Assembly (NCBI GenBank): GCA_943787465.1
Contig: CALSMN010000003.1
Coordinates: forward strand, 1-64,000
DNA length: 64,000 bases
Direction: 5' to 3'
Source of the DNA: an uncultured Bacteroidia bacterium
GTDB taxonomy: Bacteria > Bacteroidota > Bacteroidia > NS11-12g > UBA9320
The notes beneath the pieces are model-generated. The model was given only the letters and a program-made list of their open reading frames with translations, made no database searches and was not told where the DNA came from. The translations under genes and the position numbers were made by a program. Below, one piece after another: positions 1-64,000 of this stretch; positions within the stretch are counted from its first letter, which is position 1; the number at the start of each line of letters is the position of its first letter.

Positions 1-409
1 TAAAGCCGCCAACTTACTCACGTCCATATTTAATCGCGAAAAGTAGTTGTCGGGCAAGGCTCCTTTTAAAGAAGGATTGTTCTTTTCTGTGGTGTGTAAT
101 GCTGTATCAATAATCAAAGCAATGTTGTCTTGCTTTGAGTTTTTGATGATATGGCTCCAACGAGATTCTTCTGGTAGAAAGAAGATGTTCTTCATGTTGT
201 AGAACTCCTTCATCTCTAAATATTTCTCTTTACCTTCATCAATCAGCTCTTGTCGTCTTTCTTCAAATTTGTCACTGGCAAACTTGAGGAAGATGAGTCC
301 TAATACTACATGTTTGTATTCAGAGGATTCAACGGTTTCCTCTTAATTTATTGGCAGAATCCCAAAGGGTTTCTTCCATTGATTTTTGGTTTTTGGTTGT
401 TTCTGCCAT
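1..409 (-). pseudogene. hsdM: Type I restriction-modification methylase subunit HsdM, 5' part, frameshifted
   Basis: The gene reads leftward from an ATG at 407-409 and runs off the window edge. The N-terminal sequence (MAETTKNQKSMEETLWDSAN, then HVVLGLIFLKFASDKFEERR, then FLPEESRW and LNMDVSKL) is the conserved N-terminal domain of HsdM, the adenine-N6 methylase subunit of type I R-M enzymes. The frame breaks after about residue 24. An AAA run (plus 336-338) appears to hold one A too many, giving a stop at NR*, and the rest continues intact in the next frame to position 1. So the gene is disrupted, mis-sequenced or recoded. The SAM-binding and NPPF motifs would lie outside the window. It follows a short ORF and an inverted-repeat operator shared with two other units, so it probably belongs to the same regulon. 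Family assignment is firm; functional status is open. Confidence 0.85.
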
Positions 410-414
410 ATTAA

Positions 415-522
415 TTAATAATTTAATTTATAATCAGAAGTATCTTCTGAACTTTCAGGTATCCATGCAGCTTTAGATAAATATTGTTCTAAGCGTGACA
501 ATTTTAATTTTTGTGTTGTCAT
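415..522 (-). CDS. Short 35-residue protein upstream of hsdM
   Basis: An ATG at 520-522 opens a 35-codon frame starting MTTQKLKLSRLEQYLSKAAW and ending SDYKLNY, followed by a stop 5 bases before the hsdM start. The pattern L..LE.YL.KAA...SDYK loosely resembles the first helix of HsdM proteins (LE.fLWkAAdiLRG...SdYK). It may be a relic of another methylase N-terminus or a small leader protein. It lies 32 bp downstream of operator copy A and is very probably cotranscribed with hsdM. No function can be assigned. Confidence 0.45.
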   Translation of the reverse strand: MTTQKLKLSRLEQYLSKAAWIPESSEDTSDYKLNY

Positions 523-554
523 ATCAGTGTTATAGTTCAAAATTATTGTTTAGG

Positions 555-573
555 TGTGCGATAGAGGTGCACA
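555..573. promoter_or_regulatory. Inverted-repeat operator, copy A (TGTGC-N9-GCACA)
   Basis: Perfect 5-bp arms TGTGC (555-559) and GCACA (569-573) are separated by GATAGAGGT. The same 19-bp arrangement occurs at 4344-4362 and 5380-5398, always just upstream of a minus-strand start. This copy precedes the short ORF and hsdM. A WYL regulator encoded nearby is the obvious candidate ligand, because WYL proteins bind inverted repeats as dimers; that pairing is inferred. Confidence 0.7.
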
Positions 574-576
574 ATA

Positions 577-842
577 CTATAAAAGTTTTATTTTTTTAAC
601 CCTAAATTTAGGCTGATTAGTTCTGTTATCTATATATTCCTCGGAAGTAACTTGTATTCTGGTCCCGTTTATTAATGTATTATTAGTAACTAGGTTTGGT
701 GCTATGAAAATATTGTCTCCAAACTCATCAGGCTTAAAAAATGCATAACCTTTGTGAGAATCCAAATTGATTACTTCTCCAATAATAAATTGTTGTTCCT
801 CATTTGAGCTTGTTTCAAGGTTCTCAGTCTGTTCCCAATTTT
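577..842 (-). pseudogene. Cold-shock-like (OB-fold) domain, possibly the detached C-terminus of the response regulator
   Basis: The minus-strand frame from about 842 to a stop at 577 reads ...EEQQFIIGEVINLDSHKGYA, then FFKPDEFGDNIFIAPN and QPKFRVKKIKLL*. KGYAFFKP and DNIFI match the RNP1 and RNP2 positions of the cold-shock domain (KGFGFI.P, DVFVH). There is no ATG or GTG in frame. The only usable start, TTG at 763-765, would cut off the first beta strand. The open frame runs directly on from the end of the response regulator gene: adding one AACC unit to the AACCAACC at the regulator's stop codon would join the two into ...DSNQPTIENWEQ.... It is therefore more likely the C-terminal domain of that regulator than a separate gene. 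Confidence 0.6.
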
Positions 843-1760
843 CTATGGTTGGTTTGAGTCTACATGTATTTTAAACCAAATCAAAATATCCATTAATTGA
901 AACAAGACACTTTTCATTAAATAAGACGTATTTACTTGGTGTACAAATTCATCTATTTTTGATCTATGCGAACCACTTTGGGTTATTGTTAAGATATTTC
1001 TTAAGTTAAAACTTATCTGTTCAGGCAAATGCGTTCCGTCTAAATGCTTATATCCCTTTTCAATGAAATAGGAGTCATCTTTGAAATTTTTACCGGTTAA
1101 AAAATTGCTACTTTCATTCAGGGAAACAAATGGTGTTACAAAAGCGGATGGGAGTAAATTGTACTTATTAAATCCAGAGAAAAGGTCTTCTATTACTTTT
1201 CTAACTGTATTAAATTGATTGACGATAGTTAAGTTATCTATATCTTTTAATAGGTTTAAAATGTCTTGACCGGCAAGTTCACCAATATATCTCTCACTAC
1301 ATACTTCAAATACACGTTTATACTTTTGTCTTATCTGGGTGTCTTCTAAACTAGCAGCAGCTTGCTTTATATCATTAAAAAGCCGATCTGTTTCTTCATC
1401 ACTTCCTTTTGTATAAATATTTCTGAATGCTTTGCTGAAAGTTTGGTCTTTGTAGGCTTCAGCTTGTCCTGTAAAAACAAAAACTTCAAACTTTTTTTTC
1501 AAGCCTAAAAGTTGCTCTTTTGCTCTGTGAACATTAACAGTATCCTCAGTGTTTTTAGCATCATCTTCATTTTCGTAGAATTTAGCGTCAAGTAAGACGC
1601 CATCATAGAATGGGTAGTTTCTTTCAAGTTCGCTCATACCACCATTTAGGGATTTGAAACTTATTAGATTAATCCCATTCCGTTTTGCACGCCCCTTAAA
1701 TGGTGTCATTGATTCATGTTGGTCATCTATCCAAAGAATATTGTAATAAATTTCATTCAT
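843..1760 (-). CDS. Response regulator: receiver domain plus uncharacterised alpha-helical C-terminal domain
   Basis: The 305-residue product starts with a receiver domain: acidic pair in ILWIDDQ (D12, D13), phospho-acceptor D58 in GVLLDAKF, T97 in VFTGQ and K118 in YTKGS, all at canonical positions. There is no HTH output domain. Residues about 140-300 are helical, with FNTVRKVIEDLFSGFNKY, LRNILTITQSGSHRSKIDEF and a hydrophobic last helix. The layout is reminiscent of HEPN/DUF4145-like helical bundles, but I cannot prove that. The ATG lies one base after the stop of the kinase-bearing gene, so the two form a kinase-regulator pair. A cold-shock-like domain follows in another frame and may once have been fused. 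The receiver is certain; the output domain is unassigned. Confidence 0.8.
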   Translation of the reverse strand: MNEIYYNILWIDDQHESMTPFKGRAKRNGINLISFKSLNGGMSELERNYPFYDGVLLDAKFYENEDDAKNTEDTVNVHRAKEQLLGLKKKFEVFVFTGQAEAYKDQTFSKAFRNIYTKGSDEETDRLFNDIKQAAASLEDTQIRQKYKRVFEVCSERYIGELAGQDILNLLKDIDNLTIVNQFNTVRKVIEDLFSGFNKYNLLPSAFVTPFVSLNESSNFLTGKNFKDDSYFIEKGYKHLDGTHLPEQISFNLRNILTITQSGSHRSKIDEFVHQVNTSYLMKSVLFQLMDILIWFKIHVDSNQP

Positions 1761-1761
1761 A

Positions 1762-4309
1762 CTATTTTATTAATTTGAGTGTAAATTGAAATTGAAATTT
1801 AACAGGGTAAATAGGATCCTCATTTAATACTAAATTCCAGTTTGCATCTCCAAACTCTTTTGCAATTCTGTGGACGTCATAACCACCTAAACCAGTACCT
1901 ATATTTTCATCGTCTGTTGAGAATTTGGTTATGAATTTATCCCTGTCAAAATTATTAGGGAACGGTAAACCATTATTCTTAATCTCTATGAATAAAAAGT
2001 CATCAATAACATCCAAACTTACGACTACCATCGTTACTTTCTTTTTTAGTTTTGAATCCGTATTTATTTGCATTTGTTAAAATATTATCAAAAAGTGTTT
2101 GGAGTAATATTTTACTACCATAAATCCCTCTTATTTTCAAATCCTCTTCTCTTATCAAATTTTTGCTAGATATTAAAATTTAATCCATTTTGAGAAAGAG
2201 AATTAACAATGCCATTTAGTTCAAATATAGATATCATAGATTTATCATAATCCTCAACAATAAAGCCATTTTCTCCCTTCTCTAGTACCTTTGTTATAAA
2301 GTTCACATCTCTACTGATTTCTTTAAGAGCTGAAAAAATATCAGTCTCATAAAACTCCTTAAAAGAGTCATTCAAATCTTCAATTTTCTTATTATTAGTA
2401 TGTAAAAAAGTGATGTATGTTATTAGACCAATCTAATATATTTTGTCTAGGCCTTCCAAGGGTGTGTTTTAGCGAAGCAAATTCGTTAAATTCTAAAATA
2501 GCTTTACTGTTAGCAAGAGCATTTCGCTCATTATGGAGTTTTTCAATACGTTTAGAAACTTCCGTAATACCTTGTACCTTAGCTTTTTGCTCCTCAATGG
2601 GTGGAAGCTTTATTACAACTTCTAAGAAGTCATCTTTTTTAATCATAGGAATCGTTGTACCCGTTCTGTATGAATCTAATTGTTCTGAAACGTAATCAGA
2701 TTTCAATTCGTTAATTAGATATGTCACATTCACTAAATTATGATTCACTTTAACGAGGCTAAACCATTATCTATGAGTATCGGGATGCCGGTATATTTAA
2801 AATATGTTGGTTTTAATGATTTCCATCTGGAGGCAATTAAAAGAGACGACTCATCTATCAAACGAGAATTTTTAATGGGCTTGTCATCACCATCAATTTT
2901 GTCGATATCTAGTTTGTAATGTAATAGATCATCACTTAAATCTCTTATTCTAATATGCTTAAAATTTTCTGGAACTTCATGTTTAGTTCCACTTAAATAT
3001 GTCAAAATATCTCTAAGCTTTACACCTTCAATTTTTTTCTTAAAGTATCTAGGCACACTTAAGTTATAGTCGAGCTCTTTGATGTAATTATTATCAATAA
3101 TTCTAACCACATCAATATTTTGATTGTCAGCATTAATTACGCGATTTAATTCTAGGTCATTAAGCAACTTTTTAGAGGTGTCTTTTGCTCTTACAAAATC
3201 ATTGGTTTGAATGAATCGAACCTTCCCAACTTCATTTTTATTCTTATTAATTACCAAAACAATCGATGGCATTCCAGTATGTGGAAGAATACCTCCAGGT
3301 ATTGAAACTATTGTATCAATAAGGTCTTCATTGATGAGTTGTTCTCTCAAGCGTTTATAGTTCCCTGATTTGAATAGAAATTCAGGTGTTAACAATGTAA
3401 TTAATTTTCCTTTGGACTTTAAAGAACTTAATCCCTTTTTTTATTATGAACTCTTCTATTGTTTTAATGCCAGGATATAAATTCCGTTCCTCTTTATTTA
3501 ATTTTAATCCTAATGGAGGACTTGATATAATAAGATCAAATTTTTTTGGATTTATTTGGCCATTTCTTTAGAGAGTTATTTAAAACAGACTCAAGAGATC
3601 CGCCTTCGCCTAATCCTTTTTTTATATTGCTAGTCCTTAAAGCCCCAATTAAAAATGTTTTATTGTTAATTTCCTCCGATAATAGAGAATCAAAATTCTT
3701 TATATAAATTGGAAATGATCCATAACCTGCAAATGGGTTGTAAATCCTAGATTTTTTGGAAATATCAACTAATGAGCACATAAATCGTGTTAACTCTTTA
3801 GGTTGAAGATTTTGCTTATTTTCTACACCATTTGAATCTAAAATATGATATAAGAAAGTGTCAAAAAAACTAGCATAGTCTTTAGCAGAAGAATTTTGAA
3901 TAAATATTAGAAAGTCCCGTAAAATATTTTTTAGTGTTAATTCTTCTATTTTTAAAATAGATTTCATAAAAATATCATTTATACCGCCAAATTGCAAGGG
4001 TAATACAGCATATGAATCTAAATCCTGAAAAATCGAATCTTCAGACTTTCCTTTAATTTTTGCTTCATCTATTTCTTTTAATAATAATTTAATTATTTTT
4101 ATAATAATAAAATCTGAAGATTTATCATTTAATATTTTTTTTAATCTATTTTCATTATTACAAAAAACTTAGTAAAATCAAAATATTATAATATTCTCAT
4201 CAAACAAAATAGACTCCTCTCGAAGCATGTTGAATACACTCAATGCAAGTTCCTCAGGGGACTTAATTGAACTTTCATTAGCATTTATAATATTATTATT
4301 CTCACTCAT
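1762..4309 (-). pseudogene. N6-DNA-methylase / type I specificity / histidine-kinase fusion, multiply frameshifted
   Basis: From an ATG at 4307-4309 (MSENNNIINANESS) the conserved segments follow one another over ~2.5 kb but switch frame about eight times, near 4180, 4165, 3544, 3439, 2750, 2406, 2176 and 2042. Domains in order: helical N-terminus; SAM motif I IYNPFAGYGSF (~3713-3745); motif IV FDLIISSPPLG (~3500-3538); HsdM-like LITLLTPEFLF...LIDTIVSIPGG; a specificity-like half ending IPMIKKDDFLEVVIKLPPI.EQ; coiled linker; DHp H-box NEFASLKHTLGRPRQNI (His codon 2464-2466); HATPase N-box LLQTLFDNILTNANKY (~2056-2103); G-box NIGTGLGGYDVHRIAKEFG. Uninterrupted it would be ~850 residues. Most shifts fall in A/T runs, so decay, assembly error or slippage are all possible. 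The response regulator follows one base later. Operator copy B lies 35 bp upstream. Confidence 0.75.
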
Positions 4310-4343
4310 ATCCTTCAAAATTGGTTCAAATATCTGTTAAAAG

Positions 4344-4362
4344 TGTGCACTACATCTGCACA
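4344..4362. promoter_or_regulatory. Inverted-repeat operator, copy B (TGTGC-N9-GCACA)
   Basis: Arms TGTGC (4344-4348) and GCACA (4358-4362) flank ACTACATCT. It sits between the end of the WYL regulator gene and the ATG of the methylase-kinase gene at 4309, where a minus-strand promoter must lie. The arms and spacing are identical to copies at 555 and 5380. Confidence 0.7.
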
Positions 4363-4363
4363 T

Positions 4364-5373
4364 CTAATTTTTATAATATTCATTTAACTGTTTTACTTGG
4401 TTCGCAATTACATTTCGAAGCTCTCTGGGTGCCATTACTTTAACTCCTCCTCCAAATGATAACAATAGACTTTCTAACTCATAATTAATAATAAGTTTTA
4501 AACTTACATTTAGAGTTCCATCGTCATTTAAACTACTTTTTTGGCTTGCATGAAGTGGTTTGGTAACTATATATGCAGCTTGTTGGGGGCTAAATATTAA
4601 GTTAACTTCTTCTACAATGGAATCAACTTTTCGTGTTACACCAATAACATCGTAAAATAATCTTCCCAGTCAGTGGTGGTGTCAAGGTAAGTAATAGATG
4701 ACTCTTCTATACTCTCAATTCTATCTAAAGCTAAATTCCAATTGTTTAATTTTTTCTCTTGATTATAACCAAAAACAAACCAACGATTTTTATACTGCTT
4801 CAAATAGTATGGATGAAAGTTAAGGATAAAAGCGTCTTTATTAAAGGGTTTGTATCTGATCTTGAGAACCCTTTTTTGTGAAATGCCATTAAATATTGGA
4901 TTTATGTATTTATATCCTTCGTAGTCTATATTACTTTCATATGATATAACTGTTTGTGTATTTTCTTTAAGGCCAAATTTATCATTCAATAATGGGCTTA
5001 TTTCACTCAGCCATTCAAGTTCAGGAGAACCTTCAAAACGTATGCAGCACAGAAATTGCACTTTTAATCTTTGTGCTTCTGAAGAATTAAGTGGCTGTTT
5101 ATTAATGGAAAAGTTTTTGTCCTCATAACGATAATATGGTGGTTTTACTGAATTATATGATTCTATGGGGGCACTATAGCCTACCTCGCTTCTCATAAAC
5201 TTAATGTCATCCCTGAGTTGACGTGTTTTTATTCCTTTAGAATGGGGATCATCTTCTCTTAAGGCCTCATTTACAGCTTCTAATAATTCCATAAAAGTAT
5301 ATGTTCTACTAAAATTACTGAGACATTTATCTATTACATTATATCTTAAAACTGCATTTTTATTTATTGCCAT
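4364..5373 (-). pseudogene. WYL-domain transcriptional regulator, one frameshift near its C-terminus
   Basis: The start is MAINKNAVLRYNVID at 5371-5373. A more upstream ATG at 5395-5397 would overlap the operator. The first ~85 residues form a winged-helix region (IDKCLSNF..TYTFMELLEAVNEAL). Residues ~150-240 are the WYL domain (LKIRYKPFNKDAFILNFHPYYLKQYKNRWFVFGYN), and the WCX-type C-terminus ends LRNVIANQVKQLNEYYKN* at 4364. The frame shifts at AAAA 4654-4657, where one base appears missing: after DWEDYF the text continues in another frame as YDVIGVTRKVDSIVEE. WYL proteins often repress defence operons and sense nucleotides or oligonucleotides. The three inverted repeats at this locus are plausible binding sites, one over its own promoter. 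Confidence 0.8.
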
Positions 5374-5379
5374 GTGTTC

Positions 5380-5398
5380 TGTGCGAATATAGTGCACA
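5380..5398. promoter_or_regulatory. Inverted-repeat operator, copy C (TGTGC-N9-GCACA), autoregulatory position
   Basis: Arms TGTGC (5380-5384) and GCACA (5394-5398) flank GAATATAGT. It ends 7 bp upstream of the WYL regulator's preferred ATG. This placement suggests that the regulator controls itself and argues against the earlier ATG at 5397. Confidence 0.7.
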
Positions 5399-5682
5399 TG
5401 TATACATAAATTCCATATTTGCTATTTCTCACTGATTAGATTGATAAACAATTAATTAATACTTTTCAATTTATACAGTTCTTTATTGTTGTTAAGTAAT
5501 ATTAAGACTTAATCTCTCCCTTCTAAAACATTGAAGTAATTTTTTTACCCTAATTTTATTTATTTATCTGAGTGAAAAAGGTATCATAAAGATAGATAAA
5601 GCCCCATAATATCTGTACATATAGTTCAAGGTGATAAGAAGGAAAAAAACTTAAAAAAAGGTAAAAAATTTTACACCATTTC

Positions 5683-5928
5683 ATGAAACGGTCTCATGAT
5701 TTTTGCTCAATGAAAGATCAAGTTATTTATTTAGATGTAGAACAGGCAGCGGCCTTTCTCAATGTATCACCGAAGTATGTCTATACATTGACTCAACAGC
5801 GTAAAATCCCTTTTTATAAACCGTTTGGTAAAAAACTATTATTCAAATTAGAGGAACTAACAGATATAGTTGATGCAAGCCATGTGAGGTCAATTACTCC
5901 CTATCGAAGAATTAAAGCAAAAAATTAG
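5683..5928 (+). CDS. Excisionase-like helix-turn-helix protein
   Basis: A small basic protein of 81 residues, or 72 if it starts at the second ATG (5710, MKDQVIYLDVEQAAAFLNVS). The core YLDVEQAAAFLNVSPKYVY, then RKIPFYKPFGKKLLF and ..LEELTDIV, is the MerR-like winged HTH of the HTH_17/excisionase family that Bacteroidota integrative elements carry next to their replication ATPase. It is followed 80 bp later by such an ATPase. It probably acts in excision or regulation of the element. A tyrosine integrase, the usual partner, is not intact in this window. Confidence 0.75.
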   Translation: MKRSHDFCSMKDQVIYLDVEQAAAFLNVSPKYVYTLTQQRKIPFYKPFGKKLLFKLEELTDIVDASHVRSITPYRRIKAKN

Positions 5929-6009
5929 GTAAGATGAATAGAAAAAACAAAAAGGAGGTTTGCAACAAAATAGAGTCAAATTCCTCGATCTAACACAACC
6001 TTTTACAGA

Positions 6010-7161
6010 ATGATAAAAAAGCTAAATCCTGAATTTGACGATTTAAATTCAAAGGTAATCTTAGACCATATAAAGGTACTCACAAAGAGAAGTGAGGCGG
6101 AAATATTAGAGTCTTTAAGGATAAATCCAACTGATAAAATTGATAGACCAAAGACAGCTTGGTTGCAAAAACGAGATAATAATCCTTATCAATTAAATGA
6201 AGACCCAATTTTAGGAACATTAGGTAACTTCTCATTAGCTATTGGCAAGGCTAAAAGTAGAAAATCTTTTTTCATAAATATTGCAGTATCTGCTGTGTTG
6301 GGTAAAGATTTAATTCTTAACCAATTTAGAGGGACCTTACCACCTGAACAAAGCACAGTTCTCTATTTTGATACTGAGCAAGGGAAATATCACGTTCAAT
6401 TGGCTTTAAAGCGTATTTGTGACCAAATAAATGTAAAAGAACCTGAGAATCTTAAAGTTTTCGGTCTAAGGAGTTTAAAGCCATCAGATAGACTTAAAAT
6501 AATTGAGTATGCTATCTACAACACTCCTAACTTAGGATTTGTAATAATTGATGGAATTAAGGATTTAATCAACTCAATAAATGATGAAGCAGAAGCCACA
6601 TTAATATCAAGCAAGTTGTTAAAATGGACTGAAGAAAAAAACATTCATATAATGACAGTTCTTCACCAAAACAAGAGTGATAACAATGCTCGAGGTCATA
6701 TTGGTACTGAACTAATAAATAAAGCTGAAACAGTTCTTTCAGTAACTAAAAATGAGCAGGATAAAGATATTTCAGTAGTTGAAGCTCAACAATGTAGAAA
6801 CATAGAACCCGAACCTTTTGCATTCGAAATTAAAAATGGATTACCTGTCCTTGTTGAGGATTTTGAAATTAGAACAGAAACAAAAAGTAGCAAGTATGAT
6901 ATCAGTGATTTAGAGGATTATAGAAAGTTCAAACTATTGATTGAGGCATTCAGCAAGAAAGATAGTTTCACATATTCAGAATTAAGAATACAAATCCAAT
7001 TAGCATACAAGAAGGAGTTTAATAAGAAACTTGGAGATAACAGAGCTAAAGAACTCATTACTATATGTAAAAACAATGATTGGCTAATACAGGAAAAACC
7101 AAAAGGACCATATACAATAGGAAAATTTCAAGGTTTAGAAGATGAAGAAAGTATTTTTTAA
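6010..7161 (+). CDS. RecA-like RepA-family ATPase of a mobile element
   Basis: The 383-residue product has a RecA-fold ATPase core. An atypical Walker A lies in FSLAIGKAKSRKSFF (around residue 80), an acidic strand in VLYFDTEQGKYHVQ, Walker B in LGFVIIDGIKDLI (around 180), and a sensor-like MTVLHQNKSDNNARGHIGTE. This is the RepA/hexameric-helicase-like ATPase found beside primase-like proteins in Bacteroidota integrative and mobilisable elements. The C-terminal ~90 residues look like a winged-helix DNA-binding tail (FKLLIEAFSKKDSFTYSELR). It lies between the excisionase-like gene and the broken primase-like gene and probably serves element replication. The frame is intact. Confidence 0.75.
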   Translation: MIKKLNPEFDDLNSKVILDHIKVLTKRSEAEILESLRINPTDKIDRPKTAWLQKRDNNPYQLNEDPILGTLGNFSLAIGKAKSRKSFFINIAVSAVLGKDLILNQFRGTLPPEQSTVLYFDTEQGKYHVQLALKRICDQINVKEPENLKVFGLRSLKPSDRLKIIEYAIYNTPNLGFVIIDGIKDLINSINDEAEATLISSKLLKWTEEKNIHIMTVLHQNKSDNNARGHIGTELINKAETVLSVTKNEQDKDISVVEAQQCRNIEPEPFAFEIKNGLPVLVEDFEIRTETKSSKYDISDLEDYRKFKLLIEAFSKKDSFTYSELRIQIQLAYKKEFNKKLGDNRAKELITICKNNDWLIQEKPKGPYTIGKFQGLEDEESIF

Positions 7162-7164
7162 TCA

Positions 7165-7209
7165 CGGTTTAGTTTAAAGCGTTATATACGCTTTTAAACT
7201 GTTAAACCG
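7165..7209. repeat. Imperfect inverted repeat with GTTTAAAC-like motifs
   Basis: Left arm CGGTTTAGTTTAAAGCG and right arm CGCTTTTAAACTGTTAAACC flank TTATATA and pair with small bulges. A further GTTTAAACC motif follows at ~7234. It lies directly after the ATPase stop and before the primase-like gene. It could be a transcription attenuator or terminator or a replication-origin element; the sequence alone does not decide. Confidence 0.45.
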
Positions 7210-7260
7210 ATACCTATGATAGTTTAATAAACAAGTTTAAACCGTAAACTAACAACGAAT

Positions 7261-8623
7261 TTGAATAAAATAGATACATACAGATACATATTAGAAAAGG
7301 GTAGTAAAAAACACTACTGCCCTAATTGCGGAAAGAAACGATTTGTAAGATATATCGATACACAAACAGGCGACTATTTACCTGAAAGATATGGTCGTTG
7401 TGACCGTGAGATAAACTGTCCAGGAGGACTATAACAATCCTTATTTAGATGGCTACGCAAAAGCCATTTGGAAGCAGGAACAAGGGAATAAGTCAAATTG
7501 GAAGCCAAGACAGCCAAGCTATAAAAAGAAGCCTGTAAACAAGTCTAAAAGGGCTTATGTACCTAATGAAGTATTAAGCCAAACCCGAGCAGGTTATGAG
7601 AGTAATATCTTCATCCAAAATTTACTTTCAAATGTGCCATTCCCATTTGAGGTCCAAGATGTTGAACAGGTTATTTCTTTGTATCATTTAGGTACAATAA
7701 AGACAGGGTATCGAGCAGGTGCAATCACCTTTCCGTTCATTGACGTAAATCATAATGTAAGAGCAATTCAGGTAAAGCAATTTGATAAGTATAACCATAC
7801 TACAGGTACTGACTTTATTCACTCGATAATAGAAAAGCACCATAATAGAAACCATACACCTATACCTAATTGGTTGACCCCTTATAAAGAGAATGAAACG
7901 AAGGTTTCTTGTTTGTTTGGTGAACACCTTTTAAGCAAATACCCTCACAACCCTATAGCGTTAGTTGAAGCCCCTAAAACAGCAATCTATAGCACGCTAT
8001 ACTTTGGAACACCTGAACAGCCTAAGAACTTACTTTGGTTAGCGGTTTTCAATTTAAGTAGTTTGAATTATGAGAAGTGTAAAGCCTCTAAAAGGTAGAG
8101 ATGTTTATTTGTTCCCTGACCTATCAAAAGAAGGTAAAGCCTTTGAGCTTTGGAGTAATAAGTCAAAAGAAATACAAAAGCGTTTACAGGGCACCTCCTT
8201 TCAGGTTTCTGACCTACTTGAAAAACTTGCACCTGATAAAGATAGAGACCAAGGTAAAGACATTGCAGACTATTTAATTAAACAAGATTGGAGACAATTT
8301 AGAAAGGAAGAACAAACACCAATTAGTGAAAAAGTGAAAAAAGTGAAGCCCCAAAAACAACTTATTTTTTCCAATCTGAAGTAGAAGTTCCAAAAACTAA
8401 GCAAGTTCAAGATTGGAGTATGGAGATAGCAGAATTAGAAAAGTATTTCAGTGAGGTTGAACTGCCTAATCAACCTGTAAAATTGAAAGACAATAGTACT
8501 GTAACTAACCATTTAGTTTTTATTGATAGTCATCTTGCTGCTGTAAAAGCAAATTCAGGTAATCTTAAATTCAAATCTTATTTAGAGCGATTGCAAAATT
8601 TCGCTGAAACTATACGGGGGTAG
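7261..8623 (+). pseudogene. Zinc-finger / DUF6371 primase-like protein, frameshifted
   Basis: A TTG at 7261 opens NKIDTYRYILEKGSKKHYC, with zinc-ribbon cysteines in HYCPNCGKKRF and GRCDREINC as in DUF6371/primase-like proteins of Bacteroidota elements. The frame breaks near 7430 (PGGL* versus GYNNPYLDGYAKAIWKQEQG in another frame), again near 8085 (NYEKCKASKR* versus KPLKGRDVYLFPDLSKEGK) and near 8370 (QLIFSNLK* versus YFFQSEVEVPKTK). The middle holds a TOPRIM-like region (NPIALVEAPKTAIYSTLYFG, then DVYLFPDLSKEGK) typical of primases. It follows the RepA-like ATPase, its usual partner. Three independent breaks make it very probably non-functional. Confidence 0.7.
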
Positions 8624-8711
8624 GGGCATTAAAACCTACAGCTATTAACACCACATACGTTCGTGGAGCTATTTTCTACACATTTACAAGTTAGTTTAGG
8701 GTTTGGGAATA

Positions 8712-8972
8712 ATGATGGATAAAAATAAATTTCATAAAAAAGTTGAAGATGTACGACTAATCCTTAATGATATTAAAGAGTTTAACAAAAAACCTATACC
8801 TATGCTGCATAATGACCTATGGATGTCTTCTTAGACCTCACAGAGAGATACGTGAGCTCACTTGGGGCTCAGAGAACACTTGCAGGAATAGAAATCATAA
8901 ACATCATCAGAAAGGACCAACTTATAAATCCAAAGAAAAGTTGGTTTGCTACATTTAAGTCATTGGCTGCTT
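8712..8972 (+). pseudogene. Decayed mobile-element gene remnant
   Basis: An ATG at 8712 gives MMDKNKFHKKVEDVRLILND, ending at WMSS* near 8838. Two other frames then look protein-like over the same bases. One reads MTYGCLLRPHREIRELTW, which resembles box I of tyrosine recombinases. The other reads MDVFLDLTERYVSSLGAQRT...KSWFATFKSLAA*, which looks like an ordinary helical protein. I cannot choose between them. The segment ends an element core and is probably broken. Confidence 0.35.
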
Positions 8973-9031
8973 GATGAAAGTTGAATTCTGCTAAATTTAA
9001 ATCCTCAATGATTTAATGCGACAGAACCTAT

Positions 9032-9212
9032 ACAAAGTGTTAATACGATATTTTTCATTTTTTGTTAAAGATGTTATTTTTTAAGTTCTCTTATATAGAT
9101 AAACACCACTCTCAGTTTATCGGAATTATCAAAATTGGTTAATAGCTCTAGCCCTTGAGAAAAACCCATCGAATTTTGTTTTATGCTTTCCACGATTTCT
9201 ACAATGGTGCTA
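9032..9212 (-). repeat. Truncated duplicate of the junction between two operon genes
   Basis: This segment is about 85% identical by eye to 11131-11312, which holds the first codons of the 602-residue gene, the intergenic gap and the 3' end of the 162-residue gene. Here it contains a matching MKN(I)VLTLC start that soon ends, preceded by a truncated tail encoding ...NSMGFSQGLELLTNF...RELKK*. It shows that the 162/602-residue gene pair was once tandemly duplicated and the second pair then mostly deleted. The flanks (8973-9031 and 9213-9348) show no gene. Confidence 0.75.
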
Positions 9213-9348
9213 GTTTTTACAAGTGGACATATGCAAAGATTGAGCATCTCTGCTGATCTAGATATGTGCCGAAGGGGTTAGGAATAGATAGTAATAAATA
9301 GAGGTGCTACTTTTTTTAGTTCAATTTTAAATAAATATTTAGAAAAAT

Positions 9349-11157
9349 CTATTTGACTCTTTGTATGGTATATTTTTGAATCTTTGAAATCTCATCTAAA
9401 GAAACATTATTATATAGTATGGTTTCATATACTACATCCTGATGATTGCCAATAAGAGTTAATTGAAGGGGAAAACCTTCAATATGCTCAATCAGTAAAG
9501 GGTCTTTGTATGCACTTCCGTCTTCGTTCAAAAATACCTTCTCCAAATTGTTAAGGTCACACAAGTACTTACCGTAGCTCGCAAAAACATAATTAAAATA
9601 GTAACCTCCGTTGGATTTCCCTTGATTCGAATATAGCATCAATTCTTTGAACTCATCAGGCACCTCTTCTATAAGACCTCCTTTAGTTCGAGTTCCATCC
9701 TTAGAATACAATAAATCTTGTCTAAGTGCTTTGATTTTATCTAATGGATACCATTTAGTAGAGTACTTATATCCAATAGCACTTACAGTAGTTTCGCTTA
9801 CTAGTATTTTATCTTCCCAAGTAGAATTATACATTGCACCCTCTTTCCAACTTTCCAAACCTCTGAGATACCCATCTGATTTTGGAGATATTGGTTTGGC
9901 AGGCACTGGGTGTTCGTAGGAGAATGAAAAATAAGTAGGTAAATACCAATTGCTTCTTGCTTGTTTAAAGTTGGCTGTATAGATGGGGCCCATGTTATAC
10001 ACATAATTCCTGCCATTCAACTTGCCAGGTGCAGTTTGTCTATCTGCTAATTGTAATAAGGTTACACTGTCTATACCGTTATTAATTTTTGCCTTCTGAG
10101 TAAATTGCCAAAAATACATTACAAAAGCCCTCAAACGATCGTAAGATTTTTTAGACCTCAATAAAATATTGTCGTAATTTGTTTCTTCGGTGGATGTCCA
10201 AATATAATCACCTATAGACCACGGATATTGAAATCTATACGCATCACCATATCGTATAACCCCTTTTTCTCTTTCTATTAAAAACTGTGATAAATCATTA
10301 CGATTATCATATTGAGTCCATTCTGAAACATATGTAGATCTACCTGCACAGGTGTAATACTTAAAATTGGTTTGTTTAGGACCAAAATAGTCGACAGGCG
10401 GCTTTCTGCTCGGACGGAAATTTGGTCTGATAAGTGGTGTTGAGGTGGCAATTTTACTGTTATCAAAGAGACCAATTGAGTAAACAGGTTTATTCAGTTT
10501 AAGATAAGATTGCACCTCTTCATCGGGTAGTTTTATATTTCTTAATGTTGAATAGAAAAATTTGGTAAAATCGGTATAATTTGCATTTTTCTTAACTTGA
10601 ACTTTTAGTGGTATCTGCCATTTACCATTGTTCATTGTCGGTTCACTATTAATTATCTCGTAGTCAAATGCTGAATTAAGCATATCTCTTGAAATACTCA
10701 ATAAATCTTGGATTGATTTTTCTTCAGCGCGTTCGTTGAGTTCCAATAGTTTAATATTGTTGGCAAAAAGCCCTCCCTTTAGTTCAGTAGCACCACCAGA
10801 ACTTTCAACAAACGAACCCAATTTATTTACGGAAACCGTTACGTTACACGTTATAACTACGGTTCCGTCTTCTTTAGTCGCCTTATCAATAATTTTATAC
10901 TCAGCGACAGAGCCATTATTTATCATTGAAATTTGGTCTTTCATTAGCTCATCGTTAATCAATGTGGTATTAGAACTTATAAATACGGAAGATGTTTGTG
11001 TCAAAGCAGATCTCAAAGCCTGTATTATAGCCTCTGATTCTGTTTTACCTGATGCGACAACTTGGACTTTAACTAAGTCTAAGTTTTGGTCTTGCCCAAA
11101 TACATTGCTACTGATCACTAATAGCCCTAAACAAAGTGTTAATACGACATTTTTCAT
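9349..11157 (-). CDS. Exported protein with FlgT-N/LPP20-like N-terminal domain, 602 residues
   Basis: A signal peptide (MKNVVLTLCLGLLVISSNVF-GQ) is followed by a ~100-residue region, VKVQVVASGKTESEAIIQAL then RSALTQTSSVFISSNTTLIN. It matches the FlgT-N/LPP20-like pattern G.G.t..EA..nALr.Ai.q..gt.iss.t...nd.l..d.i. The rest, rich in aromatic residues and asparagine (YYTCAGRSTYVSEWTQYDNR), is not recognised. Two genes upstream in the operon share the N-terminal region but not the C-terminus, so the family diversifies by its C-terminal part. The ATG is 16 bp after the stop of the 162-residue gene. It is likely periplasmic or at the outer membrane; function unknown. Confidence 0.7.
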   Translation of the reverse strand: MKNVVLTLCLGLLVISSNVFGQDQNLDLVKVQVVASGKTESEAIIQALRSALTQTSSVFISSNTTLINDELMKDQISMINNGSVAEYKIIDKATKEDGTVVITCNVTVSVNKLGSFVESSGGATELKGGLFANNIKLLELNERAEEKSIQDLLSISRDMLNSAFDYEIINSEPTMNNGKWQIPLKVQVKKNANYTDFTKFFYSTLRNIKLPDEEVQSYLKLNKPVYSIGLFDNSKIATSTPLIRPNFRPSRKPPVDYFGPKQTNFKYYTCAGRSTYVSEWTQYDNRNDLSQFLIEREKGVIRYGDAYRFQYPWSIGDYIWTSTEETNYDNILLRSKKSYDRLRAFVMYFWQFTQKAKINNGIDSVTLLQLADRQTAPGKLNGRNYVYNMGPIYTANFKQARSNWYLPTYFSFSYEHPVPAKPISPKSDGYLRGLESWKEGAMYNSTWEDKILVSETTVSAIGYKYSTKWYPLDKIKALRQDLLYSKDGTRTKGGLIEEVPDEFKELMLYSNQGKSNGGYYFNYVFASYGKYLCDLNNLEKVFLNEDGSAYKDPLLIEHIEGFPLQLTLIGNHQDVVYETILYNNVSLDEISKIQKYTIQRVK

Positions 11158-11173
11158 TTTTTTGTTGAATACG

Positions 11174-11662
11174 TTATTTTTTAAGTTCTCTTATATAGAT
11201 AAACACCATCCTAAGGTTATCTGAATTATCAAAATTGGTTAATAGCTCAAGCCCTTGAGAAAAACCCATCGAATTTTGTTTTATCTGTTCAACTGTCTCG
11301 ACAATGGTGCTAACATTACCGATTGAGTCTTTAGTATCTTTGGTGGTTATTATCATATCCATAGAAATTGTAGCTCCATTCAAAAAAGTACTAGCTTGTG
11401 ATTGCGCTTTAACTTGAGCAACACGATTCATTATTGATTCACTTGTGTATTTTGCTTTCTCAAGGCTGATAACAGATACAAGGTATTGATTAGCATAGTC
11501 ATCCACTATTTTCACCCCTTCGAATGGTTTAGCACTATACATGCGTTTGATGAAATTGCTAAACGCTGTTTTGTCTTCGTTGAAGGATTGGGCTTGGGAA
11601 CTTGTAAACAAGAACAAAACAAGAAAAGAAGTAATGATTATTTTCAAATTGATTTTTTCCAT
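11174..11662 (-). CDS. Small exported protein, 162 residues, unknown
   Basis: A signal peptide (LKIIITSFLVLFLFTSSQAQ) precedes a mature part of ~135 residues with a mixed helical/strand pattern (FSNFIKRMYSAKPFEGVKIV; ESIMNRVAQVKAQSQASTFL) and the end LRMVFIYIRELKK. I recognise no family. Its start overlaps the end of the GIY-YIG-like gene by 19 bp, indicating translational coupling. A truncated copy of its 3' end survives at 9032-9212. It probably works with the neighbouring exported proteins. Confidence 0.6.
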   Translation of the reverse strand: MEKINLKIIITSFLVLFLFTSSQAQSFNEDKTAFSNFIKRMYSAKPFEGVKIVDDYANQYLVSVISLEKAKYTSESIMNRVAQVKAQSQASTFLNGATISMDMIITTKDTKDSIGNVSTIVETVEQIKQNSMGFSQGLELLTNFDNSDNLRMVFIYIRELKK

Positions 11663-12108
11663 TTTGGATATTTTTCTTTTAACTCTGCTTTTATACTCTT
11701 CTCAATTTCATTTGGTTTTTGTTTAGGCCAATCCGTTAAAAACCAATATATCTTTATACCATATTCAAACTTGGTTTCAACATACCAAGGCCATAACTTA
11801 GCTCTTGTTACAAATTCACTAGTACTTTCTTTATATTCAATAGGTCGTTTTGTAGCCGCTAAAAGCCTTATTGGCAACTGATGAAAATTAATAACTGAAT
11901 CATTTACATTACCCGTAACGCCAGCCTTGCCGAAATATAGTAATTCGTTATCTTCACCTTCCATAGATAAAGAATAAACTAAATAAACACCTGGTCTGTA
12001 AGGGATATTAGCATTGTAAATGGCTTGCGCATAATCCATTTCTTTATGAAACAAAACAGGACGTTCGCAGTGGTAGCCTTTCAAGCATTCGAATTCACTA
12101 ATTTTCAT
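11644..12108 (-). CDS. GIY-YIG-like nuclease-fold protein inside an exported-protein operon
   Basis: The 154-residue product has no signal peptide. PYRPGVYLVYSLSMEGED then NELLYFGKAGVTGN gives the two-strand G(I/V)Y...Y(I/F)G core of GIY-YIG endonucleases. LPIRLLAATKRP could supply the arginine, and PNEIEKSIKAELKEKYPKW the metal-binding glutamate helix and the usual P.W end. It is thus probably a cytoplasmic nuclease-fold protein, active or not. It lies between two exported-protein genes, overlapping the next start and 6 bp after the previous stop. Such a partner for envelope proteins is unexpected. The fold call is by motif only. Confidence 0.55.
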   Translation of the reverse strand: MKISEFECLKGYHCERPVLFHKEMDYAQAIYNANIPYRPGVYLVYSLSMEGEDNELLYFGKAGVTGNVNDSVINFHQLPIRLLAATKRPIEYKESTSEFVTRAKLWPWYVETKFEYGIKIYWFLTDWPKQKPNEIEKSIKAELKEKYPKWKKSI

Positions 12109-12114
12109 AAGTCT

Positions 12115-13392
12115 TTAGCTTTTTTTGGTTATTCCATATTTTCTAATTTTTTTTAACTCCTCTAATTTTCTATTATCATTCATTGTGAACTGAACAATTG
12201 AATTTTGCGGTTTAAGATTAACAAGAGAGATTACAAATCCCCAATTTACTGGTTCATAATATCCTTTATAGTTTTTAGACATGTATTTTTTTAAAAAAGA
12301 ATATCCTTTTAATTTATCAGCTACATTAAAGTAACTACTGTAGCAAGAACTATGGGAATACGTTTTTACTTCTAAATCTGTATAAGTCATTCCTGTTCCA
12401 TTCCAAATTGGGCGAAATGGACGATATCCTTGCTGCACATCGCGACATGAATTGGAATTGAATAAACTTTGATAACAGATACCACAACCCCCACCATCGT
12501 TTCCCGTCCGCAAATAAGGCCTAAATTGAATATCTTGCACTTCTATGTCACTTAACGAATGGCTTTGACCTAATTGGTTATTATCTATACCACTACTTAT
12601 TTGAAAGTTTAACAGTTCATCTCGTAATTTAACAATCATATTAAAAACCTTACTTATTGATTCCAAACTTCTCAAGTGAAATTGCCCGGAATTTTTTTCG
12701 TCTATTGCTATTGTAATTATGTAGGTTTTTAAGCCTATTTTGTGATATTCCAACACCTCAGTCTCATTTAATGATAGGGCTTTAATAGTATTAAATAAAG
12801 AAGTTTTATAGTTATTAATATTAGATGTTGATTTAATTGTTATGCCAATTGGAATAATATAATTATTAGGATTTCTGGGGTCTGCGGTAGGCTCAGAAAC
12901 CGATAAATCGTACTCAAAACAATTTTTAAGTAATTCTTCAATTGATTGATTCAAATTTTCAAAAGCAGTAATTTCATTTTTTGAATTGAGTTTTTTTTGA
13001 TTTACATTAAATACAAACAGTTCACCTTTTAATTCATGTTCAATGCCCTTACTTGTAATAAAATTCGTAAGTTTAGTTACGGAAACAGTAGCTTTTAAAG
13101 AAGTTTTAAAATCACCATTGGATAGTTGTATATCTGATATCACATCAAATTTCTGAATATTCCCATTTGCAACTGATACAATTTCATCTTTTACTAAATT
13201 ATCATTCAATATTTCGGTCTTTGATGATATGAAAGTGCCAAAGGCCTGTTCAATGGCACTTCTTAAAGCATTTTGTTTGGCTTCATCTTGTGTTTTACCT
13301 TGTCCGCTTACTACAAGGGTCACGGTTTTATTTTCTTGTGCGTAGGCATTGATACTTAATGCAAGTGCCAGGATAAAAAATATTTTTTTCAT
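12115..13392 (-). CDS. Exported protein with FlgT-N/LPP20-like N-terminal domain, 425 residues
   Basis: The signal peptide MKKIFFILALALSINAYAQ and the following VTLVVSGQGKTQDEAKQN, ALRSAIEQAFGTFISSKTEI are nearly identical, also at DNA level, to the next upstream gene. The C-terminal half differs and carries a cysteine cluster (GGGCGICYQSLFNSNSC, then HSSCYSSYF) that may form disulfides in the periplasm. Position 2 of the three-paralogue set; 21 bp separate it from the previous gene. The conserved N-terminus probably anchors a common assembly or partner. Function unknown. Confidence 0.7.
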   Translation of the reverse strand: MKKIFFILALALSINAYAQENKTVTLVVSGQGKTQDEAKQNALRSAIEQAFGTFISSKTEILNDNLVKDEIVSVANGNIQKFDVISDIQLSNGDFKTSLKATVSVTKLTNFITSKGIEHELKGELFVFNVNQKKLNSKNEITAFENLNQSIEELLKNCFEYDLSVSEPTADPRNPNNYIIPIGITIKSTSNINNYKTSLFNTIKALSLNETEVLEYHKIGLKTYIITIAIDEKNSGQFHLRSLESISKVFNMIVKLRDELLNFQISSGIDNNQLGQSHSLSDIEVQDIQFRPYLRTGNDGGGCGICYQSLFNSNSCRDVQQGYRPFRPIWNGTGMTYTDLEVKTYSHSSCYSSYFNVADKLKGYSFLKKYMSKNYKGYYEPVNWGFVISLVNLKPQNSIVQFTMNDNRKLEELKKIRKYGITKKS

Positions 13393-13413
13393 GCTTATTT
13401 TTTTAATTAATGA

Positions 13414-14802
13414 TTATTTAGCTACAGAACCAGGTTCGTGTTTAACTATACTTATTTCATTTAATTTTTCGACATCAGAAAGTGGTAGATAAATATCGAA
13501 AACTTGAAGTCTAAGGTTCATATTGTTTTTTGAAGACACGGTTTTAAAGTGTTCACCATTAAATATTGGGCTGAAATAAATAAACTGTTCTCTGCAATAT
13601 TCTTGCTGTGCCCCTGAAACTGTCGTGTTAAATAGTTTAATATTATAGTGTTCAGATGAAATATCAGGTACCCTATTAGGTGGATAAAGGTAATACTCTC
13701 TTAGGTAGTCTGCTGGATAATGTTTATTGATGTCAATACCATAAGTCATTTCTCTTTTACTCAGTAAGCCGTGAACAAAAACATAATGATTACTGTCAAT
13801 AATTTGAATTTTCCGATCCACTTGTGATGGTAAATTACGTAATAGCAGCAAGTTCTGTTCTGATGAACTACTGGAGGTCCAATCATTGATGCTATTTTTA
13901 AAAAACGGAGTGTAATTTATTACTTTGTTATCTGAAACAATATCATAATTAAACAAATTAAGAGTAGCATGCTCAAATAAAAAATTAATGAGGCGTAGGG
14001 ATTTTTTATTTCTTAAATAAAGTGAATTTGGACCGAACTTACTATATAGAGTTATTTTATAAAATTCGCTACCAGATTGTTTAGTAAAATCTACCTCCGA
14101 ATCACTCATTTTTATAGCAGACAATGTATTCAGAAAATAATCTATGAAAACATCTAGATTGGAATTAGGGCGACATTCAACTGTCATTCGCAATTTGTAT
14201 ATATCATTAAAAGACAGCTCATTCGTATTTGGCCAATAGTCAGAATATCCTCCTTCAGATAAATAGCTTTGTAGATCTAATCTTATGTCGGACTTTCTAG
14301 GTGGTTTAACTTCTACAGTAAAATCTATAGAATTTTCAAGAATTTCCAAACTTTTTCTAACCATATTCCTTATAACCTTTTCCTCTGCGTCCGCTTGCAA
14401 TTTTAATAATTTCAGATTCATACCGAACAGACCGCCAGCGATTGTCGCTGAATGCCCTTCGCTCTTTGTTATTTTTTGCATTTGTGAAATCGAGACAGTA
14501 GCGCTTAATGTAAGATCCACAATATTGTCAGGAAGGATATTTGAGGATAATATATTAAAACTTATGACTGAACCTTGAGATAATAATGTAATGTTATCAC
14601 TTACAAAAGAATCATTATTAATTATAGTCTCAGAAGAAATAAAAGTACCAAAAGCCTGCTCAATTGCACTTCTTAAAGCGTTTTGTTTGGCTACCTCCTC
14701 TGTTGTTCCACTACCGCTTACAACAAGGGTTACAGTTTTATCGTCTTGTGCGTAGACATTGATACTTAATGCAAGTGCCAGGATAAAAATTACGTTTTTC
14801 AT
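13414..14802 (-). CDS. Exported protein with FlgT-N/LPP20-like N-terminal domain, 462 residues
   Basis: I place the start at MKNVIFILALALSINVYAQ (14800-14802). An in-frame ATG 18 bp upstream overlaps the previous gene. After the signal peptide, VTLVVSGSGTTEEVAKQNAL then RSAIEQAFGTFISSETIIND is the shared domain, and IAGGLFGMNLKLLKLQADAE is a second block also present in the 602-residue paralogue. The C-terminal ~300 residues have no close counterpart in the paralogues. Like its relatives it is probably secreted to the periplasm or outer membrane. The strong 5' identity with the gene at 12115-13392 indicates recent duplication or gene conversion. Confidence 0.7.
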   Translation of the reverse strand: MKNVIFILALALSINVYAQDDKTVTLVVSGSGTTEEVAKQNALRSAIEQAFGTFISSETIINNDSFVSDNITLLSQGSVISFNILSSNILPDNIVDLTLSATVSISQMQKITKSEGHSATIAGGLFGMNLKLLKLQADAEEKVIRNMVRKSLEILENSIDFTVEVKPPRKSDIRLDLQSYLSEGGYSDYWPNTNELSFNDIYKLRMTVECRPNSNLDVFIDYFLNTLSAIKMSDSEVDFTKQSGSEFYKITLYSKFGPNSLYLRNKKSLRLINFLFEHATLNLFNYDIVSDNKVINYTPFFKNSINDWTSSSSSEQNLLLLRNLPSQVDRKIQIIDSNHYVFVHGLLSKREMTYGIDINKHYPADYLREYYLYPPNRVPDISSEHYNIKLFNTTVSGAQQEYCREQFIYFSPIFNGEHFKTVSSKNNMNLRLQVFDIYLPLSDVEKLNEISIVKHEPGSVAK

Positions 14803-14810
14803 GATTTTGT

Positions 14811-15887
14811 TTACCTCCAAATGATATTGTTATACGTTACTGACTTTGGTTGATTTCGAGCTTGTTCCACCGCTATTTCTCGGAACGATCTAACCCGTAA
14901 TTTATCCAATTCTAAATTTCGAGCAGATTGTTTTTCCTGAGATACAGCGTCTCTTTTAGATTGATTTTCTCGATAGGTATCGTCTCTTTTACCTTTTTCC
15001 TCCGCAACACGCACTTGTTCCTTTTGCATTGCAATTTTATCTGAATATTGTTTCATCTTAAACTGCCATCTTGCTTTTTCATCGGCTTTAAGTTTTGCAT
15101 CGATTGAATTCATGAAAGCACTTATTTCTGTCTGGCATGAAGCCATTGGATTTATTAATTCTAGAATATCTCCTGCTTTTTCTGCCCCTGCTGGATTTTG
15201 TGACGCACCCCAAGTAAGTTTTGCCTCCTTAAATTTCATTTCACAATCAGCATCTATTTTCTGCTGATAAACAGAAGTCAAGGTGTCTAAACATTTGAAA
15301 TAACAATCCTGACAAACATCCGGCACAAGTGATAATTGATAAATTGCTTCATCATACTTTTCCTGATTTACTAATGTTTGTGCATCTTTTATGATAAAAT
15401 CACAGTTAGTGCTGTAATAACTTATAATTTTTGTTTTAGCTTCTTCTAAAAAAGCTTGCACTTCTTTGTTTTTTGGATTTATCATTTTTAGTGCAGCGAT
15501 AAACGATTTATTCTCATTTGTACCAACACCTTTTAGACTTAATGTTACATTTGAGAAGATGGTATTGGTAAGTGCATCGCCTACAAAAAATGTAACCTCA
15601 ATATTCTGAGCAATCATTTGCGGAGGGCCTGCAATAATATCCTTGGTGCCCACATTTATATTAGCTGTAATAATAAATCGAGCATTCACTTGACTGCCAC
15701 CCATACCATTGCTACTTGTAATTTGATCCATCTTGGTAACAAGCAAGTTTTTTGCTTCAGTTGGTAGTGAAATGCTTTCAGGCAAATAGGTATTTAAAAT
15801 TATTCTACCAAAGTCATCTAACTTGACTTGAGCATTTGTGCTGACTGCCACAAAACTTAAAATAAGTAGTGCTATAATATTTTTCAT
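14811..15887 (-). CDS. Exported protein with C-terminal coiled coil, 358 residues
   Basis: Signal peptide MKNIIALLILSFVAVSTNAQ. Residues ~25-150 look like a strand-rich domain (ARFIITANINVGTKDIIAG) of the type seen in LPP20/CsgG-like envelope proteins. A TPR-like helical section follows (EKYDEAIYQLSLVPDVCQDC) with paired cysteines, then a highly charged coiled coil (KMKQYSDKIAMQKEQVRVAE) to the C-terminus. Its stop lies just beyond the next gene's start at 14802. It is in the middle of the exported-protein operon and could be a scaffold. No exact family recognised. Confidence 0.65.
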   Translation of the reverse strand: MKNIIALLILSFVAVSTNAQVKLDDFGRIILNTYLPESISLPTEAKNLLVTKMDQITSSNGMGGSQVNARFIITANINVGTKDIIAGPPQMIAQNIEVTFFVGDALTNTIFSNVTLSLKGVGTNENKSFIAALKMINPKNKEVQAFLEEAKTKIISYYSTNCDFIIKDAQTLVNQEKYDEAIYQLSLVPDVCQDCYFKCLDTLTSVYQQKIDADCEMKFKEAKLTWGASQNPAGAEKAGDILELINPMASCQTEISAFMNSIDAKLKADEKARWQFKMKQYSDKIAMQKEQVRVAEEKGKRDDTYRENQSKRDAVSQEKQSARNLELDKLRVRSFREIAVEQARNQPKSVTYNNIIWR

Positions 15888-15893
15888 CGTTTT

Positions 15894-16847
15894 TTATTTT
15901 TCACCTAATACAAGAATTGCTTCACCTAGTCCACGAGTCATTAACTTTACCTCAAAGTTGAATGGGCTCTCTTTTAAATACTTCACTAATTGTCTCCCGT
16001 ATTGTCTGGCATCTAATGCTCGTCCCTTGTCGTCATACACAGGAATTCGAAGCTGTTCATAATCAATTCTGCTCTCAGACGAATTTGTTTCATTAAATCT
16101 TCCTGCCACTGTATTCTTCTGGATCCATTCATAGACAAGATCGCGAAGTTCTTCCCCTTCAAATTCAGACTCTAAATCATACTCCCAACTGTCCCAAGTT
16201 CTTACTGTCAGTCGAATTTCTCTGCCATTTAAGAGTAAATCATCAAAATGACCTTGTAATTGGTTTACAAATGGATCTATGTTACTGAGAATTGCTTTTT
16301 CTAATAGCACTGGGACTATTTCTTTTCCAGGAGTTCCGTTGCCTGTAGAAGATGCAATACGCTTACTGGTATATGCATCAAAGGCCTCCAGAATAAAGGA
16401 TACAACTGTACCCTTTTCTGTTTTTGTTACCTTCCACCATATTTGGATAAGAATATCTGCTTTTGCTTTATTTTTAAGAATATCAAGTGGCGTCACAGCT
16501 TGATTTGCACCTGATGTTTTACTGGCTGTCATATTATCTTCTGCAGCTCTTGTCTCAATTGCCTTTAGTTCTTGTTCAGCATCTTTAAGTGGGAATCCTC
16601 TATCAATCATTAAAGATCCAATCTTACTTATAACTTGACCAATTTCAGTGTCTTCCTGAAAGACTTGTTTATAGTTGGGAACTTTTTGTTTTGTTCCTTG
16701 ATTATCAAACTCCGTCATAAAATAGCGTTGCTCACACCAATTGTCACTTGGTAGAATCATTAATGTTGGTTTTTTTGCTTGGCCAAATACAACATTTGTT
16801 GAAGAAAACATGCAAATAGCAATTATTAAGAGATGTAATTTTCTCAT
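15894..16847 (-). CDS. DUF6175 family exported protein
   Basis: The start MRKLHLLIIAICMFSSTNVV (ATG 16845-16847) lies one base after the previous stop. KKPTLMILPSDNWCEQRYFM, DNQGTKQKVPNYKQVFQEDT, VISKIGSLMIDRGFPLKDAE, TPLDILKNKAKADILIQIWW and DAYTSKRIASSTGNG match the conserved blocks of DUF6175 as I know them from Bacteroidales and other Bacteroidota. Function is unknown; the family resembles the periplasmic nucleotide-fold-like domains of CsgG/LpoB-type proteins. Second gene of the exported-protein operon and probably its most conserved marker. Confidence 0.7.
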   Translation of the reverse strand: MRKLHLLIIAICMFSSTNVVFGQAKKPTLMILPSDNWCEQRYFMTEFDNQGTKQKVPNYKQVFQEDTEIGQVISKIGSLMIDRGFPLKDAEQELKAIETRAAEDNMTASKTSGANQAVTPLDILKNKAKADILIQIWWKVTKTEKGTVVSFILEAFDAYTSKRIASSTGNGTPGKEIVPVLLEKAILSNIDPFVNQLQGHFDDLLLNGREIRLTVRTWDSWEYDLESEFEGEELRDLVYEWIQKNTVAGRFNETNSSESRIDYEQLRIPVYDDKGRALDARQYGRQLVKYLKESPFNFEVKLMTRGLGEAILVLGEK

Positions 16848-16848
16848 A

Positions 16849-17331
16849 TTAAAAACCATTAGTTAGTGATTTGATTATTTTTTGTTCTTCTAGGTATTTT
16901 CGTAGTTCGTTTTTGGATACCGAAACTTGGTATACTTTCCAATTTTTAGCTCCAATAGTTGAGGGCAACGTAGTTTTGATTGTATTACTTCTTATAAATC
17001 TTTTCCAATCCCCATTTCTTGCAAAAAAACTACGTTCAATTTCTTTGAAGTTTTCTTGATTTTCAGAATTCCTTAGCATTGGGGTTTGAGTGGCACACCC
17101 TGTACCACTTGATACGCCTGAAAACAGAATTGCGTGTAGTGCATCTTTTTGAGATTGACTTGATTTGTACCTTCGTCCCTTTCTAGAATCCCATATTTTT
17201 AGAGTTAGGTATCCGTCAGACTCCAAAGTTACACATTCTGTTTGATAGCTTTTGTTACTCGAAACAAAGCCTTGAAATAAGAAACAAACAATCAAAGCTG
17301 TCAGAATGTGAAACACTTTTTTTTGCATCAA
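16849..17331 (-). CDS. Small exported protein, first gene of the operon
   Basis: The 160-residue product has an N-terminal hydrophobic signal (VFHILTALIVCFLFQGFVSS). The mature part includes ESDGYLTLKIWDSRKGRRYK, then SQKDALHAILFSGVSSGTGC and FFARNGDWKRFIRS, a pattern seen in small proteins co-encoded with DUF6175 and LPP20-like genes. No named family can be given. It is the first gene of a minus-strand operon reaching to 9349, so the operon promoter should lie just above 17331, in AT-rich DNA. Confidence 0.6.
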   Translation of the reverse strand: MMQKKVFHILTALIVCFLFQGFVSSNKSYQTECVTLESDGYLTLKIWDSRKGRRYKSSQSQKDALHAILFSGVSSGTGCATQTPMLRNSENQENFKEIERSFFARNGDWKRFIRSNTIKTTLPSTIGAKNWKVYQVSVSKNELRKYLEEQKIIKSLTNGF

Positions 17332-17770
17332 ACAATTTTTATAGTTTGAACAATAATAAATTATATGATCTATTTAACCAAACTGAATATACGATTATAT
17401 AATTTCGTACATTATATACAAAAGAAGAATTAGTATAAAAAGTAATGAATATTGAGTGAATACTATTTGGCTATTACGCTTTTTATGGGCTCTTATATTA
17501 CATGATATTCATCCAAATGATTGATACGACTAATTCCAAACTAGAAGAGAAGAAATTGACTCATTTTTCCACATCGCGTTGTGGGGTAAATAAAACTCGA
17601 AATGTTTCAGTTGCTATTTAGTATCGTACGTAAAAAATTGAGTATCAAATATATAGTTCGACAGGTTCCCATTCTGAGCAAAGGCTATAAATAATAAACC
17701 GATATTTTTAAAGGGAGTTAACAGGCAATAATTTACGCTTATTTGTTACCCATGTGTTACCTGCAATAAA

Positions 17771-17817
17771 AAAAGGCCTCACAAACACTTGATTTACAAG
17801 TAATTATGAGACCTTTT
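17771..17817. terminator. Nested inverted repeat, terminator-like
   Basis: Outer arms AAAAGGCCTCA (17771-17781) and TGAGACCTTTT (17807-17817) pair with one mismatch and enclose an inner hairpin ACTTG-ATTTA-CAAGT (17787-17801). Read on the minus strand the stem is followed by seven T. No minus-strand gene lies upstream of it nearby, so it may be a remnant of a lost gene end or an element boundary. Confidence 0.5.
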
Positions 17818-17871
17818 GATGTAGAGTCTTTGAGATTGTTATCGTATCTCTACACTGAGTATATAGTCAAC

Positions 17872-17889
17872 CCCAATCCGAAGATTGGG
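17872..17889. repeat. Perfect hairpin CCCAATC-CGAA-GATTGGG
   Basis: Seven-base arms around a CGAA loop, about 200 bp upstream of the lipoprotein gene. There is no T tract on either side, so an intrinsic terminator is unlikely. It could be a protein-binding site or an RNA structure in a long leader. Confidence 0.45.
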
Positions 17890-18083
17890 TAAAACAAATT
17901 TAATATACTATATAATAATACAGAGATGGATTGTGTGGGCATAATGATTTAAAAAGTATTTACCATACTCAATTAAATATTCTATACACTTCAGTATATT
18001 TTTATTAAATCATAAAGGTAGGTTAATATTAACTTAATATAGCTGAAAGATCATTGCATCATAAATTTAACAAATCAGATCAA

Positions 18084-19379
18084 ATGAAAAACAAATTAAA
18101 AACACTAACCCTAATTATATTATCAGCCGGGGTAACATTAATTTCAGGTTGTACTGAAGAAAAGCCAATTATTGACAACCCACCTGTTGAAGGAACAATT
18201 TATCACTCAGGTTTCATAAGTGAAAATCAAACATGGACTGCTTCTTCTATTCATGTTTTACAAAATAGAGTTATAGTTCAACCTGGAGTCACATTGAAAA
18301 TTGAACCAGGTACAATAATAAAAGGTGAAGCAGGTCAAGAAGCAAATGCTTCTGCACTTATTATAGCAAGAGGAGCTAAAATCAATGCACAAGGAACAAT
18401 AGATAATCCTATTATATTTACCTCGGTAGCTGACGAGATTGCTTTAGGTCAAAAGTTCGGAACGAATTTAAGTACAACAAAAACAAAAGGTTTTTGGGGT
18501 GGTCTTATTATATTAGGTGACGCTCCAATATCACCTAAAACGGGAACTACAGAGCAAATTGAGGGAGTTCCTGCGGATGTTATTGAGGGGAACTATGGGG
18601 GTTCTAATCCTGCAGATAACTCTGGTGTTCTCACTTATGTATCCATTCGATTTGGTGGAACGTTAATAGGAGAAGGAAATGAAATTAATGGGCTTACTCT
18701 TGGTGGTGTAGGTAGTGGTACCAAAATAGACCATATCGAAGTAATTGGTACATTGGATGATGGAATTGAGTTTTTTGGAGGGTCAGTAAATGTTACCAAT
18801 GCTTTAGTAGCATTTCAAGGTGATGATGGTTTTGATGTTGACCAAGCGTATACTGGTATATTGAGTAATTTTATATACTTAGGTGGTGCTGATTCTGACC
18901 ATGCGCTTGAAATTGATGGTCCCGAAGGCTCAGAAAATTCGGAAGGTGCATTTATTTTTAGAAATGGTTCATTAATGGGAAATGCAAAAATTGGAGAATA
19001 TGTTGACTTTAGAAGTAATGCTCAAGGTACGGTCGAAAATTGTTATTTCTTTGGTTTTAATGCTAATGCTGATATAGAGTTAGATGATGAAAAGAGCTCA
19101 ACGAATTTTATAAATGGAGAATTATCATTTAACAACAATAGTTTTAATTCGTCAGTGTGGTCTCTGGACAGCGAAGGCAATCCAGATGGAAATATTACAA
19201 TTTTGAGTAATTTAAAGTCATTGTTTGCAGATAAATCTGGTACCAGTAGTTCATCAGCAGTTGATAAATTCTTATCATCAAACAATACTTTAGTAACCGC
19301 TAAAGCAAATGGTGCTGATAAAAACGAATTTGTGGGTTGGACTTTAGCAGATTACGAAGAATTGCTTACAGAACTTTAA
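18084..19379 (+). CDS. Secreted beta-helix-like lipoprotein paired with a TonB receptor
   Basis: The start is MKNKLKTLTLIILSAGVTLI at 18084 (an ATG 30 bp upstream is less likely). The lipobox LISGC puts the lipidated cysteine at residue 24, so the protein is a lipoprotein. VIVQPGVTLKIEPGTIIKG, LIIARGAKINAQGTIDNPI, GFWGGLIILGDAP, GVLTYVSIRFGG and DDGIEFFGGSVNVTN are the repeating blocks of a right-handed beta-helix family that in Bacteroidota is encoded next to TonB-dependent receptors. Aspartate-rich motifs (FQGDDGFDVDQ) could bind metal. The receptor gene follows after 118 bp. It is probably a surface-exposed capture partner; substrate unknown. Confidence 0.7.
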   Translation: MKNKLKTLTLIILSAGVTLISGCTEEKPIIDNPPVEGTIYHSGFISENQTWTASSIHVLQNRVIVQPGVTLKIEPGTIIKGEAGQEANASALIIARGAKINAQGTIDNPIIFTSVADEIALGQKFGTNLSTTKTKGFWGGLIILGDAPISPKTGTTEQIEGVPADVIEGNYGGSNPADNSGVLTYVSIRFGGTLIGEGNEINGLTLGGVGSGTKIDHIEVIGTLDDGIEFFGGSVNVTNALVAFQGDDGFDVDQAYTGILSNFIYLGGADSDHALEIDGPEGSENSEGAFIFRNGSLMGNAKIGEYVDFRSNAQGTVENCYFFGFNANADIELDDEKSSTNFINGELSFNNNSFNSSVWSLDSEGNPDGNITILSNLKSLFADKSGTSSSSAVDKFLSSNNTLVTAKANGADKNEFVGWTLADYEELLTEL

Positions 19380-19497
19380 AATTTAGATTAACAAATTTAT
19401 TTATTATTCATTTAGTAAGACAGCGATAGATTTCTATCTGCTGTTTTACTTTTTTATAGTAAAAACATAAAAAACCAATAAAAATCGTACATATCAA

Positions 19498-22344
19498 ATG
19501 TTTAAATTATTAAAACCCTTAACACTAACCTCTTTATTTCTATTCATAGCTTTTATTTCATTTGCTCAACGAGGCACGGTAACAGGCTTATTAATTGATG
19601 TTGAAACAAACGAGCCAATAATTGGTGCAACTGTCAGTAGTTCATCTTCTGATGGAGGTGGTTTTTCGAATGAAGATGGACAATTTACGGCTAATTTTAA
19701 AGTTGGTTTTCAAATAATCACTATCGATTATATTGGTTTGATAAGAAAAGAAATTCAAAATGTAAAAGTAGAGGACGGTGCTGTTACTGATATAGGAACG
19801 ATTATGATGGAAAGTAAATTAAAAGATGCCGTCAAAGGAGGTGTTGTTGTTCGTATTAAAAAAAGTACGACTACAGAATCAGCAGTAATAGCACAAATGA
19901 AAAATGCGGTTAGTTTGATAGATATTACGGGTAGTCAGGCCATGAGTAGAGCTGGAGACGGAAACGCAGCAGCTGCCGCACAAAGGGTTACAGGTGTTAG
20001 TGTTGAAGGCGGTAAGTATATCTTTATCAGAGGCCTGGGAGACAGGTATACAAAAACAGTACTTAATAATATGGAATTACCTGGCCTAGATCCAGATAGA
20101 AACACTATTCAAATGGATATTTTCCCTACGAACCTAATAGATAATATTATGGTAGTTAAAAGCTTTACTCCCAATCTTTCAGGTGATTTTACGGGTGGCT
20201 GGATAGATGTTAAAACTAAAGATTTTCAGGCTAAGGAGATTTTTGAAATTTCAGGTTCAATGGGCTTCAACCCTGTAATGCATTTGAATTCTAATTATTT
20301 GAATTACAATAGCTCAAAATTAGATTTTCTTGCATTTGGCGCAAAAAGTAGAAGTTTACCCTTTACAGTAATGCAAATTCCCTCCTCACTTTGGGCTACT
20401 GATGGTTCAGAAGCTCAACGTTTAGCAAAATCATTTAACACCACTATGGCTACGGAGCAAAAAACAAGTTTGTTAAATTCATCGTTCACATTAAGTTATG
20501 GAAATCAAAAAGATACCAACCGTACCACATGGGGTTATAATATTGCATTTGGTTATAGTAATGAATACAACTATTACGACAAAGCTATATATGAAACCTA
20601 TTTAAAAAGCTCTGACCGTTCAGAAAATCAACTTAAACTGGCTTCTGTCAATAATGGAAGTCTCGGTGAAAATGAGGTTTTGTGGAGTGCCTTAGCAAAT
20701 GGTTCATACAAGAAAGGTAAAAAAAGTGTTAGTACAACTCTTTTTCATACTCAAAATGGAATTAAAAAATCATCTTTTTTGGATTTCAAAAATATTGACA
20801 ACCCTTTTGGTGATGCTGGTGCTAAATTAGAAAAAAATGTCTTGTACTACAATGAAAGAATGCTAACAAGTTTACTTTTAAAATACACCTATGGTGACTC
20901 AGATTCTACGTGGAAAATAACAACAAAATTATCTCCAAGTAGGTCTTCAAACAATGAACCAGACATGCGAGTGACCGCATTATCCCCAGATGAAAACGGA
21001 TATCGATTTAACATTGGTGCAGGCTCTGAAGTTTCTAGAATTTATCGTAGTTTACAAGAATATGCTGTCAATGCTAAAGTTGATTTTGAAAGAACTTTCA
21101 CCTTGAAAGACAAAGTGAAAACCAAAGTCCTTTTTGGAGCGGCGAATAGTATCAAAAGTAGAGGTTTTGGGGTTGTTAAATATACTTTTCAATCACCTAC
21201 TTATGCTAATATGAATTTCACTGGAGATCCCAATCAAATTTTTGAAGAATATTTATTTAATGATGAAGCCAACGATGGTTTCTATGTAACTGGTGGACCA
21301 GTTAAAGCTAATTATTTTGATGCATGGATGAATGTTTCTGGGGGGTATGTAATGAATGAAATGCCAATTATGAACGAACGATTAAATTTAATTTATGGAG
21401 TTCGTATCGAAAAAGCAGACATGTATTATACAGGAAGCAATACCCAAAATATTTCGTATATCAATCAAAAAGTACTGAATGAAGTTAATGTATTACCATC
21501 TCTAAATATATGCTATAAAATTTCGCCGGAAGTCAATCTTAGAATGGCTGGAACAAAAACAATAGCAAGACCCTCATTCAAAGAAAAATCACTGGCACAA
21601 ATTATTGACCCAATTTCAGGAAGAACATTCATAGGAAACTTAGATTTAAAACAAACAGAAGTAATCAATTTTGATATCCGTTATGAGTGGTATATGAATA
21701 GAGGTGAAATATTTTCATTGGGAACTTTTTATAAAAACTTCATAAACCCAATAGAAATAGTAGTTTATAAACCCGAAACACCAACAAATTTCACTCCACG
21801 TAACGCAACTAGTGCTCAAATGTATGGTATTGAAATGGAGTTAAAAAAATCGTTACAACACTATTCTGAGTTTCTTAAGAACTATTTTATAGCAACTAAT
21901 TTATCGTACATTTTTTCTGAAGTCACTATGACAACTCAAGAGATAACAGGAAAAACCAATGAACTAAGAGAAGGTCAGATTATTGGTGATACCCGAGTAA
22001 TGCAAGGTCAGTCACCCTATATTATCAATGGCAGTATAAATTATGATGGAAAAGATAATGGTATCAGCATGAATGTATCTTACAATGTACAAGGTCCTAA
22101 ACTTGCGATAGTAGGTATAGGAAGAGTTGCGGATGTTTATACAGAATCTTTTCATAGTTTAAATATAAAATTGAGTACTTCTCTCGGACTTAAGAAGAAA
22201 GCTAAATTAAGTTTGGCTGTAACTAATTTATTGGCTGATGATAATCTTCAGGTATATAAATCGTTTCAAGCACAAGATCAAGTATTTACACAATTACAAC
22301 CACAACGCACCTTTAAGCTTGGTTTTAGTTACAGTATTAAGTAG
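19498..22344 (+). CDS. TonB-dependent outer-membrane receptor
   Basis: The 948-residue product has a signal peptide (LTLTSLFLFIAFISFAQ), a carboxypeptidase-regulatory-like domain (GTVTGLLIDVETNEPIIGAT), a plug domain (NAAAAAQRVTGVSVEGGKYI, FIRGLGDRYTKTVLNNMELP) and a beta-barrel ending FKLGFSYSIK with a terminal aromatic-rich strand. It is a TonB-dependent transporter of the CarboxypepD_reg/plug type. It follows a beta-helix lipoprotein with which it likely forms an uptake complex. No regulator is adjacent. The ligand cannot be read from sequence. Confidence 0.85.
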   Translation: MFKLLKPLTLTSLFLFIAFISFAQRGTVTGLLIDVETNEPIIGATVSSSSSDGGGFSNEDGQFTANFKVGFQIITIDYIGLIRKEIQNVKVEDGAVTDIGTIMMESKLKDAVKGGVVVRIKKSTTTESAVIAQMKNAVSLIDITGSQAMSRAGDGNAAAAAQRVTGVSVEGGKYIFIRGLGDRYTKTVLNNMELPGLDPDRNTIQMDIFPTNLIDNIMVVKSFTPNLSGDFTGGWIDVKTKDFQAKEIFEISGSMGFNPVMHLNSNYLNYNSSKLDFLAFGAKSRSLPFTVMQIPSSLWATDGSEAQRLAKSFNTTMATEQKTSLLNSSFTLSYGNQKDTNRTTWGYNIAFGYSNEYNYYDKAIYETYLKSSDRSENQLKLASVNNGSLGENEVLWSALANGSYKKGKKSVSTTLFHTQNGIKKSSFLDFKNIDNPFGDAGAKLEKNVLYYNERMLTSLLLKYTYGDSDSTWKITTKLSPSRSSNNEPDMRVTALSPDENGYRFNIGAGSEVSRIYRSLQEYAVNAKVDFERTFTLKDKVKTKVLFGAANSIKSRGFGVVKYTFQSPTYANMNFTGDPNQIFEEYLFNDEANDGFYVTGGPVKANYFDAWMNVSGGYVMNEMPIMNERLNLIYGVRIEKADMYYTGSNTQNISYINQKVLNEVNVLPSLNICYKISPEVNLRMAGTKTIARPSFKEKSLAQIIDPISGRTFIGNLDLKQTEVINFDIRYEWYMNRGEIFSLGTFYKNFINPIEIVVYKPETPTNFTPRNATSAQMYGIEMELKKSLQHYSEFLKNYFIATNLSYIFSEVTMTTQEITGKTNELREGQIIGDTRVMQGQSPYIINGSINYDGKDNGISMNVSYNVQGPKLAIVGIGRVADVYTESFHSLNIKLSTSLGLKKKAKLSLAVTNLLADDNLQVYKSFQAQDQVFTQLQPQRTFKLGFSYSIK

Positions 22345-22650
22345 ATAATTATATAGTACAAGATCAAATTCAACGATTCCATTCTAGTAGCAAAAATCCG
22401 ATAAACCCTATTTATCGAACAACGATGATAAATTGATAAATCAATTAATTTTTGCTCCTTAAACCCTGTAAATACTGAGAGTGCTTTATAACCTTTTCCA
22501 TCTTCATTGAATTAATGCAACAAAAAACTAATGTATTAGGAGAGATATTTCCCATTACAACCTATCCATTTTATTGAAATTATCGAACCTACAGGTTATA
22601 AGATTATAAAGTTATAACTTAACTCCTGGAGTCAAGCTATTGCTCAATCT
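22345..22650. other. Intergenic spacer after the TonB receptor
   Basis: About 300 bp of AT-rich DNA with short repeated words such as GGTTATAAGATTATAAAGTTATA near 22583 (partial repeats) but no gene, tRNA or clear terminator. It leads into the inverted repeat at 22651 and the promoter of the MerR-like gene. Confidence 0.4.
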
Positions 22651-22680
22651 TGATGTATACTAGTATACATGTATACATCA
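22651..22680. promoter_or_regulatory. Perfect 10-bp inverted repeat upstream of the MerR-like gene
   Basis: TGATGTATAC (22651-22660) and GTATACATCA (22671-22680) are exact reverse complements separated by TAGTATACAT, which itself repeats GTATAC. It is about 110 bp upstream of the MerR-like regulator. It could be the operator of that regulator or a recombination site of the serine recombinase element. Confidence 0.6.
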
Positions 22681-22776
22681 GGTTCGATTCTTGTTGGGTT
22701 GCAGGTGTATTTTCAACGTTTATGCTTAATAAGTATACTATTATAATACACATATGTGTTTTAATTAATTAGTTTG

Positions 22777-22784
22777 TATATTTG
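22777..22784 (+). promoter_or_regulatory. Bacteroidota -7 box (TATATTTG)
   Basis: TATATTTG fits TAnnTTTG and lies 7 bp before the ATG at 22791. If used, the transcript would have almost no leader, and the earlier TTG at 22782 could not be the start codon. Confidence 0.4.
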
Positions 22785-22790
22785 AAAATC

Positions 22791-23726
22791 ATGAAGTACC
22801 CAGAAATAGATCAGTATTATGCTAATCCATCAGAAGAGAATAGAGATAAACTCATGGATATACTTGGCCAAGAACATTTCAAGATATCTGATCTGGGGGT
22901 TACATCACGCGTATTTTCCAACTGGAAGCTTAAAAACATTATTCCTAAGGTTGATGAGAGACAATGGGTGCGACTTAATCTATTTGAGTATTTCTGGATC
23001 CAAATCATCAAAGATTTTAGAGCTTTGGGCCTACCATTAAAGTTAATAGAAAAGGTAAAAGACCAGCTTTTTAATCACCTAAGTTTTAGAGAAGTTTTAT
23101 TTGATGAACAGGGAGATTTTTGGGGAGATGATTTAAGAAAAAGTGTGAGTGATATATCAGATGAAGAATATGAAAAAATTAAATCTGATATGATTAACAA
23201 TAGTGATGATGAAAATGTGTCTTCATTTTTAGATGCTTCCATCCCATTGTTTTTTTTCATAGTTGCTAATGTGCTTTTAGATCTTGATGACACTAAACTC
23301 ACTATAAATAAAGATGGTGAAGTGGGTTTTATAACAAAAGAACTTGACATGAGTAATTTCGTAAATGAGGCCATTAAAACGGGGCCACTAGTAGTGCTCT
23401 CATTAAAAAGGTATGTACATACGCTCATGTCAGAACCTACTCAAGTATCCACGGCACAGCAACTAGGTTTAATTAATGAGGTAGAATCAGAGGTGATCAA
23501 AGCCATGCGAGAAAACAAGTTGAAGGAACTTGTGATCACCTTTGATCCAGAAGGAAATCATAAAGACCTTACTTACACCTGGGAAAAATCAATCAAACAA
23601 GAGGATATGGAAAATGTCTTAAACCAATTTTTAGGTAAAAAGCATGTATCACTGACCATGAAATCCAATGACGGAAAAACCGTCCAATATGAGTATCAAA
23701 ATAGAAAACGAATAAAGAATAAATAA
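22791..23726 (+). CDS. MerR-like helix-turn-helix regulator of a recombinase element
   Basis: The start ATG at 22791 (MKYPEIDQYYANPSEENRDK) is preferred over an in-frame TTG at 22782. FKISDLGVTSRVFSNWKLKN then IIPKVDERQWVRLNLFEYFW is a MerR-type winged HTH, followed by helix LPLKLIEKVKDQLF. The C-terminal ~200 residues (LVVLSLKRYVHTLMSE, ELVITFDPEGNHKDLTYTWE) are unrecognised. Proteins of this layout occur upstream of large serine recombinases in Bacteroidota elements and probably regulate element genes. A small gene and the recombinase follow on the same strand. Confidence 0.65.
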   Translation: MKYPEIDQYYANPSEENRDKLMDILGQEHFKISDLGVTSRVFSNWKLKNIIPKVDERQWVRLNLFEYFWIQIIKDFRALGLPLKLIEKVKDQLFNHLSFREVLFDEQGDFWGDDLRKSVSDISDEEYEKIKSDMINNSDDENVSSFLDASIPLFFFIVANVLLDLDDTKLTINKDGEVGFITKELDMSNFVNEAIKTGPLVVLSLKRYVHTLMSEPTQVSTAQQLGLINEVESEVIKAMRENKLKELVITFDPEGNHKDLTYTWEKSIKQEDMENVLNQFLGKKHVSLTMKSNDGKTVQYEYQNRKRIKNK

Positions 23727-23811
23727 TTATGGCATTGAATAACCCAAGCCTATCCAATCATCCGCTAATGAGAAACAGAAACACTGCTCATCGGTACAAT
23801 CATAATCGATT

Positions 23812-23958
23812 ATGCGAAAGAAAAGATCAACAGGCATTACCCTGGAGGAACTCAGCAAGATGGATGGATTTAAAGAGCTTACAAAAACAGAACTAGAGGA
23901 AGCACTAAAATTTATTCAAGTCATGACAGAGCTTCTTCATAGCCTTAATATTAAATAG
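23812..23958 (+). CDS. Small 48-residue helical protein in the recombinase element
   Basis: ATG at 23812 starts MRKKRSTGITLEELSKMDGF and the frame ends LLHSLNIK* at 23958. It is predicted all-helical with a basic N-terminus. It lies between the MerR-like gene and the recombinase with consistent strand and spacing. An alternative longer frame from 23729 (MALNNPSLSNHPLMRN) ends within it and looks less protein-like. No family recognised. Confidence 0.5.
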   Translation: MRKKRSTGITLEELSKMDGFKELTKTELEEALKFIQVMTELLHSLNIK

Positions 23959-24031
23959 TCAATACAAAGAAAGAAAGTGAACTATGATTACAGAAATTAG
24001 AAAGAACTAAAAAGTAAAGAAAAGAAATAAA

Positions 24032-25622
24032 ATGAGTAGCAGATTACATGCATTTGGAAAAGGAAAGATAAATCGACAACATCAGTCTAGTACAGCAGTG
24101 GCCTATACTCGGGTATCTACCAAAGAGCAAGCAGACAATAACCAGAGTTTAACCACGCAGTCCAATCATATACATACGTATGCTCAACGACAAGGGATTA
24201 AGATTGTTGAACAGTTCGGGGGCACCTATGAGTCTGCTAGAACCGATGAAAGAAAAGAGTTCAAACAGATGATGGCCTATGTCAAAAAACATAATATTGG
24301 TTTAATCTTAGTTTATTCATTTGATCGATTTTCTAGATCTGGAGCTAATGCTGTGTATATCACGGATCAGTTAAAATCAAATAACGTACAAGTGGTCTCA
24401 GTTACCCAGCCAGTAGATGCCACTACCTCAGCTGGAGAACTACAGCAAAACATACAGTTCATCTTTGCTCAGTATGATAATCAACAACGACGAGAAAAGT
24501 GCATGGCAGGTATTCGTCAGATGCTTTCTAATGGAGATTGGCCCACTAAGCCTCCTATGGGGTATGATACCCTTAAGATAAATGGTAAACGAACCATAGT
24601 TATCAATGAAAAAGGCAAATTACTAGGCCGAGGACTAAGAAAGAAGCTCAAAACCGATATAACTTTTAAAGAATTAAGTGAGTGGTTAAAGCCAGAGGGC
24701 TTTATGTATCCAACAAGCAACTATCATCATCGCCAGAAATGTATTTTACTGCGGGTATATGTCACACACTGCTTTAAATGGAGAGGTAGTTAAAGGAAAC
24801 CACCAAGGAATTATATCCAAAAAGGAGTTTTTAGCACTGAATGATCAGTTAAAAGCTCGATTTAAAGACCGTAAAAAAGTAAATAAAAGCAATATCCCAG
24901 CGGTTCCACTCAAAGGTCACCTCAAGTGCTCCAAATGCTCAACCAACTTGACTGCGTATTTAGTCAAATCAAAAAATCTATGGTATTACAAGTGTAATAC
25001 GCATGGATGTAAGCAAAACATTAGTGCAACTAAAATACACCAGCACTGGAAAAGCACCTTGACTGATCTTCAGCTAGATCCCAAGTTTATTGAACCGATA
25101 GCACAGAACTTTATTCTTACCCTTGATATAGAAAAGGATAACTACGAAAAGGATCGGCAAGTAATTACTCAACAGGTTAAAGAGTACAAAAAGCAAATTC
25201 AAACCGTTGAGGATAATTATGCACTTGGAAAAATAACAGAGGAAGTCCAAACACGAGTGTTAGCTGATATTAGAGATAAGCTCTTTCCATTACAAGCAGA
25301 ATTGGCCAAAGGTGTTTTTCAATTATCGAACCATGAAAAAATGGTAGTAAGTGCTGTCACTAACTTAAGTAACCTACTGACAATGTGGGATAAACAAGAT
25401 TTAATGGGCAAGAAGTTACTTGCAAAAACACTCTACCCAAGCGGAATAGTAGTAGACCGAGAAAATATACTTTATCGAACCCAAAATCAGAATGTATTTA
25501 TTGGGTACATCCAAGATATAACGGGCAACTACGGACAAACAAAAAAGCGGAATAGTGAACTAAAATTCAACTATTCCGCTCTGGTAGCCCGTAGGGGAAT
25601 CGAACCCCTCTTACCAGGATGA
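24032..25622 (+). pseudogene. Large serine recombinase (resolvase/invertase type), one frameshift
   Basis: The N-terminal catalytic domain reads AVAYTRVSTKEQADNNQSLT with the nucleophile serine in RVST, then VYSFDRFSRSG and a recombinase domain (GIRQMLSNGDWPTKPPMGYD). Near 24738 the frame shifts: RQKCILLRVYVTH in one frame, and MYFTAGICHTALNGEVVKGN in the next if one A is added to the AAA run. The second part holds the zinc ribbon (LKCSKCSTNLTAYL..WYYKCNTHGCKQ) and a coiled coil. The last ~30 codons run antisense through the tRNA-Glu terminator and most of the tRNA (ending VARRGIEPLLPG*). That is the signature of an element integrated at the tRNA 3' end. The recombinase is probably inactive. 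Confidence 0.8.
25541..25580 (-). terminator. Rho-independent terminator of tRNA-Glu
   Basis: Eleven-base arms AGCGGAATAGT (25546-25556) and ACTATTCCGCT (25570-25580) are perfectly complementary. On the minus strand the stem is followed by a T6 tract (plus 25541-25546). It starts immediately after the tRNA's encoded CCA. Confidence 0.85.
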
Positions 25623-25656
25623 AAACCTGGCGTCCTAGCCGATAGACGAACGGGCC
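25582..25656 (-). tRNA. tRNA-Glu (anticodon TTC), CCA encoded
   Basis: The minus strand shows acceptor GGCCCGT pairing with ACGGGCT (one G-T pair), anticodon arm CCAGG-TTTTCAT-CCTGG with anticodon TTC, T-arm GAGGGGTTCGATTCCCCT, then discriminator A and CCA (25582-25585). It is the probable chromosomal attachment site of the recombinase element on its 3' side. A single copy is seen in the window, so the other att end lies elsewhere. Confidence 0.92.
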
Positions 25657-25826
25657 ATTAATGCTCGTGTTATTACAATGCTAATGTAATATGTCCGGCT
25701 CCGATACCTTCGGATGACAGTTTTAACGCTTCACTAAAGAACATTATCTTAATTTGCGTTTGGCGAGTGCAAAAGAAATATTAAACTTTAATTTATCAAA
25801 TAAATATTTATTTTTTTACCTACTTA

Positions 25827-25860
25827 TTGAGAATCCATCTATAAAAATTAATTACGTTTG
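25827..25860 (+). promoter_or_regulatory. Bacteroidota-type promoter of gap
   Basis: TTG at 25827-25829 and TACGTTTG at 25853-25860 are spaced 23 bp apart, fitting the Bacteroidota sigma-70 pattern TTG / TAnnTTTG. The gap ATG is 41 bp downstream. Confidence 0.6.
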
Positions 25861-25895
25861 CAAGCCAATTATCAAAGTAAAATAAAAATTAATAA

Positions 25896-26882
<987 letters not shown>

Positions 26883-26916
26883 TCCCTCAAAACATAAATA
26901 TTCTAACGGATATCAC

Positions 26917-26948
26917 AAAAAAGACCGGCAAATCTGCCGGTCTTTTTT
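26917..26948. terminator. Bidirectional rho-independent terminator after gap
   Basis: A6-GACCGGCA (26917-26930), loop AATC, TGCCGGTC-T6 (26935-26948): a perfect GC-rich stem with A and T tails on both sides. It separates gap from the transporter gene, whose GTG start is 12 bp further on. Confidence 0.9.
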
Positions 26949-26959
26949 ATTTTTACAAA

Positions 26960-28159
26960 GTGCTAGGTAAATTAAAATCGTTAGGGCCCGGTCTTTTGTA
27001 TGCTGGAGCAGCCATCGGGGTATCTCATTTGGTGCAAAGTACGCGTGCAGGTGCACAGTATGGATACATCTTGATTATAGCTATAATTTTGGCACATTTT
27101 TTTAAATATCCCTTTTTTGTTTTGGGTCCTCGATATGCTCAAGAAAATAATGAATCTCTGATTGAAGGGTTTGCTAAAATCGGAAATTGGGCTATCGGAT
27201 TGGTCGGTATACTTACTTTTTTAACCATGTTTACCATTCAAGCAGCTGTTACGATTGTTACGGCTGGTTTGGTCCAAAAAATAGGGAATTTTTCATGCTC
27301 ACCCATTCTCATTGCCATAATAATACTGTCTATTTGTTTTGTAATCTTACGCCTAGGCAAGTTCAATATATTGGATCATTTAATGAAAGTAGTAATGATT
27401 ATACTGTCTGTTTCTACAGGGGTTGCTTTCCTTTTTTCATTTAAATCATCCCTAGATATAACAAACATGGTGCATGCTCCATTTTCAATAAAAAATAAAG
27501 AAGACCTTCATTTTTTAATTGCTTTTGTGGGTTGGATGCCCGCTCCCTTAGATATTGCAATTTGGCATAGTATATGGATCTTAATTAAACCCCAAAAGGA
27601 ACAGCATAACACTCATTTTGATTTTAAAGTTGGATTTTATGGTACGGCTTTATTGGGGATTTGTTTTTTAATTTTAGGGGCCAATACTTTATATTCAACA
27701 TCAGTTATTTTAGAAGCGACAGCTGGTGGATTTGCAGCTCAATTTATAGATATTTTCGTACAGAATTTAGGCCCAAATTTTTATTGGATTATAGCTATTG
27801 CTGCCTTTACAACTATGTTTAGCACCACTATAACCTGTTTGGATGCCACCCCACGTGTCATGCTTAAAATAATGCAACAAACTACAGAAAATTTCAGATG
27901 GAATGTATTATCCTTTTGGCAGATCCTAACGACCATGGGTACTATTCTCATCCTGCTATTCTTCTTAGAAAACATGAAACAAATGGTATCTTTTGCGACT
28001 ACACTTTCTTTCCTGACGGCTCCCATTATTGCAGGGTTATGCTACAAAGTGGTAAAAAACAATTCAACTCAGTCGCTTTGGTCTCCGGTTGAAACCAAGC
28101 TAGCTCTATGTGGAATTTTCGTGCTTACTTCATTCAGTATATTATATATATTCGCCTAA
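26960..28159 (+). CDS. NRAMP-related inner-membrane transporter
   Basis: The 399-residue product begins at a GTG (26960) and has about 11 hydrophobic segments. The first helix, LGPGLLYAGAAIGVSHLVQS, and helix 6, VGWMPAPLDIAIWH, align with NRAMP metal-ion transporters. The canonical metal-binding DPGN of helix 1 is replaced by an aliphatic/AAIGVSH sequence, and the helix-6 A/M-P-H is changed. It therefore belongs to an NRAMP-related group that may carry another cation, or possibly an organic ion. The stop overlaps the next ATG by one base, so it is cotranscribed with algH. Confidence 0.7.
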   Translation: MLGKLKSLGPGLLYAGAAIGVSHLVQSTRAGAQYGYILIIAIILAHFFKYPFFVLGPRYAQENNESLIEGFAKIGNWAIGLVGILTFLTMFTIQAAVTIVTAGLVQKIGNFSCSPILIAIIILSICFVILRLGKFNILDHLMKVVMIILSVSTGVAFLFSFKSSLDITNMVHAPFSIKNKEDLHFLIAFVGWMPAPLDIAIWHSIWILIKPQKEQHNTHFDFKVGFYGTALLGICFLILGANTLYSTSVILEATAGGFAAQFIDIFVQNLGPNFYWIIAIAAFTTMFSTTITCLDATPRVMLKIMQQTTENFRWNVLSFWQILTTMGTILILLFFLENMKQMVSFATTLSFLTAPIIAGLCYKVVKNNSTQSLWSPVETKLALCGIFVLTSFSILYIFA

Positions 28160-28728
28160 TGTCAAGTAAAGGATATCCTAATTTGCATACAGGTCAGGTC
28201 CTTATATCGGAGCCTTTTATTGAAGATCCTACTTTCGAAAGAAGTGTTATTTTATTGGCGGAGTATCACGCTGAGGGTGCAGTTGGATTTGTTCTTAATC
28301 AGCCCTCCAATTTTGTACTTTCTGATTTGGTGCCTGACCTCTCAGCAGTAAATCTACCTATTTTTATGGGTGGTCCAGTCGAATTGGATAGCCTTCATTG
28401 TATCCATAATTGTCCTCATATAGATGGAGCAATTGGTGTAAAGCAAAATATATATTGGGGAGGAGATTTCGAGCAAATCATTGCAGGTTTTAAGTCTGGA
28501 TTATTGAAGGAACATCAGTTTAAATTTTTTATGGGGTATAGTGGTTGGGCCCAAAATCAATTATTGAATGAAATCAAACAAAAATCATGGATAATTGGGA
28601 GTATTGCTGATCGAATTATTTTTGATCATACGAAAAACACAAAAGAATTATGGAAGTATGCACTTAAAAATAAAGGAGGGAAAGTCGCCTTATTAGCAAA
28701 TTCTCCTATCAGCCCATTGTTAAACTAA
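28159..28728 (+). CDS. YqgE/AlgH family protein (UPF0301)
   Basis: The start ATG (28159-28161) overlaps the previous stop. GQVLISEPFIEDPTFERSVI, LLAEYHAEGAVGFVLNQPSN, FMGGPVELDSLHCIHN and FFMGYSGWAQNQL are UPF0301 signatures. It is a conserved cytoplasmic protein of ~190 residues with an alpha/beta fold; its biochemical role is unsettled. Intact. Confidence 0.9.
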   Translation: MSSKGYPNLHTGQVLISEPFIEDPTFERSVILLAEYHAEGAVGFVLNQPSNFVLSDLVPDLSAVNLPIFMGGPVELDSLHCIHNCPHIDGAIGVKQNIYWGGDFEQIIAGFKSGLLKEHQFKFFMGYSGWAQNQLLNEIKQKSWIIGSIADRIIFDHTKNTKELWKYALKNKGGKVALLANSPISPLLN

Positions 28729-28742
28729 TTCATTTATCTTTG
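28717..28742 (+). promoter_or_regulatory. Bacteroidota-type promoter
   Basis: TTG at 28717-28719 and TATCTTTG at 28735-28742, 18 bp upstream of the next ATG. The spacing is slightly short but the -7 box is ideal. Confidence 0.45.
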
Positions 28743-28759
28743 ATGAGATTTAAAAAATT

Positions 28760-29215
28760 ATGGATCATATTTTAATTAATACACATAGTATTTTGCGTTG
28801 GGCTGTTCTTTTATTTGGGCTATACGCAATCACTAAATCTGCTAGAGGACTTCTATACAATCAACCTTACACTTCCAATCATAACATGGCTGCTACCCTT
28901 TTTGTGGCTAGTGTTCATTTGCAAATAATTATTGGTTTATTGCTCTATGTAGCTCGAGGATGGGCAAATAATTGGGGCAAAATGGGCGAGGCGATGGGGA
29001 ATGCTACCCTTCGATTCTGGACGGTTGAACATGTTTTGGGAATGCTATTGGCTGCGGTACTCATCCAAATCGGAAGAACTAAATCTAAAAAACAAACAGA
29101 TGTGAGTAAGAAACATCAACAGTCACTTATCTTTTTCACACTAGGTTTATTAATGATCATAGCCATGATTCCATGGCCTTTTCGCGGTGAAATTGCTCGT
29201 TCACTCTGGCCTTAA
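28760..29215 (+). CDS. Four-helix integral membrane protein, unknown
   Basis: The 151-residue product has four hydrophobic segments (SILRWAVLLFGLYAITKSAR, VASVHLQIIIGLLLYVA, VEHVLGMLLAAVLIQIG, LIFFTLGLLMIIAMIPW). Conserved-looking histidines in helix 1, helix 2 and the start of helix 3 recall cytochrome b561-like or DUF2269-like membrane proteins, but heme binding is unproven. It likely sits in the inner membrane. A promoter is visible just upstream. Confidence 0.6.
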   Translation: MDHILINTHSILRWAVLLFGLYAITKSARGLLYNQPYTSNHNMAATLFVASVHLQIIIGLLLYVARGWANNWGKMGEAMGNATLRFWTVEHVLGMLLAAVLIQIGRTKSKKQTDVSKKHQQSLIFFTLGLLMIIAMIPWPFRGEIARSLWP

Positions 29216-29233
29216 CATACAAATCTTAATTAG

Positions 29234-29581
29234 ATGAAAATAGATACATTACAAGCCATTGCTCACATTTTAGGAAACGGGTATAAATGCTTTGTAAACC
29301 TAGAAACAGAAGAAGTTTTTTCTGCGGAAGATTTGCCTTTAGCTCAGCAAAAGAGTATTAAATTTAAATCGTATGTTCCTTTAGAAGGGAAATTAACCTT
29401 TGCAATGATGGAAGAATTTACTGCTCAAGTGGATGATTTTGGCGACCAGTCAGCGTTAATGGAAACGCTTACCTTCGAGCAACCGTTCTATAATTTTAAA
29501 AAGAAAGTATATCAACTTCGTTTAGCAGATGATTGGATTGCTTTTAGAACACAAAAGATTATCAATCACCTGACGGTTTAA
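29234..29581 (+). CDS. Small acidic cytoplasmic protein, unknown
   Basis: 115 residues: ALQ-type N-terminus (IDTLQAIAHILGNGYKCFVN), a strand pair with NLETEEVFSAEDLPLAQQ, and a C-terminal KKKVYQLRLADDWIAFRT. The pattern is close to UPF0158-like proteins, but I am not certain. It starts 18 bp after the membrane-protein stop and is likely cotranscribed. No catalytic motif. Confidence 0.5.
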   Translation: MKIDTLQAIAHILGNGYKCFVNLETEEVFSAEDLPLAQQKSIKFKSYVPLEGKLTFAMMEEFTAQVDDFGDQSALMETLTFEQPFYNFKKKVYQLRLADDWIAFRTQKIINHLTV

Positions 29582-29586
29582 TGCAA

Positions 29587-30195
29587 TTATTTTATTTTTA
29601 GGTGAAGGACTTTTTTCCCCTCAATATATCCCTCCAACTCGTCACCCATTTGAACAGGACCTACTCCAGCTGGTGTTCCTGTGAACAGTAAATCTCCAAT
29701 TTTTAGCGTAAAATACTGGGAGCAATGAGCTATAATTTGAGGAATATCAAATAGCATCAATTGGGTATTTCCCTGTTGAACAATAGTTCCATTTTTTTTA
29801 AGTTCAAAATTTAATTGGGTCAAATCATAATCATTGATAGACAGAAAATCACCCAATACTGCACTTTGATCAAAGGCTTTTGCTTTTTCCCAGGGAAGTC
29901 CCTTTTCTTTTAATTTTTTTTGTACATCTCGAGCAGTAAAATCAATACCTAATGTAAAATCGGTAAAATATTTATGCGCAAATCGTTTTTCAATATTTTT
30001 ACCTAATCGGTCTATTTTGACTACAATTTCTGCTTCATAATGCACATCCGACGTCCAGTTTGGGATATAAAATGCATCCCGCTGTCTGAAAATGGCAGAG
30101 TCCGGTTTCATAAATATAACAGGCTCATCGGGTGTTTCATTCCCTAATTCTTGGGCATGTGCAACATAATTTCTTCCAATGCAGATTATTTTCAT
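29587..30195 (-). CDS. Fumarylacetoacetate hydrolase family protein
   Basis: The start is MKIICIGRNYVAHAQELGNE (30193-30195). Longer in-frame versions would run into the aat coding region. RNYVAHAQELG, VIFMKPDSAIF, HYEAEIVVKID (metal-binding H-E-E), ARDVQKKLKEKGLPWEKAK, and GDLLFTGTPAGVGPVQ are signatures of the FAHD1-type branch, which hydrolyses or decarboxylates acylpyruvates or oxaloacetate. At ~202 residues it is a single-domain member, not the long fumarylacetoacetase, so a role in tyrosine breakdown is possible but unproven. Divergent from aat with 31 bp between the starts. Confidence 0.85.
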   Translation of the reverse strand: MKIICIGRNYVAHAQELGNETPDEPVIFMKPDSAIFRQRDAFYIPNWTSDVHYEAEIVVKIDRLGKNIEKRFAHKYFTDFTLGIDFTARDVQKKLKEKGLPWEKAKAFDQSAVLGDFLSINDYDLTQLNFELKKNGTIVQQGNTQLMLFDIPQIIAHCSQYFTLKIGDLLFTGTPAGVGPVQMGDELEGYIEGKKVLHLKIK

Positions 30196-30226
30196 AAAAT
30201 AAAATTTCTTTTGCAAATGTAAACAT

Positions 30227-30787
30227 ATGCTTGAACCCACAGAATTGCTATATGCGTATGCCCAAGGGTATTTTCCAATGGCTATACCAGAGGAGAATAA
30301 TGAAATTTTTTGGTTCAAACCGGATAAACGTGGAATCATTCCATTGGATAAATTTCACGTATCTAAAAATTTACGTCGGTTATTCAATAGACACTATTTT
30401 GAACTTAAAATCAATGGAGATTTTGAAGGGACAATACGTGCTTGTGCAAACCGTGAGGATACCTGGATTAGTGACGATATTATTAAATCCTATTCCAAAT
30501 TATACGATTTAGGGTATGCTTACAGCTTTGAAACTTGGAGAGAAGGTAGGCTTGTAGGGGGGCTTTATGGTGTGGCAATAGGTAAAGTGTTTTTTGGCGA
30601 AAGTATGTTTCACAAGGAGACCGATGCAAGTAAAATAGCCCTCATCTTTTTAGTAGAATTTATGAAAGAAAATAACTTTTTACTGCTAGACACTCAATAT
30701 ATTAATGATCATTTGCTACAGTTTGGAGCTGAAGAAATTTCAAATGAAGCCTACGAAAAATTGCTAGGAAAGGCACTTGAAAGTTAG
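30227..30787 (+). CDS. aat: Leucyl/phenylalanyl-tRNA-protein transferase
   Basis: It transfers Leu or Phe from tRNA to N-terminal Arg or Lys, marking proteins for ClpS/ClpAP degradation. AYAQGYFPMA, FWFKPDKRGIIPLDKFHVSK, FEGTIRACANREDTWI, VGGLYGVAIGKVFFGESMFH and LLDTQYINDHLLQFGAEEI match the family. 186 residues, slightly shorter than proteobacterial enzymes but complete. Confidence 0.93.
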   Translation: MLEPTELLYAYAQGYFPMAIPEENNEIFWFKPDKRGIIPLDKFHVSKNLRRLFNRHYFELKINGDFEGTIRACANREDTWISDDIIKSYSKLYDLGYAYSFETWREGRLVGGLYGVAIGKVFFGESMFHKETDASKIALIFLVEFMKENNFLLLDTQYINDHLLQFGAEEISNEAYEKLLGKALES

Positions 30788-30793
30788 ATTTAT

Positions 30794-31768
30794 TTATGAT
30801 AAAAGTTGCTGAATAACCGCTATTTTTTTTTCGGTTTCTTCCCATTCTTCCTTAGGGTCAGAATCTTTTGTTATCCCAGCACCTGCGAATAGTTCTATCG
30901 ATTTTTCATGAAACCGCATGCATCGCAAATTGACAAAAAATGTGGCCGAATTTTTTTTTAATACTCCAGTAACACCGGCATAAAAACTACGTTGGATGGT
31001 TTCAAAGTCTTGAATAAAGTCAAAACTACGATCTCTAGGTAATCCACACACAGCTGGAGTAGGAGGTAGTTCTTTTACTAGCTTAAGGGCATCATTCGAG
31101 GAACAGGCTAGGGTGTATGAGGTTTTTAAGTGTTTGATTTCCCCAAATAGTTCTTCTTCCAAATCAGATTTTTGGTAATGTTCAATGCCAAGAGCTTTTA
31201 GTTTATCTTCAATGAAATCACAAACCAATTGCTGCTCTTGTTCTTCTTTGGGAGTAAATTTCTCATTAATTAAACGAGTTCCAGCAAGGGCTACGGTATT
31301 TAAAATGCCATCTTCATAATGGATAAGAAGTTCAGGAGATGCTCCTACCCATTGTTCCGGACCAATATTGATATAGTATCCAAAATTGGTAGTATATTTT
31401 TTGACTGCATTTTGAAATACTTCTATTGGGTCATGGTTTCTTACAATAAATTTATTTCGAGCTAAAACTACTTTTTTTAAAGGACTCGATTCCATGGCAT
31501 TTTTTGCCATAAATACACTAGTTTCATATTCCTCTTTTGAAAGTGGTTCATTTTTTGTTAGATCAAAAGATTGAATGGGTTTTGGATTTGGAGTATCCCC
31601 AAAAAAATAGGCTTGTTTTGAATGATCAAATGGATAAAATACCAGTCCTTCTTTTTTCATCCAGTAGGTCTCCAATGAATCAAAATATTCAATACTCTGA
31701 GCAGAGTATTGTTCAATTTTTTTTGGGTGAGGGAGGTATATAAGAGCTCCTATATTATCTAATTCCAT
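30794..31768 (-). CDS. menF: Isochorismate synthase
   Basis: Converts chorismate to isochorismate, the first committed step of menaquinone synthesis. The chorismate-binding domain is clear: KKVVLARNKFIVRNHDPIEV, GASPELLIHYEDG, ALAGTR, ELPPTPAVCGLPRD, RSFYAGVTGVL, LRCMRF and GAGITKDSDPKEEWEETEKK. The protein is 324 residues, short at the N-terminus as is usual for Bacteroidota MenF. Its start overlaps the stop of the hotdog thioesterase by one base (31768). Siderophore EntC is an alternative, but no siderophore genes are present. Confidence 0.88.
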   Translation of the reverse strand: MELDNIGALIYLPHPKKIEQYSAQSIEYFDSLETYWMKKEGLVFYPFDHSKQAYFFGDTPNPKPIQSFDLTKNEPLSKEEYETSVFMAKNAMESSPLKKVVLARNKFIVRNHDPIEVFQNAVKKYTTNFGYYINIGPEQWVGASPELLIHYEDGILNTVALAGTRLINEKFTPKEEQEQQLVCDFIEDKLKALGIEHYQKSDLEEELFGEIKHLKTSYTLACSSNDALKLVKELPPTPAVCGLPRDRSFDFIQDFETIQRSFYAGVTGVLKKNSATFFVNLRCMRFHEKSIELFAGAGITKDSDPKEEWEETEKKIAVIQQLLS

Positions 31769-32190
31769 TACTTTTTGTCTACCACAGCTAGGGTCATTCT
31801 ACTTATATTTATGAGTTTATCATTGTCTGCAAGGGTTCTGATTTCCCAAACTTGGGTAGATTTACCCAAATGGATTGCTTTGGCGGTTGCAAAAATCATT
31901 CCTTCTCGAACACTTTTTAAATGACTCGTGTTCAGTGAAAGCCCTAAGCAGGCTTTATTTAAATGAGTAACAACCAAATTTCCTGCTAGACTAGCAACAT
32001 TTTCAGCTAGTGCAGCAACAGCTCCGCCGTGCAGCATACCCAGAGGTTGATGAACTTCAAAGGTGACGGGCATACTCATGGTGATAAAATCCTCACCTAT
32101 ATCCACTACTTTCATTTTAAGATGGCTAGCTAAGGTGTTTTCTCCAAGTGTGTTAAGTTGAGATATCTTTATAGATTTGTAGGGTATCAA
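31768..32190 (-). CDS. PaaI-type hotdog thioesterase, probably DHNA-CoA thioesterase
   Basis: 140 residues with the hotdog-fold signature PLGMLHGGAVAALAENVASL (HGG and catalytic Glu) and a conserved C-terminal strand (KSTQVWEIRTLADNDKLINI). The PaaI/MenI family hydrolyses aromatic or 1,4-dihydroxy-2-naphthoyl-CoA. Coupling to isochorismate synthase by a one-base overlap argues for the menaquinone pathway. Confidence 0.8.
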   Translation of the reverse strand: MIPYKSIKISQLNTLGENTLASHLKMKVVDIGEDFITMSMPVTFEVHQPLGMLHGGAVAALAENVASLAGNLVVTHLNKACLGLSLNTSHLKSVREGMIFATAKAIHLGKSTQVWEIRTLADNDKLINISRMTLAVVDKK

Positions 32191-32203
32191 TGTTGTTAGT
32201 TTA

Positions 32204-32821
32204 ATGACCGCAAAGAAAACGATTTATATTATAAGGCACGGAGAAACCGACTATAATAAGCGCAGAATCATACAAGGTCAGGGTATTGACAGTGTTTTAA
32301 ATGATACAGGACATAAACAGGCATTTCAGTTTTATAGAGCGTATCATCATATTCCATTTGATGTTATCTATACCAGTTCGCTGAGAAGAACCCAGCAAAG
32401 TGTGCAGGATTTTATCGAGGCTGGGTTTAAGCAAAAAATCATGCCAGAGTTTGATGAGATAAGTTGGGGCATTTTTGAGGGTTTGTCAGGGGATTTTGAG
32501 AGTAAATCAAAATTACGATCAATGATCAATGACTGGTCTGCTGGGCTATTAGATCGAAGTGTAGATGACGGAGAAACACCCAATTCAGTATTCAAACGTC
32601 AAAAAGAGGGGATACGTAAAATTCTAATGAAACCAGATAAAAATATTTTGATATGTACGCATGGTAGAGCTTTAAAAATACTTTTATGTTTAATGACTAA
32701 AACTCCATTAGAAGAAATGGAGCAATTTCGCCATTCGAATTTAACGTTGTATCAATTTGATTATGATGGTAAGGATTTTAAAATAATAAAAAGCAACTGC
32801 ACTAAACACCTAATGATTTAG
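32204..32821 (+). CDS. Histidine phosphatase (phosphoglycerate mutase) family protein
   Basis: IYIIRHGETDYNKRRIIQGQ carries the catalytic RHG histidine. YTSSLRRTQQSV and ILICTHGRALKILL supply the second arginine and the H of the phosphate pocket; ISWGIFEGLSG is typical too. 205 residues, intact. The family includes phosphoglycerate mutases, alpha-ribazole phosphatases and broad phosphatases; the substrate cannot be told. It is divergent from the menaquinone pair. Confidence 0.85.
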   Translation: MTAKKTIYIIRHGETDYNKRRIIQGQGIDSVLNDTGHKQAFQFYRAYHHIPFDVIYTSSLRRTQQSVQDFIEAGFKQKIMPEFDEISWGIFEGLSGDFESKSKLRSMINDWSAGLLDRSVDDGETPNSVFKRQKEGIRKILMKPDKNILICTHGRALKILLCLMTKTPLEEMEQFRHSNLTLYQFDYDGKDFKIIKSNCTKHLMI

Positions 32822-32828
32822 GTGTTTA
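32803..32828. terminator. Hairpin between convergent genes
   Basis: TAAACACCTAA (32803-32813), loop TGAT, TTAGGTGTTTA (32818-32828): a perfect 11-bp inverted repeat overlapping the phosphatase stop. A second, weaker AAAAGAG/CTCTTTT pair follows. It probably ends the phosphatase gene and the convergent frr gene. Confidence 0.6.
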
Positions 32829-32853
32829 AAAGAGATTCAAACGCTCTTTTGAA

Positions 32854-33417
32854 TTAAATTGTCATGATATCTTTTTCTTTATTAGCAATAGCATCATCAA
32901 TTTTTTTATTGTAGGTATCGATGATTTTTTGAACTTCAATTTCTCCATCTTTTGCCATATCTTCACTTAGGCCATCAGACTTTAGAGTTTTAATGAAATC
33001 AAGCGCATCTTTACGGGCACTTCGTATTCCAATTTTACCGTGTTCACTCTCTCCTTTAACTTGTTTTACGAGTTGTAATCTTCTTTCTTCAGTTAATGGT
33101 GGTACATTTATGATAACTTGCTCTCCATCATTTTGAGGATTGAGTCCAAGATTAGCATGCATGATGCCTTTGCTGATATCTTCAATCATACCCTTTTCCC
33201 ATGGCTTGACAATAATAGTTTTTGCATCTGGGGTGTTTATATTAGCAACTTGAGATAAGGGAACTTGACTACCATAATATTCCACACTGACACTGTCCAA
33301 CATAGAGGGGGAAGCTTTTCCAGCTCGAAGTTTACTTATCTCTAGCACGACATGATGAAGTGCTTTTTCTACAGAAATCTTCAATTCATCAAGAACCATT
33401 TTTAAATCTTCATTCAT
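32854..33417 (-). CDS. frr: Ribosome recycling factor
   Basis: Dissociates post-termination ribosomes with EF-G. The start is MNEDLKMVLDELKISVEKAL (33415-33417). KLRAGKASPSMLDSVSVEYY, TIIVKPWEKGMIEDISKGI, NVPPLTEERRLQLVKQVKG and DEAIxNKEKDI-like C-terminus (IDDAIANKEKDIMTI) are diagnostic. 187 residues, normal length. pyrH, the usual neighbour, is not here. Confidence 0.95.
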   Translation of the reverse strand: MNEDLKMVLDELKISVEKALHHVVLEISKLRAGKASPSMLDSVSVEYYGSQVPLSQVANINTPDAKTIIVKPWEKGMIEDISKGIMHANLGLNPQNDGEQVIINVPPLTEERRLQLVKQVKGESEHGKIGIRSARKDALDFIKTLKSDGLSEDMAKDGEIEVQKIIDTYNKKIDDAIANKEKDIMTI

Positions 33418-33466
33418 ACCTATAGTTTGCTTATATAACGACAAAGAAAAATATTTCTAGTCAGTG

Positions 33467-34366
33467 TTACAAGAATAATATTTGTGAGATAATCAACCAG
33501 CCCAGGGTAGAAATGATTATGGATGTAAAAAGTGCATTAGCAAATACAGAATCTTCTTGATATGCAAAAGCAAAAGATAATATTATAACAATTGCCATAA
33601 TGCTATAACTCAATAAAAACTGATTTGGGTATATAAAAACTAGCACAGACCCTAATACAAATTGTACTAAAAATGTATAGTTAATATTTTTACTAAGATT
33701 AGGAAACCTAAATTTATATTGGTTTAAATGAATCAAGTGATAGATGATACTAATTCCCAATATCGGTAAAAGAAGGAGAAGCATTGGATTAGTTATGCCG
33801 ATATGATGAGTAACAATTTGGGGAAGAAGTATAAATAGATTTTCAACATCACCAAGAATAAATATGATTCCAGCTATGGAGGCAATTGTCATCAGGAAAT
33901 ACATGATAAAAAGGGTGAATCCATTTCGTGACAAAGTGCCTTCTTGAAAAAATAAAGCAATCACAGGTAAAATCAATAAAAAACTTTGATGAGCAAATGC
34001 CTGAGTTATTCCAATACCAATTCCTAGAAAAATCAAATATTCTTGTTTTTTTGGATGATCTTTAGACTCATAAACAGAATACATAGCTAACAAAAACAGA
34101 AAGCCATATTCTATATGTTCAACGGACAGATCAAGAATGATTAGGCCAACTAATACAGAGAAAAGAACTAAAGGGAGAGCGGTGTTTTTGCCTAAGATAC
34201 CATATCTGTAGCACAAATAATTTAGGCAAATTCCCTCAGCGAATAATCCAAGCAAAAGCAACCAAGGTACTGAAGTTGAATATGAAATGATACAGCCATA
34301 AAAGGCGAATAATAGCAGGGAGAAAAATATGCCTGTTATGTTTTTATGTGAGATTAATCGAATCAA
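33467..34366 (-). CDS. Polytopic membrane protein, DUF6427-like
   Basis: 299 residues with about ten hydrophobic segments and few charged loops (GIFFSLLLFAFYGCIISYS, PLVLFSVLVGLIILDLSV, EYGFLFLLAMYSVYESKDH). The layout fits the Bacteroidota DUF6427 membrane family, but no motif is decisive. Its start overlaps the end of the next gene upstream by four bases, so it is cotranscribed with the exported 481-residue protein. Function unknown. Confidence 0.55.
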   Translation of the reverse strand: MIRLISHKNITGIFFSLLLFAFYGCIISYSTSVPWLLLLGLFAEGICLNYLCYRYGILGKNTALPLVLFSVLVGLIILDLSVEHIEYGFLFLLAMYSVYESKDHPKKQEYLIFLGIGIGITQAFAHQSFLLILPVIALFFQEGTLSRNGFTLFIMYFLMTIASIAGIIFILGDVENLFILLPQIVTHHIGITNPMLLLLLPILGISIIYHLIHLNQYKFRFPNLSKNINYTFLVQFVLGSVLVFIYPNQFLLSYSIMAIVIILSFAFAYQEDSVFANALFTSIIISTLGWLIISQILFL

Positions 34367-35808
34367 TAATAACGAATTTTTAAAAGGGAAAATCTTCTAT
34401 TTTTATAAGATGGGATAACTACTTCTTGTGCATTTACTTGCAACGAGCCTTCCGGAATAATGGCCACGTATTCTAGCGCTAATTTTGCTATTTTTTGACT
34501 TTTAGTTGAGCCATTATTATATATGGTATATTGTAAGACATCGCCTGAACTCCTAAACTGATCGTTATATAATAGCTGAATATAGTGCTGACTTACATAC
34601 AAGGCAGCTGAGCTAAAATAGCCGCCATCATTAATGCTGATTTGATTTTTAACAATATGATGATGCCATGAAGGCGATAGACCCTGATCAAAATCCATGA
34701 CCAATATTCCGTTAAATTTATAGATATTTTTAACAGTGCTCTGTGAAATGCCATTAATCACATTAATATCATTTTCCTTAAACCAATCTTTTTGTTCTGC
34801 AATAATAAGTAACCCCCCATCAGATTTTGGAATGCTGGCTATAATACTGAAATCTTCATCAATGGTTTGAGAACTTAGTGCTCCAGATTGTAGTGATTCA
34901 GTCCATGTTAAGGGAAAGGGAGTGATTGATGTTTGGAACGTCTTTGTTTTTTGTTGAGGTTCAACGTGTATTATGCCTCGATATCCATATTGACCTAATT
35001 GATTATAAAATCCGATCCAATGAGCCTCGTCTTTTTCACGATGATATATTAAGGTTGAAGAACCGATTGAAATGGAGTCTGGAAATGGGAAAATCGATGC
35101 GGTATCCGAATCCAGGATTATAAGCGAGTGTTCTTTTGGTTTATTCTCTAAATTTTGAATAGTACTCGTGTGTATTGTCATGATATTTTGATTGGTTAAA
35201 ATCATATCATGCAATGTATTTGAAGCTAAAGATGAAATCGAAAATGACATATCTTGAAAGGGTTCCAGGGACATGTTAAATAAACGTCCTTTCAATATAC
35301 ATTGTGTATCTTCATAATTCAAATAACAAACACCTAAAGTATTTAAACTATCATTCATTTGTATTAGGATTTGCTGTGAATTTAGGTCAATTTTTTCATA
35401 GTTAATAAGCGGTATTTTTTGTGAAATAGGGATTAAATCAAAGTTATACCATTGCCCCATCAGTACATACTTTTTCTCTCTTTTATTTTTTTGAGTAGTA
35501 ATTATTAGAATTCCTTGAGGAGTCAGTTGAACTTTATGAAGTTTAGATTTTTTTAAGTCAATATAAGTACTTAGTTCTAGATTTAGATTAGCATCAAACC
35601 GATCAAGAATTATACTTTTAGTATAATTTTGGTTTCGGTATCGCATCAAAAAAGTTCCAGATTTATTTTCTCCCAATACTTTCATGAAAGGAGCGCCACC
35701 TCGAAGTTTTGTAGGGTTGCTCCAGAGCAAATCCTGGGCTTGTAATGAAATATGACTAACACAAAAGATTAGCAGAATAAACCCTATTTTTTGAATGTAT
35801 TTTTGCAC
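34363..35808 (-). CDS. Exported protein of 481 residues, unknown
   Basis: Signal peptide (IGFILLIFCVSHISLQAQD) followed by a strand-rich sequence with recurrent segments such as GTFLMRYRNQNYTKSIILDR, DEDFSIIASIPKSDGGLLII and SPSWHHHIVKNQISINDGGY, suggesting a beta-propeller. Many Bacteroidota carry comparable periplasmic proteins; no named family recognised. Divergent from hflX and overlapping the downstream membrane-protein gene by four bases. Confidence 0.55.
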   Translation of the reverse strand: MQKYIQKIGFILLIFCVSHISLQAQDLLWSNPTKLRGGAPFMKVLGENKSGTFLMRYRNQNYTKSIILDRFDANLNLELSTYIDLKKSKLHKVQLTPQGILIITTQKNKREKKYVLMGQWYNFDLIPISQKIPLINYEKIDLNSQQILIQMNDSLNTLGVCYLNYEDTQCILKGRLFNMSLEPFQDMSFSISSLASNTLHDMILTNQNIMTIHTSTIQNLENKPKEHSLIILDSDTASIFPFPDSISIGSSTLIYHREKDEAHWIGFYNQLGQYGYRGIIHVEPQQKTKTFQTSITPFPLTWTESLQSGALSSQTIDEDFSIIASIPKSDGGLLIIAEQKDWFKENDINVINGISQSTVKNIYKFNGILVMDFDQGLSPSWHHHIVKNQISINDGGYFSSAALYVSQHYIQLLYNDQFRSSGDVLQYTIYNNGSTKSQKIAKLALEYVAIIPEGSLQVNAQEVVIPSYKNRRFSLLKIRYY

Positions 35809-35856
35809 GTACTACAGAATGACACAAAAGAACGAATTAATTAAAGAAACTATCTA

Positions 35857-37032
35857 TTGAATCATCCAATTAATCTAAATAATACTTCAGAAAAGGCAAT
35901 TTTAATTGGTGTAGAACCTAAGAACGTTCCCATCAATACAAACCATGTGTACTTGGATGAGTTAGAGTTTTTAGCTTATACTGCAGGTGCTGAGTGTGTC
36001 AAACGATTCACTCAACGACTGGATTTTCCCCATCCAAAAACCTATTTTGGAAGAGGTAAGATTGAAGAAATAGCAGCCTATGTAAAAATAAATAATATTG
36101 ATTGCGCCATTTTTGATGATGAATTAAGCCCCTCACAAATTCGCAATTTGGAAGAATTCATATCTTGTAAAATAATTGATAGGAGCAGCTTAATATTGGA
36201 TATTTTTGCTAAAAATGCTCGAACAGCTCAGTCAAGAACTCAAGTAGAATTGGCACAAAGTGAGTACTTACTTCCCAGATTAACGCGTATGTGGACTCAC
36301 CTCCAAAAACAAAAAGGAGGAATTGGCATGAAAGGCCCAGGTGAGAAAGAAATTGAAACTGATAGAAGGGTCATTCGTGATAAAATAGCGAAACTTAAAA
36401 AAGACTTACATCATATTGATAGTCAAAGTTCCACTCGACGAAAAAATCGAGAATCTCAACGCCGCGTTGCTTTGGTTGGATATACCAACGTAGGGAAGTC
36501 TACCTTAATTAATTTATTAGCAAAGTCTGACGTCCTTGCTCAAGATAAATTGTTTGCAACCCTTGATAGTACCGTTCGTAAAGTGGTTTTTCCTCCAGAT
36601 CCTGTCACCTACAAGCCTTGTGTATTTCTATTATCCGATACGGTAGGTTTTATTCGTAAGCTACCCCATCAGCTCATCGAGAGTTTTAAAAGCACATTGG
36701 CTGAAGTTATTGAAGCCGATATTCTATTGCATGTTGTAGATGTAAGTCACTCACAATTTGAAGAACAAATGGAAACCGTTGCTCAAACCTTAAGTGAAAT
36801 AGGAGCAAGTGATAAACCTGTGATTACGATTTTCAATAAAATTGATCAGTATCAGCCAGACCCAACTTCGGATGATATCTTTCATGATTCTACCATCTAT
36901 GATATCCCAACTTTAAAGAAAACATGGATGGCAAAATTGAATGATAACATTGTGTTTATATCGGCTAAACAAGACCAAAATATCGAGGAGTTGAAGGACA
37001 TTATTCGAAAAAATGTAACTCAACTCGGCTAA
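35857..37032 (+). CDS. hflX: GTPase HflX
   Basis: Ribosome-binding GTPase that splits stalled ribosomes, notably after heat stress. The product starts at a TTG (35857). The N-terminal HflX domain (KTYFGRGKIEEIAAYVK, CAIFDDELSPSQIRNLEEFI, ILDIFAKNARTAQSRTQVEL) and glycine-rich linker (GGIGMKGPGEKEIETDRR) precede the G domain: G1 GYTNVGKST, G3 LSDTVGFIRKLP, G4 FNKID. 391 residues, normal. Confidence 0.94.
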   Translation: MNHPINLNNTSEKAILIGVEPKNVPINTNHVYLDELEFLAYTAGAECVKRFTQRLDFPHPKTYFGRGKIEEIAAYVKINNIDCAIFDDELSPSQIRNLEEFISCKIIDRSSLILDIFAKNARTAQSRTQVELAQSEYLLPRLTRMWTHLQKQKGGIGMKGPGEKEIETDRRVIRDKIAKLKKDLHHIDSQSSTRRKNRESQRRVALVGYTNVGKSTLINLLAKSDVLAQDKLFATLDSTVRKVVFPPDPVTYKPCVFLLSDTVGFIRKLPHQLIESFKSTLAEVIEADILLHVVDVSHSQFEEQMETVAQTLSEIGASDKPVITIFNKIDQYQPDPTSDDIFHDSTIYDIPTLKKTWMAKLNDNIVFISAKQDQNIEELKDIIRKNVTQLG

Positions 37033-37842
37033 TTATATAACCATTTTTTCAATAGCTAAGGCCACTCCATCTTCTTTATTGGTTTTAGATACATAATCAG
37101 CCATAGCAAGCACTTCTGGTTTAGCATTGCCTACTGCAACTCCCAACCCCACAGCCTCTAGCATTTCCATATCATTATAATTATCCCCAAAGGCGATGAT
37201 TTCCTCCCACTTTAATGTTGGATATGCCTGATCTAATAAGGTTTGAATGGCTGATTTTTTGGATATTTTTTTATTAGCAATTTCTAAATAGGTGTCTTTT
37301 GATTTGTAAACATGTAGTTCATCAGCAAAAGCTTCAAACAAAGATTGGTATACTTGGGCTATTTCAGAGGCAGGTCCCATACACATGACCTTATGAGCAC
37401 CACATTGCTTCATATTCAACTCGTCTAAGGTTTGTGTTAAAGGTTGAATGGTGGGTAGCACTTTGGTGTTGTTAGCTTCTCGTTCTGCCCAATAATCCCA
37501 AGTCGGAACATACCAATTATCAGCATGATATATACTAATGTGGACGGAAGTGTTTTCAGAGAATGCAACTATGGAATGAATAATATTTAAGGGGATTTCC
37601 ATGCTGGTGAGGACACGATTACCAGCCAATACTAATCCTCCATTGTAGGCTATTAAAGGGCTATCTTCAATGGATAAGTCTTTTTGTAAATGCCGCATGG
37701 CATCGGGCATGCGTGAAGATGCCAATACGCAAGAACATCCATTTTTAATCCGATTGAATTGGGAAATAGTTGCCGGGGAAACTTCACGATCAGCATTAAG
37801 AAGGGTCCCGTCAATATCGGTACACAATAATTTATAATTCAT
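37033..37842 (-). CDS. Cof-type HAD phosphatase
   Basis: The start MNYKLLCTDIDGTLLNADRE (37840-37842) is chosen because the nucleophile motif DIDGTLL follows at once. SRMPDAMRHLQ, LIAYNGGLV and GDNYNDMEMLEAVGLGVAVG are motifs of HAD subfamily IIB (Cof/YidA/YbjI sugar-phosphate or cofactor phosphatases). ~269 residues. The substrate is not predictable. It is convergent with hflX with no gap. Confidence 0.87.
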   Translation of the reverse strand: MNYKLLCTDIDGTLLNADREVSPATISQFNRIKNGCSCVLASSRMPDAMRHLQKDLSIEDSPLIAYNGGLVLAGNRVLTSMEIPLNIIHSIVAFSENTSVHISIYHADNWYVPTWDYWAEREANNTKVLPTIQPLTQTLDELNMKQCGAHKVMCMGPASEIAQVYQSLFEAFADELHVYKSKDTYLEIANKKISKKSAIQTLLDQAYPTLKWEEIIAFGDNYNDMEMLEAVGLGVAVGNAKPEVLAMADYVSKTNKEDGVALAIEKMVI

Positions 37843-37926
37843 GCATCGCAAAGATGCACCTCTATCATTTTTTAAAGAAAACAAACCATAAATAGATTTC
37901 CTCTCTTTAGTCACATTTTACTTAAC

Positions 37927-37938
37927 GCTGATTGTTTA
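37927..37938 (+). promoter_or_regulatory. -7 box upstream of paaZ
   Basis: A TACTTTTG sequence within GTTTACTTTTGCC fits the Bacteroidota -7 consensus and lies roughly 30 bp before the paaZ ATG. The -33 element is not distinct. Confidence 0.35.
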
Positions 37939-37966
37939 CTTTTGCCAAGTATCATAAAATACCTGT

Positions 37967-40021
37967 ATGAAATTAAAGAATTATGCTGAAGGAAGGTGGC
38001 AACCCCACCTGGGGGATGGAATAACCCAACGGCACGCTATTACTGGTGATGTAATCAGTACAGCTAGCAGTGAGGGGTTGGATTATGAAGCAATGGCCGA
38101 TTACGCACGTCAAGTTGGGGGCAAAGCACTTCGAAAAATGACTTTTTATGAACGCGGTTACATGCTCAAAAAGTTAGCGCTATACCTCAATGAAATAAAA
38201 AAGAAGTATTATGCGATTAGTTATCAATCAGGGGCTACCAAAAGCGATAGTTGGGTAGATATAGATGGGGGAATAGGTACTTTATTTACGTATGCCAGTC
38301 TCCGCAGACAAATGGGTAATCAATCTTTTTATGTAGACGGTGATACCGCCAAAATCAGTGCCAACGGCACTTTTGTGGGACAGCATATTATGAGTCCCAA
38401 ACAAGGGGTGGTTGTTCATATCAATGCATTCAATTTTCCCATTTGGGGAATGCTCGAAAAACTCAGTGCCAATCTTTTGGCGGGTGTTCCGGCGATTGTA
38501 AAACCTTCTGAAATGACGTCCTACCTTACCCAAGCCATGGTAGAAGACATTGTTGCTAGTGGGATAGTACCTGAGGGTGCCATCCAACTGGATTGCGGAA
38601 AGGGACACGGAATACTAGATAAACTTACTGCACAGGATTTAATCACTTTTACCGGGTCTGCTCATACGGGGAGAATGCTTAAATCCATGCCACACATCAT
38701 CGAGAATGCTATTCCGTTTAATATGGAAGCCGATAGTTTGAATGCAGCAGTGTTAGGCGAAGATGCAGCTCCAGGGACAACCAATTTTGATCTGTTTATT
38801 AAGGAAGTAAGACGTGAGATGACCACCAAAGCTGGACAAAAATGTACGGCTATTCGAAGAATTATTGTACCTGAAAAATATATAGAAGATGTTCAAATAG
38901 CACTGGGTAAAAGTCTAGCCAAAACAATCGTAGGAGATCCTGCTCGAGAGGGTGTTCGTATGGGCGCTCTTGTAAATCGATCTCAGATGGAGATCGTGCG
39001 AAATCGTATCCAGGAATTATCGAAAAACACACCCATTATTAGTGGTAATTTAGACCAGTTTGATGTATTAGGCGCAGATAAAACCAAGGGAGCTTTTGTC
39101 CCCCCTATTTTGATGTTGAATGATGATCCTATCAACAAAACTCAAACCCATGAAATTGAATGTTTTGGTCCTGTGAGTACCTTAATGCCCTACAAAGATT
39201 TGGATGAGGCCATTACACTAGCTAAAATGGGGAAAGGCTCATTGGTCAGTACCATTGCTACCTCTCAGGTGGATATAGCTACACAATATGCAGTAGAGGC
39301 ATCGGCCTATCACGGTAGAATATTAGTGCTCAATGAAGAGTCTGCTCCCGAGAGCACTGGGCATGGCTCTCCAATGCCACAGCTCATGCATGGGGGTCCA
39401 GGTAGAGCTGGAGGTGGAGAAGAATTAGGCGGTATTGGCAGTGTGAAGCATTATTTGCAACGAACAGCTTTACAAGGGCACCCTTCCATGCTTACCGAAA
39501 TCACGCAACGCTATCAATTCGGTGGCGTATACAAAGAGAAAGATGTACATCCTTTTCGAAAGTATTTTGAAGAATTAGAAGTGGGTGATACCGTAATTAC
39601 TGCGAAACACACCATTACAACCACGGACATTGTGAATTTTGCCAATGTGAGTGGCGATAATTTTTACGCCCACATGGACGAAACATCATTGGAAGGTACC
39701 ACCTTCGAAGGACGTGTAGCCCATGGATATTTTGTATTGAGTAAAGCCGCAGGGTTATTTGTAGATGCCAAGAAAGGGCCAGTTTTACTTAATTATGGGT
39801 TAGACGAATGCCGTTTTACCAAACCCGTATATCCTGGAGCAACCATTGGGGTGCGATTTACGGTCAAAGAAAAAGTGAATCAAGAAAAAAAATCGGTAGA
39901 CGATGTCGCCAAGGGCATTGTGAAATTTCTGGTTGACGTATACGATGAAACAGGAGATACCGTTGCTCTGGCTACGATTCTAACCATGGTGAAAAAACGA
40001 AATCAAGAAGACGAATTATAA
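37967..40021 (+). CDS. paaZ: Bifunctional PaaZ: oxepin-CoA hydrolase / aldehyde dehydrogenase
   Basis: The enzyme opens oxepin-CoA and oxidises the resulting semialdehyde in phenylacetate degradation. Residues 1-520 are an aldehyde dehydrogenase ([47 protein letters not shown] with the catalytic Cys). Residues ~540-684 are a MaoC-like hydratase ([38 protein letters not shown]). 684 residues, full PaaZ length. paaABCDE and paaK are not in the window, so the pathway, if present, lies elsewhere. The enoyl-CoA hydratase follows after one base. Confidence 0.92.
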
Positions 40022-40022
40022 A

Positions 40023-40790
40023 ATGAATGCAATCGATCAAGGGGATGTGTCCCACCACATAGAAAATGGAATAGCTACGGTAGAGTTTTATCATCCGTTG
40101 AGCAATTCATTACCAGGTAAAGTACTTGCCAAATTGGCCGATACCATCACGGAATTGGGGATGGATGATGCGGTTAAGATTTTGGTAGTTCGTAGTTCAG
40201 GAGAACGCGCATTTTGTGCAGGAGCTAGTTTTGATGAGTTGGTAGCTATTGATAATTTGCAGACTGGAAAGGTTTTTTTCTCCGGTTTTGCCCAGGTCAT
40301 TAATGCCTGCCGAACCTGCCCTAAATTAATTATAGGTAGAGTGCAGGGTAAGGCTGTTGGAGGTGGCGTAGGATTGGCTGCTGCATTTGATTATACGCTG
40401 GCTACCCAGCATGCATTCATAAAATTGAGTGAGTTAGCCGTAGGCATTGGACCCTTTGTAGTAGGTCCGGCCGTAGAACGAAAAATAGGGGTTTCTGCCA
40501 TGAGCCAATTGGCCATCAATGCTACCGAGTGGCAAAGTGCCGCATGGGCAAAATCCAAGGGACTATTTACCGAAGTATACGATACTGCCGAAACCATGGA
40601 TGATGCAATAGAGGCATTAGCGAATCAACTTTGCCAGTCTAATCCAGAGGCCATGCAACAACTCAAACAGGTATTTTGGGAAGGAACAGAACATTGGGAT
40701 ACGTTATTAGCCCAACGTGCAGAAATCAGTGGACAACTCGTCCTCTCTGACTTCACCAAAAAGGCTATTGCCCGATTTAAGAAGAAGTAG
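40023..40790 (+). CDS. Enoyl-CoA hydratase/isomerase family protein
   Basis: 255 residues of the crotonase fold. ERAFCAGASFDELV and IGRVQGKAVGGGVGLAAAFD form the oxyanion hole, and LSELAVGIGPFVVGPAVERK follows. It overlaps no gene but starts one base after paaZ, so it probably acts with it in phenylacetate-type ring cleavage (PaaF/PaaG-like). It lacks the usual catalytic Glu pattern at one position, so hydratase versus isomerase is open. Confidence 0.83.
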   Translation: MNAIDQGDVSHHIENGIATVEFYHPLSNSLPGKVLAKLADTITELGMDDAVKILVVRSSGERAFCAGASFDELVAIDNLQTGKVFFSGFAQVINACRTCPKLIIGRVQGKAVGGGVGLAAAFDYTLATQHAFIKLSELAVGIGPFVVGPAVERKIGVSAMSQLAINATEWQSAAWAKSKGLFTEVYDTAETMDDAIEALANQLCQSNPEAMQQLKQVFWEGTEHWDTLLAQRAEISGQLVLSDFTKKAIARFKKK

Positions 40791-40861
40791 GGGACATTTG
40801 TACTTTTTCTTCAGATTATATTGTATGAATATTGATTCTAAATATTCTGATTATTAAGTTA

Positions 40862-41242
40862 TTATCTTTGTATGGTTAGTTTTTCATTTTCTATAATCAA
40901 TCTTTCATTTTCTTTCTTAAGTTGATAAATAATCTCGTCTTTAGTTTCCAATAATTGGTCTTGAAGTTCTATTTTATCTAGCCAGTTTTTAGAAGTTTCG
41001 TTTTGAGAAAATTGAAAAAAATCCTTTCTATTAAATAAGATAAACTGCTTAAAAGAAAGATTAAATGCGTTACATATGTCAACAAGTCTTCGGAGGGTAA
41101 TATCATTACCTTCTCTTTCTATACGGTAATACATGCGAGAGAAAATACCCAATTTGTCAGCCATTTGTTCCATACTGATATTCTGGAATTCACGAATGGT
41201 TCTAAGTTTTTGACAAATATGGAGATCTTCGTAGTCTATCAT
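40862..41242 (-). CDS. XRE-type HTH regulator with C-terminal coiled coil
   Basis: 126 residues. Residues 10-65 form an HTH (LRTIREFQNISMEQMADKLG, then SRMYYRIEREGNDITLRRLV). The C-terminus is a predicted coiled coil (DQLLETKDEIIYQLKKENER), suggesting dimerisation. It is a single gene between catabolic genes and may regulate a neighbour; no operator is evident. Confidence 0.75.
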   Translation of the reverse strand: MIDYEDLHICQKLRTIREFQNISMEQMADKLGIFSRMYYRIEREGNDITLRRLVDICNAFNLSFKQFILFNRKDFFQFSQNETSKNWLDKIELQDQLLETKDEIIYQLKKENERLIIENEKLTIQR

Positions 41243-41389
41243 AGTAAATATTTAGCAAATAAATAATAATTAAATTAGTTTACGCAATCATACATCAACT
41301 TTAAGTGTCATTTTGTTGACATCAAAATACAAAACTTTGACATATCAATTTGCTCATTTCATTGCTTAGTAATCTCTATTTGTAATATT

Positions 41390-41506
41390 TTGGATATTAT
41401 TAAAAAAATCGCTTTTACTTCTGTAGCAGTTGTACTAGCATTTGGAATGGTTTCGGCTTTGATACATCCAGTTTTGAAAACACATATAAATCCAATCAAC
41501 ATATGA
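41390..41506 (+). CDS. Small membrane peptide, 38 residues, coupled to the next gene
   Basis: A TTG at 41390 opens MDIIKKIAFTSVAVVLAFGM, followed by VSALIHPVLKTHINPINI*. It has one hydrophobic segment after a basic start, as in a signal anchor. The stop (41504-41506) overlaps the next ATG (41503) as ATGA, which indicates translational coupling. It might instead be the signal sequence of the next protein separated by a frame change. No family. Confidence 0.4.
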   Translation: MDIIKKIAFTSVAVVLAFGMVSALIHPVLKTHINPINI

Positions 41507-41967
41507 CATATAGCGGATCTTTATTGGCAACCTATAAACTTTCTGATTTTATACAAAAGCAATATACAGATCTTCCTCAACGAAGACAAGATAGTTCTTG
41601 GCAAGATTTATTTTATGATTCGGATGGATTTTTTCAAAACAATACTCCCCAACAAAATGATTCAAAAAATAGATTGATTTATCATTCAGAATCAAATGTT
41701 CTTCAGGAAATAATAGTTTTAAAAAAAGAGGGGCATGATGTGATTTTGGCTAAAATAAAACCCAAAAATGAGGAGGAATTTAAGATGATTAATCGCGCTA
41801 ATATTGGTTTGCATATTATATATAAGGAGGGCAATCAAATTTATGAAACTCAAGTGATTTTAGAGATGGATAGATACCATAAGACATCCCAGCAATTGGT
41901 TTTTATGCAAAAAATAAAACCAGTTGAAATATTAAATATAAAACAGGTTCAGTTTGTGAGTAAATAG
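41503..41967 (+). CDS. Small protein of unknown function, 154 residues
   Basis: The product has no recognised motif. It starts MTYSGSLLATYKLSDFIQKQ, with a charged middle (FKMINRANIGLHIIYKEGNQ) and an alternating strand-like C-terminus (KIKPVEILNIKQVQFVSK). Codon use resembles its neighbours. It follows a 38-residue hydrophobic peptide by ATGA overlap, so it may be exported through that coupled peptide. Nothing more can be said. Confidence 0.5.
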   Translation: MTYSGSLLATYKLSDFIQKQYTDLPQRRQDSSWQDLFYDSDGFFQNNTPQQNDSKNRLIYHSESNVLQEIIVLKKEGHDVILAKIKPKNEEEFKMINRANIGLHIIYKEGNQIYETQVILEMDRYHKTSQQLVFMQKIKPVEILNIKQVQFVSK

Positions 41968-41991
41968 TTGGGTCTAGCCAGTTTTCGGGCC

Positions 41992-43005
41992 CTATTTTTT
42001 GTTTACCATATCCAATGCCACATCGACAATCATATCTTCCTGCCCACCTACCATCTTGCGTCGACCAAGTTCTTGGAGGATGTCTGCCGTATTGAGCCCA
42101 TATTTTTGCGCAGCACGTTCACTATGCAATAAGAAACTGGAATATACACCTGCATAACCAAGACTAAGGGTTTCACGATCAACTCGCACGGGACGTTCTT
42201 GAAGTGGACGGATAACATCATCCGCCAAATCCATCAACTGATTGACATCAGCTTGTGTAGCTTGACCCATTTTATTCAATACAGCGATTAAAACTTCCAG
42301 GGGACAGTTTCCTGCTCCAGCACCCATTCCTGCCAACGAGGCATCCAAACGGGTGGCTCCATGTTGCATGGCTACAATGGTGTTGGCTACCCCTAAACTG
42401 AGGTTATGATGACAGTGAATGCCAATTTCAGTATCATCGGACAAGGTATCTTGAAATGCTTTCATTCGATCAATAACCCCATCCATCATCAAGGCCCCAG
42501 CACTGTCCGTAATGTATACACAATCCGCACCATAACTTTCCATTAATTGGGCTTGTTCGGCTAGTTTTTGAGGTTCATTCATATGAGCCATCATTAAAAA
42601 ACCTCCTACGTCCATCCCTAATTTTTTAGCGGCTTCGATATGCTGTTTGCTTACATCAGCTTCTGTACAATGGGTAGCGATACGAACAGATTTAACTCCC
42701 AATGCATGTGCCTTTTTTAAGTCATCAATGGTGCCAATACCAGGGAGTAATAGCGTGGTGAGAACAGCATGGTTTAGTTCTGCGGCAATTCCTTCTAACC
42801 AATCCCAATCGGTATGAGCTCCAAAACCATAATTGAAACTACCCCCACTAAGGCCATCACCATGGGCAATCTCGATGGCATCTACCCCAGCTTTATCCAA
42901 GCCAATGGCAATATCTTTGAGTCGCTTTTTATCGTATTGATGGCGGATGGCATGCATGCCATCGCGAAGCGTTACGTCTTGTATGTACACTTGTTTTTTA
43001 CTCAT
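41992..43005 (-). CDS. 4-hydroxy-2-oxovalerate aldolase
   Basis: Splits 4-hydroxy-2-oxovalerate into pyruvate and acetaldehyde at the end of the meta-cleavage pathway. [20 protein letters not shown] (catalytic DRE-type TIM barrel), [89 protein letters not shown] and [19 protein letters not shown] are family signatures (DmpG/MhpE). 337 residues. Its start overlaps the end of the acetaldehyde dehydrogenase gene by four bases, so the pair forms the channelled aldolase-dehydrogenase complex. Confidence 0.94.
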
Positions 43006-43952
43006 GATTCAATCATTTTCTCACCAATAGCTAAAGCCGCACTGGTCATTATGTCGAGGTTTCCTGCATATTCTGGAAGGTAATGCCCTGCTCCAATGAC
43101 TTGTAGTAAAACGGTAGTTTTAAGTCCATATTTATATCCAATTCCTTCAATAAATACAGGGTTTTCTTCAGGAATATCATCGAATTGTATTTCTTGATGA
43201 AGCGAATAGCCCGGGACATAGCGTTGTACTTCAGCGACCATAGCATGGATGCTGGCACGTATTTTTTCTCGATCTGAGGGTTCACTCAAGGTGAATACTG
43301 TATCACGCATGACTAAAGGAGGCTCAGCGGGATTAAGCACAATAATGGCTTTTCCTCGATCTGCACCACCCACTTGTTGGATAGCTTCCGCAGTAGTTTG
43401 GGTAAATTCATCAATATTTGCTCGGGTACCCGGACCAGCAGACTTACTCGCTATACTCGCAACAATTTCTCCGTAATAGACATGTGCAATTCTACTTACA
43501 GCAGCTACAATTGGAATGGTAGCTTGTCCTCCACAGGTTACCATATTGTAATTGAGAGTATGGTGTAAATCTGTATTTAATCCCAATTTTTGGTTCAATT
43601 CAGCATCAAGATTAACTGCCGGGATCATGTATGGTCCAATGGCAGCAGGTGTTAAATCAACTACTTTTTTTGTGGGGAATGCCTTGATTTTATCAAAATT
43701 ATAGTGATGCGCTTTGGCAGATGTCGCATCAAATATAACATCAATTTCACTCCAAATAGGCATTTGAATGAGTCCGTCAATTCCGGTACTGCAAATTTCA
43801 ATGCCCATGCGCTGAGCTCGAGCTAATCCATCAGAATTGGGGTCGATTCCTACTAAACATCCCATAGTTAGTACGGGGGAATTCCGGATGATTTTAATCA
43901 TTAAATCAGTACCAATATTTCCACTTCCAATTATTGCTGCCTTTTTTTTCAT
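43002..43952 (-). CDS. Acetaldehyde dehydrogenase (acetylating)
   Basis: Oxidises the acetaldehyde made by the partner aldolase to acetyl-CoA. [20 protein letters not shown] is the NAD-binding motif, [20 protein letters not shown] and [20 protein letters not shown] the catalytic-Cys region, and HQVGGADRG-like [20 protein letters not shown] the CoA-binding region (DmpF/MhpF). 316 residues. It sits in the same operon between the hydratase and the aldolase. Confidence 0.93.
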
Positions 43953-43954
43953 AC

Positions 43955-44728
43955 TTATTGAACGGTGATACTTACATTTCCTAATCCTTCAATAGTAGCC
44001 TCAAAATGATCTCCACTTTCAATAGGAACCATGGGTCCTAGAGCTCCTGAAAGTAAAATTTCTCCAGCTTTTAATGGAGTTCCATTTTTAGCCATGGTTT
44101 TTGCTAACCATAGTGCAGCATTCAGCGGGTTGTCCATGCAAGCACTTCCTATACCTTCTGATACAACTGCACCGTTTTTCGTCATCGTCATGGAACAGCG
44201 TTCCAAGTCCAGTTCTTCTATGTTCATTTTTTTCTTTCCAAGAACAAAGTGGCTAGCACTGGCATTATCCGCAATGGTATCGGTGATTCGTATGTTCCAA
44301 TTTTCTATTCTAGAACCGACAATCTCGATGGATGCTGAAGCATAATCTATGGCATCAATGAGATCAGTAATATCAATATCTCCATCCAAATCATTACGCA
44401 TGACAAAGGCAATTTCAGCTTCAGCTTTGGGTTGCATTAAATCAGAGTAAGGAAGTTTTTCCCCGTTTTCAATTTGCATGGATTCGAATAAGATGCCATA
44501 ATCAGGTTGATCTACCCCCAGTTGTTTTTGTACAGCAAAGGATGTTAAACCGATTTTCTTTCCAACCACTTTTTCTCCTTGATCGATGCGATGCTGGATG
44601 TTAATTTGTTGAACAGCGTAGGCTGCATCAATATCGGTGGCCGTAATCAGTTCGCGAACAGGGGGTATCATTTTTTGAGCTTTTTGAGCATTCCATAATT
44701 CTTGAGCTGCTTGGTTGATTGGATTCAT
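43955..44728 (-). CDS. 2-oxopent-4-enoate hydratase (or 4-oxalocrotonate decarboxylase)
   Basis: 257 residues of the FAH-like hydratase/decarboxylase family. [59 protein letters not shown] (metal ligands), [20 protein letters not shown] and [20 protein letters not shown] are conserved. First gene of the three-gene lower meta-cleavage operon, with 2 bp to the dehydrogenase. The ring-cleavage dioxygenase and oxalocrotonate isomerase are not in the window. Confidence 0.88.
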
Positions 44729-44761
44729 TTCTATCTGCGAATATAATTACATTGAATAAGC

Positions 44762-44769
44762 TAACTTTG
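44762..44769 (+). promoter_or_regulatory. -7 box upstream of the TPR gene
   Basis: TAACTTTG fits TAnnTTTG and lies 38 bp before the ATG at 44807. A -33 TTG at the usual distance is not distinct. Confidence 0.35.
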
Positions 44770-44806
44770 CTAAAATCAATTTCGTTCACGGGTTGTTAGT
44801 TTAAAG

Positions 44807-45427
44807 ATGAATACACAAGTTTGGTATGAGCAAGGAAATTATGAAGCTGTCATTGATGCTTTAGAACAAAAACCAGATGACAATCAACTGCCTATTTTAG
44901 CTTTTTCTTATCAGAAACTAAAGCAATGGGAAAAGGCCATGAGCTGTTGGAATAAGCTAATTGCTATGGATGCTTCAAATGCTGAATATTACAATGAACG
45001 TGGAGTATGTAAGTTTAACATGCGTTTCAAACATGCCATACAAGATTTTGATCAAGCTATTTTACTGGAACCAGAAAACCCTTATTTCTATAGTTGTCGA
45101 GCCTATATCAAAGACAAAACTGGAGATACAGAGGGTAGTGTTGCCGATTATACCCAATCTCTTGCATTGGACCCAACAGATGCAATTGCAATGAATAATT
45201 TAGGCCTTGCCGAACAAAAATTAGGGCATACGGCAAAAGCTAGGGCTCAATTTAAAGCCAGTGATGAGTTGTTGGGTATAGAAACTATAGATTCTCGATA
45301 TGATACATCTCCAATTCCATCCCATACCAAAGAAAAACCGCGATTACTTTGGAGAGAAGTAAAGAAGATGATTTCTTCAAAATCAGGATTTCTCCAGTTC
45401 TGGAGTGAATTTAGAGGGAAGAAATAA
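44807..45427 (+). CDS. TPR-repeat protein
   Basis: 206 residues with at least three TPR units: LAFSYQKLKQWEKAMSCWNK, YYNERGVCKFNMRFKHAIQD, YSCRAYIKDKTGDTEGSVAD and AMNNLGLAEQKLGHTAKARA. No signal peptide, so it is a cytoplasmic adaptor by inference. It lies upstream of the radical SAM gene with 20 bp between. Confidence 0.8.
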   Translation: MNTQVWYEQGNYEAVIDALEQKPDDNQLPILAFSYQKLKQWEKAMSCWNKLIAMDASNAEYYNERGVCKFNMRFKHAIQDFDQAILLEPENPYFYSCRAYIKDKTGDTEGSVADYTQSLALDPTDAIAMNNLGLAEQKLGHTAKARAQFKASDELLGIETIDSRYDTSPIPSHTKEKPRLLWREVKKMISSKSGFLQFWSEFRGKK

Positions 45428-45447
45428 CTATTTTTCTTTTTCTAACC

Positions 45448-46551
45448 ATGAATGTGTATATTATAGTCATGGTTTTAGATAAAAATATTGTCAAATTAAA
45501 TACATTTGATGGTCGTGGTGCTCAAATCACAGTTTCCAATTCGTTAGCAGTTCATCAACGTGATCCATATTGGGATGGTTCTTATTTTGACGAAGAATTT
45601 TTTGCATCGGATAACCAAACCCAATGGATCCCTACGCAAGCTAAAACGTTATTAAATAAAGTTAGTAATCCAGATTTAGACGCTCCTTGGAGTATGAATC
45701 CCTATCAGGGGTGCGAGCATGGGTGTATCTATTGTTATGCCAGAATCACCCATGAATATTGGGGGTATAACGCAGGGTTAGATTTTGAGCAAAAAGTGAT
45801 GTACAAATCCAATGCTCCGGAATTATTAGAAAAGAAATTAAAAAGTAGAACATGGAGAGGGGAGAAAATCACCCTGAGTGGGAACACCGATTGTTATCAA
45901 CCCATAGAACAAAAATTAAAAATTACTCGTCAACTTTTGGAGATTTGTTTAAGATATAAACAGCGGGTTATGATTATCACTAAAAATGCATTGGTATTGC
46001 GTGATATAGATATCTTGGGGCCAATGGCAAAATTAGGATTGGTTGAAGTTCATATTTCAATAACTACATTGAACGAAACGCTGAGACGATCATTAGAGCC
46101 TAGAACCTCAAGTTCGCTTAAAAAACTTAGGGCTATTCAAACTTTAGCCCGCCTAAATATTCCTGTCCATGTACTGCTTGCTCCCATAATTCCGGGTCTT
46201 AATAGTGAAGAGATATTTCCTATATGTAAAGCAGTTAGCAAAGCAGGAGCTGTTTCTTTACAATATAGTCTAATACGTTTAAGTGGAACTACGGCCTTGC
46301 TCTTTGAAAATTGGATTTGTAAAAAGTTTCCCCTAAAAGCATCACGTGTGTTGCATCAAATAACAGAAACCCATCAAGGAAGTAGGAACGATGGCTGTCA
46401 ATTACCAAAAAAGCACAAAGGGGTTATTGCAGATTTAATTCATCAGCAAATCGAAGCAGCCAAACGGAAGTATGGACTGTGTAAAACAACTCCCAAAATA
46501 ATATCAAGGAAACTAGGTTTTATTCAATCCAATCAATTGAATTTATTTTAG
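45448..46551 (+). CDS. Radical SAM protein, PA0069/Rv2578c-like family
   Basis: The best start is probably MVLDKNIVKLNTFDGRGAQI (45469); an earlier in-frame ATG lies at 45448. WSMNPYQGCEHGCIYCYARI carries the CX3CX2C cluster ligands with the PYQGCEHGCIYC signature of this subfamily, followed by KITLSGNTDCYQPIEQKLK, MIITKNALVLRDIDIL and RTSSSLKKLRAIQTLARLNI. Family members resemble spore photoproduct lyase, but the reaction is unknown. 367 residues, intact. Confidence 0.85.
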   Translation: MNVYIIVMVLDKNIVKLNTFDGRGAQITVSNSLAVHQRDPYWDGSYFDEEFFASDNQTQWIPTQAKTLLNKVSNPDLDAPWSMNPYQGCEHGCIYCYARITHEYWGYNAGLDFEQKVMYKSNAPELLEKKLKSRTWRGEKITLSGNTDCYQPIEQKLKITRQLLEICLRYKQRVMIITKNALVLRDIDILGPMAKLGLVEVHISITTLNETLRRSLEPRTSSSLKKLRAIQTLARLNIPVHVLLAPIIPGLNSEEIFPICKAVSKAGAVSLQYSLIRLSGTTALLFENWICKKFPLKASRVLHQITETHQGSRNDGCQLPKKHKGVIADLIHQQIEAAKRKYGLCKTTPKIISRKLGFIQSNQLNLF

Positions 46552-46566
46552 TAGGCAACTTTTTTG

Positions 46567-46574
46567 ATATCTTT
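46567..46574 (+). promoter_or_regulatory. -7 box upstream of the zinc-ribbon gene
   Basis: TATCTTTG, an ideal TAnnTTTG box, 6 bp before the ATG at 46580. A TTG lies near 46541. It suggests a separate short-leader transcript for the zinc-ribbon/MscS pair. Confidence 0.45.
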
Positions 46575-46579
46575 GCTTC

Positions 46580-46951
46580 ATGGGTAATAAAGAATGCCTA
46601 AGTTGCAAGAAAACACTAATAGGAAGGGCTGACAAGAAATTCTGCGATAAACAATGTCGTAATGAATTTAATAATCTACAATATGGGATTTCAAATAACT
46701 ACATCCGAAAAGTCAACCGAATATTAAGAAAAAATAGATCGATTTTAGCGGAACATTGTCCTTTGGATAGATCTATAAAAATCTCAAAAAAAGAGTTAGT
46801 AAAAGATGGATTTAGTTTTGAATATTTCACGAATAATTATGTAACCAAAGCAAATAAAACCTATCACTTTTGTTATGAGTATGGTTATTTAGATTTAGAG
46901 AATGATTACTTTGCATTGGTCTATAATAAAGCGTACATAAAAAACGAATGA
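46580..46951 (+). CDS. Zinc-ribbon protein, DUF2116-like N-terminus
   Basis: 123 residues. CLSCKKTLIGRADKKFCDKQ then CRNEFNN gives four cysteines (CX2C...CX3C) of a treble-clef or ribbon zinc finger seen in DUF2116-like proteins. The rest is basic and helical with a C-terminal hydrophobic/tyrosine-rich part. Its end overlaps the MscS start by four bases. Probably nucleic-acid- or ribosome-associated; unproven. Confidence 0.7.
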   Translation: MGNKECLSCKKTLIGRADKKFCDKQCRNEFNNLQYGISNNYIRKVNRILRKNRSILAEHCPLDRSIKISKKELVKDGFSFEYFTNNYVTKANKTYHFCYEYGYLDLENDYFALVYNKAYIKNE

Positions 46952-47787
46952 AAAATTTTCTTAGAACAGAACTGTTTAGATTTGGAGAACAAGGGAATAT
47001 TACGGTATCTAGTCTATTTTATATTCTGATTTCAGGGACCATTATTTGGCTGATTTATAAATGGGTTAAAAAAATAGCAAGATTATCTGTGAAGTCTGGG
47101 AAGCTGGATAGTGGAAGAGAATTTGCTATAACTAGAATTACGAAATACATCCTAATCTTACTATTCATTGTGATCACCCTGATTGCTTTTCACGTGAATT
47201 GGACAGGATTTTTAGCCCTCACGCCACTATTATTGGGAGTGGGTTTAGGACTTCAACAAGTGGCTAATGATTTAGTCTCAGGATTGATATTACTTATCGA
47301 ACCGACCATTAGGGTAAATGATGTAGTAGAAATAGATGGCGTAGTAGCTAAAGTCAATTTAATTGGTCTTCGTACCTCTAAAGTAATTACGCGTGACGGA
47401 ATAGCGATGATTATTCCAAATCATAAATTAGTGAGTGAAAAATTAATCAATTGGAGTACAAGTGATTCAATAACTCGATTTAAGATTAGTGTTGGTGTGG
47501 CTTATGGAAGTAATGTGGAACTTGTAAAAAAAATACTTGAAGAAATGGCATGGAAACATCCTCAAGTAATCACCAATCCTGCACCTCAAATATTTTTTAA
47601 AGATTTTGGTGATTCTAGCTTAGATTTTGAGCTAGTATTTTGGAGTAATCAATTATTTCCAATTGATCGTGTTCAAAGTGATTTAAGATATCAAATCGAG
47701 GAAGCATTCAGATTGAATAATATTACCATCCCCTTTCCGCAACGCGATTTGCATATCATACAGGGAGATTTACCTGCATCGAATTAA
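46948..47787 (+). CDS. MscS-family mechanosensitive channel
   Basis: 279 residues. Two or three N-terminal helices, then the pore-helix/beta region LLLGVGLGLQQVANDLVSGL, IEPTIRVNDVVEIDGVVAKV, VITRDGIAMIIPNHKLVSEK, INWS and the C-terminal alpha/beta cap. This is the MscS signature. It is a small member relative to E. coli MscS-like paralogues, and protects against hypo-osmotic shock. It overlaps the previous gene by four bases. Confidence 0.9.
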   Translation: MKNFLRTELFRFGEQGNITVSSLFYILISGTIIWLIYKWVKKIARLSVKSGKLDSGREFAITRITKYILILLFIVITLIAFHVNWTGFLALTPLLLGVGLGLQQVANDLVSGLILLIEPTIRVNDVVEIDGVVAKVNLIGLRTSKVITRDGIAMIIPNHKLVSEKLINWSTSDSITRFKISVGVAYGSNVELVKKILEEMAWKHPQVITNPAPQIFFKDFGDSSLDFELVFWSNQLFPIDRVQSDLRYQIEEAFRLNNITIPFPQRDLHIIQGDLPASN

Positions 47788-48395
47788 TGGCTTAATTGAT
47801 AGTTTAAACCTACTGTAATTAACCGATTAAACCACCCTATTCGTTGGAAAAGTACAGGAGAATTAATTTCTATTGGATAATCTCTTATCGAAAGCAGTGA
47901 ATAGGAATGTCTTAAGTCTATATGCCAACGATTGTTAAGGGGATAGGTGCCACCTAAATGAAAACCTACTTCTGATTTTCTGAGTTCAGATTCTTTTGTT
48001 ATGATCCCATTTTCATCCCGTTCATTGAGAATATTTATACCCATTGAAATACCTACATATGGCGATATGGTCTGCCAACCGGTATATTTTATTAAAAACG
48101 GAACTTCAAGATAATGGTATTTTAAATCAAGTGTAAATGTAGGTGGGGCTTCAGGGTCAATGATCTTTTTAGCTCCTTTCATGCTATATCTAATTTCGAA
48201 AGCAGACTCCCAATTTTCATGGATATTTCTATTGATTTGTATGCCGGTATTTAATCCTAGTTTGTGATACCCGCCCAATTGATCGCCATCTACTTGACTA
48301 AAATTTGTACCAAAAAGAAGTTGAGCTCCAAAATCTTGAGCAACACCCCTATTTATAATTAGGAACAGACAGGAAAGTAACAAGTACTTTTTCAC
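47784..48395 (-). CDS. Outer-membrane beta-barrel protein (PorT-like)
   Basis: Signal peptide (LLLSCLFLIINRGVAQD) then alternating strands (DFGAQLLFGTNFSQVDGDQL, LEVPFLIKYTGWQTISPYVG, RLITVGLNYQLSH) as in the PorT/OMP_b-brl_2 family of Bacteroidota. 203 residues. It ends with a terminal strand. Convergent with MscS (four-base overlap of ends) and four-base overlap with the aldehyde dehydrogenase gene upstream. Confidence 0.75.
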   Translation of the reverse strand: MKKYLLLSCLFLIINRGVAQDFGAQLLFGTNFSQVDGDQLGGYHKLGLNTGIQINRNIHENWESAFEIRYSMKGAKKIIDPEAPPTFTLDLKYHYLEVPFLIKYTGWQTISPYVGISMGINILNERDENGIITKESELRKSEVGFHLGGTYPLNNRWHIDLRHSYSLLSIRDYPIEINSPVLFQRIGWFNRLITVGLNYQLSH

Positions 48396-49936
48396 GATAA
48401 ATCAAATTTTATGCCTTGAGCTAATGGTAAATCCTTGCCATAATTAATGGTGTTGGTTTGTCGACGCATATACTTTTTCCATGCATCTGATCCACTTTCT
48501 CTTCCCCCTCCTGTTTCTTTCTCACCCCCAAATGCTCCACCTATTTCAGCACCACTGGTGCCAATATTGACATTAGCAATCCCACAATCACTTCCTGATG
48601 CACTTAAAAATTGTTCTGCTTCTTGAATGTTATCCGTAAAAATGGCAGAACTTAAACCTTGTTTTACATCGTTCTGTAATTGAATGGCCTCTTCTAATGT
48701 TTTGTAGGAAATTAAATATACAATAGGGCCAAAAGTCTCCTCTTGAACGATTTTAAAATGATTTTGAGCTATAGCTATGCAAGGTTTTACGTAACAACCA
48801 CTCTCATAACCCTTTCCTTGCAGAACATCGCCACCTGCAATAATTTTCCCTCCTTCTTTTTCTACAGCTTTCACTGCTTGGGTAAAAGTATGGACGGCTT
48901 CAATATCAATTAATGGTCCAACATGGTTGTTCTCATCCAGTGAATTGCCAATTCTGAGTTGATGGTATGCCTGTACAAGTTTATCCTTAAAGGTGTCAAA
49001 AATTGATTCTTGAATAAATAATCTTCGGGTACTCGTGCAGCGTTGGCCAGCTGTCCCTACACAACCAAATACAGCTGCTATTAAGGCATTATCTAAGTTG
49101 GCATGTTCAGAAATAATAACGGCATTATTACCTCCCAATTCTAAGAGCGAACTACCTAATCGTTTAGCTACTGTTTGGTTAACTTGCTTTCCCATACGCG
49201 TGCTTCCAGTGGCACTAATTAGTGGAATGCGATGATCTTTAGCCATGGATTCTCCGATTTTATAATCCCCCATGACTAAATTAAATATTCCTTCTGGGAG
49301 ATTGTTTTTGAGGAGTACACCTTGTAATAATTGATGGCAAGCAATCGCTGTTAAGGGAGTTTTCTCACTGGGCTTCCAGATGCAAACGTCACCACATACA
49401 GCGGCAATCATACTATTCCACGCCCAAACAGCAACGGGGAAATTAAAGGCAGAAATAATGCCCACAATACCAATGGGATGCCATTGTTCATACATACGAT
49501 GATGGGGTCGTTCACTGTGCATAGTCAAGCCATAAAGTTGTCGAGATAATCCAACAGCAAAATCACAAATATCAATCATCTCTTGAACTTCCCCCAAGCC
49601 TTCTTGATAGCTTTTCCCCATTTCTATACTGACCAATTGGCCTAAATCTTCCTTGTGCATTCGGAGTTTTTCCCCATATTCTCGAACAATAGACCCTCTT
49701 TTGGGTGCAGGTATCATTTTCCAATAGGCTGCAGCTTTTTGGGCTTGAATGACTACATGTTCATAGTCATCATCACTGGCATATGTTACCTCACCAAGCT
49801 TAGAACCATCCAGTGGACTGTGGATCTCCTTAGTTTCCGTCTGAGTCGATGTTTTCCATTGAGTACCTGTGCAAGTACTTGGATTTTTAGATTCTATTCT
49901 AAGATTTTTAAGAAGTTGATGGGTTGATTTTAACAT
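48392..49936 (-). CDS. Aldehyde dehydrogenase, aminoadipate-semialdehyde type
   Basis: 514 residues. GSSLLELGGNNAVIISEHAN, FGCVGTAGQRCTSTRRLFIQ (catalytic Cys), EETFGPIVYLISYKTLEEAI and GAEIGGAFGGEKETGGGRES place it with the ALDH7/lysine-catabolism branch (alpha-aminoadipate semialdehyde dehydrogenase). It would oxidise the semialdehyde of lysine or a related aldehyde with NAD. Intact; divergent from the aminopeptidase gene. Confidence 0.88.
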   Translation of the reverse strand: MLKSTHQLLKNLRIESKNPSTCTGTQWKTSTQTETKEIHSPLDGSKLGEVTYASDDDYEHVVIQAQKAAAYWKMIPAPKRGSIVREYGEKLRMHKEDLGQLVSIEMGKSYQEGLGEVQEMIDICDFAVGLSRQLYGLTMHSERPHHRMYEQWHPIGIVGIISAFNFPVAVWAWNSMIAAVCGDVCIWKPSEKTPLTAIACHQLLQGVLLKNNLPEGIFNLVMGDYKIGESMAKDHRIPLISATGSTRMGKQVNQTVAKRLGSSLLELGGNNAVIISEHANLDNALIAAVFGCVGTAGQRCTSTRRLFIQESIFDTFKDKLVQAYHQLRIGNSLDENNHVGPLIDIEAVHTFTQAVKAVEKEGGKIIAGGDVLQGKGYESGCYVKPCIAIAQNHFKIVQEETFGPIVYLISYKTLEEAIQLQNDVKQGLSSAIFTDNIQEAEQFLSASGSDCGIANVNIGTSGAEIGGAFGGEKETGGGRESGSDAWKKYMRRQTNTINYGKDLPLAQGIKFDLS

Positions 49937-50049
49937 AAGGTATTGCTTGAATCACAAATGTATTATTTAAAATCAAAACCCTAAAAGTGTGTGAATTCTC
50001 TTTGATACCAATAATAGTATCGATTCAATATCTTAATATTGTGGACATT

Positions 50050-51345
50050 ATGAAGTACAACAAAATCAATCCACAACTATTTATCCAGAACAGAGCGCGT
50101 TTTATTGCTCAAATGGAGCCTAACAGTATTGCCATTTTTCATAGCAATTACCAATACACTTGGAATGGGGATTTGACCTATAAATTTAAACAAAATTCGG
50201 ATATGTTTTGGTTAAGTGGAATTGACCAAGAAGATAGTGTTTTAGTTTTATTTCCGGACTGTCCTATACCAGCGTATAGAGAGGCTCTTTTTATTGTAGA
50301 GACCAATGAGAAAATTGCGGTGTGGGATGGATACAAGTATACTAAAGAAGATGCAACTGCAACTAGCGGTGTACCATCCATATTTTGGAACGGCGATTAT
50401 ATGCAGCAGCTAAGGCCAATTTTGAATATGGCAGATATGATTTATTTGCCTCTCAACGAGAACGATCGATTTTCTCCCAAAAGTCCTTCCAAAGCCTTAG
50501 ATTTTGTTCACGAAATACAACAACTGTATCCATTGCACACCTATCAACGGGCGGGCAAAATACTACAACGCTTACGCAGTGTTAAAACGGCATTTGAGCT
50601 TGACGTAATGCGAGAATCAGTGGCAATCTCAAAAAAAGGATGGGAACGGGTAATGAATTTTGTGAAACCTGGGGTGTGGGAGCACGAAATTGAAGCTGAA
50701 TTAATTCATGAATTTATACGAAACAGAGCCAATGGTTTCTCGTTTGAGCCCATCGTTGCAAGTGGACTTTCAGCATGTACCTTGCATTACATTGAAAACA
50801 ACAAACAAGTAAAGGATGGGGATTTAGTTTTGATTGATTGTGGAGTAGATTACGGCAATTATGCCAGTGATATGACGCGTTGTTTGCCGGCTAATGGCAA
50901 ATTCTCTAAACGACAAGCCGATGTGTATAATGCAACATTGCGAGTAATGAAGCAAGCAAGAGCGAAGCTAGTGCCAGGAACTCTACTGATGGAATATCAG
51001 AAAGAGGTGGAAGGTTTGATGGAAGAAGAATTATTGGCATTGGGATTATTAACCAAAGGAGATATTGCGAATCAAGATCCAAACTGGCCAGCATTGAAAA
51101 AATATTTCATGCATGGAACGTCACACTTCTTGGGCGTAGATGTGCATGACAGTGGCATGCGTTATGAACCGATGGAGGTAGGAATGACTTTCAGCTGTGA
51201 ACCTGGAATTTATATCCAAGAAGAGGGAATCGGTGTGCGAATTGAGAATCAAATACTCATCACTGAAAATGGTCCTGTCGATATGATGGATGAGGTAGGA
51301 ATGCCTATAGAGGTTCAAGAAATTGAAGATTTTATGGCGAGGTAA
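50050..51345 (+). CDS. Xaa-Pro aminopeptidase (aminopeptidase P, M24 family)
   Basis: The start MKYNKINPQLFIQNRARFIA (50050) is preferred over an ATG 63 bp upstream. An N-terminal creatinase domain is followed by the pita-bread metal fold: LVLIDCGVDYGNYASDMTRC (Asp ligands), MHGTSHFLGVDVHDSGMRYE (His), MTFSCEPGIYIQEEGIGVRI (Glu) and IENQILITENG. It removes N-terminal residues before proline. About 431 residues. Confidence 0.9.
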   Translation: MKYNKINPQLFIQNRARFIAQMEPNSIAIFHSNYQYTWNGDLTYKFKQNSDMFWLSGIDQEDSVLVLFPDCPIPAYREALFIVETNEKIAVWDGYKYTKEDATATSGVPSIFWNGDYMQQLRPILNMADMIYLPLNENDRFSPKSPSKALDFVHEIQQLYPLHTYQRAGKILQRLRSVKTAFELDVMRESVAISKKGWERVMNFVKPGVWEHEIEAELIHEFIRNRANGFSFEPIVASGLSACTLHYIENNKQVKDGDLVLIDCGVDYGNYASDMTRCLPANGKFSKRQADVYNATLRVMKQARAKLVPGTLLMEYQKEVEGLMEEELLALGLLTKGDIANQDPNWPALKKYFMHGTSHFLGVDVHDSGMRYEPMEVGMTFSCEPGIYIQEEGIGVRIENQILITENGPVDMMDEVGMPIEVQEIEDFMAR

Positions 51346-51396
51346 GTTTAGTTCATTTAATCATTGGCAATAAAATTGGTATAAAATTCTTTGCAA

Positions 51397-51429
51397 TTGG
51401 ATATTTTTTTAAATAAAATATTACTTTTG
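51397..51429 (+). promoter_or_regulatory. Bacteroidota-type promoter of rpmH-rnpA-yidD
   Basis: TTG at 51397-51399 and TACTTTTG at 51422-51429 with a 22-bp spacer. The rpmH ATG is 49 bp downstream, so there is a conventional leader. Confidence 0.6.
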
Positions 51430-51478
51430 CAAGCCTTAATAGAAAAACAGACGATAAGTCACTATATATTAAACTACA

Positions 51479-51640
51479 ATGAGTAAGCGGACATTTCAAC
51501 CAAGCAGACGAAAAAGAAGAAACAAGCACGGTTTCAGAGAGAGAATGGCTACTAAGAATGGTAGAAAAGTTTTGGCCGCTCGTAGAAAAAAAGGACGTAA
51601 GAAACTGAGCGTTTCTGACGAGCCTCGTCACAAACATTAA
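51479..51640 (+). CDS. rpmH: Ribosomal protein L34
   Basis: 53 residues: [20 protein letters not shown], then [20 protein letters not shown] and [13 protein letters not shown]. This is the near-universal L34 sequence. The gene is short and highly basic. It is followed by rnpA and yidD in the classical order. Confidence 0.97.
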
Positions 51641-51665
51641 CTAAACCCCTCCCCGAGGTAATTAT

Positions 51666-52049
51666 ATGGGGGATACATATACGTTTCACAAAGACGAAAA
51701 ACTTTCGCACAAAGTGACCATAGATGCCATTTTTCAAAAAAAAGGAGCATCCATTTTTAAGTCGCCAGTTTTATTTGTTTTTCTAAAGAAAGATCTTCAA
51801 TCTCCCTATCCTTGCCAGTTATTGGTGTCAGTAGGTAAACGAAAATTCAAAAAAGCCGTAGATCGTAACCGCATAAAACGTCAAATCACAGAGATATATA
51901 GGAAGCAAAAACATCGCATGTATGCACAAATTCCAAATGGTACTCAATACGCCATTGGGATATTGTTTTTAGGTAAGGAAATGCCCGATTACGCCCTATT
52001 GGAAAATAAACTAACAGCAGCTATCGATGAATTTATTAAAAAGGTTTAG
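51666..52049 (+). CDS. rnpA: Ribonuclease P protein component
   Basis: 127 residues with the conserved RNR motif region ([20 protein letters not shown]) of the RNase P protein, which with the RNA subunit matures tRNA 5' ends. [20 protein letters not shown] and [10 protein letters not shown] are typical. 25 bp after rpmH; its end overlaps yidD by 23 bp. Confidence 0.93.
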
Positions 52050-52269
52050 TCAAATTATTTCTTACGTATTGCTTGTCCCAATTTGGATATACAGAAAAGC
52101 AATTTCACCTCTTTTACCCCCTACTTGTAGGTATTCTCCAACATGTAGTGCCTATGCTGTTGAAGCAATTCAGAAACACGGTCCATTTAAAGGATTATAC
52201 TTATCAGTTTTACGCATTCTCAGTTGTCACCCATGGAGCAAAAAAAGTGGGCACGATCCAGTTCCATAA
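52027..52269 (+). CDS. yidD: Membrane protein insertion efficiency factor YidD
   Basis: 80 residues. [55 protein letters not shown] and SGHDPVP are the YidD cysteine-rich hallmark. It overlaps rnpA by 23 bp, as in many genomes. yidC is not in the window. Confidence 0.94.
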
Positions 52270-52296
52270 ACTTCATGTACTCCCACTGCTTTAACT

Positions 52297-52304
52297 ATCT
52301 TTGC
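52297..52304 (+). promoter_or_regulatory. -7 box upstream of the CtpA-like protease gene
   Basis: TATCTTTG lies 19 bp before the TTG start at 52323. No good TTG was found at -33. Confidence 0.35.
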
Positions 52305-52322
52305 ATCTTCTAGCAGTTAAGA

Positions 52323-53945
52323 TTGAAAAAGTATAGTGTTATATGTTTGTTGGGTGCTTTCTTTTTTCTAGCATTTAAGGCTAGTGATTATTTCGAAATA
52401 TCAAAAAATTTGGAAATTTTTGCTGATGTATACAAAGAAATAAATACAAGTTATGTAGATGAGGTAGAACCCGGAGAATTAATTCGAGCAGCCATAGATG
52501 GGATGCTTAATTCTCTAGATCCGTACACTGATTTTTATAGTGAGGCTCAAGTAGAAGATTATAAGTATCAGATGACGGGAACTTATGCTGGTTTTGGTTT
52601 ATCTATTAGAACTATCGATTCTGATTTTTATATTGATAACCCAGTAGAGGGTTTTGCTTGTCAAAAAGCGGGCCTACGAGCAGGAGATAAAATTAAATCA
52701 ATTGACGGTACTGAAACATACCAGAAAACAAAAAATGAAGTCTTTGAGCTACTCAAAGGAAGAGCAGGAACAACGTCAATTATAAAGATAGAAAGACCAA
52801 TAGTAGGAGAGTTAGAGTTTGAACTAACTCGTGAAAAAATAGCTTCCAAAAATGTTCCATATTTTAATTTGATGAATGAAATTGGGTATATAAAATTAGC
52901 TGGATTTGCACCCAATGCTGCAAAAGAAGTTCGAGATGCGGTACTCAACTTGAAAAATAATGGAGCTCAAAAATTTGTCTTAGATTTAAGAGATAATGGA
53001 GGAGGTTTGCTAAATGAAGCGATAGATATTGTAAATATTTTTATTCCTCGAGGTCAAGTTGTAGTTGAAACTAGAGGGAAATTCAAAGAAGATAATCAAA
53101 CTTACAAAACCTTAAATTCTCCTGTAGATATTCAATCGCCATTGATTATTCTTATCAATGGGAATTCTGCGTCTGCAAGTGAAATTGTTTCTGGGTCTCT
53201 ACAAGATTTAGATAGAGCAGTTTTGATAGGTAGAACTTCATTTGGAAAAGGATTGGTCCAATCTACTAAAACATTATCCTACAATACATCAATAAAGATT
53301 ACTACTGCCAAGTATTATTTGCCAAGTGGAAGACTGATCCAGCGACTTGATTATAGTAACAAAGTAAATGGTAAAGCCTTCGCTGTTGCAGATAGTCTTA
53401 AACAAAAATTCAAGACTAAAAATGGAAGATTCGTAGTTGATGGTCAGGGTATAGAACCAGATCTTACCATAGAAAAATTTCCTTTCTCTGAACTTTCTGA
53501 AAGCTTATTAAAAAACCATCTATTTTTCAAATATGCAGCCCAATATCGTGAACAACATGATTCAATATTAAGCCCATTAAGTTTTGAAGTTTCAGATGAA
53601 ATTTTTTCAGATTTTTGTAAATTTATATCCGATAAAGATTATGCTTACGTGACTAAAACTGAAAAAGAAATTCAACAATTAGAAGAACAAGCCATACAAG
53701 ATAACTATCATGATTTATTGGCAGAAGAACTATCTAAGCTCAAAATAACAATGAGTGAAATTAAACAATCGGATATTCAAAATCATAAAGAAGAAATTAA
53801 ACGAATATTAGATAGTGAAATTTCACAACATTTTTTTTATGAAAGAGGATATATTGAATCACGATTTGACTACGATGATGACTGGGAAAAATCAAAGGAA
53901 TTATTTTCAGATATTCACGTTTTTAACCAATACTTAGTCCCATAA
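52323..53945 (+). CDS. C-terminal processing protease, S41 family
   Basis: 540 residues from a TTG start. N-terminal membrane anchor or signal (KKYSVICLLGAFFFLAFKAS), then a PDZ domain (GTYAGFGLSIRTIDSDFYID, AGLRAGDKIKSIDGTETYQK) and the S41 core: NEIGYIKLAGFAPNAAKEVR, KFVLDLRDNGGGLLNEAIDI, LINGNSASASEIVSGSLQDL with the catalytic Ser and GRTSFGKGLVQSTKTL with Lys. A C-terminal coiled, acidic extension follows. Envelope protein quality control. Confidence 0.92.
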   Translation: MKKYSVICLLGAFFFLAFKASDYFEISKNLEIFADVYKEINTSYVDEVEPGELIRAAIDGMLNSLDPYTDFYSEAQVEDYKYQMTGTYAGFGLSIRTIDSDFYIDNPVEGFACQKAGLRAGDKIKSIDGTETYQKTKNEVFELLKGRAGTTSIIKIERPIVGELEFELTREKIASKNVPYFNLMNEIGYIKLAGFAPNAAKEVRDAVLNLKNNGAQKFVLDLRDNGGGLLNEAIDIVNIFIPRGQVVVETRGKFKEDNQTYKTLNSPVDIQSPLIILINGNSASASEIVSGSLQDLDRAVLIGRTSFGKGLVQSTKTLSYNTSIKITTAKYYLPSGRLIQRLDYSNKVNGKAFAVADSLKQKFKTKNGRFVVDGQGIEPDLTIEKFPFSELSESLLKNHLFFKYAAQYREQHDSILSPLSFEVSDEIFSDFCKFISDKDYAYVTKTEKEIQQLEEQAIQDNYHDLLAEELSKLKITMSEIKQSDIQNHKEEIKRILDSEISQHFFYERGYIESRFDYDDDWEKSKELFSDIHVFNQYLVP

Positions 53946-53947
53946 TC

Positions 53948-54763
53948 TTGGAATATTCACTAATCTTAATCCTTGTTTTTTTTGGTATTATCGGTGGTTT
54001 CATAAGTGGCCTATTGGGCGTTGGTGGGGGAATTGTCTTTGTGCCTGTCTTGAGTACTATTTTAGTAAGCATGGGATATGAAGATCCTAGTTTATCCAAG
54101 TATATTCTTGCTAATTCATTTGCGGCTACTTTTTTTGCTGGAGCTATTAGTTCATATAAGCAATTCAAATTTAAAACCTTCTATCCCAGAGAAATCCTGT
54201 ATACCTGTATTGCTGCTGTTCCGAGTAGTATTGCTCTTACTTTTTGGATTGCAAATGGCAGTTGGTACGACAAAAAATCATTTAGCATCTTTTTCATTCT
54301 ACTTTTAATGCTCATGCTCTTCAAATTTTTATGGAAAAATGAGGTAAAAGTTTCAGAAAATAAAAAGCCTCTCTTCTGGAAATTTCCGCTTGCAGGCTTG
54401 CTTACAGGATTAATATCTGGATTATCGGGATTGGGCGGTGGCGTTATAATGATTCCCTTATTTACGCAATACCTGAAAATGGGAATAAAAAAATCAGCCT
54501 CGATATCCATTGGGGTTATTCCTGTGATGATGATACCTATGCTAATACTCTATGGATCATATCGACCTGAAGAAGTCTTGTCTTCTATGCAATTTGGATA
54601 TTTATTGCCTGGGGTATTTTTGCCTTTAGTGGCTGGTTTGTTATTTGCCGCCCCATTGGGGGTGACATTTGGCCAAAAGTTATCAAGCAAACAGCTTAAA
54701 ATTATATTTGCAGTTTTAGTAATCATTGTAATCATCAAAACCATTGGAAATACATTCATTTAA
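53948..54763 (+). CDS. TauE/SafE-family sulfite/anion exporter
   Basis: 271 residues from a TTG start, with about eight hydrophobic segments. LVFFGIIGGFISGLLGVGGG then IVFVPVLSTILVSM, and FPLAGLLTGLISGLSGLGGG then VIMIPLFTQYL are the paired TauE/SafE inverted-repeat motifs. Starts 2 bp after the CtpA-like gene and overlaps the next gene, so it is cotranscribed. Substrate could be sulfite, sulfoacetate or similar. Confidence 0.87.
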   Translation: MEYSLILILVFFGIIGGFISGLLGVGGGIVFVPVLSTILVSMGYEDPSLSKYILANSFAATFFAGAISSYKQFKFKTFYPREILYTCIAAVPSSIALTFWIANGSWYDKKSFSIFFILLLMLMLFKFLWKNEVKVSENKKPLFWKFPLAGLLTGLISGLSGLGGGVIMIPLFTQYLKMGIKKSASISIGVIPVMMIPMLILYGSYRPEEVLSSMQFGYLLPGVFLPLVAGLLFAAPLGVTFGQKLSSKQLKIIFAVLVIIVIIKTIGNTFI

Positions 54764-56447
54764 ATTTAGATTCTTAACTTGTTCGGTTCTTATCCTAATT
54801 TGTTCCGTAAATGCATGGGCTCAAAAACCTCATTTCAAGGAAAAAAGAAGCGCAAAACGAATACAAAAACATATTGCCTACCTAGCGAGTGATGCATTAG
54901 AAGGCCGTTTAAGTGGGTCGCCTGAAGATGAAATATCAGCGCGTTATATCGCAAACGAGTTTGCTAAAATTGGTCTTTTGCCAGCCGGTGAACAAGGCGA
55001 TTTTTACCAGTATATGCCAACCCCTGATCTACGAATAGCTCAATCAGGCACTAAATTGACTTTGGGGTCTGAGCAATTGAAATTATTTACAGAATTTTAT
55101 CCATTAAGTGCTACAGCAAATAATGGGACATACATGGGTGATGCTATTCAACTTGGTTACGGCATTGAAGATGAGGGATTAAACCAATATGATTACAAAA
55201 ATACTGACGTCAAAGACAAAGTGGTACTCATCAATCTGGATATTCCAGGAGGGGTCCATCCTCATAATCGATTTATTTCCTGGTCGGGTGTCGAGTTCAG
55301 GGCTAACTATGCAAAATCTCGAGGGGCAAAAGGGGTAATTTATTATTCGGCTGAAGAAAGTGTGAAGCCCAGTGGTGAACTTTCGCATACATTGACCCAT
55401 AGTGGTATCCCGATCGTATTTGTAAATAGAGATTTAAGTAATCTCAATACCATTGAAGTAGATATGGCAATTGATATCTTATTTATAGTCAAAAATGCGC
55501 ATAATGTGCTAGGCTATATAGATAATAATGCTCCTCGAACAGTTGTAATTGGTGCGCATCATGATCACCTAGGTCGTGGTCAGAAAGGAGGATCTTTAGC
55601 TGAAACTGATGGAGAGATTCACAACGGAGCAGACGATAATGCAAGTGGGGTTGCGGGCCTTTTTGAATTGGCTAGAGTTCTTAAAAAACGACCCAAAAAA
55701 TATAAAAATAACAATTATTTATTCATTGCTTTTTCGGGAGAAGAGCAAGGATTGGTTGGCTCAAAATATTTTGTAAATAGTGATTTGATGCCAGATCAAC
55801 GAATCAATTTTATGATTAATATGGATATGATAGGCCATTTAGATTCTACGCGCAAAACATTAATCATTAATGGAATTGGATCATCGCCTGCTTGGGAGAG
55901 AGCAATCAATCAAGTTCAGTACTCCAAAAATAAAATAGCTCATATCAAAACAACTTCAAGCGGTATCGGTGCATCCGATCATACCTCTTTTTATTTAGCC
56001 AGCATTCCTGCGGTTCATTTCTTTACGGGACAACATCAATATTACCACAAACCCACGGATGACCCATCGATTGTAAACTATGGAGGAGAAGCATTTGTAA
56101 TTTCTTATATATCCAAGTTTTTGCAAAAATTGAACACTTTTGGAGAAATACCGTATAATGAAACAGCTGAAGAAGAGCCTAGTCGAATGAATTTTACGGT
56201 CACGTTAGGTATCATGCCCGATTATATTTTTGATGGAGAAGGGTTGCGTGTAGACGGTGTGAAGCCCAATAGGCCGGGTTCTGATGCTGGGTTAATGAAA
56301 GGAGATATTATTATTGGTTTAGGAGATACCAACATTATGAATATTCAAGATTATATGAAAGCGCTTTCTACCTACAACAAAAATGATGAATCAAGTGTTA
56401 CTATAAGAAGAAATTCTGAAACTAAAGTATTGCAAGTAACCTTCTAA
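54744..56447 (+). CDS. M28-family aminopeptidase with PDZ domain
   Basis: 567 residues. Signal peptide (LTCSVLILICSVNAWAQ). PA-like insert, then the zinc peptidase core: VVIGAHHDHLGRG, HNGADDNASGVAGLFELARV, LFIAFSGEEQGLVGSKYFVN and INMDMIGHLD. A C-terminal PDZ domain (RVDGVKPNRPGSDAGLMKGD) follows. Exported aminopeptidase. The TTG start overlaps the transporter end by 20 bp. Confidence 0.9.
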   Translation: MEIHSFKFRFLTCSVLILICSVNAWAQKPHFKEKRSAKRIQKHIAYLASDALEGRLSGSPEDEISARYIANEFAKIGLLPAGEQGDFYQYMPTPDLRIAQSGTKLTLGSEQLKLFTEFYPLSATANNGTYMGDAIQLGYGIEDEGLNQYDYKNTDVKDKVVLINLDIPGGVHPHNRFISWSGVEFRANYAKSRGAKGVIYYSAEESVKPSGELSHTLTHSGIPIVFVNRDLSNLNTIEVDMAIDILFIVKNAHNVLGYIDNNAPRTVVIGAHHDHLGRGQKGGSLAETDGEIHNGADDNASGVAGLFELARVLKKRPKKYKNNNYLFIAFSGEEQGLVGSKYFVNSDLMPDQRINFMINMDMIGHLDSTRKTLIINGIGSSPAWERAINQVQYSKNKIAHIKTTSSGIGASDHTSFYLASIPAVHFFTGQHQYYHKPTDDPSIVNYGGEAFVISYISKFLQKLNTFGEIPYNETAEEEPSRMNFTVTLGIMPDYIFDGEGLRVDGVKPNRPGSDAGLMKGDIIIGLGDTNIMNIQDYMKALSTYNKNDESSVTIRRNSETKVLQVTF

Positions 56448-56450
56448 ATC

Positions 56451-57401
56451 ATGAAATTAACCGAATATCTAAAACCAAATCAAACTCTTTTTTCGTTCGA
56501 GGTTTTGCCTCCTTTAAAAGGGAAAAGTATTGATTCACTATATGGAGCTATCGATCCTCTGATGGAGTTTAAACCTGCATTTGTAGATGTGACATATCAT
56601 AGAGAAGAATTTATTGAACGTCCAAGGAAAGATGGGGGGTATGATAAAGTAAGTACACGAAAAAGACCAGGTACAGTTGCTATTTGTGCTGCTATAATGA
56701 ATAAATATCAAGTTGAAGCTGTTCCTCACCTTATTTGTGGTGGTTTTACCAAAGATGAAACAGAGAATGCATTAATTGATTTAGCCTTCTTAGGTATACA
56801 AAATGTACTAGCCCTAAGAGGAGATAATCTCAAGGACGAACGGATGTTTGTGCCTGAGAAAAACGGCAATAAAAATTCGTTGGGTCTTATTCGTCAAATT
56901 ACCGATCTGAATAATGGAATCTATCAAGATCAGGAATTAAAAAATACCAATGAAACGGACTTTTGTATAGGTGCTGCAGGCTATCCTGAAAAACATATTG
57001 ATGCACCCAACATGAATAGTGATCTCAAGTTTCTAAAACGAAAGGTAGATGCCGGTGCCGCATTCATCACAACCCAAATGTTTTTTGATAATCAAAAATA
57101 TTTTGATTTTGTTAAAAATTGTCGAGATGCAGGAATTATGGTCCCCATTATTCCAGGAATAAAACCGATAACCAAAAAAGCCCATCTTCGAAATTTACCT
57201 AAAATTTTTAATATTGACATTCCAGAACCTTTTGCTTCAGAATTAGACAAGGCAAAAGATGATGATGCTGTTCGACAGATTGGAATAGAATGGTGTATTC
57301 AGCAGTGCAAAGAATTAAAAGCTCAACATGTACCTGCGCTACATTTTTATACGATGAGCTTTTCTTCTAGTACAAAAGAAGTAGCCAGTCAAGTATTTTA
57401 A
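56451..57401 (+). CDS. metF: Methylenetetrahydrofolate reductase
   Basis: 316 residues. FSFEVLPPLKGKSIDSLYGA, FVDVTYHREEF, VEAVPHLICGGFTKDETENA, VLALRGDN and GAAFITTQMFFDNQKYFDFV identify MetF, which reduces 5,10-methylene-THF to 5-methyl-THF for methionine synthesis. Intact, 3 bp after the peptidase gene. No cobalamin or SAM riboswitch seen. Confidence 0.95.
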   Translation: MKLTEYLKPNQTLFSFEVLPPLKGKSIDSLYGAIDPLMEFKPAFVDVTYHREEFIERPRKDGGYDKVSTRKRPGTVAICAAIMNKYQVEAVPHLICGGFTKDETENALIDLAFLGIQNVLALRGDNLKDERMFVPEKNGNKNSLGLIRQITDLNNGIYQDQELKNTNETDFCIGAAGYPEKHIDAPNMNSDLKFLKRKVDAGAAFITTQMFFDNQKYFDFVKNCRDAGIMVPIIPGIKPITKKAHLRNLPKIFNIDIPEPFASELDKAKDDDAVRQIGIEWCIQQCKELKAQHVPALHFYTMSFSSSTKEVASQVF

Positions 57402-57409
57402 TAAATGGA

Positions 57410-58315
57410 ATGGTAGGTATAGTCACCAAATCTACGGGAAGTTGGTATAAGGTATTAGTAAATGGGGAAGAAGTTGATGCTCGTTTGAGAGGCAAGATCA
57501 GAACCCTCAACCTAAAAAGCACCAATCCAGTAGTTGTCGGTGACCAAGTTATACTTGATGTTAATGATGACGAATATCTTATTAAATCGGTAATAGATCG
57601 TCAGAATTGTATTGTTCGAAAATCAAATAAACTAAGTAAGCAGTACCAGATTATTGCAGCCAATATTGATCGTGCTTTTTTGATTGTATCACCCGCAAAA
57701 CCCCATACGCCGCAAGGTTTTATTGATCGATTTTTAGCAGCGGCAGAGGCTTATCACATACCGGTGACCATCCTGCTCAATAAAAGTGATTTGGACTCGA
57801 AAAAAGCCATGCTTCACCGTGAGCATTTGATGGAACTATATCCGTCTATTGGGTATGAAATTCTGAATGTCAGTTTTTTAGATTCAGATGATATATCCCA
57901 AATTCAAAAAAGCATTGGAAGTCAATGTGTGTTGTTGGCGGGCAATTCAGGAGTGGGGAAATCGACATTGATCAATGCCATTCTACCTAATAGTAACCAA
58001 AAAGTAAGTGCCATTTCTTCGTCCTATCACAAAGGAAGACATACAACTACGTTTGCTCAAATGTTTTTGGGGGATCAAGGCAGTAAGATTATTGACACCC
58101 CTGGCATAAAAGATTTTGGAATGGTGCAGACCGAACCCAATCAAGTGAGTCATTATTTCCCAGAAATGAGAAGTCGATTATCGGAGTGTAAGTACAGCAA
58201 CTGCTTGCACACTGAAGAACCCGATTGCCAAATTCTAAAAGCTGTCGAAAATCAAGAAATAGCGGTCACACGCTACGTGAATTATCTGAGTATTTTGGAA
58301 GAGGTGACCCTCTGA
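57410..58315 (+). CDS. rsgA: Ribosome-assembly GTPase RsgA (circularly permuted)
   Basis: 301 residues. OB domain (GIVTKSTGSWYKVLVNGEEV), G4 LLNKSDL, G1 LAGNSGVGKSTLINAIL, G2/G3 KGRHTTTFAQMF and DTPGIKDFG, zinc-binding C-terminus (MRSRLSECKYSNCLHTEEPD). This is the classic permuted GTPase of 30S maturation. Downstream of metF with 8 bp between. Confidence 0.95.
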   Translation: MVGIVTKSTGSWYKVLVNGEEVDARLRGKIRTLNLKSTNPVVVGDQVILDVNDDEYLIKSVIDRQNCIVRKSNKLSKQYQIIAANIDRAFLIVSPAKPHTPQGFIDRFLAAAEAYHIPVTILLNKSDLDSKKAMLHREHLMELYPSIGYEILNVSFLDSDDISQIQKSIGSQCVLLAGNSGVGKSTLINAILPNSNQKVSAISSSYHKGRHTTTFAQMFLGDQGSKIIDTPGIKDFGMVQTEPNQVSHYFPEMRSRLSECKYSNCLHTEEPDCQILKAVENQEIAVTRYVNYLSILEEVTL

Positions 58316-58318
58316 GGT

Positions 58319-58765
58319 TTATAGCCTTTTAAGATTATTTTCATGCTTCACCCTTACTTCCCAGGTTCGGTCTGCTAAAAGTAAAACGGATGCCAAAAAT
58401 TTATCATACGGCATGATTTTCCCCCATTCTTTAGGGGAAATAAATGAGAGTATTTTTTTATTATCTTTTTCGTACAAGTGATACTCTTCTCCAATTTTCG
58501 GGGTAAACTTCATTTCAGCCTCATAGATACCATAAGATACTTGGAGTCTGGCTTCTATTTGACGAACTTGCTCCATGATGGTTTCCGCTTGTTTTTTTAA
58601 CATGTCAATCTGCTGATTGGCCTGTTTTTGCATGGTCTCTACAGCAGAGGCCTTGATTTTGCCCTTATTTTCGGCTGCTATTTGAGGAGAGGATACCGTT
58701 AGCGGTATCGGTGAAAATTTAGCTTCCCCTTGATAATAGGGCGTATTTTCATTTTGTTCACTCAT
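58319..58765 (-). CDS. DUF2452 family protein
   Basis: 148 residues. The charged N-terminus with TPYYQGEAKFSPIPLTVSSP, helix MQKQANQQIDMLKKQAETIM and C-terminal YHLYEKDNKKILSFISPKEW match DUF2452, a Bacteroidota family of unknown function. Coiled middle suggests oligomerisation. Convergent with rsgA. Confidence 0.75.
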   Translation of the reverse strand: MSEQNENTPYYQGEAKFSPIPLTVSSPQIAAENKGKIKASAVETMQKQANQQIDMLKKQAETIMEQVRQIEARLQVSYGIYEAEMKFTPKIGEEYHLYEKDNKKILSFISPKEWGKIMPYDKFLASVLLLADRTWEVRVKHENNLKRL

Positions 58766-58838
58766 TTAGATTAGAATAACACGCCAAACAATGATTGGTT
58801 TTAGTAGCGCTTATTTACGCTGGTTATTCACTTTTGTG

Positions 58839-59999
58839 TTAAAGTGTCCCTCGCTTTGCTTGTTCAGCCTCAATACTCTCGAATAGTGCTTGAAAATTGC
58901 CTTTCCCAAATGATTTAGCTCCTTTTCGTTGGATGATTTCAAAAAATAGGGTCGGCCGATCTTCCACAGGTTTAGTAAATATCTGAAGGAGATAGCCTTC
59001 GTCGTCACGATCTACCATAATACCTAGCGACTTGAGCGTTTCCAAGTCTTCGGCAATGTCTCCTACCCGTTTACCAACGGTATCATAGTAAGTGCCTGGC
59101 ACATGGAGAAATTCCACTCCGGATTTTCTCATTTCTGAAATGGTAAATACGATATCATCTGTAGCTACTGCAATATGTTGACAACCTGCTCCTCCGTAAA
59201 AATCCAAGTACTCCTCGATTTGAGATTTTTTGAGACCTTGTGCGGGTTCATTGATGGGAAATTTGATTCGTCCATTTCCGTTGGTCATGACCTTACTCAT
59301 GAGTGCAGTGTACTGTGTAGATATATCTTTATCATCAAAGGTTATTAGGTTTGCAAAACCCATGGTGTTGGCATAGAAATTGGCCCATTTTTTCATAGTG
59401 CCTAGTTCTACATTCCCCACCATATGGTCAATGTACTTTAACCCTTTTGAAGGAGGATTATATTCACTTTCCCATTTCTGAAAACCAGGTAAGAAAAGAC
59501 CTTTGTAGTTCTTTCTCTCCACAAAGGTATGAATGGTATCTCCGTATGTTTTTATGGTTGCTAATACGACAGAACCCTCCTTGTCTTGGATTTCTTTTGG
59601 AGGCATGATACTTATGGCTCCTCTTTGTGTGGTTTCTTGGTAAGCTTGTTTTGCGTCATTCACCCAAAATGCAATAGTCTTTACTCCATCGCCATGTTTT
59701 TTAATGTGTTCGGAAATAGTATGATCAGCATGATATGGAGTAGTCAATACCAATGTAATTTTATCCTGCCTAACCACATAGGAACAGAATTCCTGATTCC
59801 CCGTTTCTAATCCGCAATAGGCCACCGATTGAAAACCAAAGGCTGTTTTGTAAAAGTGTGCAGCTTGTTTGGCATTACCGACATAAAGCTCTACATAATC
59901 TGTTCCATTGATGGGAAGAAAATCTTGGGCTTCGTCAAATATCTTTTCGATACCGTAATTAAAGTTTTTGATGTCTTTTAGGTTGCTCTGTGAGTTCAT
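58839..59999 (-). CDS. hppD: 4-hydroxyphenylpyruvate dioxygenase
   Basis: 386 residues. Two vicinal-oxygen-chelate halves: YVELYVGNAKQAAHFYKTAF, DYIDHMVGN-like LKYIDHMVGNVELGTMKKWA (first His), GCQHIAVATDDIVFTISEMR (second His), and RPTLFFEIIQRKGAKSFGKG (Glu ligand). It converts 4-hydroxyphenylpyruvate to homogentisate in tyrosine degradation. Same strand and 18 bp after hmgA, so the two steps are co-expressed. Confidence 0.95.
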   Translation of the reverse strand: MNSQSNLKDIKNFNYGIEKIFDEAQDFLPINGTDYVELYVGNAKQAAHFYKTAFGFQSVAYCGLETGNQEFCSYVVRQDKITLVLTTPYHADHTISEHIKKHGDGVKTIAFWVNDAKQAYQETTQRGAISIMPPKEIQDKEGSVVLATIKTYGDTIHTFVERKNYKGLFLPGFQKWESEYNPPSKGLKYIDHMVGNVELGTMKKWANFYANTMGFANLITFDDKDISTQYTALMSKVMTNGNGRIKFPINEPAQGLKKSQIEEYLDFYGGAGCQHIAVATDDIVFTISEMRKSGVEFLHVPGTYYDTVGKRVGDIAEDLETLKSLGIMVDRDDEGYLLQIFTKPVEDRPTLFFEIIQRKGAKSFGKGNFQALFESIEAEQAKRGTL

Positions 60000-60017
60000 A
60001 TGAGAGATAATAATGGG

Positions 60018-61180
60018 TTATGGATTAGTCATCCATGATTTATAATAGTCGTTAATTTTTAATTTCAAGGCCTCTTCTGTGAGTTGAACGGGATTAAATG
60101 GATCAATCATAACCGCTAATTCTTGCGTTTCTTTTTGACCGATACTCCGTTCAATAGCTCCTGGGTGCGGTCCGTGAGGAAGCCCCCCAGGGTGTAGGGT
60201 GATTTGTCCTTTTTGAATATTGTTTCTGCTCATAAAATCACCATCGACATAATACAAAAGTTCGTCGCTATCAATGTTGCTATGATGGTAGGGTGCAGGA
60301 ATTGCCTCGGGATGGTAATCATATAATCGAGGAACAAATGAGCAGATTACAAAGTGGTTGTTTTCAAACGTTTGGTGTATTGGGGGTGGCATATGAATTC
60401 GCCCAGTAATGGGTTCAAAATTGAAGATAGAAAAGGTGTATGGATAATGGTATCCGTCCCATCCAGCAACGTCAAACGGATGATTGGCATATTGATAGGG
60501 GAAGATCATGCCTTGTTTTTTAATGAATATATTGAATTCACCTACCGAATCATGAGTTTGCAAATTAGAAGGACGTATAATATCTCGCTCACAAAAGGGG
60601 GAGTGTTCTAGAAGTTGCCCAAATTGATTTCGATATCGAGCTGGTGTAAATATGGGGGAGAAACTCTCTACATAGAGTAGTCGGTTGGCTTCAGAATCAA
60701 ACGCTATTTGATAGACGGTTCCTCTCGGAATTATAATATAATCACCATACTTGAATGAAAGGTCACCATACATCGTTTTGAGTGTTCCAGTGCCTTGGTG
60801 TACGAATATCATTTCATCGGCATCTGCATTTTTGTAAAAATAATCAACGCTCTGCATTGGTGCTGCTAATCCAATGTGCATGTGATCATTGACAAAAAGA
60901 GTCTTTTTGCTTTTCAGATAGTCTTTTTCTGGTGGGATATCAAATCCGTTGAAACTCATACAGTCTAAACTGTTTTCAATGGCAATTTTTGGAGATATAT
61001 TAAAGGGTTGTCCTTTTTGTTTTACTTGGGTGGGCGGATGAATATGATAAGCTAACGAGGACATTCCAGCAAAACCTTGTGTTCCCACCAATTCTTCTTG
61101 ATATAATTTTCCGTTAGGTTGTCGATGAACGGGTGTGTCTTTTTTGCGGGAATAATCCCTTGTTGATGATATATGGGCAT
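60018..61180 (-). pseudogene. hmgA: Homogentisate 1,2-dioxygenase with apparent frameshift near the N-terminus
   Basis: Cleaves homogentisate to maleylacetoacetate. From a GTG at 61091 the frame is intact to 60018: GTQGFAGMSSLAYHIHPPTQ, MIFVHQGTGTLKTMYGDLSF, PFDVAGWDGYHYPYTF, RIHMPPPIHQTFENNHFVIC and LPHGPHPGAIE (metal ligands). The true ATG appears to be at 61178-61180 (MPIYHQQGIIPAKK). The frame breaks in a T6 run (61140-61145): adding one base, or removing two, restores DTPVHRQPNGKLYQEELVGT into the body. Either the site is mis-sequenced, slippage rescues it, or the product starts at the GTG and lacks ~30 residues. It lies 3 bp after the persulfide dioxygenase stop. Confidence 0.8.
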
Positions 61181-61183
61181 GTG

Positions 61184-62606
61184 TTATAAGTAACTAATGG
61201 GTTCTTGGTAAGTGGTTAATGTAATGGGGGTTTTTTTGATGGCCGAAATGCCGCCTCGGATATCTACAAAATTATTAATACCGTGTTTTTTTTAGAATGG
61301 ATGCAGCAATCATACTTCGATAGCCACCCACACAGACTAAAATAAAAGGTTTATCTCGAGGTATTTGATTCAATTGACTTTCGAGTTGATTCAATGGAAT
61401 GTTTTGAGAATCTATAACATGTTGGGAGTCAAATTCACTTTTTTTTACGGACATCCAAAATATGTGTAGATTTATTCTCAATTAATTTTGAAAATTCATG
61501 TGCATTTATGCGAGCACTATGGGCTATATTTTTATGTTCTTTTTCCCAAGTCTCGAATCCATTTTCTAAATATCCTAATACACCGTCATAACCTATACGT
61601 GCAAGACGAATAATGGCCTCTTGTTCAGTATTTTTATTGCAAATCAAAAAGAATAGGCTGATTAATATTGCGTATAATTTCGCCAACCCAAGGGGCAAAA
61701 ATTTCCGTTTAAGCCAATATTAATACTATTGGGGATATGAGCAGCAGCAAATTGTTCCGCCTCTCTCGTGTCTAATAGAATCGGATTTGCGTTCTGATAA
61801 AGGGAAATGAATTCGGAAATAGATAAAGGCTTGTTGCTTTTTTTTAATACATCTTCATGAGATGTGTAGCCTTGAATATTCAGTAGAACATTACTTGGAA
61901 AGTATTGTGGGGGGGGGTGCTAATCCAGACAGAAGTAATGCCCTTAAATTCAGATTCTGATAACTTTGGATTGAGGGCATAATTCGTCTTTTTTTGATTA
62001 CCTAAGGTGTCTTTAGTTTTTTTACTTATGTTTTTACCACAAGCACTTCCAGCTCCATGATTTGGATAAATAAATGAGGGTGTCATCTAGTGGTAAAATT
62101 TTATTTTTAAGAGAATGGTACAACATGCTCGCTAAGCGATCTTCGGTTAGATCTGCTATCACATGTTGCGCTAAGTCAGGTCTCCCGACGTCACCAATAA
62201 ATAGGGTGTCTCCCGTTATTAAACTAGTTTGTTTGCCGTTTTCATCCGTAATTAAATAGACGGTACTTTCTAGGGTGTGGCCTGGTGTATGGATGGCTTT
62301 TATTTTACATTTCCCCAATCTAAATTCTTGATTATCCTTTGCTATTATGGCTTCAAACATGGGTTGTGCAGTAGGGCCATATACAATTTGTGCTCCTGAT
62401 TGTCGTGCGATGTCTAAATGTCCACTTACAAAATCTGCATGAAAGTGCGTTTCGAATATGTAGTGAATGGTCGCATTATTTTCTTTAGCTTTTTCAAGGT
62501 AAGGTCTAGGATCTCTTAAAGGGTCAAAAAGTGCAACCTCTCCATCACTTTCCAAGTAATAAGCTGCGTGGGCCAAACATGGGGTATAAATTTGTTCCAA
62601 TTTCAT
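61184..62606 (-). pseudogene. Persulfide dioxygenase-rhodanese fusion, multiply frameshifted
   Basis: Starts MKLEQIYTPCLAHAAYYLES (62604-62606) with metallo-beta-lactamase motifs HYIFETHFHADFVSGHLDIA and IHTPGHTLESTVYL and GDTLFIGDVGRPDL, as in ETHE1-like persulfide dioxygenases. Two rhodanese domains follow (LLDTREAEQFAAAHIPNSIN; PFILVCVGGYRSMIAASILK with the active Cys). Frames break near 62072 (tandem ATTT duplicate), in the G9 tract 61909-61917, near 61695, near 61635, near 61440 and in the A8 (plus T8) tract ~61287. The complete gene would be ~470 residues. The enzyme would oxidise GSH persulfide. Non-functional if the sequence is right. Confidence 0.75.
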
Positions 62607-62686
62607 AATCAGTCTTGTATAAAGTACTGCAAATGAAATACAGTTATTGATTCCTAAATGTGACCTTAATCACAAAGTATGAATTT

Positions 62687-63382
62687 TTACCATATAGAGG
62701 CTGTAGTCTCCAGAGCCTTTAAGCTTGAAATTTGGATATTCTTTCGATGTAGTCGAATAAGTTTCTTTTTTTCAAGCTGATAAAGTTTTCGGGTTACAGT
62801 TTCTCGAGAAGTGCCAACTAGGTTAGCTAAATCACTTCGACTCATTTTAACATTAATTGTAATTTGGTCCTCTTCAAAACCAAAAGATTTGCACAGTTTA
62901 ATTAAGGTGTTGATGAGACGAATTTCAACGGATAATTGACCGGTGTTGGTAATATTTTGTTCTGCTTCTTTTAGTTCTCGAGCTAATAAACGAGTCACTT
63001 CTGTGTGCAGGGAATGGTCCTCGGCTAATAGGTTAAAAAATGATGATTTAGGGATAAAGCAAAGTTGGGACTTGTCTATAGCTATAGCAGAGCAGGAATA
63101 TATTTCATCATCAAATAAAGCTCGATGACCCATGGGGTCTCCATTTTTAATTAAATGGACAATTTGTTCTTTTCCCTCTTTCCCTATTTGACTTACTTTT
63201 AGTTTACCATTCTGAACACAAAATAAGCCTCTAGGATGTTTCCCCTCATGAAATAAATCCTCACCTTTTTTAATGGTATACCCTTGTTTTATAGAGCTTA
63301 CTTTTTGAAGTGTAGATGGGCTACACTTTGAAAAAATAGATAATTTTCTTGAACCACATTCTAAGCAATTAGTGTTTATCAT
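62687..63382 (-). CDS. Crp/Fnr-family regulator with N-terminal cysteines
   Basis: 231 residues. Cyclic-nucleotide-binding-like domain (GEDLFHEGKHPRGLFCVQNG, KEGKEQIVHLIKNGDPMGHR) and C-terminal winged HTH (MSRSDLANLVGTSRETVTRK LYQ split across). The N-terminal cysteines (NCLECGSRKLSIFSKC) could hold an Fe-S cluster as in FNR, giving redox sensing. Upstream of persulfide dioxygenase and hmgA on the same strand, so it may control sulfide/redox or aromatic genes. Confidence 0.87.
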   Translation of the reverse strand: MINTNCLECGSRKLSIFSKCSPSTLQKVSSIKQGYTIKKGEDLFHEGKHPRGLFCVQNGKLKVSQIGKEGKEQIVHLIKNGDPMGHRALFDDEIYSCSAIAIDKSQLCFIPKSSFFNLLAEDHSLHTEVTRLLARELKEAEQNITNTGQLSVEIRLINTLIKLCKSFGFEEDQITINVKMSRSDLANLVGTSRETVTRKLYQLEKKKLIRLHRKNIQISSLKALETTASIW

Positions 63383-63456
63383 AACACTACAAAGAAACTC
63401 GTTTTTTACTTATAAATCAATGAGGATTACTGAAATTTAATCAGGACTGTAGGCTG

Positions 63457-63849
63457 CTAGGCAACTCCAGACATGGAATTTTTATATGTATAGGGAGGAT
63501 TTATCCAATGTTGATACATTTGAGTATGTATGAATATTGCATTTTTATTAGATTGAAAAGCCCTTTGCATGGCATCCTCTCGCTCATTTCGATCTGCAAA
63601 CCAAGCACTAGTGGCAATTAAATCGTCCCAACATGTTCTGATTTCAAAACCAAATAATCCTGAGTCATTTTTACATCGTGAAAAATTAGTTTGAAAACAC
63701 ATATGAATTCGTAATGTATCTAAAAATTTTTCACAAGTTCTAAAATCAGAAAAAACGGTACTTTCTAAAATAAATAAATGCTTTTGATCATGCAATTGAA
63801 TGGTGTATTGTTCATTTTTTCGTTCGATATGGTATGTTGGTTTATTCAT
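63457..63849 (-). CDS. Unknown protein of 130 residues
   Basis: No signal peptide. It starts MNKPTYHIERKNEQYTIQLH. The section FGFEIRTCWDDLIATSAWFA then DRNEREDAMQRAFQ faintly recalls the DUF1508/YegP repeat, but I do not claim it. Four cysteines. It is followed by an AT-rich tail to the window end with no gene. Confidence 0.45.
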   Translation of the reverse strand: MNKPTYHIERKNEQYTIQLHDQKHLFILESTVFSDFRTCEKFLDTLRIHMCFQTNFSRCKNDSGLFGFEIRTCWDDLIATSAWFADRNEREDAMQRAFQSNKNAIFIHTQMYQHWINPPYTYKNSMSGVA

Positions 63850-64000
63850 GGCACACGATTAGATAGTATAATTATCATTATTTGGATAATATTGTTATCA
63901 ATTTGATTTATTATAAGTTATGGGTTTATTTTTAATTTCCAAATCTGTATACTTTTTTTTTCTGTTTTTTTTCTGTTTACATCTTCTTGAAATTATAGAA

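Follow-up and report, generated by a model that had tools for sequence, protein, structure and literature searches.

The GIY-YIG fold consists of a central three-stranded sheet with flanking helices. The superfamily is defined by a signature hairpin, and 2LWF is listed among its domains, according to the portion of PMC9071465 used here. GIY-YIG (seg) and HNH (mob) enzymes are the two free-standing homing families of phage T4, as stated in an excerpt of PMC2988022, and URI (GIY-YIG) nucleases are known toxin domains, as stated in an excerpt of PMC3482391. The gene examined here encodes a 154-aa protein and lies in a 64,000-nucleotide stretch of DNA from an uncultured Bacteroidia bacterium (hereafter the window). 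It belongs to a run of eight minus-strand genes extending from 17331 to 9349, and the seven others all encode signal-peptide-like N-termini, as judged by a simple hydropathy rule. The features of this region are as follows:

16849-17331, minus strand: 160-aa exported protein that opens the run; operon core
15894-16859, minus strand: 321-aa DUF6175 protein (PF19672, E 7.3e-107); operon core
14811-15887, minus strand: 358-aa exported protein; operon core
13414-14802, minus strand: 462-aa (from ATG) exported paralog of the 425-aa protein
12115-13392, minus strand: 425-aa exported protein whose N-terminal region is LPP20/FlgT_N-like (all Pfam matches weak, and some seen in paralogs)
11644-12108, minus strand: 154-aa GIY-YIG-like cytoplasmic protein (P0001), with hairpin G40-V-Y42 / Y58-F-G60, candidate Arg R81 and candidate Glu E136
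11174-11662, minus strand: 162-aa exported protein, whose start overlaps the 154-aa gene
9349-11157, minus strand: 602-aa exported paralog of the 425-aa protein
9027-9217, minus strand: remnants of an additional 162-aa gene copy (9077-9217) and of the start of a following gene

The operon core is formed by the 160-aa, DUF6175, 358-aa and 162-aa proteins and the LPP20-like paralogs; DUF6175 is not mentioned in the literature searched. The 154-aa protein has no signal peptide by the same simple hydropathy rule, and its gene, which is single-copy in its genome, is located 6 nt downstream of the 425-aa gene and overlaps the 162-aa gene by 19 nt. An earlier reading of this DNA, made from the sequence alone, had described a cytoplasmic protein embedded among exported ones, and this arrangement is borne out. 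The motif residues that it named are likewise all found in the translation, with G40-V41-Y42, Y58-F59-G60, R81 within LPIRLL, and E134/E136 within PNEIEKSIKAEL as the candidates. The C-terminal end reads PKWK, where most relatives have P.WN.

The region has a history of rearrangement. Positions 9027-9212 duplicate 11126-11312 as direct repeats, and these, together with the 162-aa remnant, reflect a past duplication whose duplicate was lost or recombined; in addition, 223 nt near the start of the 462-aa gene are 79% identical to the neighbouring paralog. AAA_25 and WYL proteins and a type I methyltransferase-like fragment are encoded in the first 9.4 kb of the window, where no integrase was seen by eye. 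Several minus-strand frames at 2395-3997, of which 2745-3395 is type I methyltransferase-like, look by eye like a broken restriction-modification gene. An AAA_25 ATPase lies at 5683-8384 together with a small protein that by eye is DNA-binding-like and two overlapping frames that by eye resemble a split primase-type protein; these are perhaps the remains of a mobile element.

None of the 154-, 425-, 162-, 358- and 602-aa or DUF6175 proteins has a match in PADLOC, and none was recognised there as part of a known defence system. An AlphaFold2 model of the 425-aa protein reached a pLDDT of 51.9 and has no PDB match at E<=0.001. Three uncharacterised phage proteins did match at that threshold, but with TM-scores of 0.16-0.27, and no function was deduced from them. 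TssR_C was matched (E 0.0067) by only 1 of 10 paralogs, and this match was dropped.

As a lone query, the 154-aa protein returned nothing useful from Pfam, NCBIfam, PHROGs, PADLOC or PDB, and no match at E<=0.01 in 37 other genomes of its taxonomic family. With this protein as query, a scan of the genome contig collection, sensitive to close relatives only, gave a single locus, L007, on a contig titled as a Chitinophaga pinensis MAG. The entry point to a wider family was a weak match in genome G163 (P0002, 27% identity over 118 columns). Used as query against 296 phylum genomes, P0002 gave members in 16, its source G163 among them. With alignment profiles, matches were obtained in 3 of 108 order genomes (one match being weak and broken), in 5 of 92 genomes from the family to which G163 belongs, and in 11 of 325 class genomes. 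There is overlap between these sets and the preceding ones, and the window genome is counted wherever it belongs. Membership of the 154-aa protein in this sparse Bacteroidota family is solid, since a profile of nine members that contained neither it nor L007 retrieves it in its own genome with E=1.8e-7, and profile-profile comparisons with the family, spanning 107 and 108 columns, give E-values of 4.3e-10 and 3.5e-10 at a probability of 96.7.

The family set used for residue counts has 22 members. It excludes six members of one genus (L011, L013, L014, L016, L019 and L022), duplicate copies of loci already included, L028, whose match is weak and broken, and the weak matches L002, L003, L005 and L006. 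Canonical-looking members (L075, L009, L068, L077 and L080) carry GVY, Y(I/V)G.SG, an Arg before (I/L), the Glu, and LP.WN. In two genomes of one genus (L032 7094-7522 and L034 6900-7328), a degenerate member lies beside a gene that by eye is sucD-like, and in L034 it also precedes a fabG-like gene, named in the same way; this placement suggests a domesticated role. Elsewhere, at L033 7095-9702, a family member is found near genes that by eye are AbiH-like and toxin-antitoxin-like.

The sequence-only reading had proposed a GIY-YIG fold. The signature hairpin is present, as G40-V-Y42 and Y58-F-G60 align with the GVY and YIG of relatives, and the family profile aligns its hairpin region with 2LWF. 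The protein alone is recognised by neither Pfam, NCBIfam nor PDB: it has no match to PF01541, for which the best score in the family is 15.4 bits (E 0.023, cut-off 22.6 bits), and a GIY-YIG HMM gives it -0.2 bits, with 91 of 478 background frames scoring higher. Recognition comes at the level of the family. I compared it with 25 PF01541 domains, kept from 32 loci (L024, L025 and L037-L066) once those with an empty motif search, a motif too far from the locus middle or a false match had been dropped, against a background of 478 frames of 90-300 aa from the fetched loci and the window (475 for AUC values, after removal of 3 true GIY-YIG proteins). With the window protein and its ortholog excluded, the GIY-YIG HMM separated 20 family members from the 475 background frames with an AUC of 0.941, one member scoring above all background, and the family HMM, from which the same two were excluded, ranked the 25 GIY-YIG domains with an AUC of 0.903, five of them above every background frame. 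Alignment of the two profiles with hhalign scored 25.5 when the window protein and L007 were left out of the family and 26.0 when they were included. As controls, the best of 100 column shuffles reached 18.4 and 17.7, respectively, and the reversed profile 19.8 and 16.1. The part aligned in the run scoring 26.0 is a 22-column hairpin only, and the window protein and L007 by themselves gave 15.5 against the GIY-YIG set, no better than the best of 40 shuffles (15.7).

In the PDB, a 16-row family profile had a single match at E<=10, namely 2LWF (a weak match, E=0.089), and profile A10, built without the window protein and L007, still placed it at the top (E 0.41, the next, unrelated chain being at 0.95). 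Profile A6 missed 2LWF and matched two replication-associated proteins (E 1.2), profile A4 had no PDB match, and L080 as a single sequence matched only a glycoside hydrolase (E 0.86). Five weak matches were obtained with 16 members in NCBIfam, of which OmpB was the best (E 0.01) and excinuclease Cho the third (E 0.048, one member). AlphaFold2, run on the 154-aa protein with a two-sequence alignment, yielded a model of low confidence, with a pLDDT of 36.2 and a pTM of 0.35.

An unrelated small fold, to which GVY and YFG lend a mere resemblance, would account for the failure of single-sequence searches, for a pLDDT of 36 from two sequences, and for the unrelated top matches of A6 and the empty result of A4. 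The two-way HMM separation, the shuffled-column and reversed controls, and the ranking of 2LWF as first for two profiles speak against it, and I consider it quite unlikely. A GIY-YIG fold for the family is likely on these profile comparisons, and the original guess was probably right. That the 154-aa protein represents a divergent Bacteroidota branch of the GIY-YIG superfamily, outside the curated libraries used, is supported but not proven.

The 154-aa ORF is a real gene under protein-level selection. It shares 67.1% identity with its L007 ortholog over 146 aligned residues, with pS 0.77 and pN 0.23, synonymous sites being saturated. The corresponding pN values are 0.22 for the 162-aa gene, 0.15 for the 358-aa gene and 0.42 for the upstream exported paralog; selection has thus maintained the protein, whose divergence is similar to that of the 162-aa gene. 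Identity falls from 89% in the first quarter to 47% in the last, and the regions around Y42, Y58 and R81 are almost identical. Apart from parts of the 162/130 pair, no quarter of any other gene in the comparison is as similar as this first quarter. Of the flanking genes, the upstream paralog shows 38% identity over its whole length and 25% in the final quarter, and the downstream gene 59% in its first quarter. The L007 frame has an in-frame TGA after its residue 112, past which it remains similar to the window protein; this looks like recent decay or a sequence error.

Conservation of the catalytic Arg and Glu had been put forward as a check on the nuclease assignment. Both are kept in the one close ortholog found, L007, where the Glu lies beyond the in-frame stop. 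The wider family is more variable. In the alignment of 22 members, the hairpin Tyr column reads Tyr in 11 and Phe in 11, and the YIG Tyr column Tyr in 13, Phe in 2 and Met in 7. The Arg column holds R in 8, K in 7 and other residues in 5 of 20 members (K, C, E or T in 12 of the 20); the window protein and L007 are left out of this count, as the aligners disagree, hhalign setting R81, which is present in the ortholog, on the R of KDR(I/L), and MAFFT and HMMER not doing so. The Glu column, the candidate metal-binding position, is kept in 16 of the 21 members that reach it, E136 of the window protein included. Catalysis has probably often been lost across the family, since the hairpin Tyr is replaced by Phe in half of the members and the Arg in 12 of 20. 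The window protein itself retains both Tyr, the candidate Arg and the Glu, but carries a Lys at the position of the C-terminal Asn found in most relatives. I would put the odds that it is an active nuclease at about even.

A GIY-YIG-fold protein that no longer cuts, and has instead a binding or regulatory role towards its exported partners or DNA, would explain why the hairpin Tyr or the Arg is missing in many members, why one genus (two genomes read) keeps a degenerate copy at a housekeeping-like position, and why the window protein has a Lys for the C-terminal Asn. The retention of both Tyr and R81 in the window protein and its ortholog, and of the Glu in the window protein, speaks against such a loss here, and I consider this explanation unlikely.

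The operon has a patchy distribution. The 425-aa protein has matches in 4 of 108 order genomes, its own included, and in 0 of 18 genus-mates. A search of 395 phylum genomes for the 162-aa protein gave only its own genome. Five operon copies were compared, namely the window, the three other order genomes with a 425-aa match (L092, L093 and L094) and L007. Each of the four relatives is cut by a contig end, and all five copies contain at least one non-exported, tightly packed gene:

Window copy: the 154-aa GIY-YIG-like gene
L007 copy: a SIR2_2 gene at 879-1814 (27.3 bits, cut-off 24.5, E 4.2e-6) and the stop-bearing GIY-YIG-like gene
L093 copy (genome G500): an HNH gene (24.8 bits, cut-off 21.4) and an 85-aa gene; also a 199-aa gene
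L092 and L094 copies: one 75-aa gene each

The junctions at which these genes lie differ, with the HNH, SIR2-like and 75-aa genes following the 358-aa gene, and the GIY-YIG-like and 199-aa genes following an LPP20-like paralog. The differing kinds of non-exported gene hint at exchangeable cargo, five copies being few. Tyrosine recombinases are located within about 2 kb of the operon in two of the four relatives (L092 and L094), and no integrase was read in L007 or L093. The envelope operon is apparently mobile, and I infer the same for the window copy. The family members between sucD-like and fabG-like genes in one genus are not mobile cargo, and count against a cargo role. In L093, the HNH gene (5148-5809) overlaps the 85-aa gene by 4 nt, and has a weak similarity to PtuB of Septu in PADLOC (E 0.002). 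The DNA-related activity suggested by the sequence-only reading, here taken as a role in conflict or transfer, fits this context of HNH and SIR2-like genes and of integrases near two operons, insofar as gene neighbourhoods can indicate it.

The occurrence of both GIY-YIG and HNH genes between the genes of one envelope operon also recalls free-standing homing endonucleases, where a selfish GIY-YIG gene would have inserted between operon genes and would spread by cutting copies that do not have it. The gene does lie between conserved genes, and a copy free of it exists in L094, which has the flanking genes, the upstream paralog being truncated to 164 aa. The operon repeats and gene remnant attest to recombination, and the 89% identity of the first quarter to L007 is in keeping with this reading. 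However, the gene has diverged about as much as its downstream neighbour (pN 0.23 against 0.22) and identity is not raised in the flanks, so that this one pair gives no sign of biased inheritance. Known homing enzymes have a separate DNA-binding module, for which a protein of ~150 aa would offer little space. Phage collections offered no member either: IMG/VR was searched with seven family queries, and 50,697 phage records with P0001 and L080. Homing is disfavoured because, in that one pair, the gene and its neighbour have diverged to a similar extent and the upstream flank has low identity, and I regard it as improbable. No relative was found in IMG/VR with the exported paralogs as query, and no match in plasmids for P0001, P0002, DUF6175 or the 425-aa protein.

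The exported paralogs raise a further possibility, that of a polymorphic-toxin arrangement, in which they would be secreted agents and the adjacent small cytoplasmic gene an immunity gene or a loose toxin cassette. Consistent with this, a 425/407-aa paralog pair has a conserved N-terminus and a variable C-terminus, with 71% identity in the first quarter falling to 20% and 25% in the last two, one L007 paralog (2294-3649) ends in an Lcl_C domain, and URI nucleases occur as toxin domains (PMC3482391, in the excerpt used). Against it, the GIY-YIG-like gene encodes neither a signal peptide nor a trafficking domain, and the exported paralogs match no Pfam toxin family. To my knowledge, nuclease folds are also not known as immunity proteins. 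This arrangement is decidedly improbable. The readings weighed here, and the likelihood given to each, are not fully exclusive of one another.

A link to phages emerged from the exported proteins. The 425-aa protein matches 15 of the 50,697 phage records, all of them Prevotella Lak phages, with E-values from 4e-18 to 1e-12. Gene order was read in one record, the 4.6 kb of Lak-B5 (MK250024.1, reverse complement of 1-4577; L097 2439-3933), where, under code 15, a 181-aa exported protein directly precedes a 313-aa LPP20-like homolog; no GIY-YIG-like gene was seen in these 4.6 kb. The 181-aa protein shows 22% identity to the 162-aa protein of the window, a weak match (pairwise E 2e-6), and tblastn of the 162-aa protein in the phage collection gave none. 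The order of the pair and this weak match suggest, but do not prove, that the Lak exported pair and the 162-aa/LPP20-like pair of the window are one shared module.

The explanation that I favour, tentatively and at somewhat below an even chance, is that an envelope operon, apparently mobile, retains as its conflict cargo a divergent GIY-YIG protein that is probably a nuclease. The 154-aa protein would be a small single-domain, cytoplasmic, metal-dependent nuclease that cuts DNA during conflicts of mobile elements or phages with the cell, the exported envelope proteins would form the sensing or exclusion side, and in sister operons the nuclease could be exchanged for other enzymes, such as HNH or SIR2-like ones. 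Such a conflict role would fit a cytoplasmic GIY-YIG-type nuclease co-produced with exported envelope proteins on a mobile island; catalysis, DNA as the substrate and the conflict role itself are all inferred only. A broader proposal, which I think unlikely, is an undescribed mobile envelope conflict system with a fixed exported core and exchangeable cytoplasmic effectors, whose exported pair Lak megaphages would share, the same module thus serving islands and phages in competition.

Cargo that differs from copy to copy is how several defence and conflict systems first came to notice. An additional GIY-YIG protein is of less interest here than the variable non-exported genes of a patchy, apparently mobile envelope operon. 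Should the exported proteins act in sensing or exclusion, with nucleases that can be replaced, the operon would be a new conflict system linked to the envelope, and possibly to megaphages as well. The GIY-YIG superfamily, for its part, would gain a branch missed by the curated libraries used, in which catalytic residues are often lost.

Among the closest described systems is the GIY-YIG/URI superfamily (PF01541), its nearest representatives by profile including UvrC-like domains of the window's own genome and the N-domain of AtGRXS16 (2LWF). The family shares with it the GVY and Y.G hairpin, a candidate Arg after the hairpin and a later Glu, and its C-terminal P.WN following the Glu resembles, by eye, the P.YN of UvrC. 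It differs in scoring below all curated cut-offs, in a longer loop from hairpin to Arg, and in having no added domains; the window protein further departs from most relatives in the Lys that replaces the C-terminal Asn. With T4-like seg and mob homing endonucleases, as described in the excerpt of PMC2988022, the locus has in common small GIY-YIG and HNH genes placed between conserved genes, but the single pair examined gives no indication that the gene moved recently, and the phage collections yielded no members. Polymorphic toxin systems that contain URI domains, as far as the excerpt of PMC3482391 describes them, similarly combine exported proteins of constant front and variable end with nuclease folds nearby, whereas the nuclease is here a separate cytoplasmic gene with no trafficking domain. 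Finally, Prevotella Lak megaphages, like the window, possess an exported pair, of 181 and 313 aa, in the same order as the 162-aa and LPP20-like proteins.
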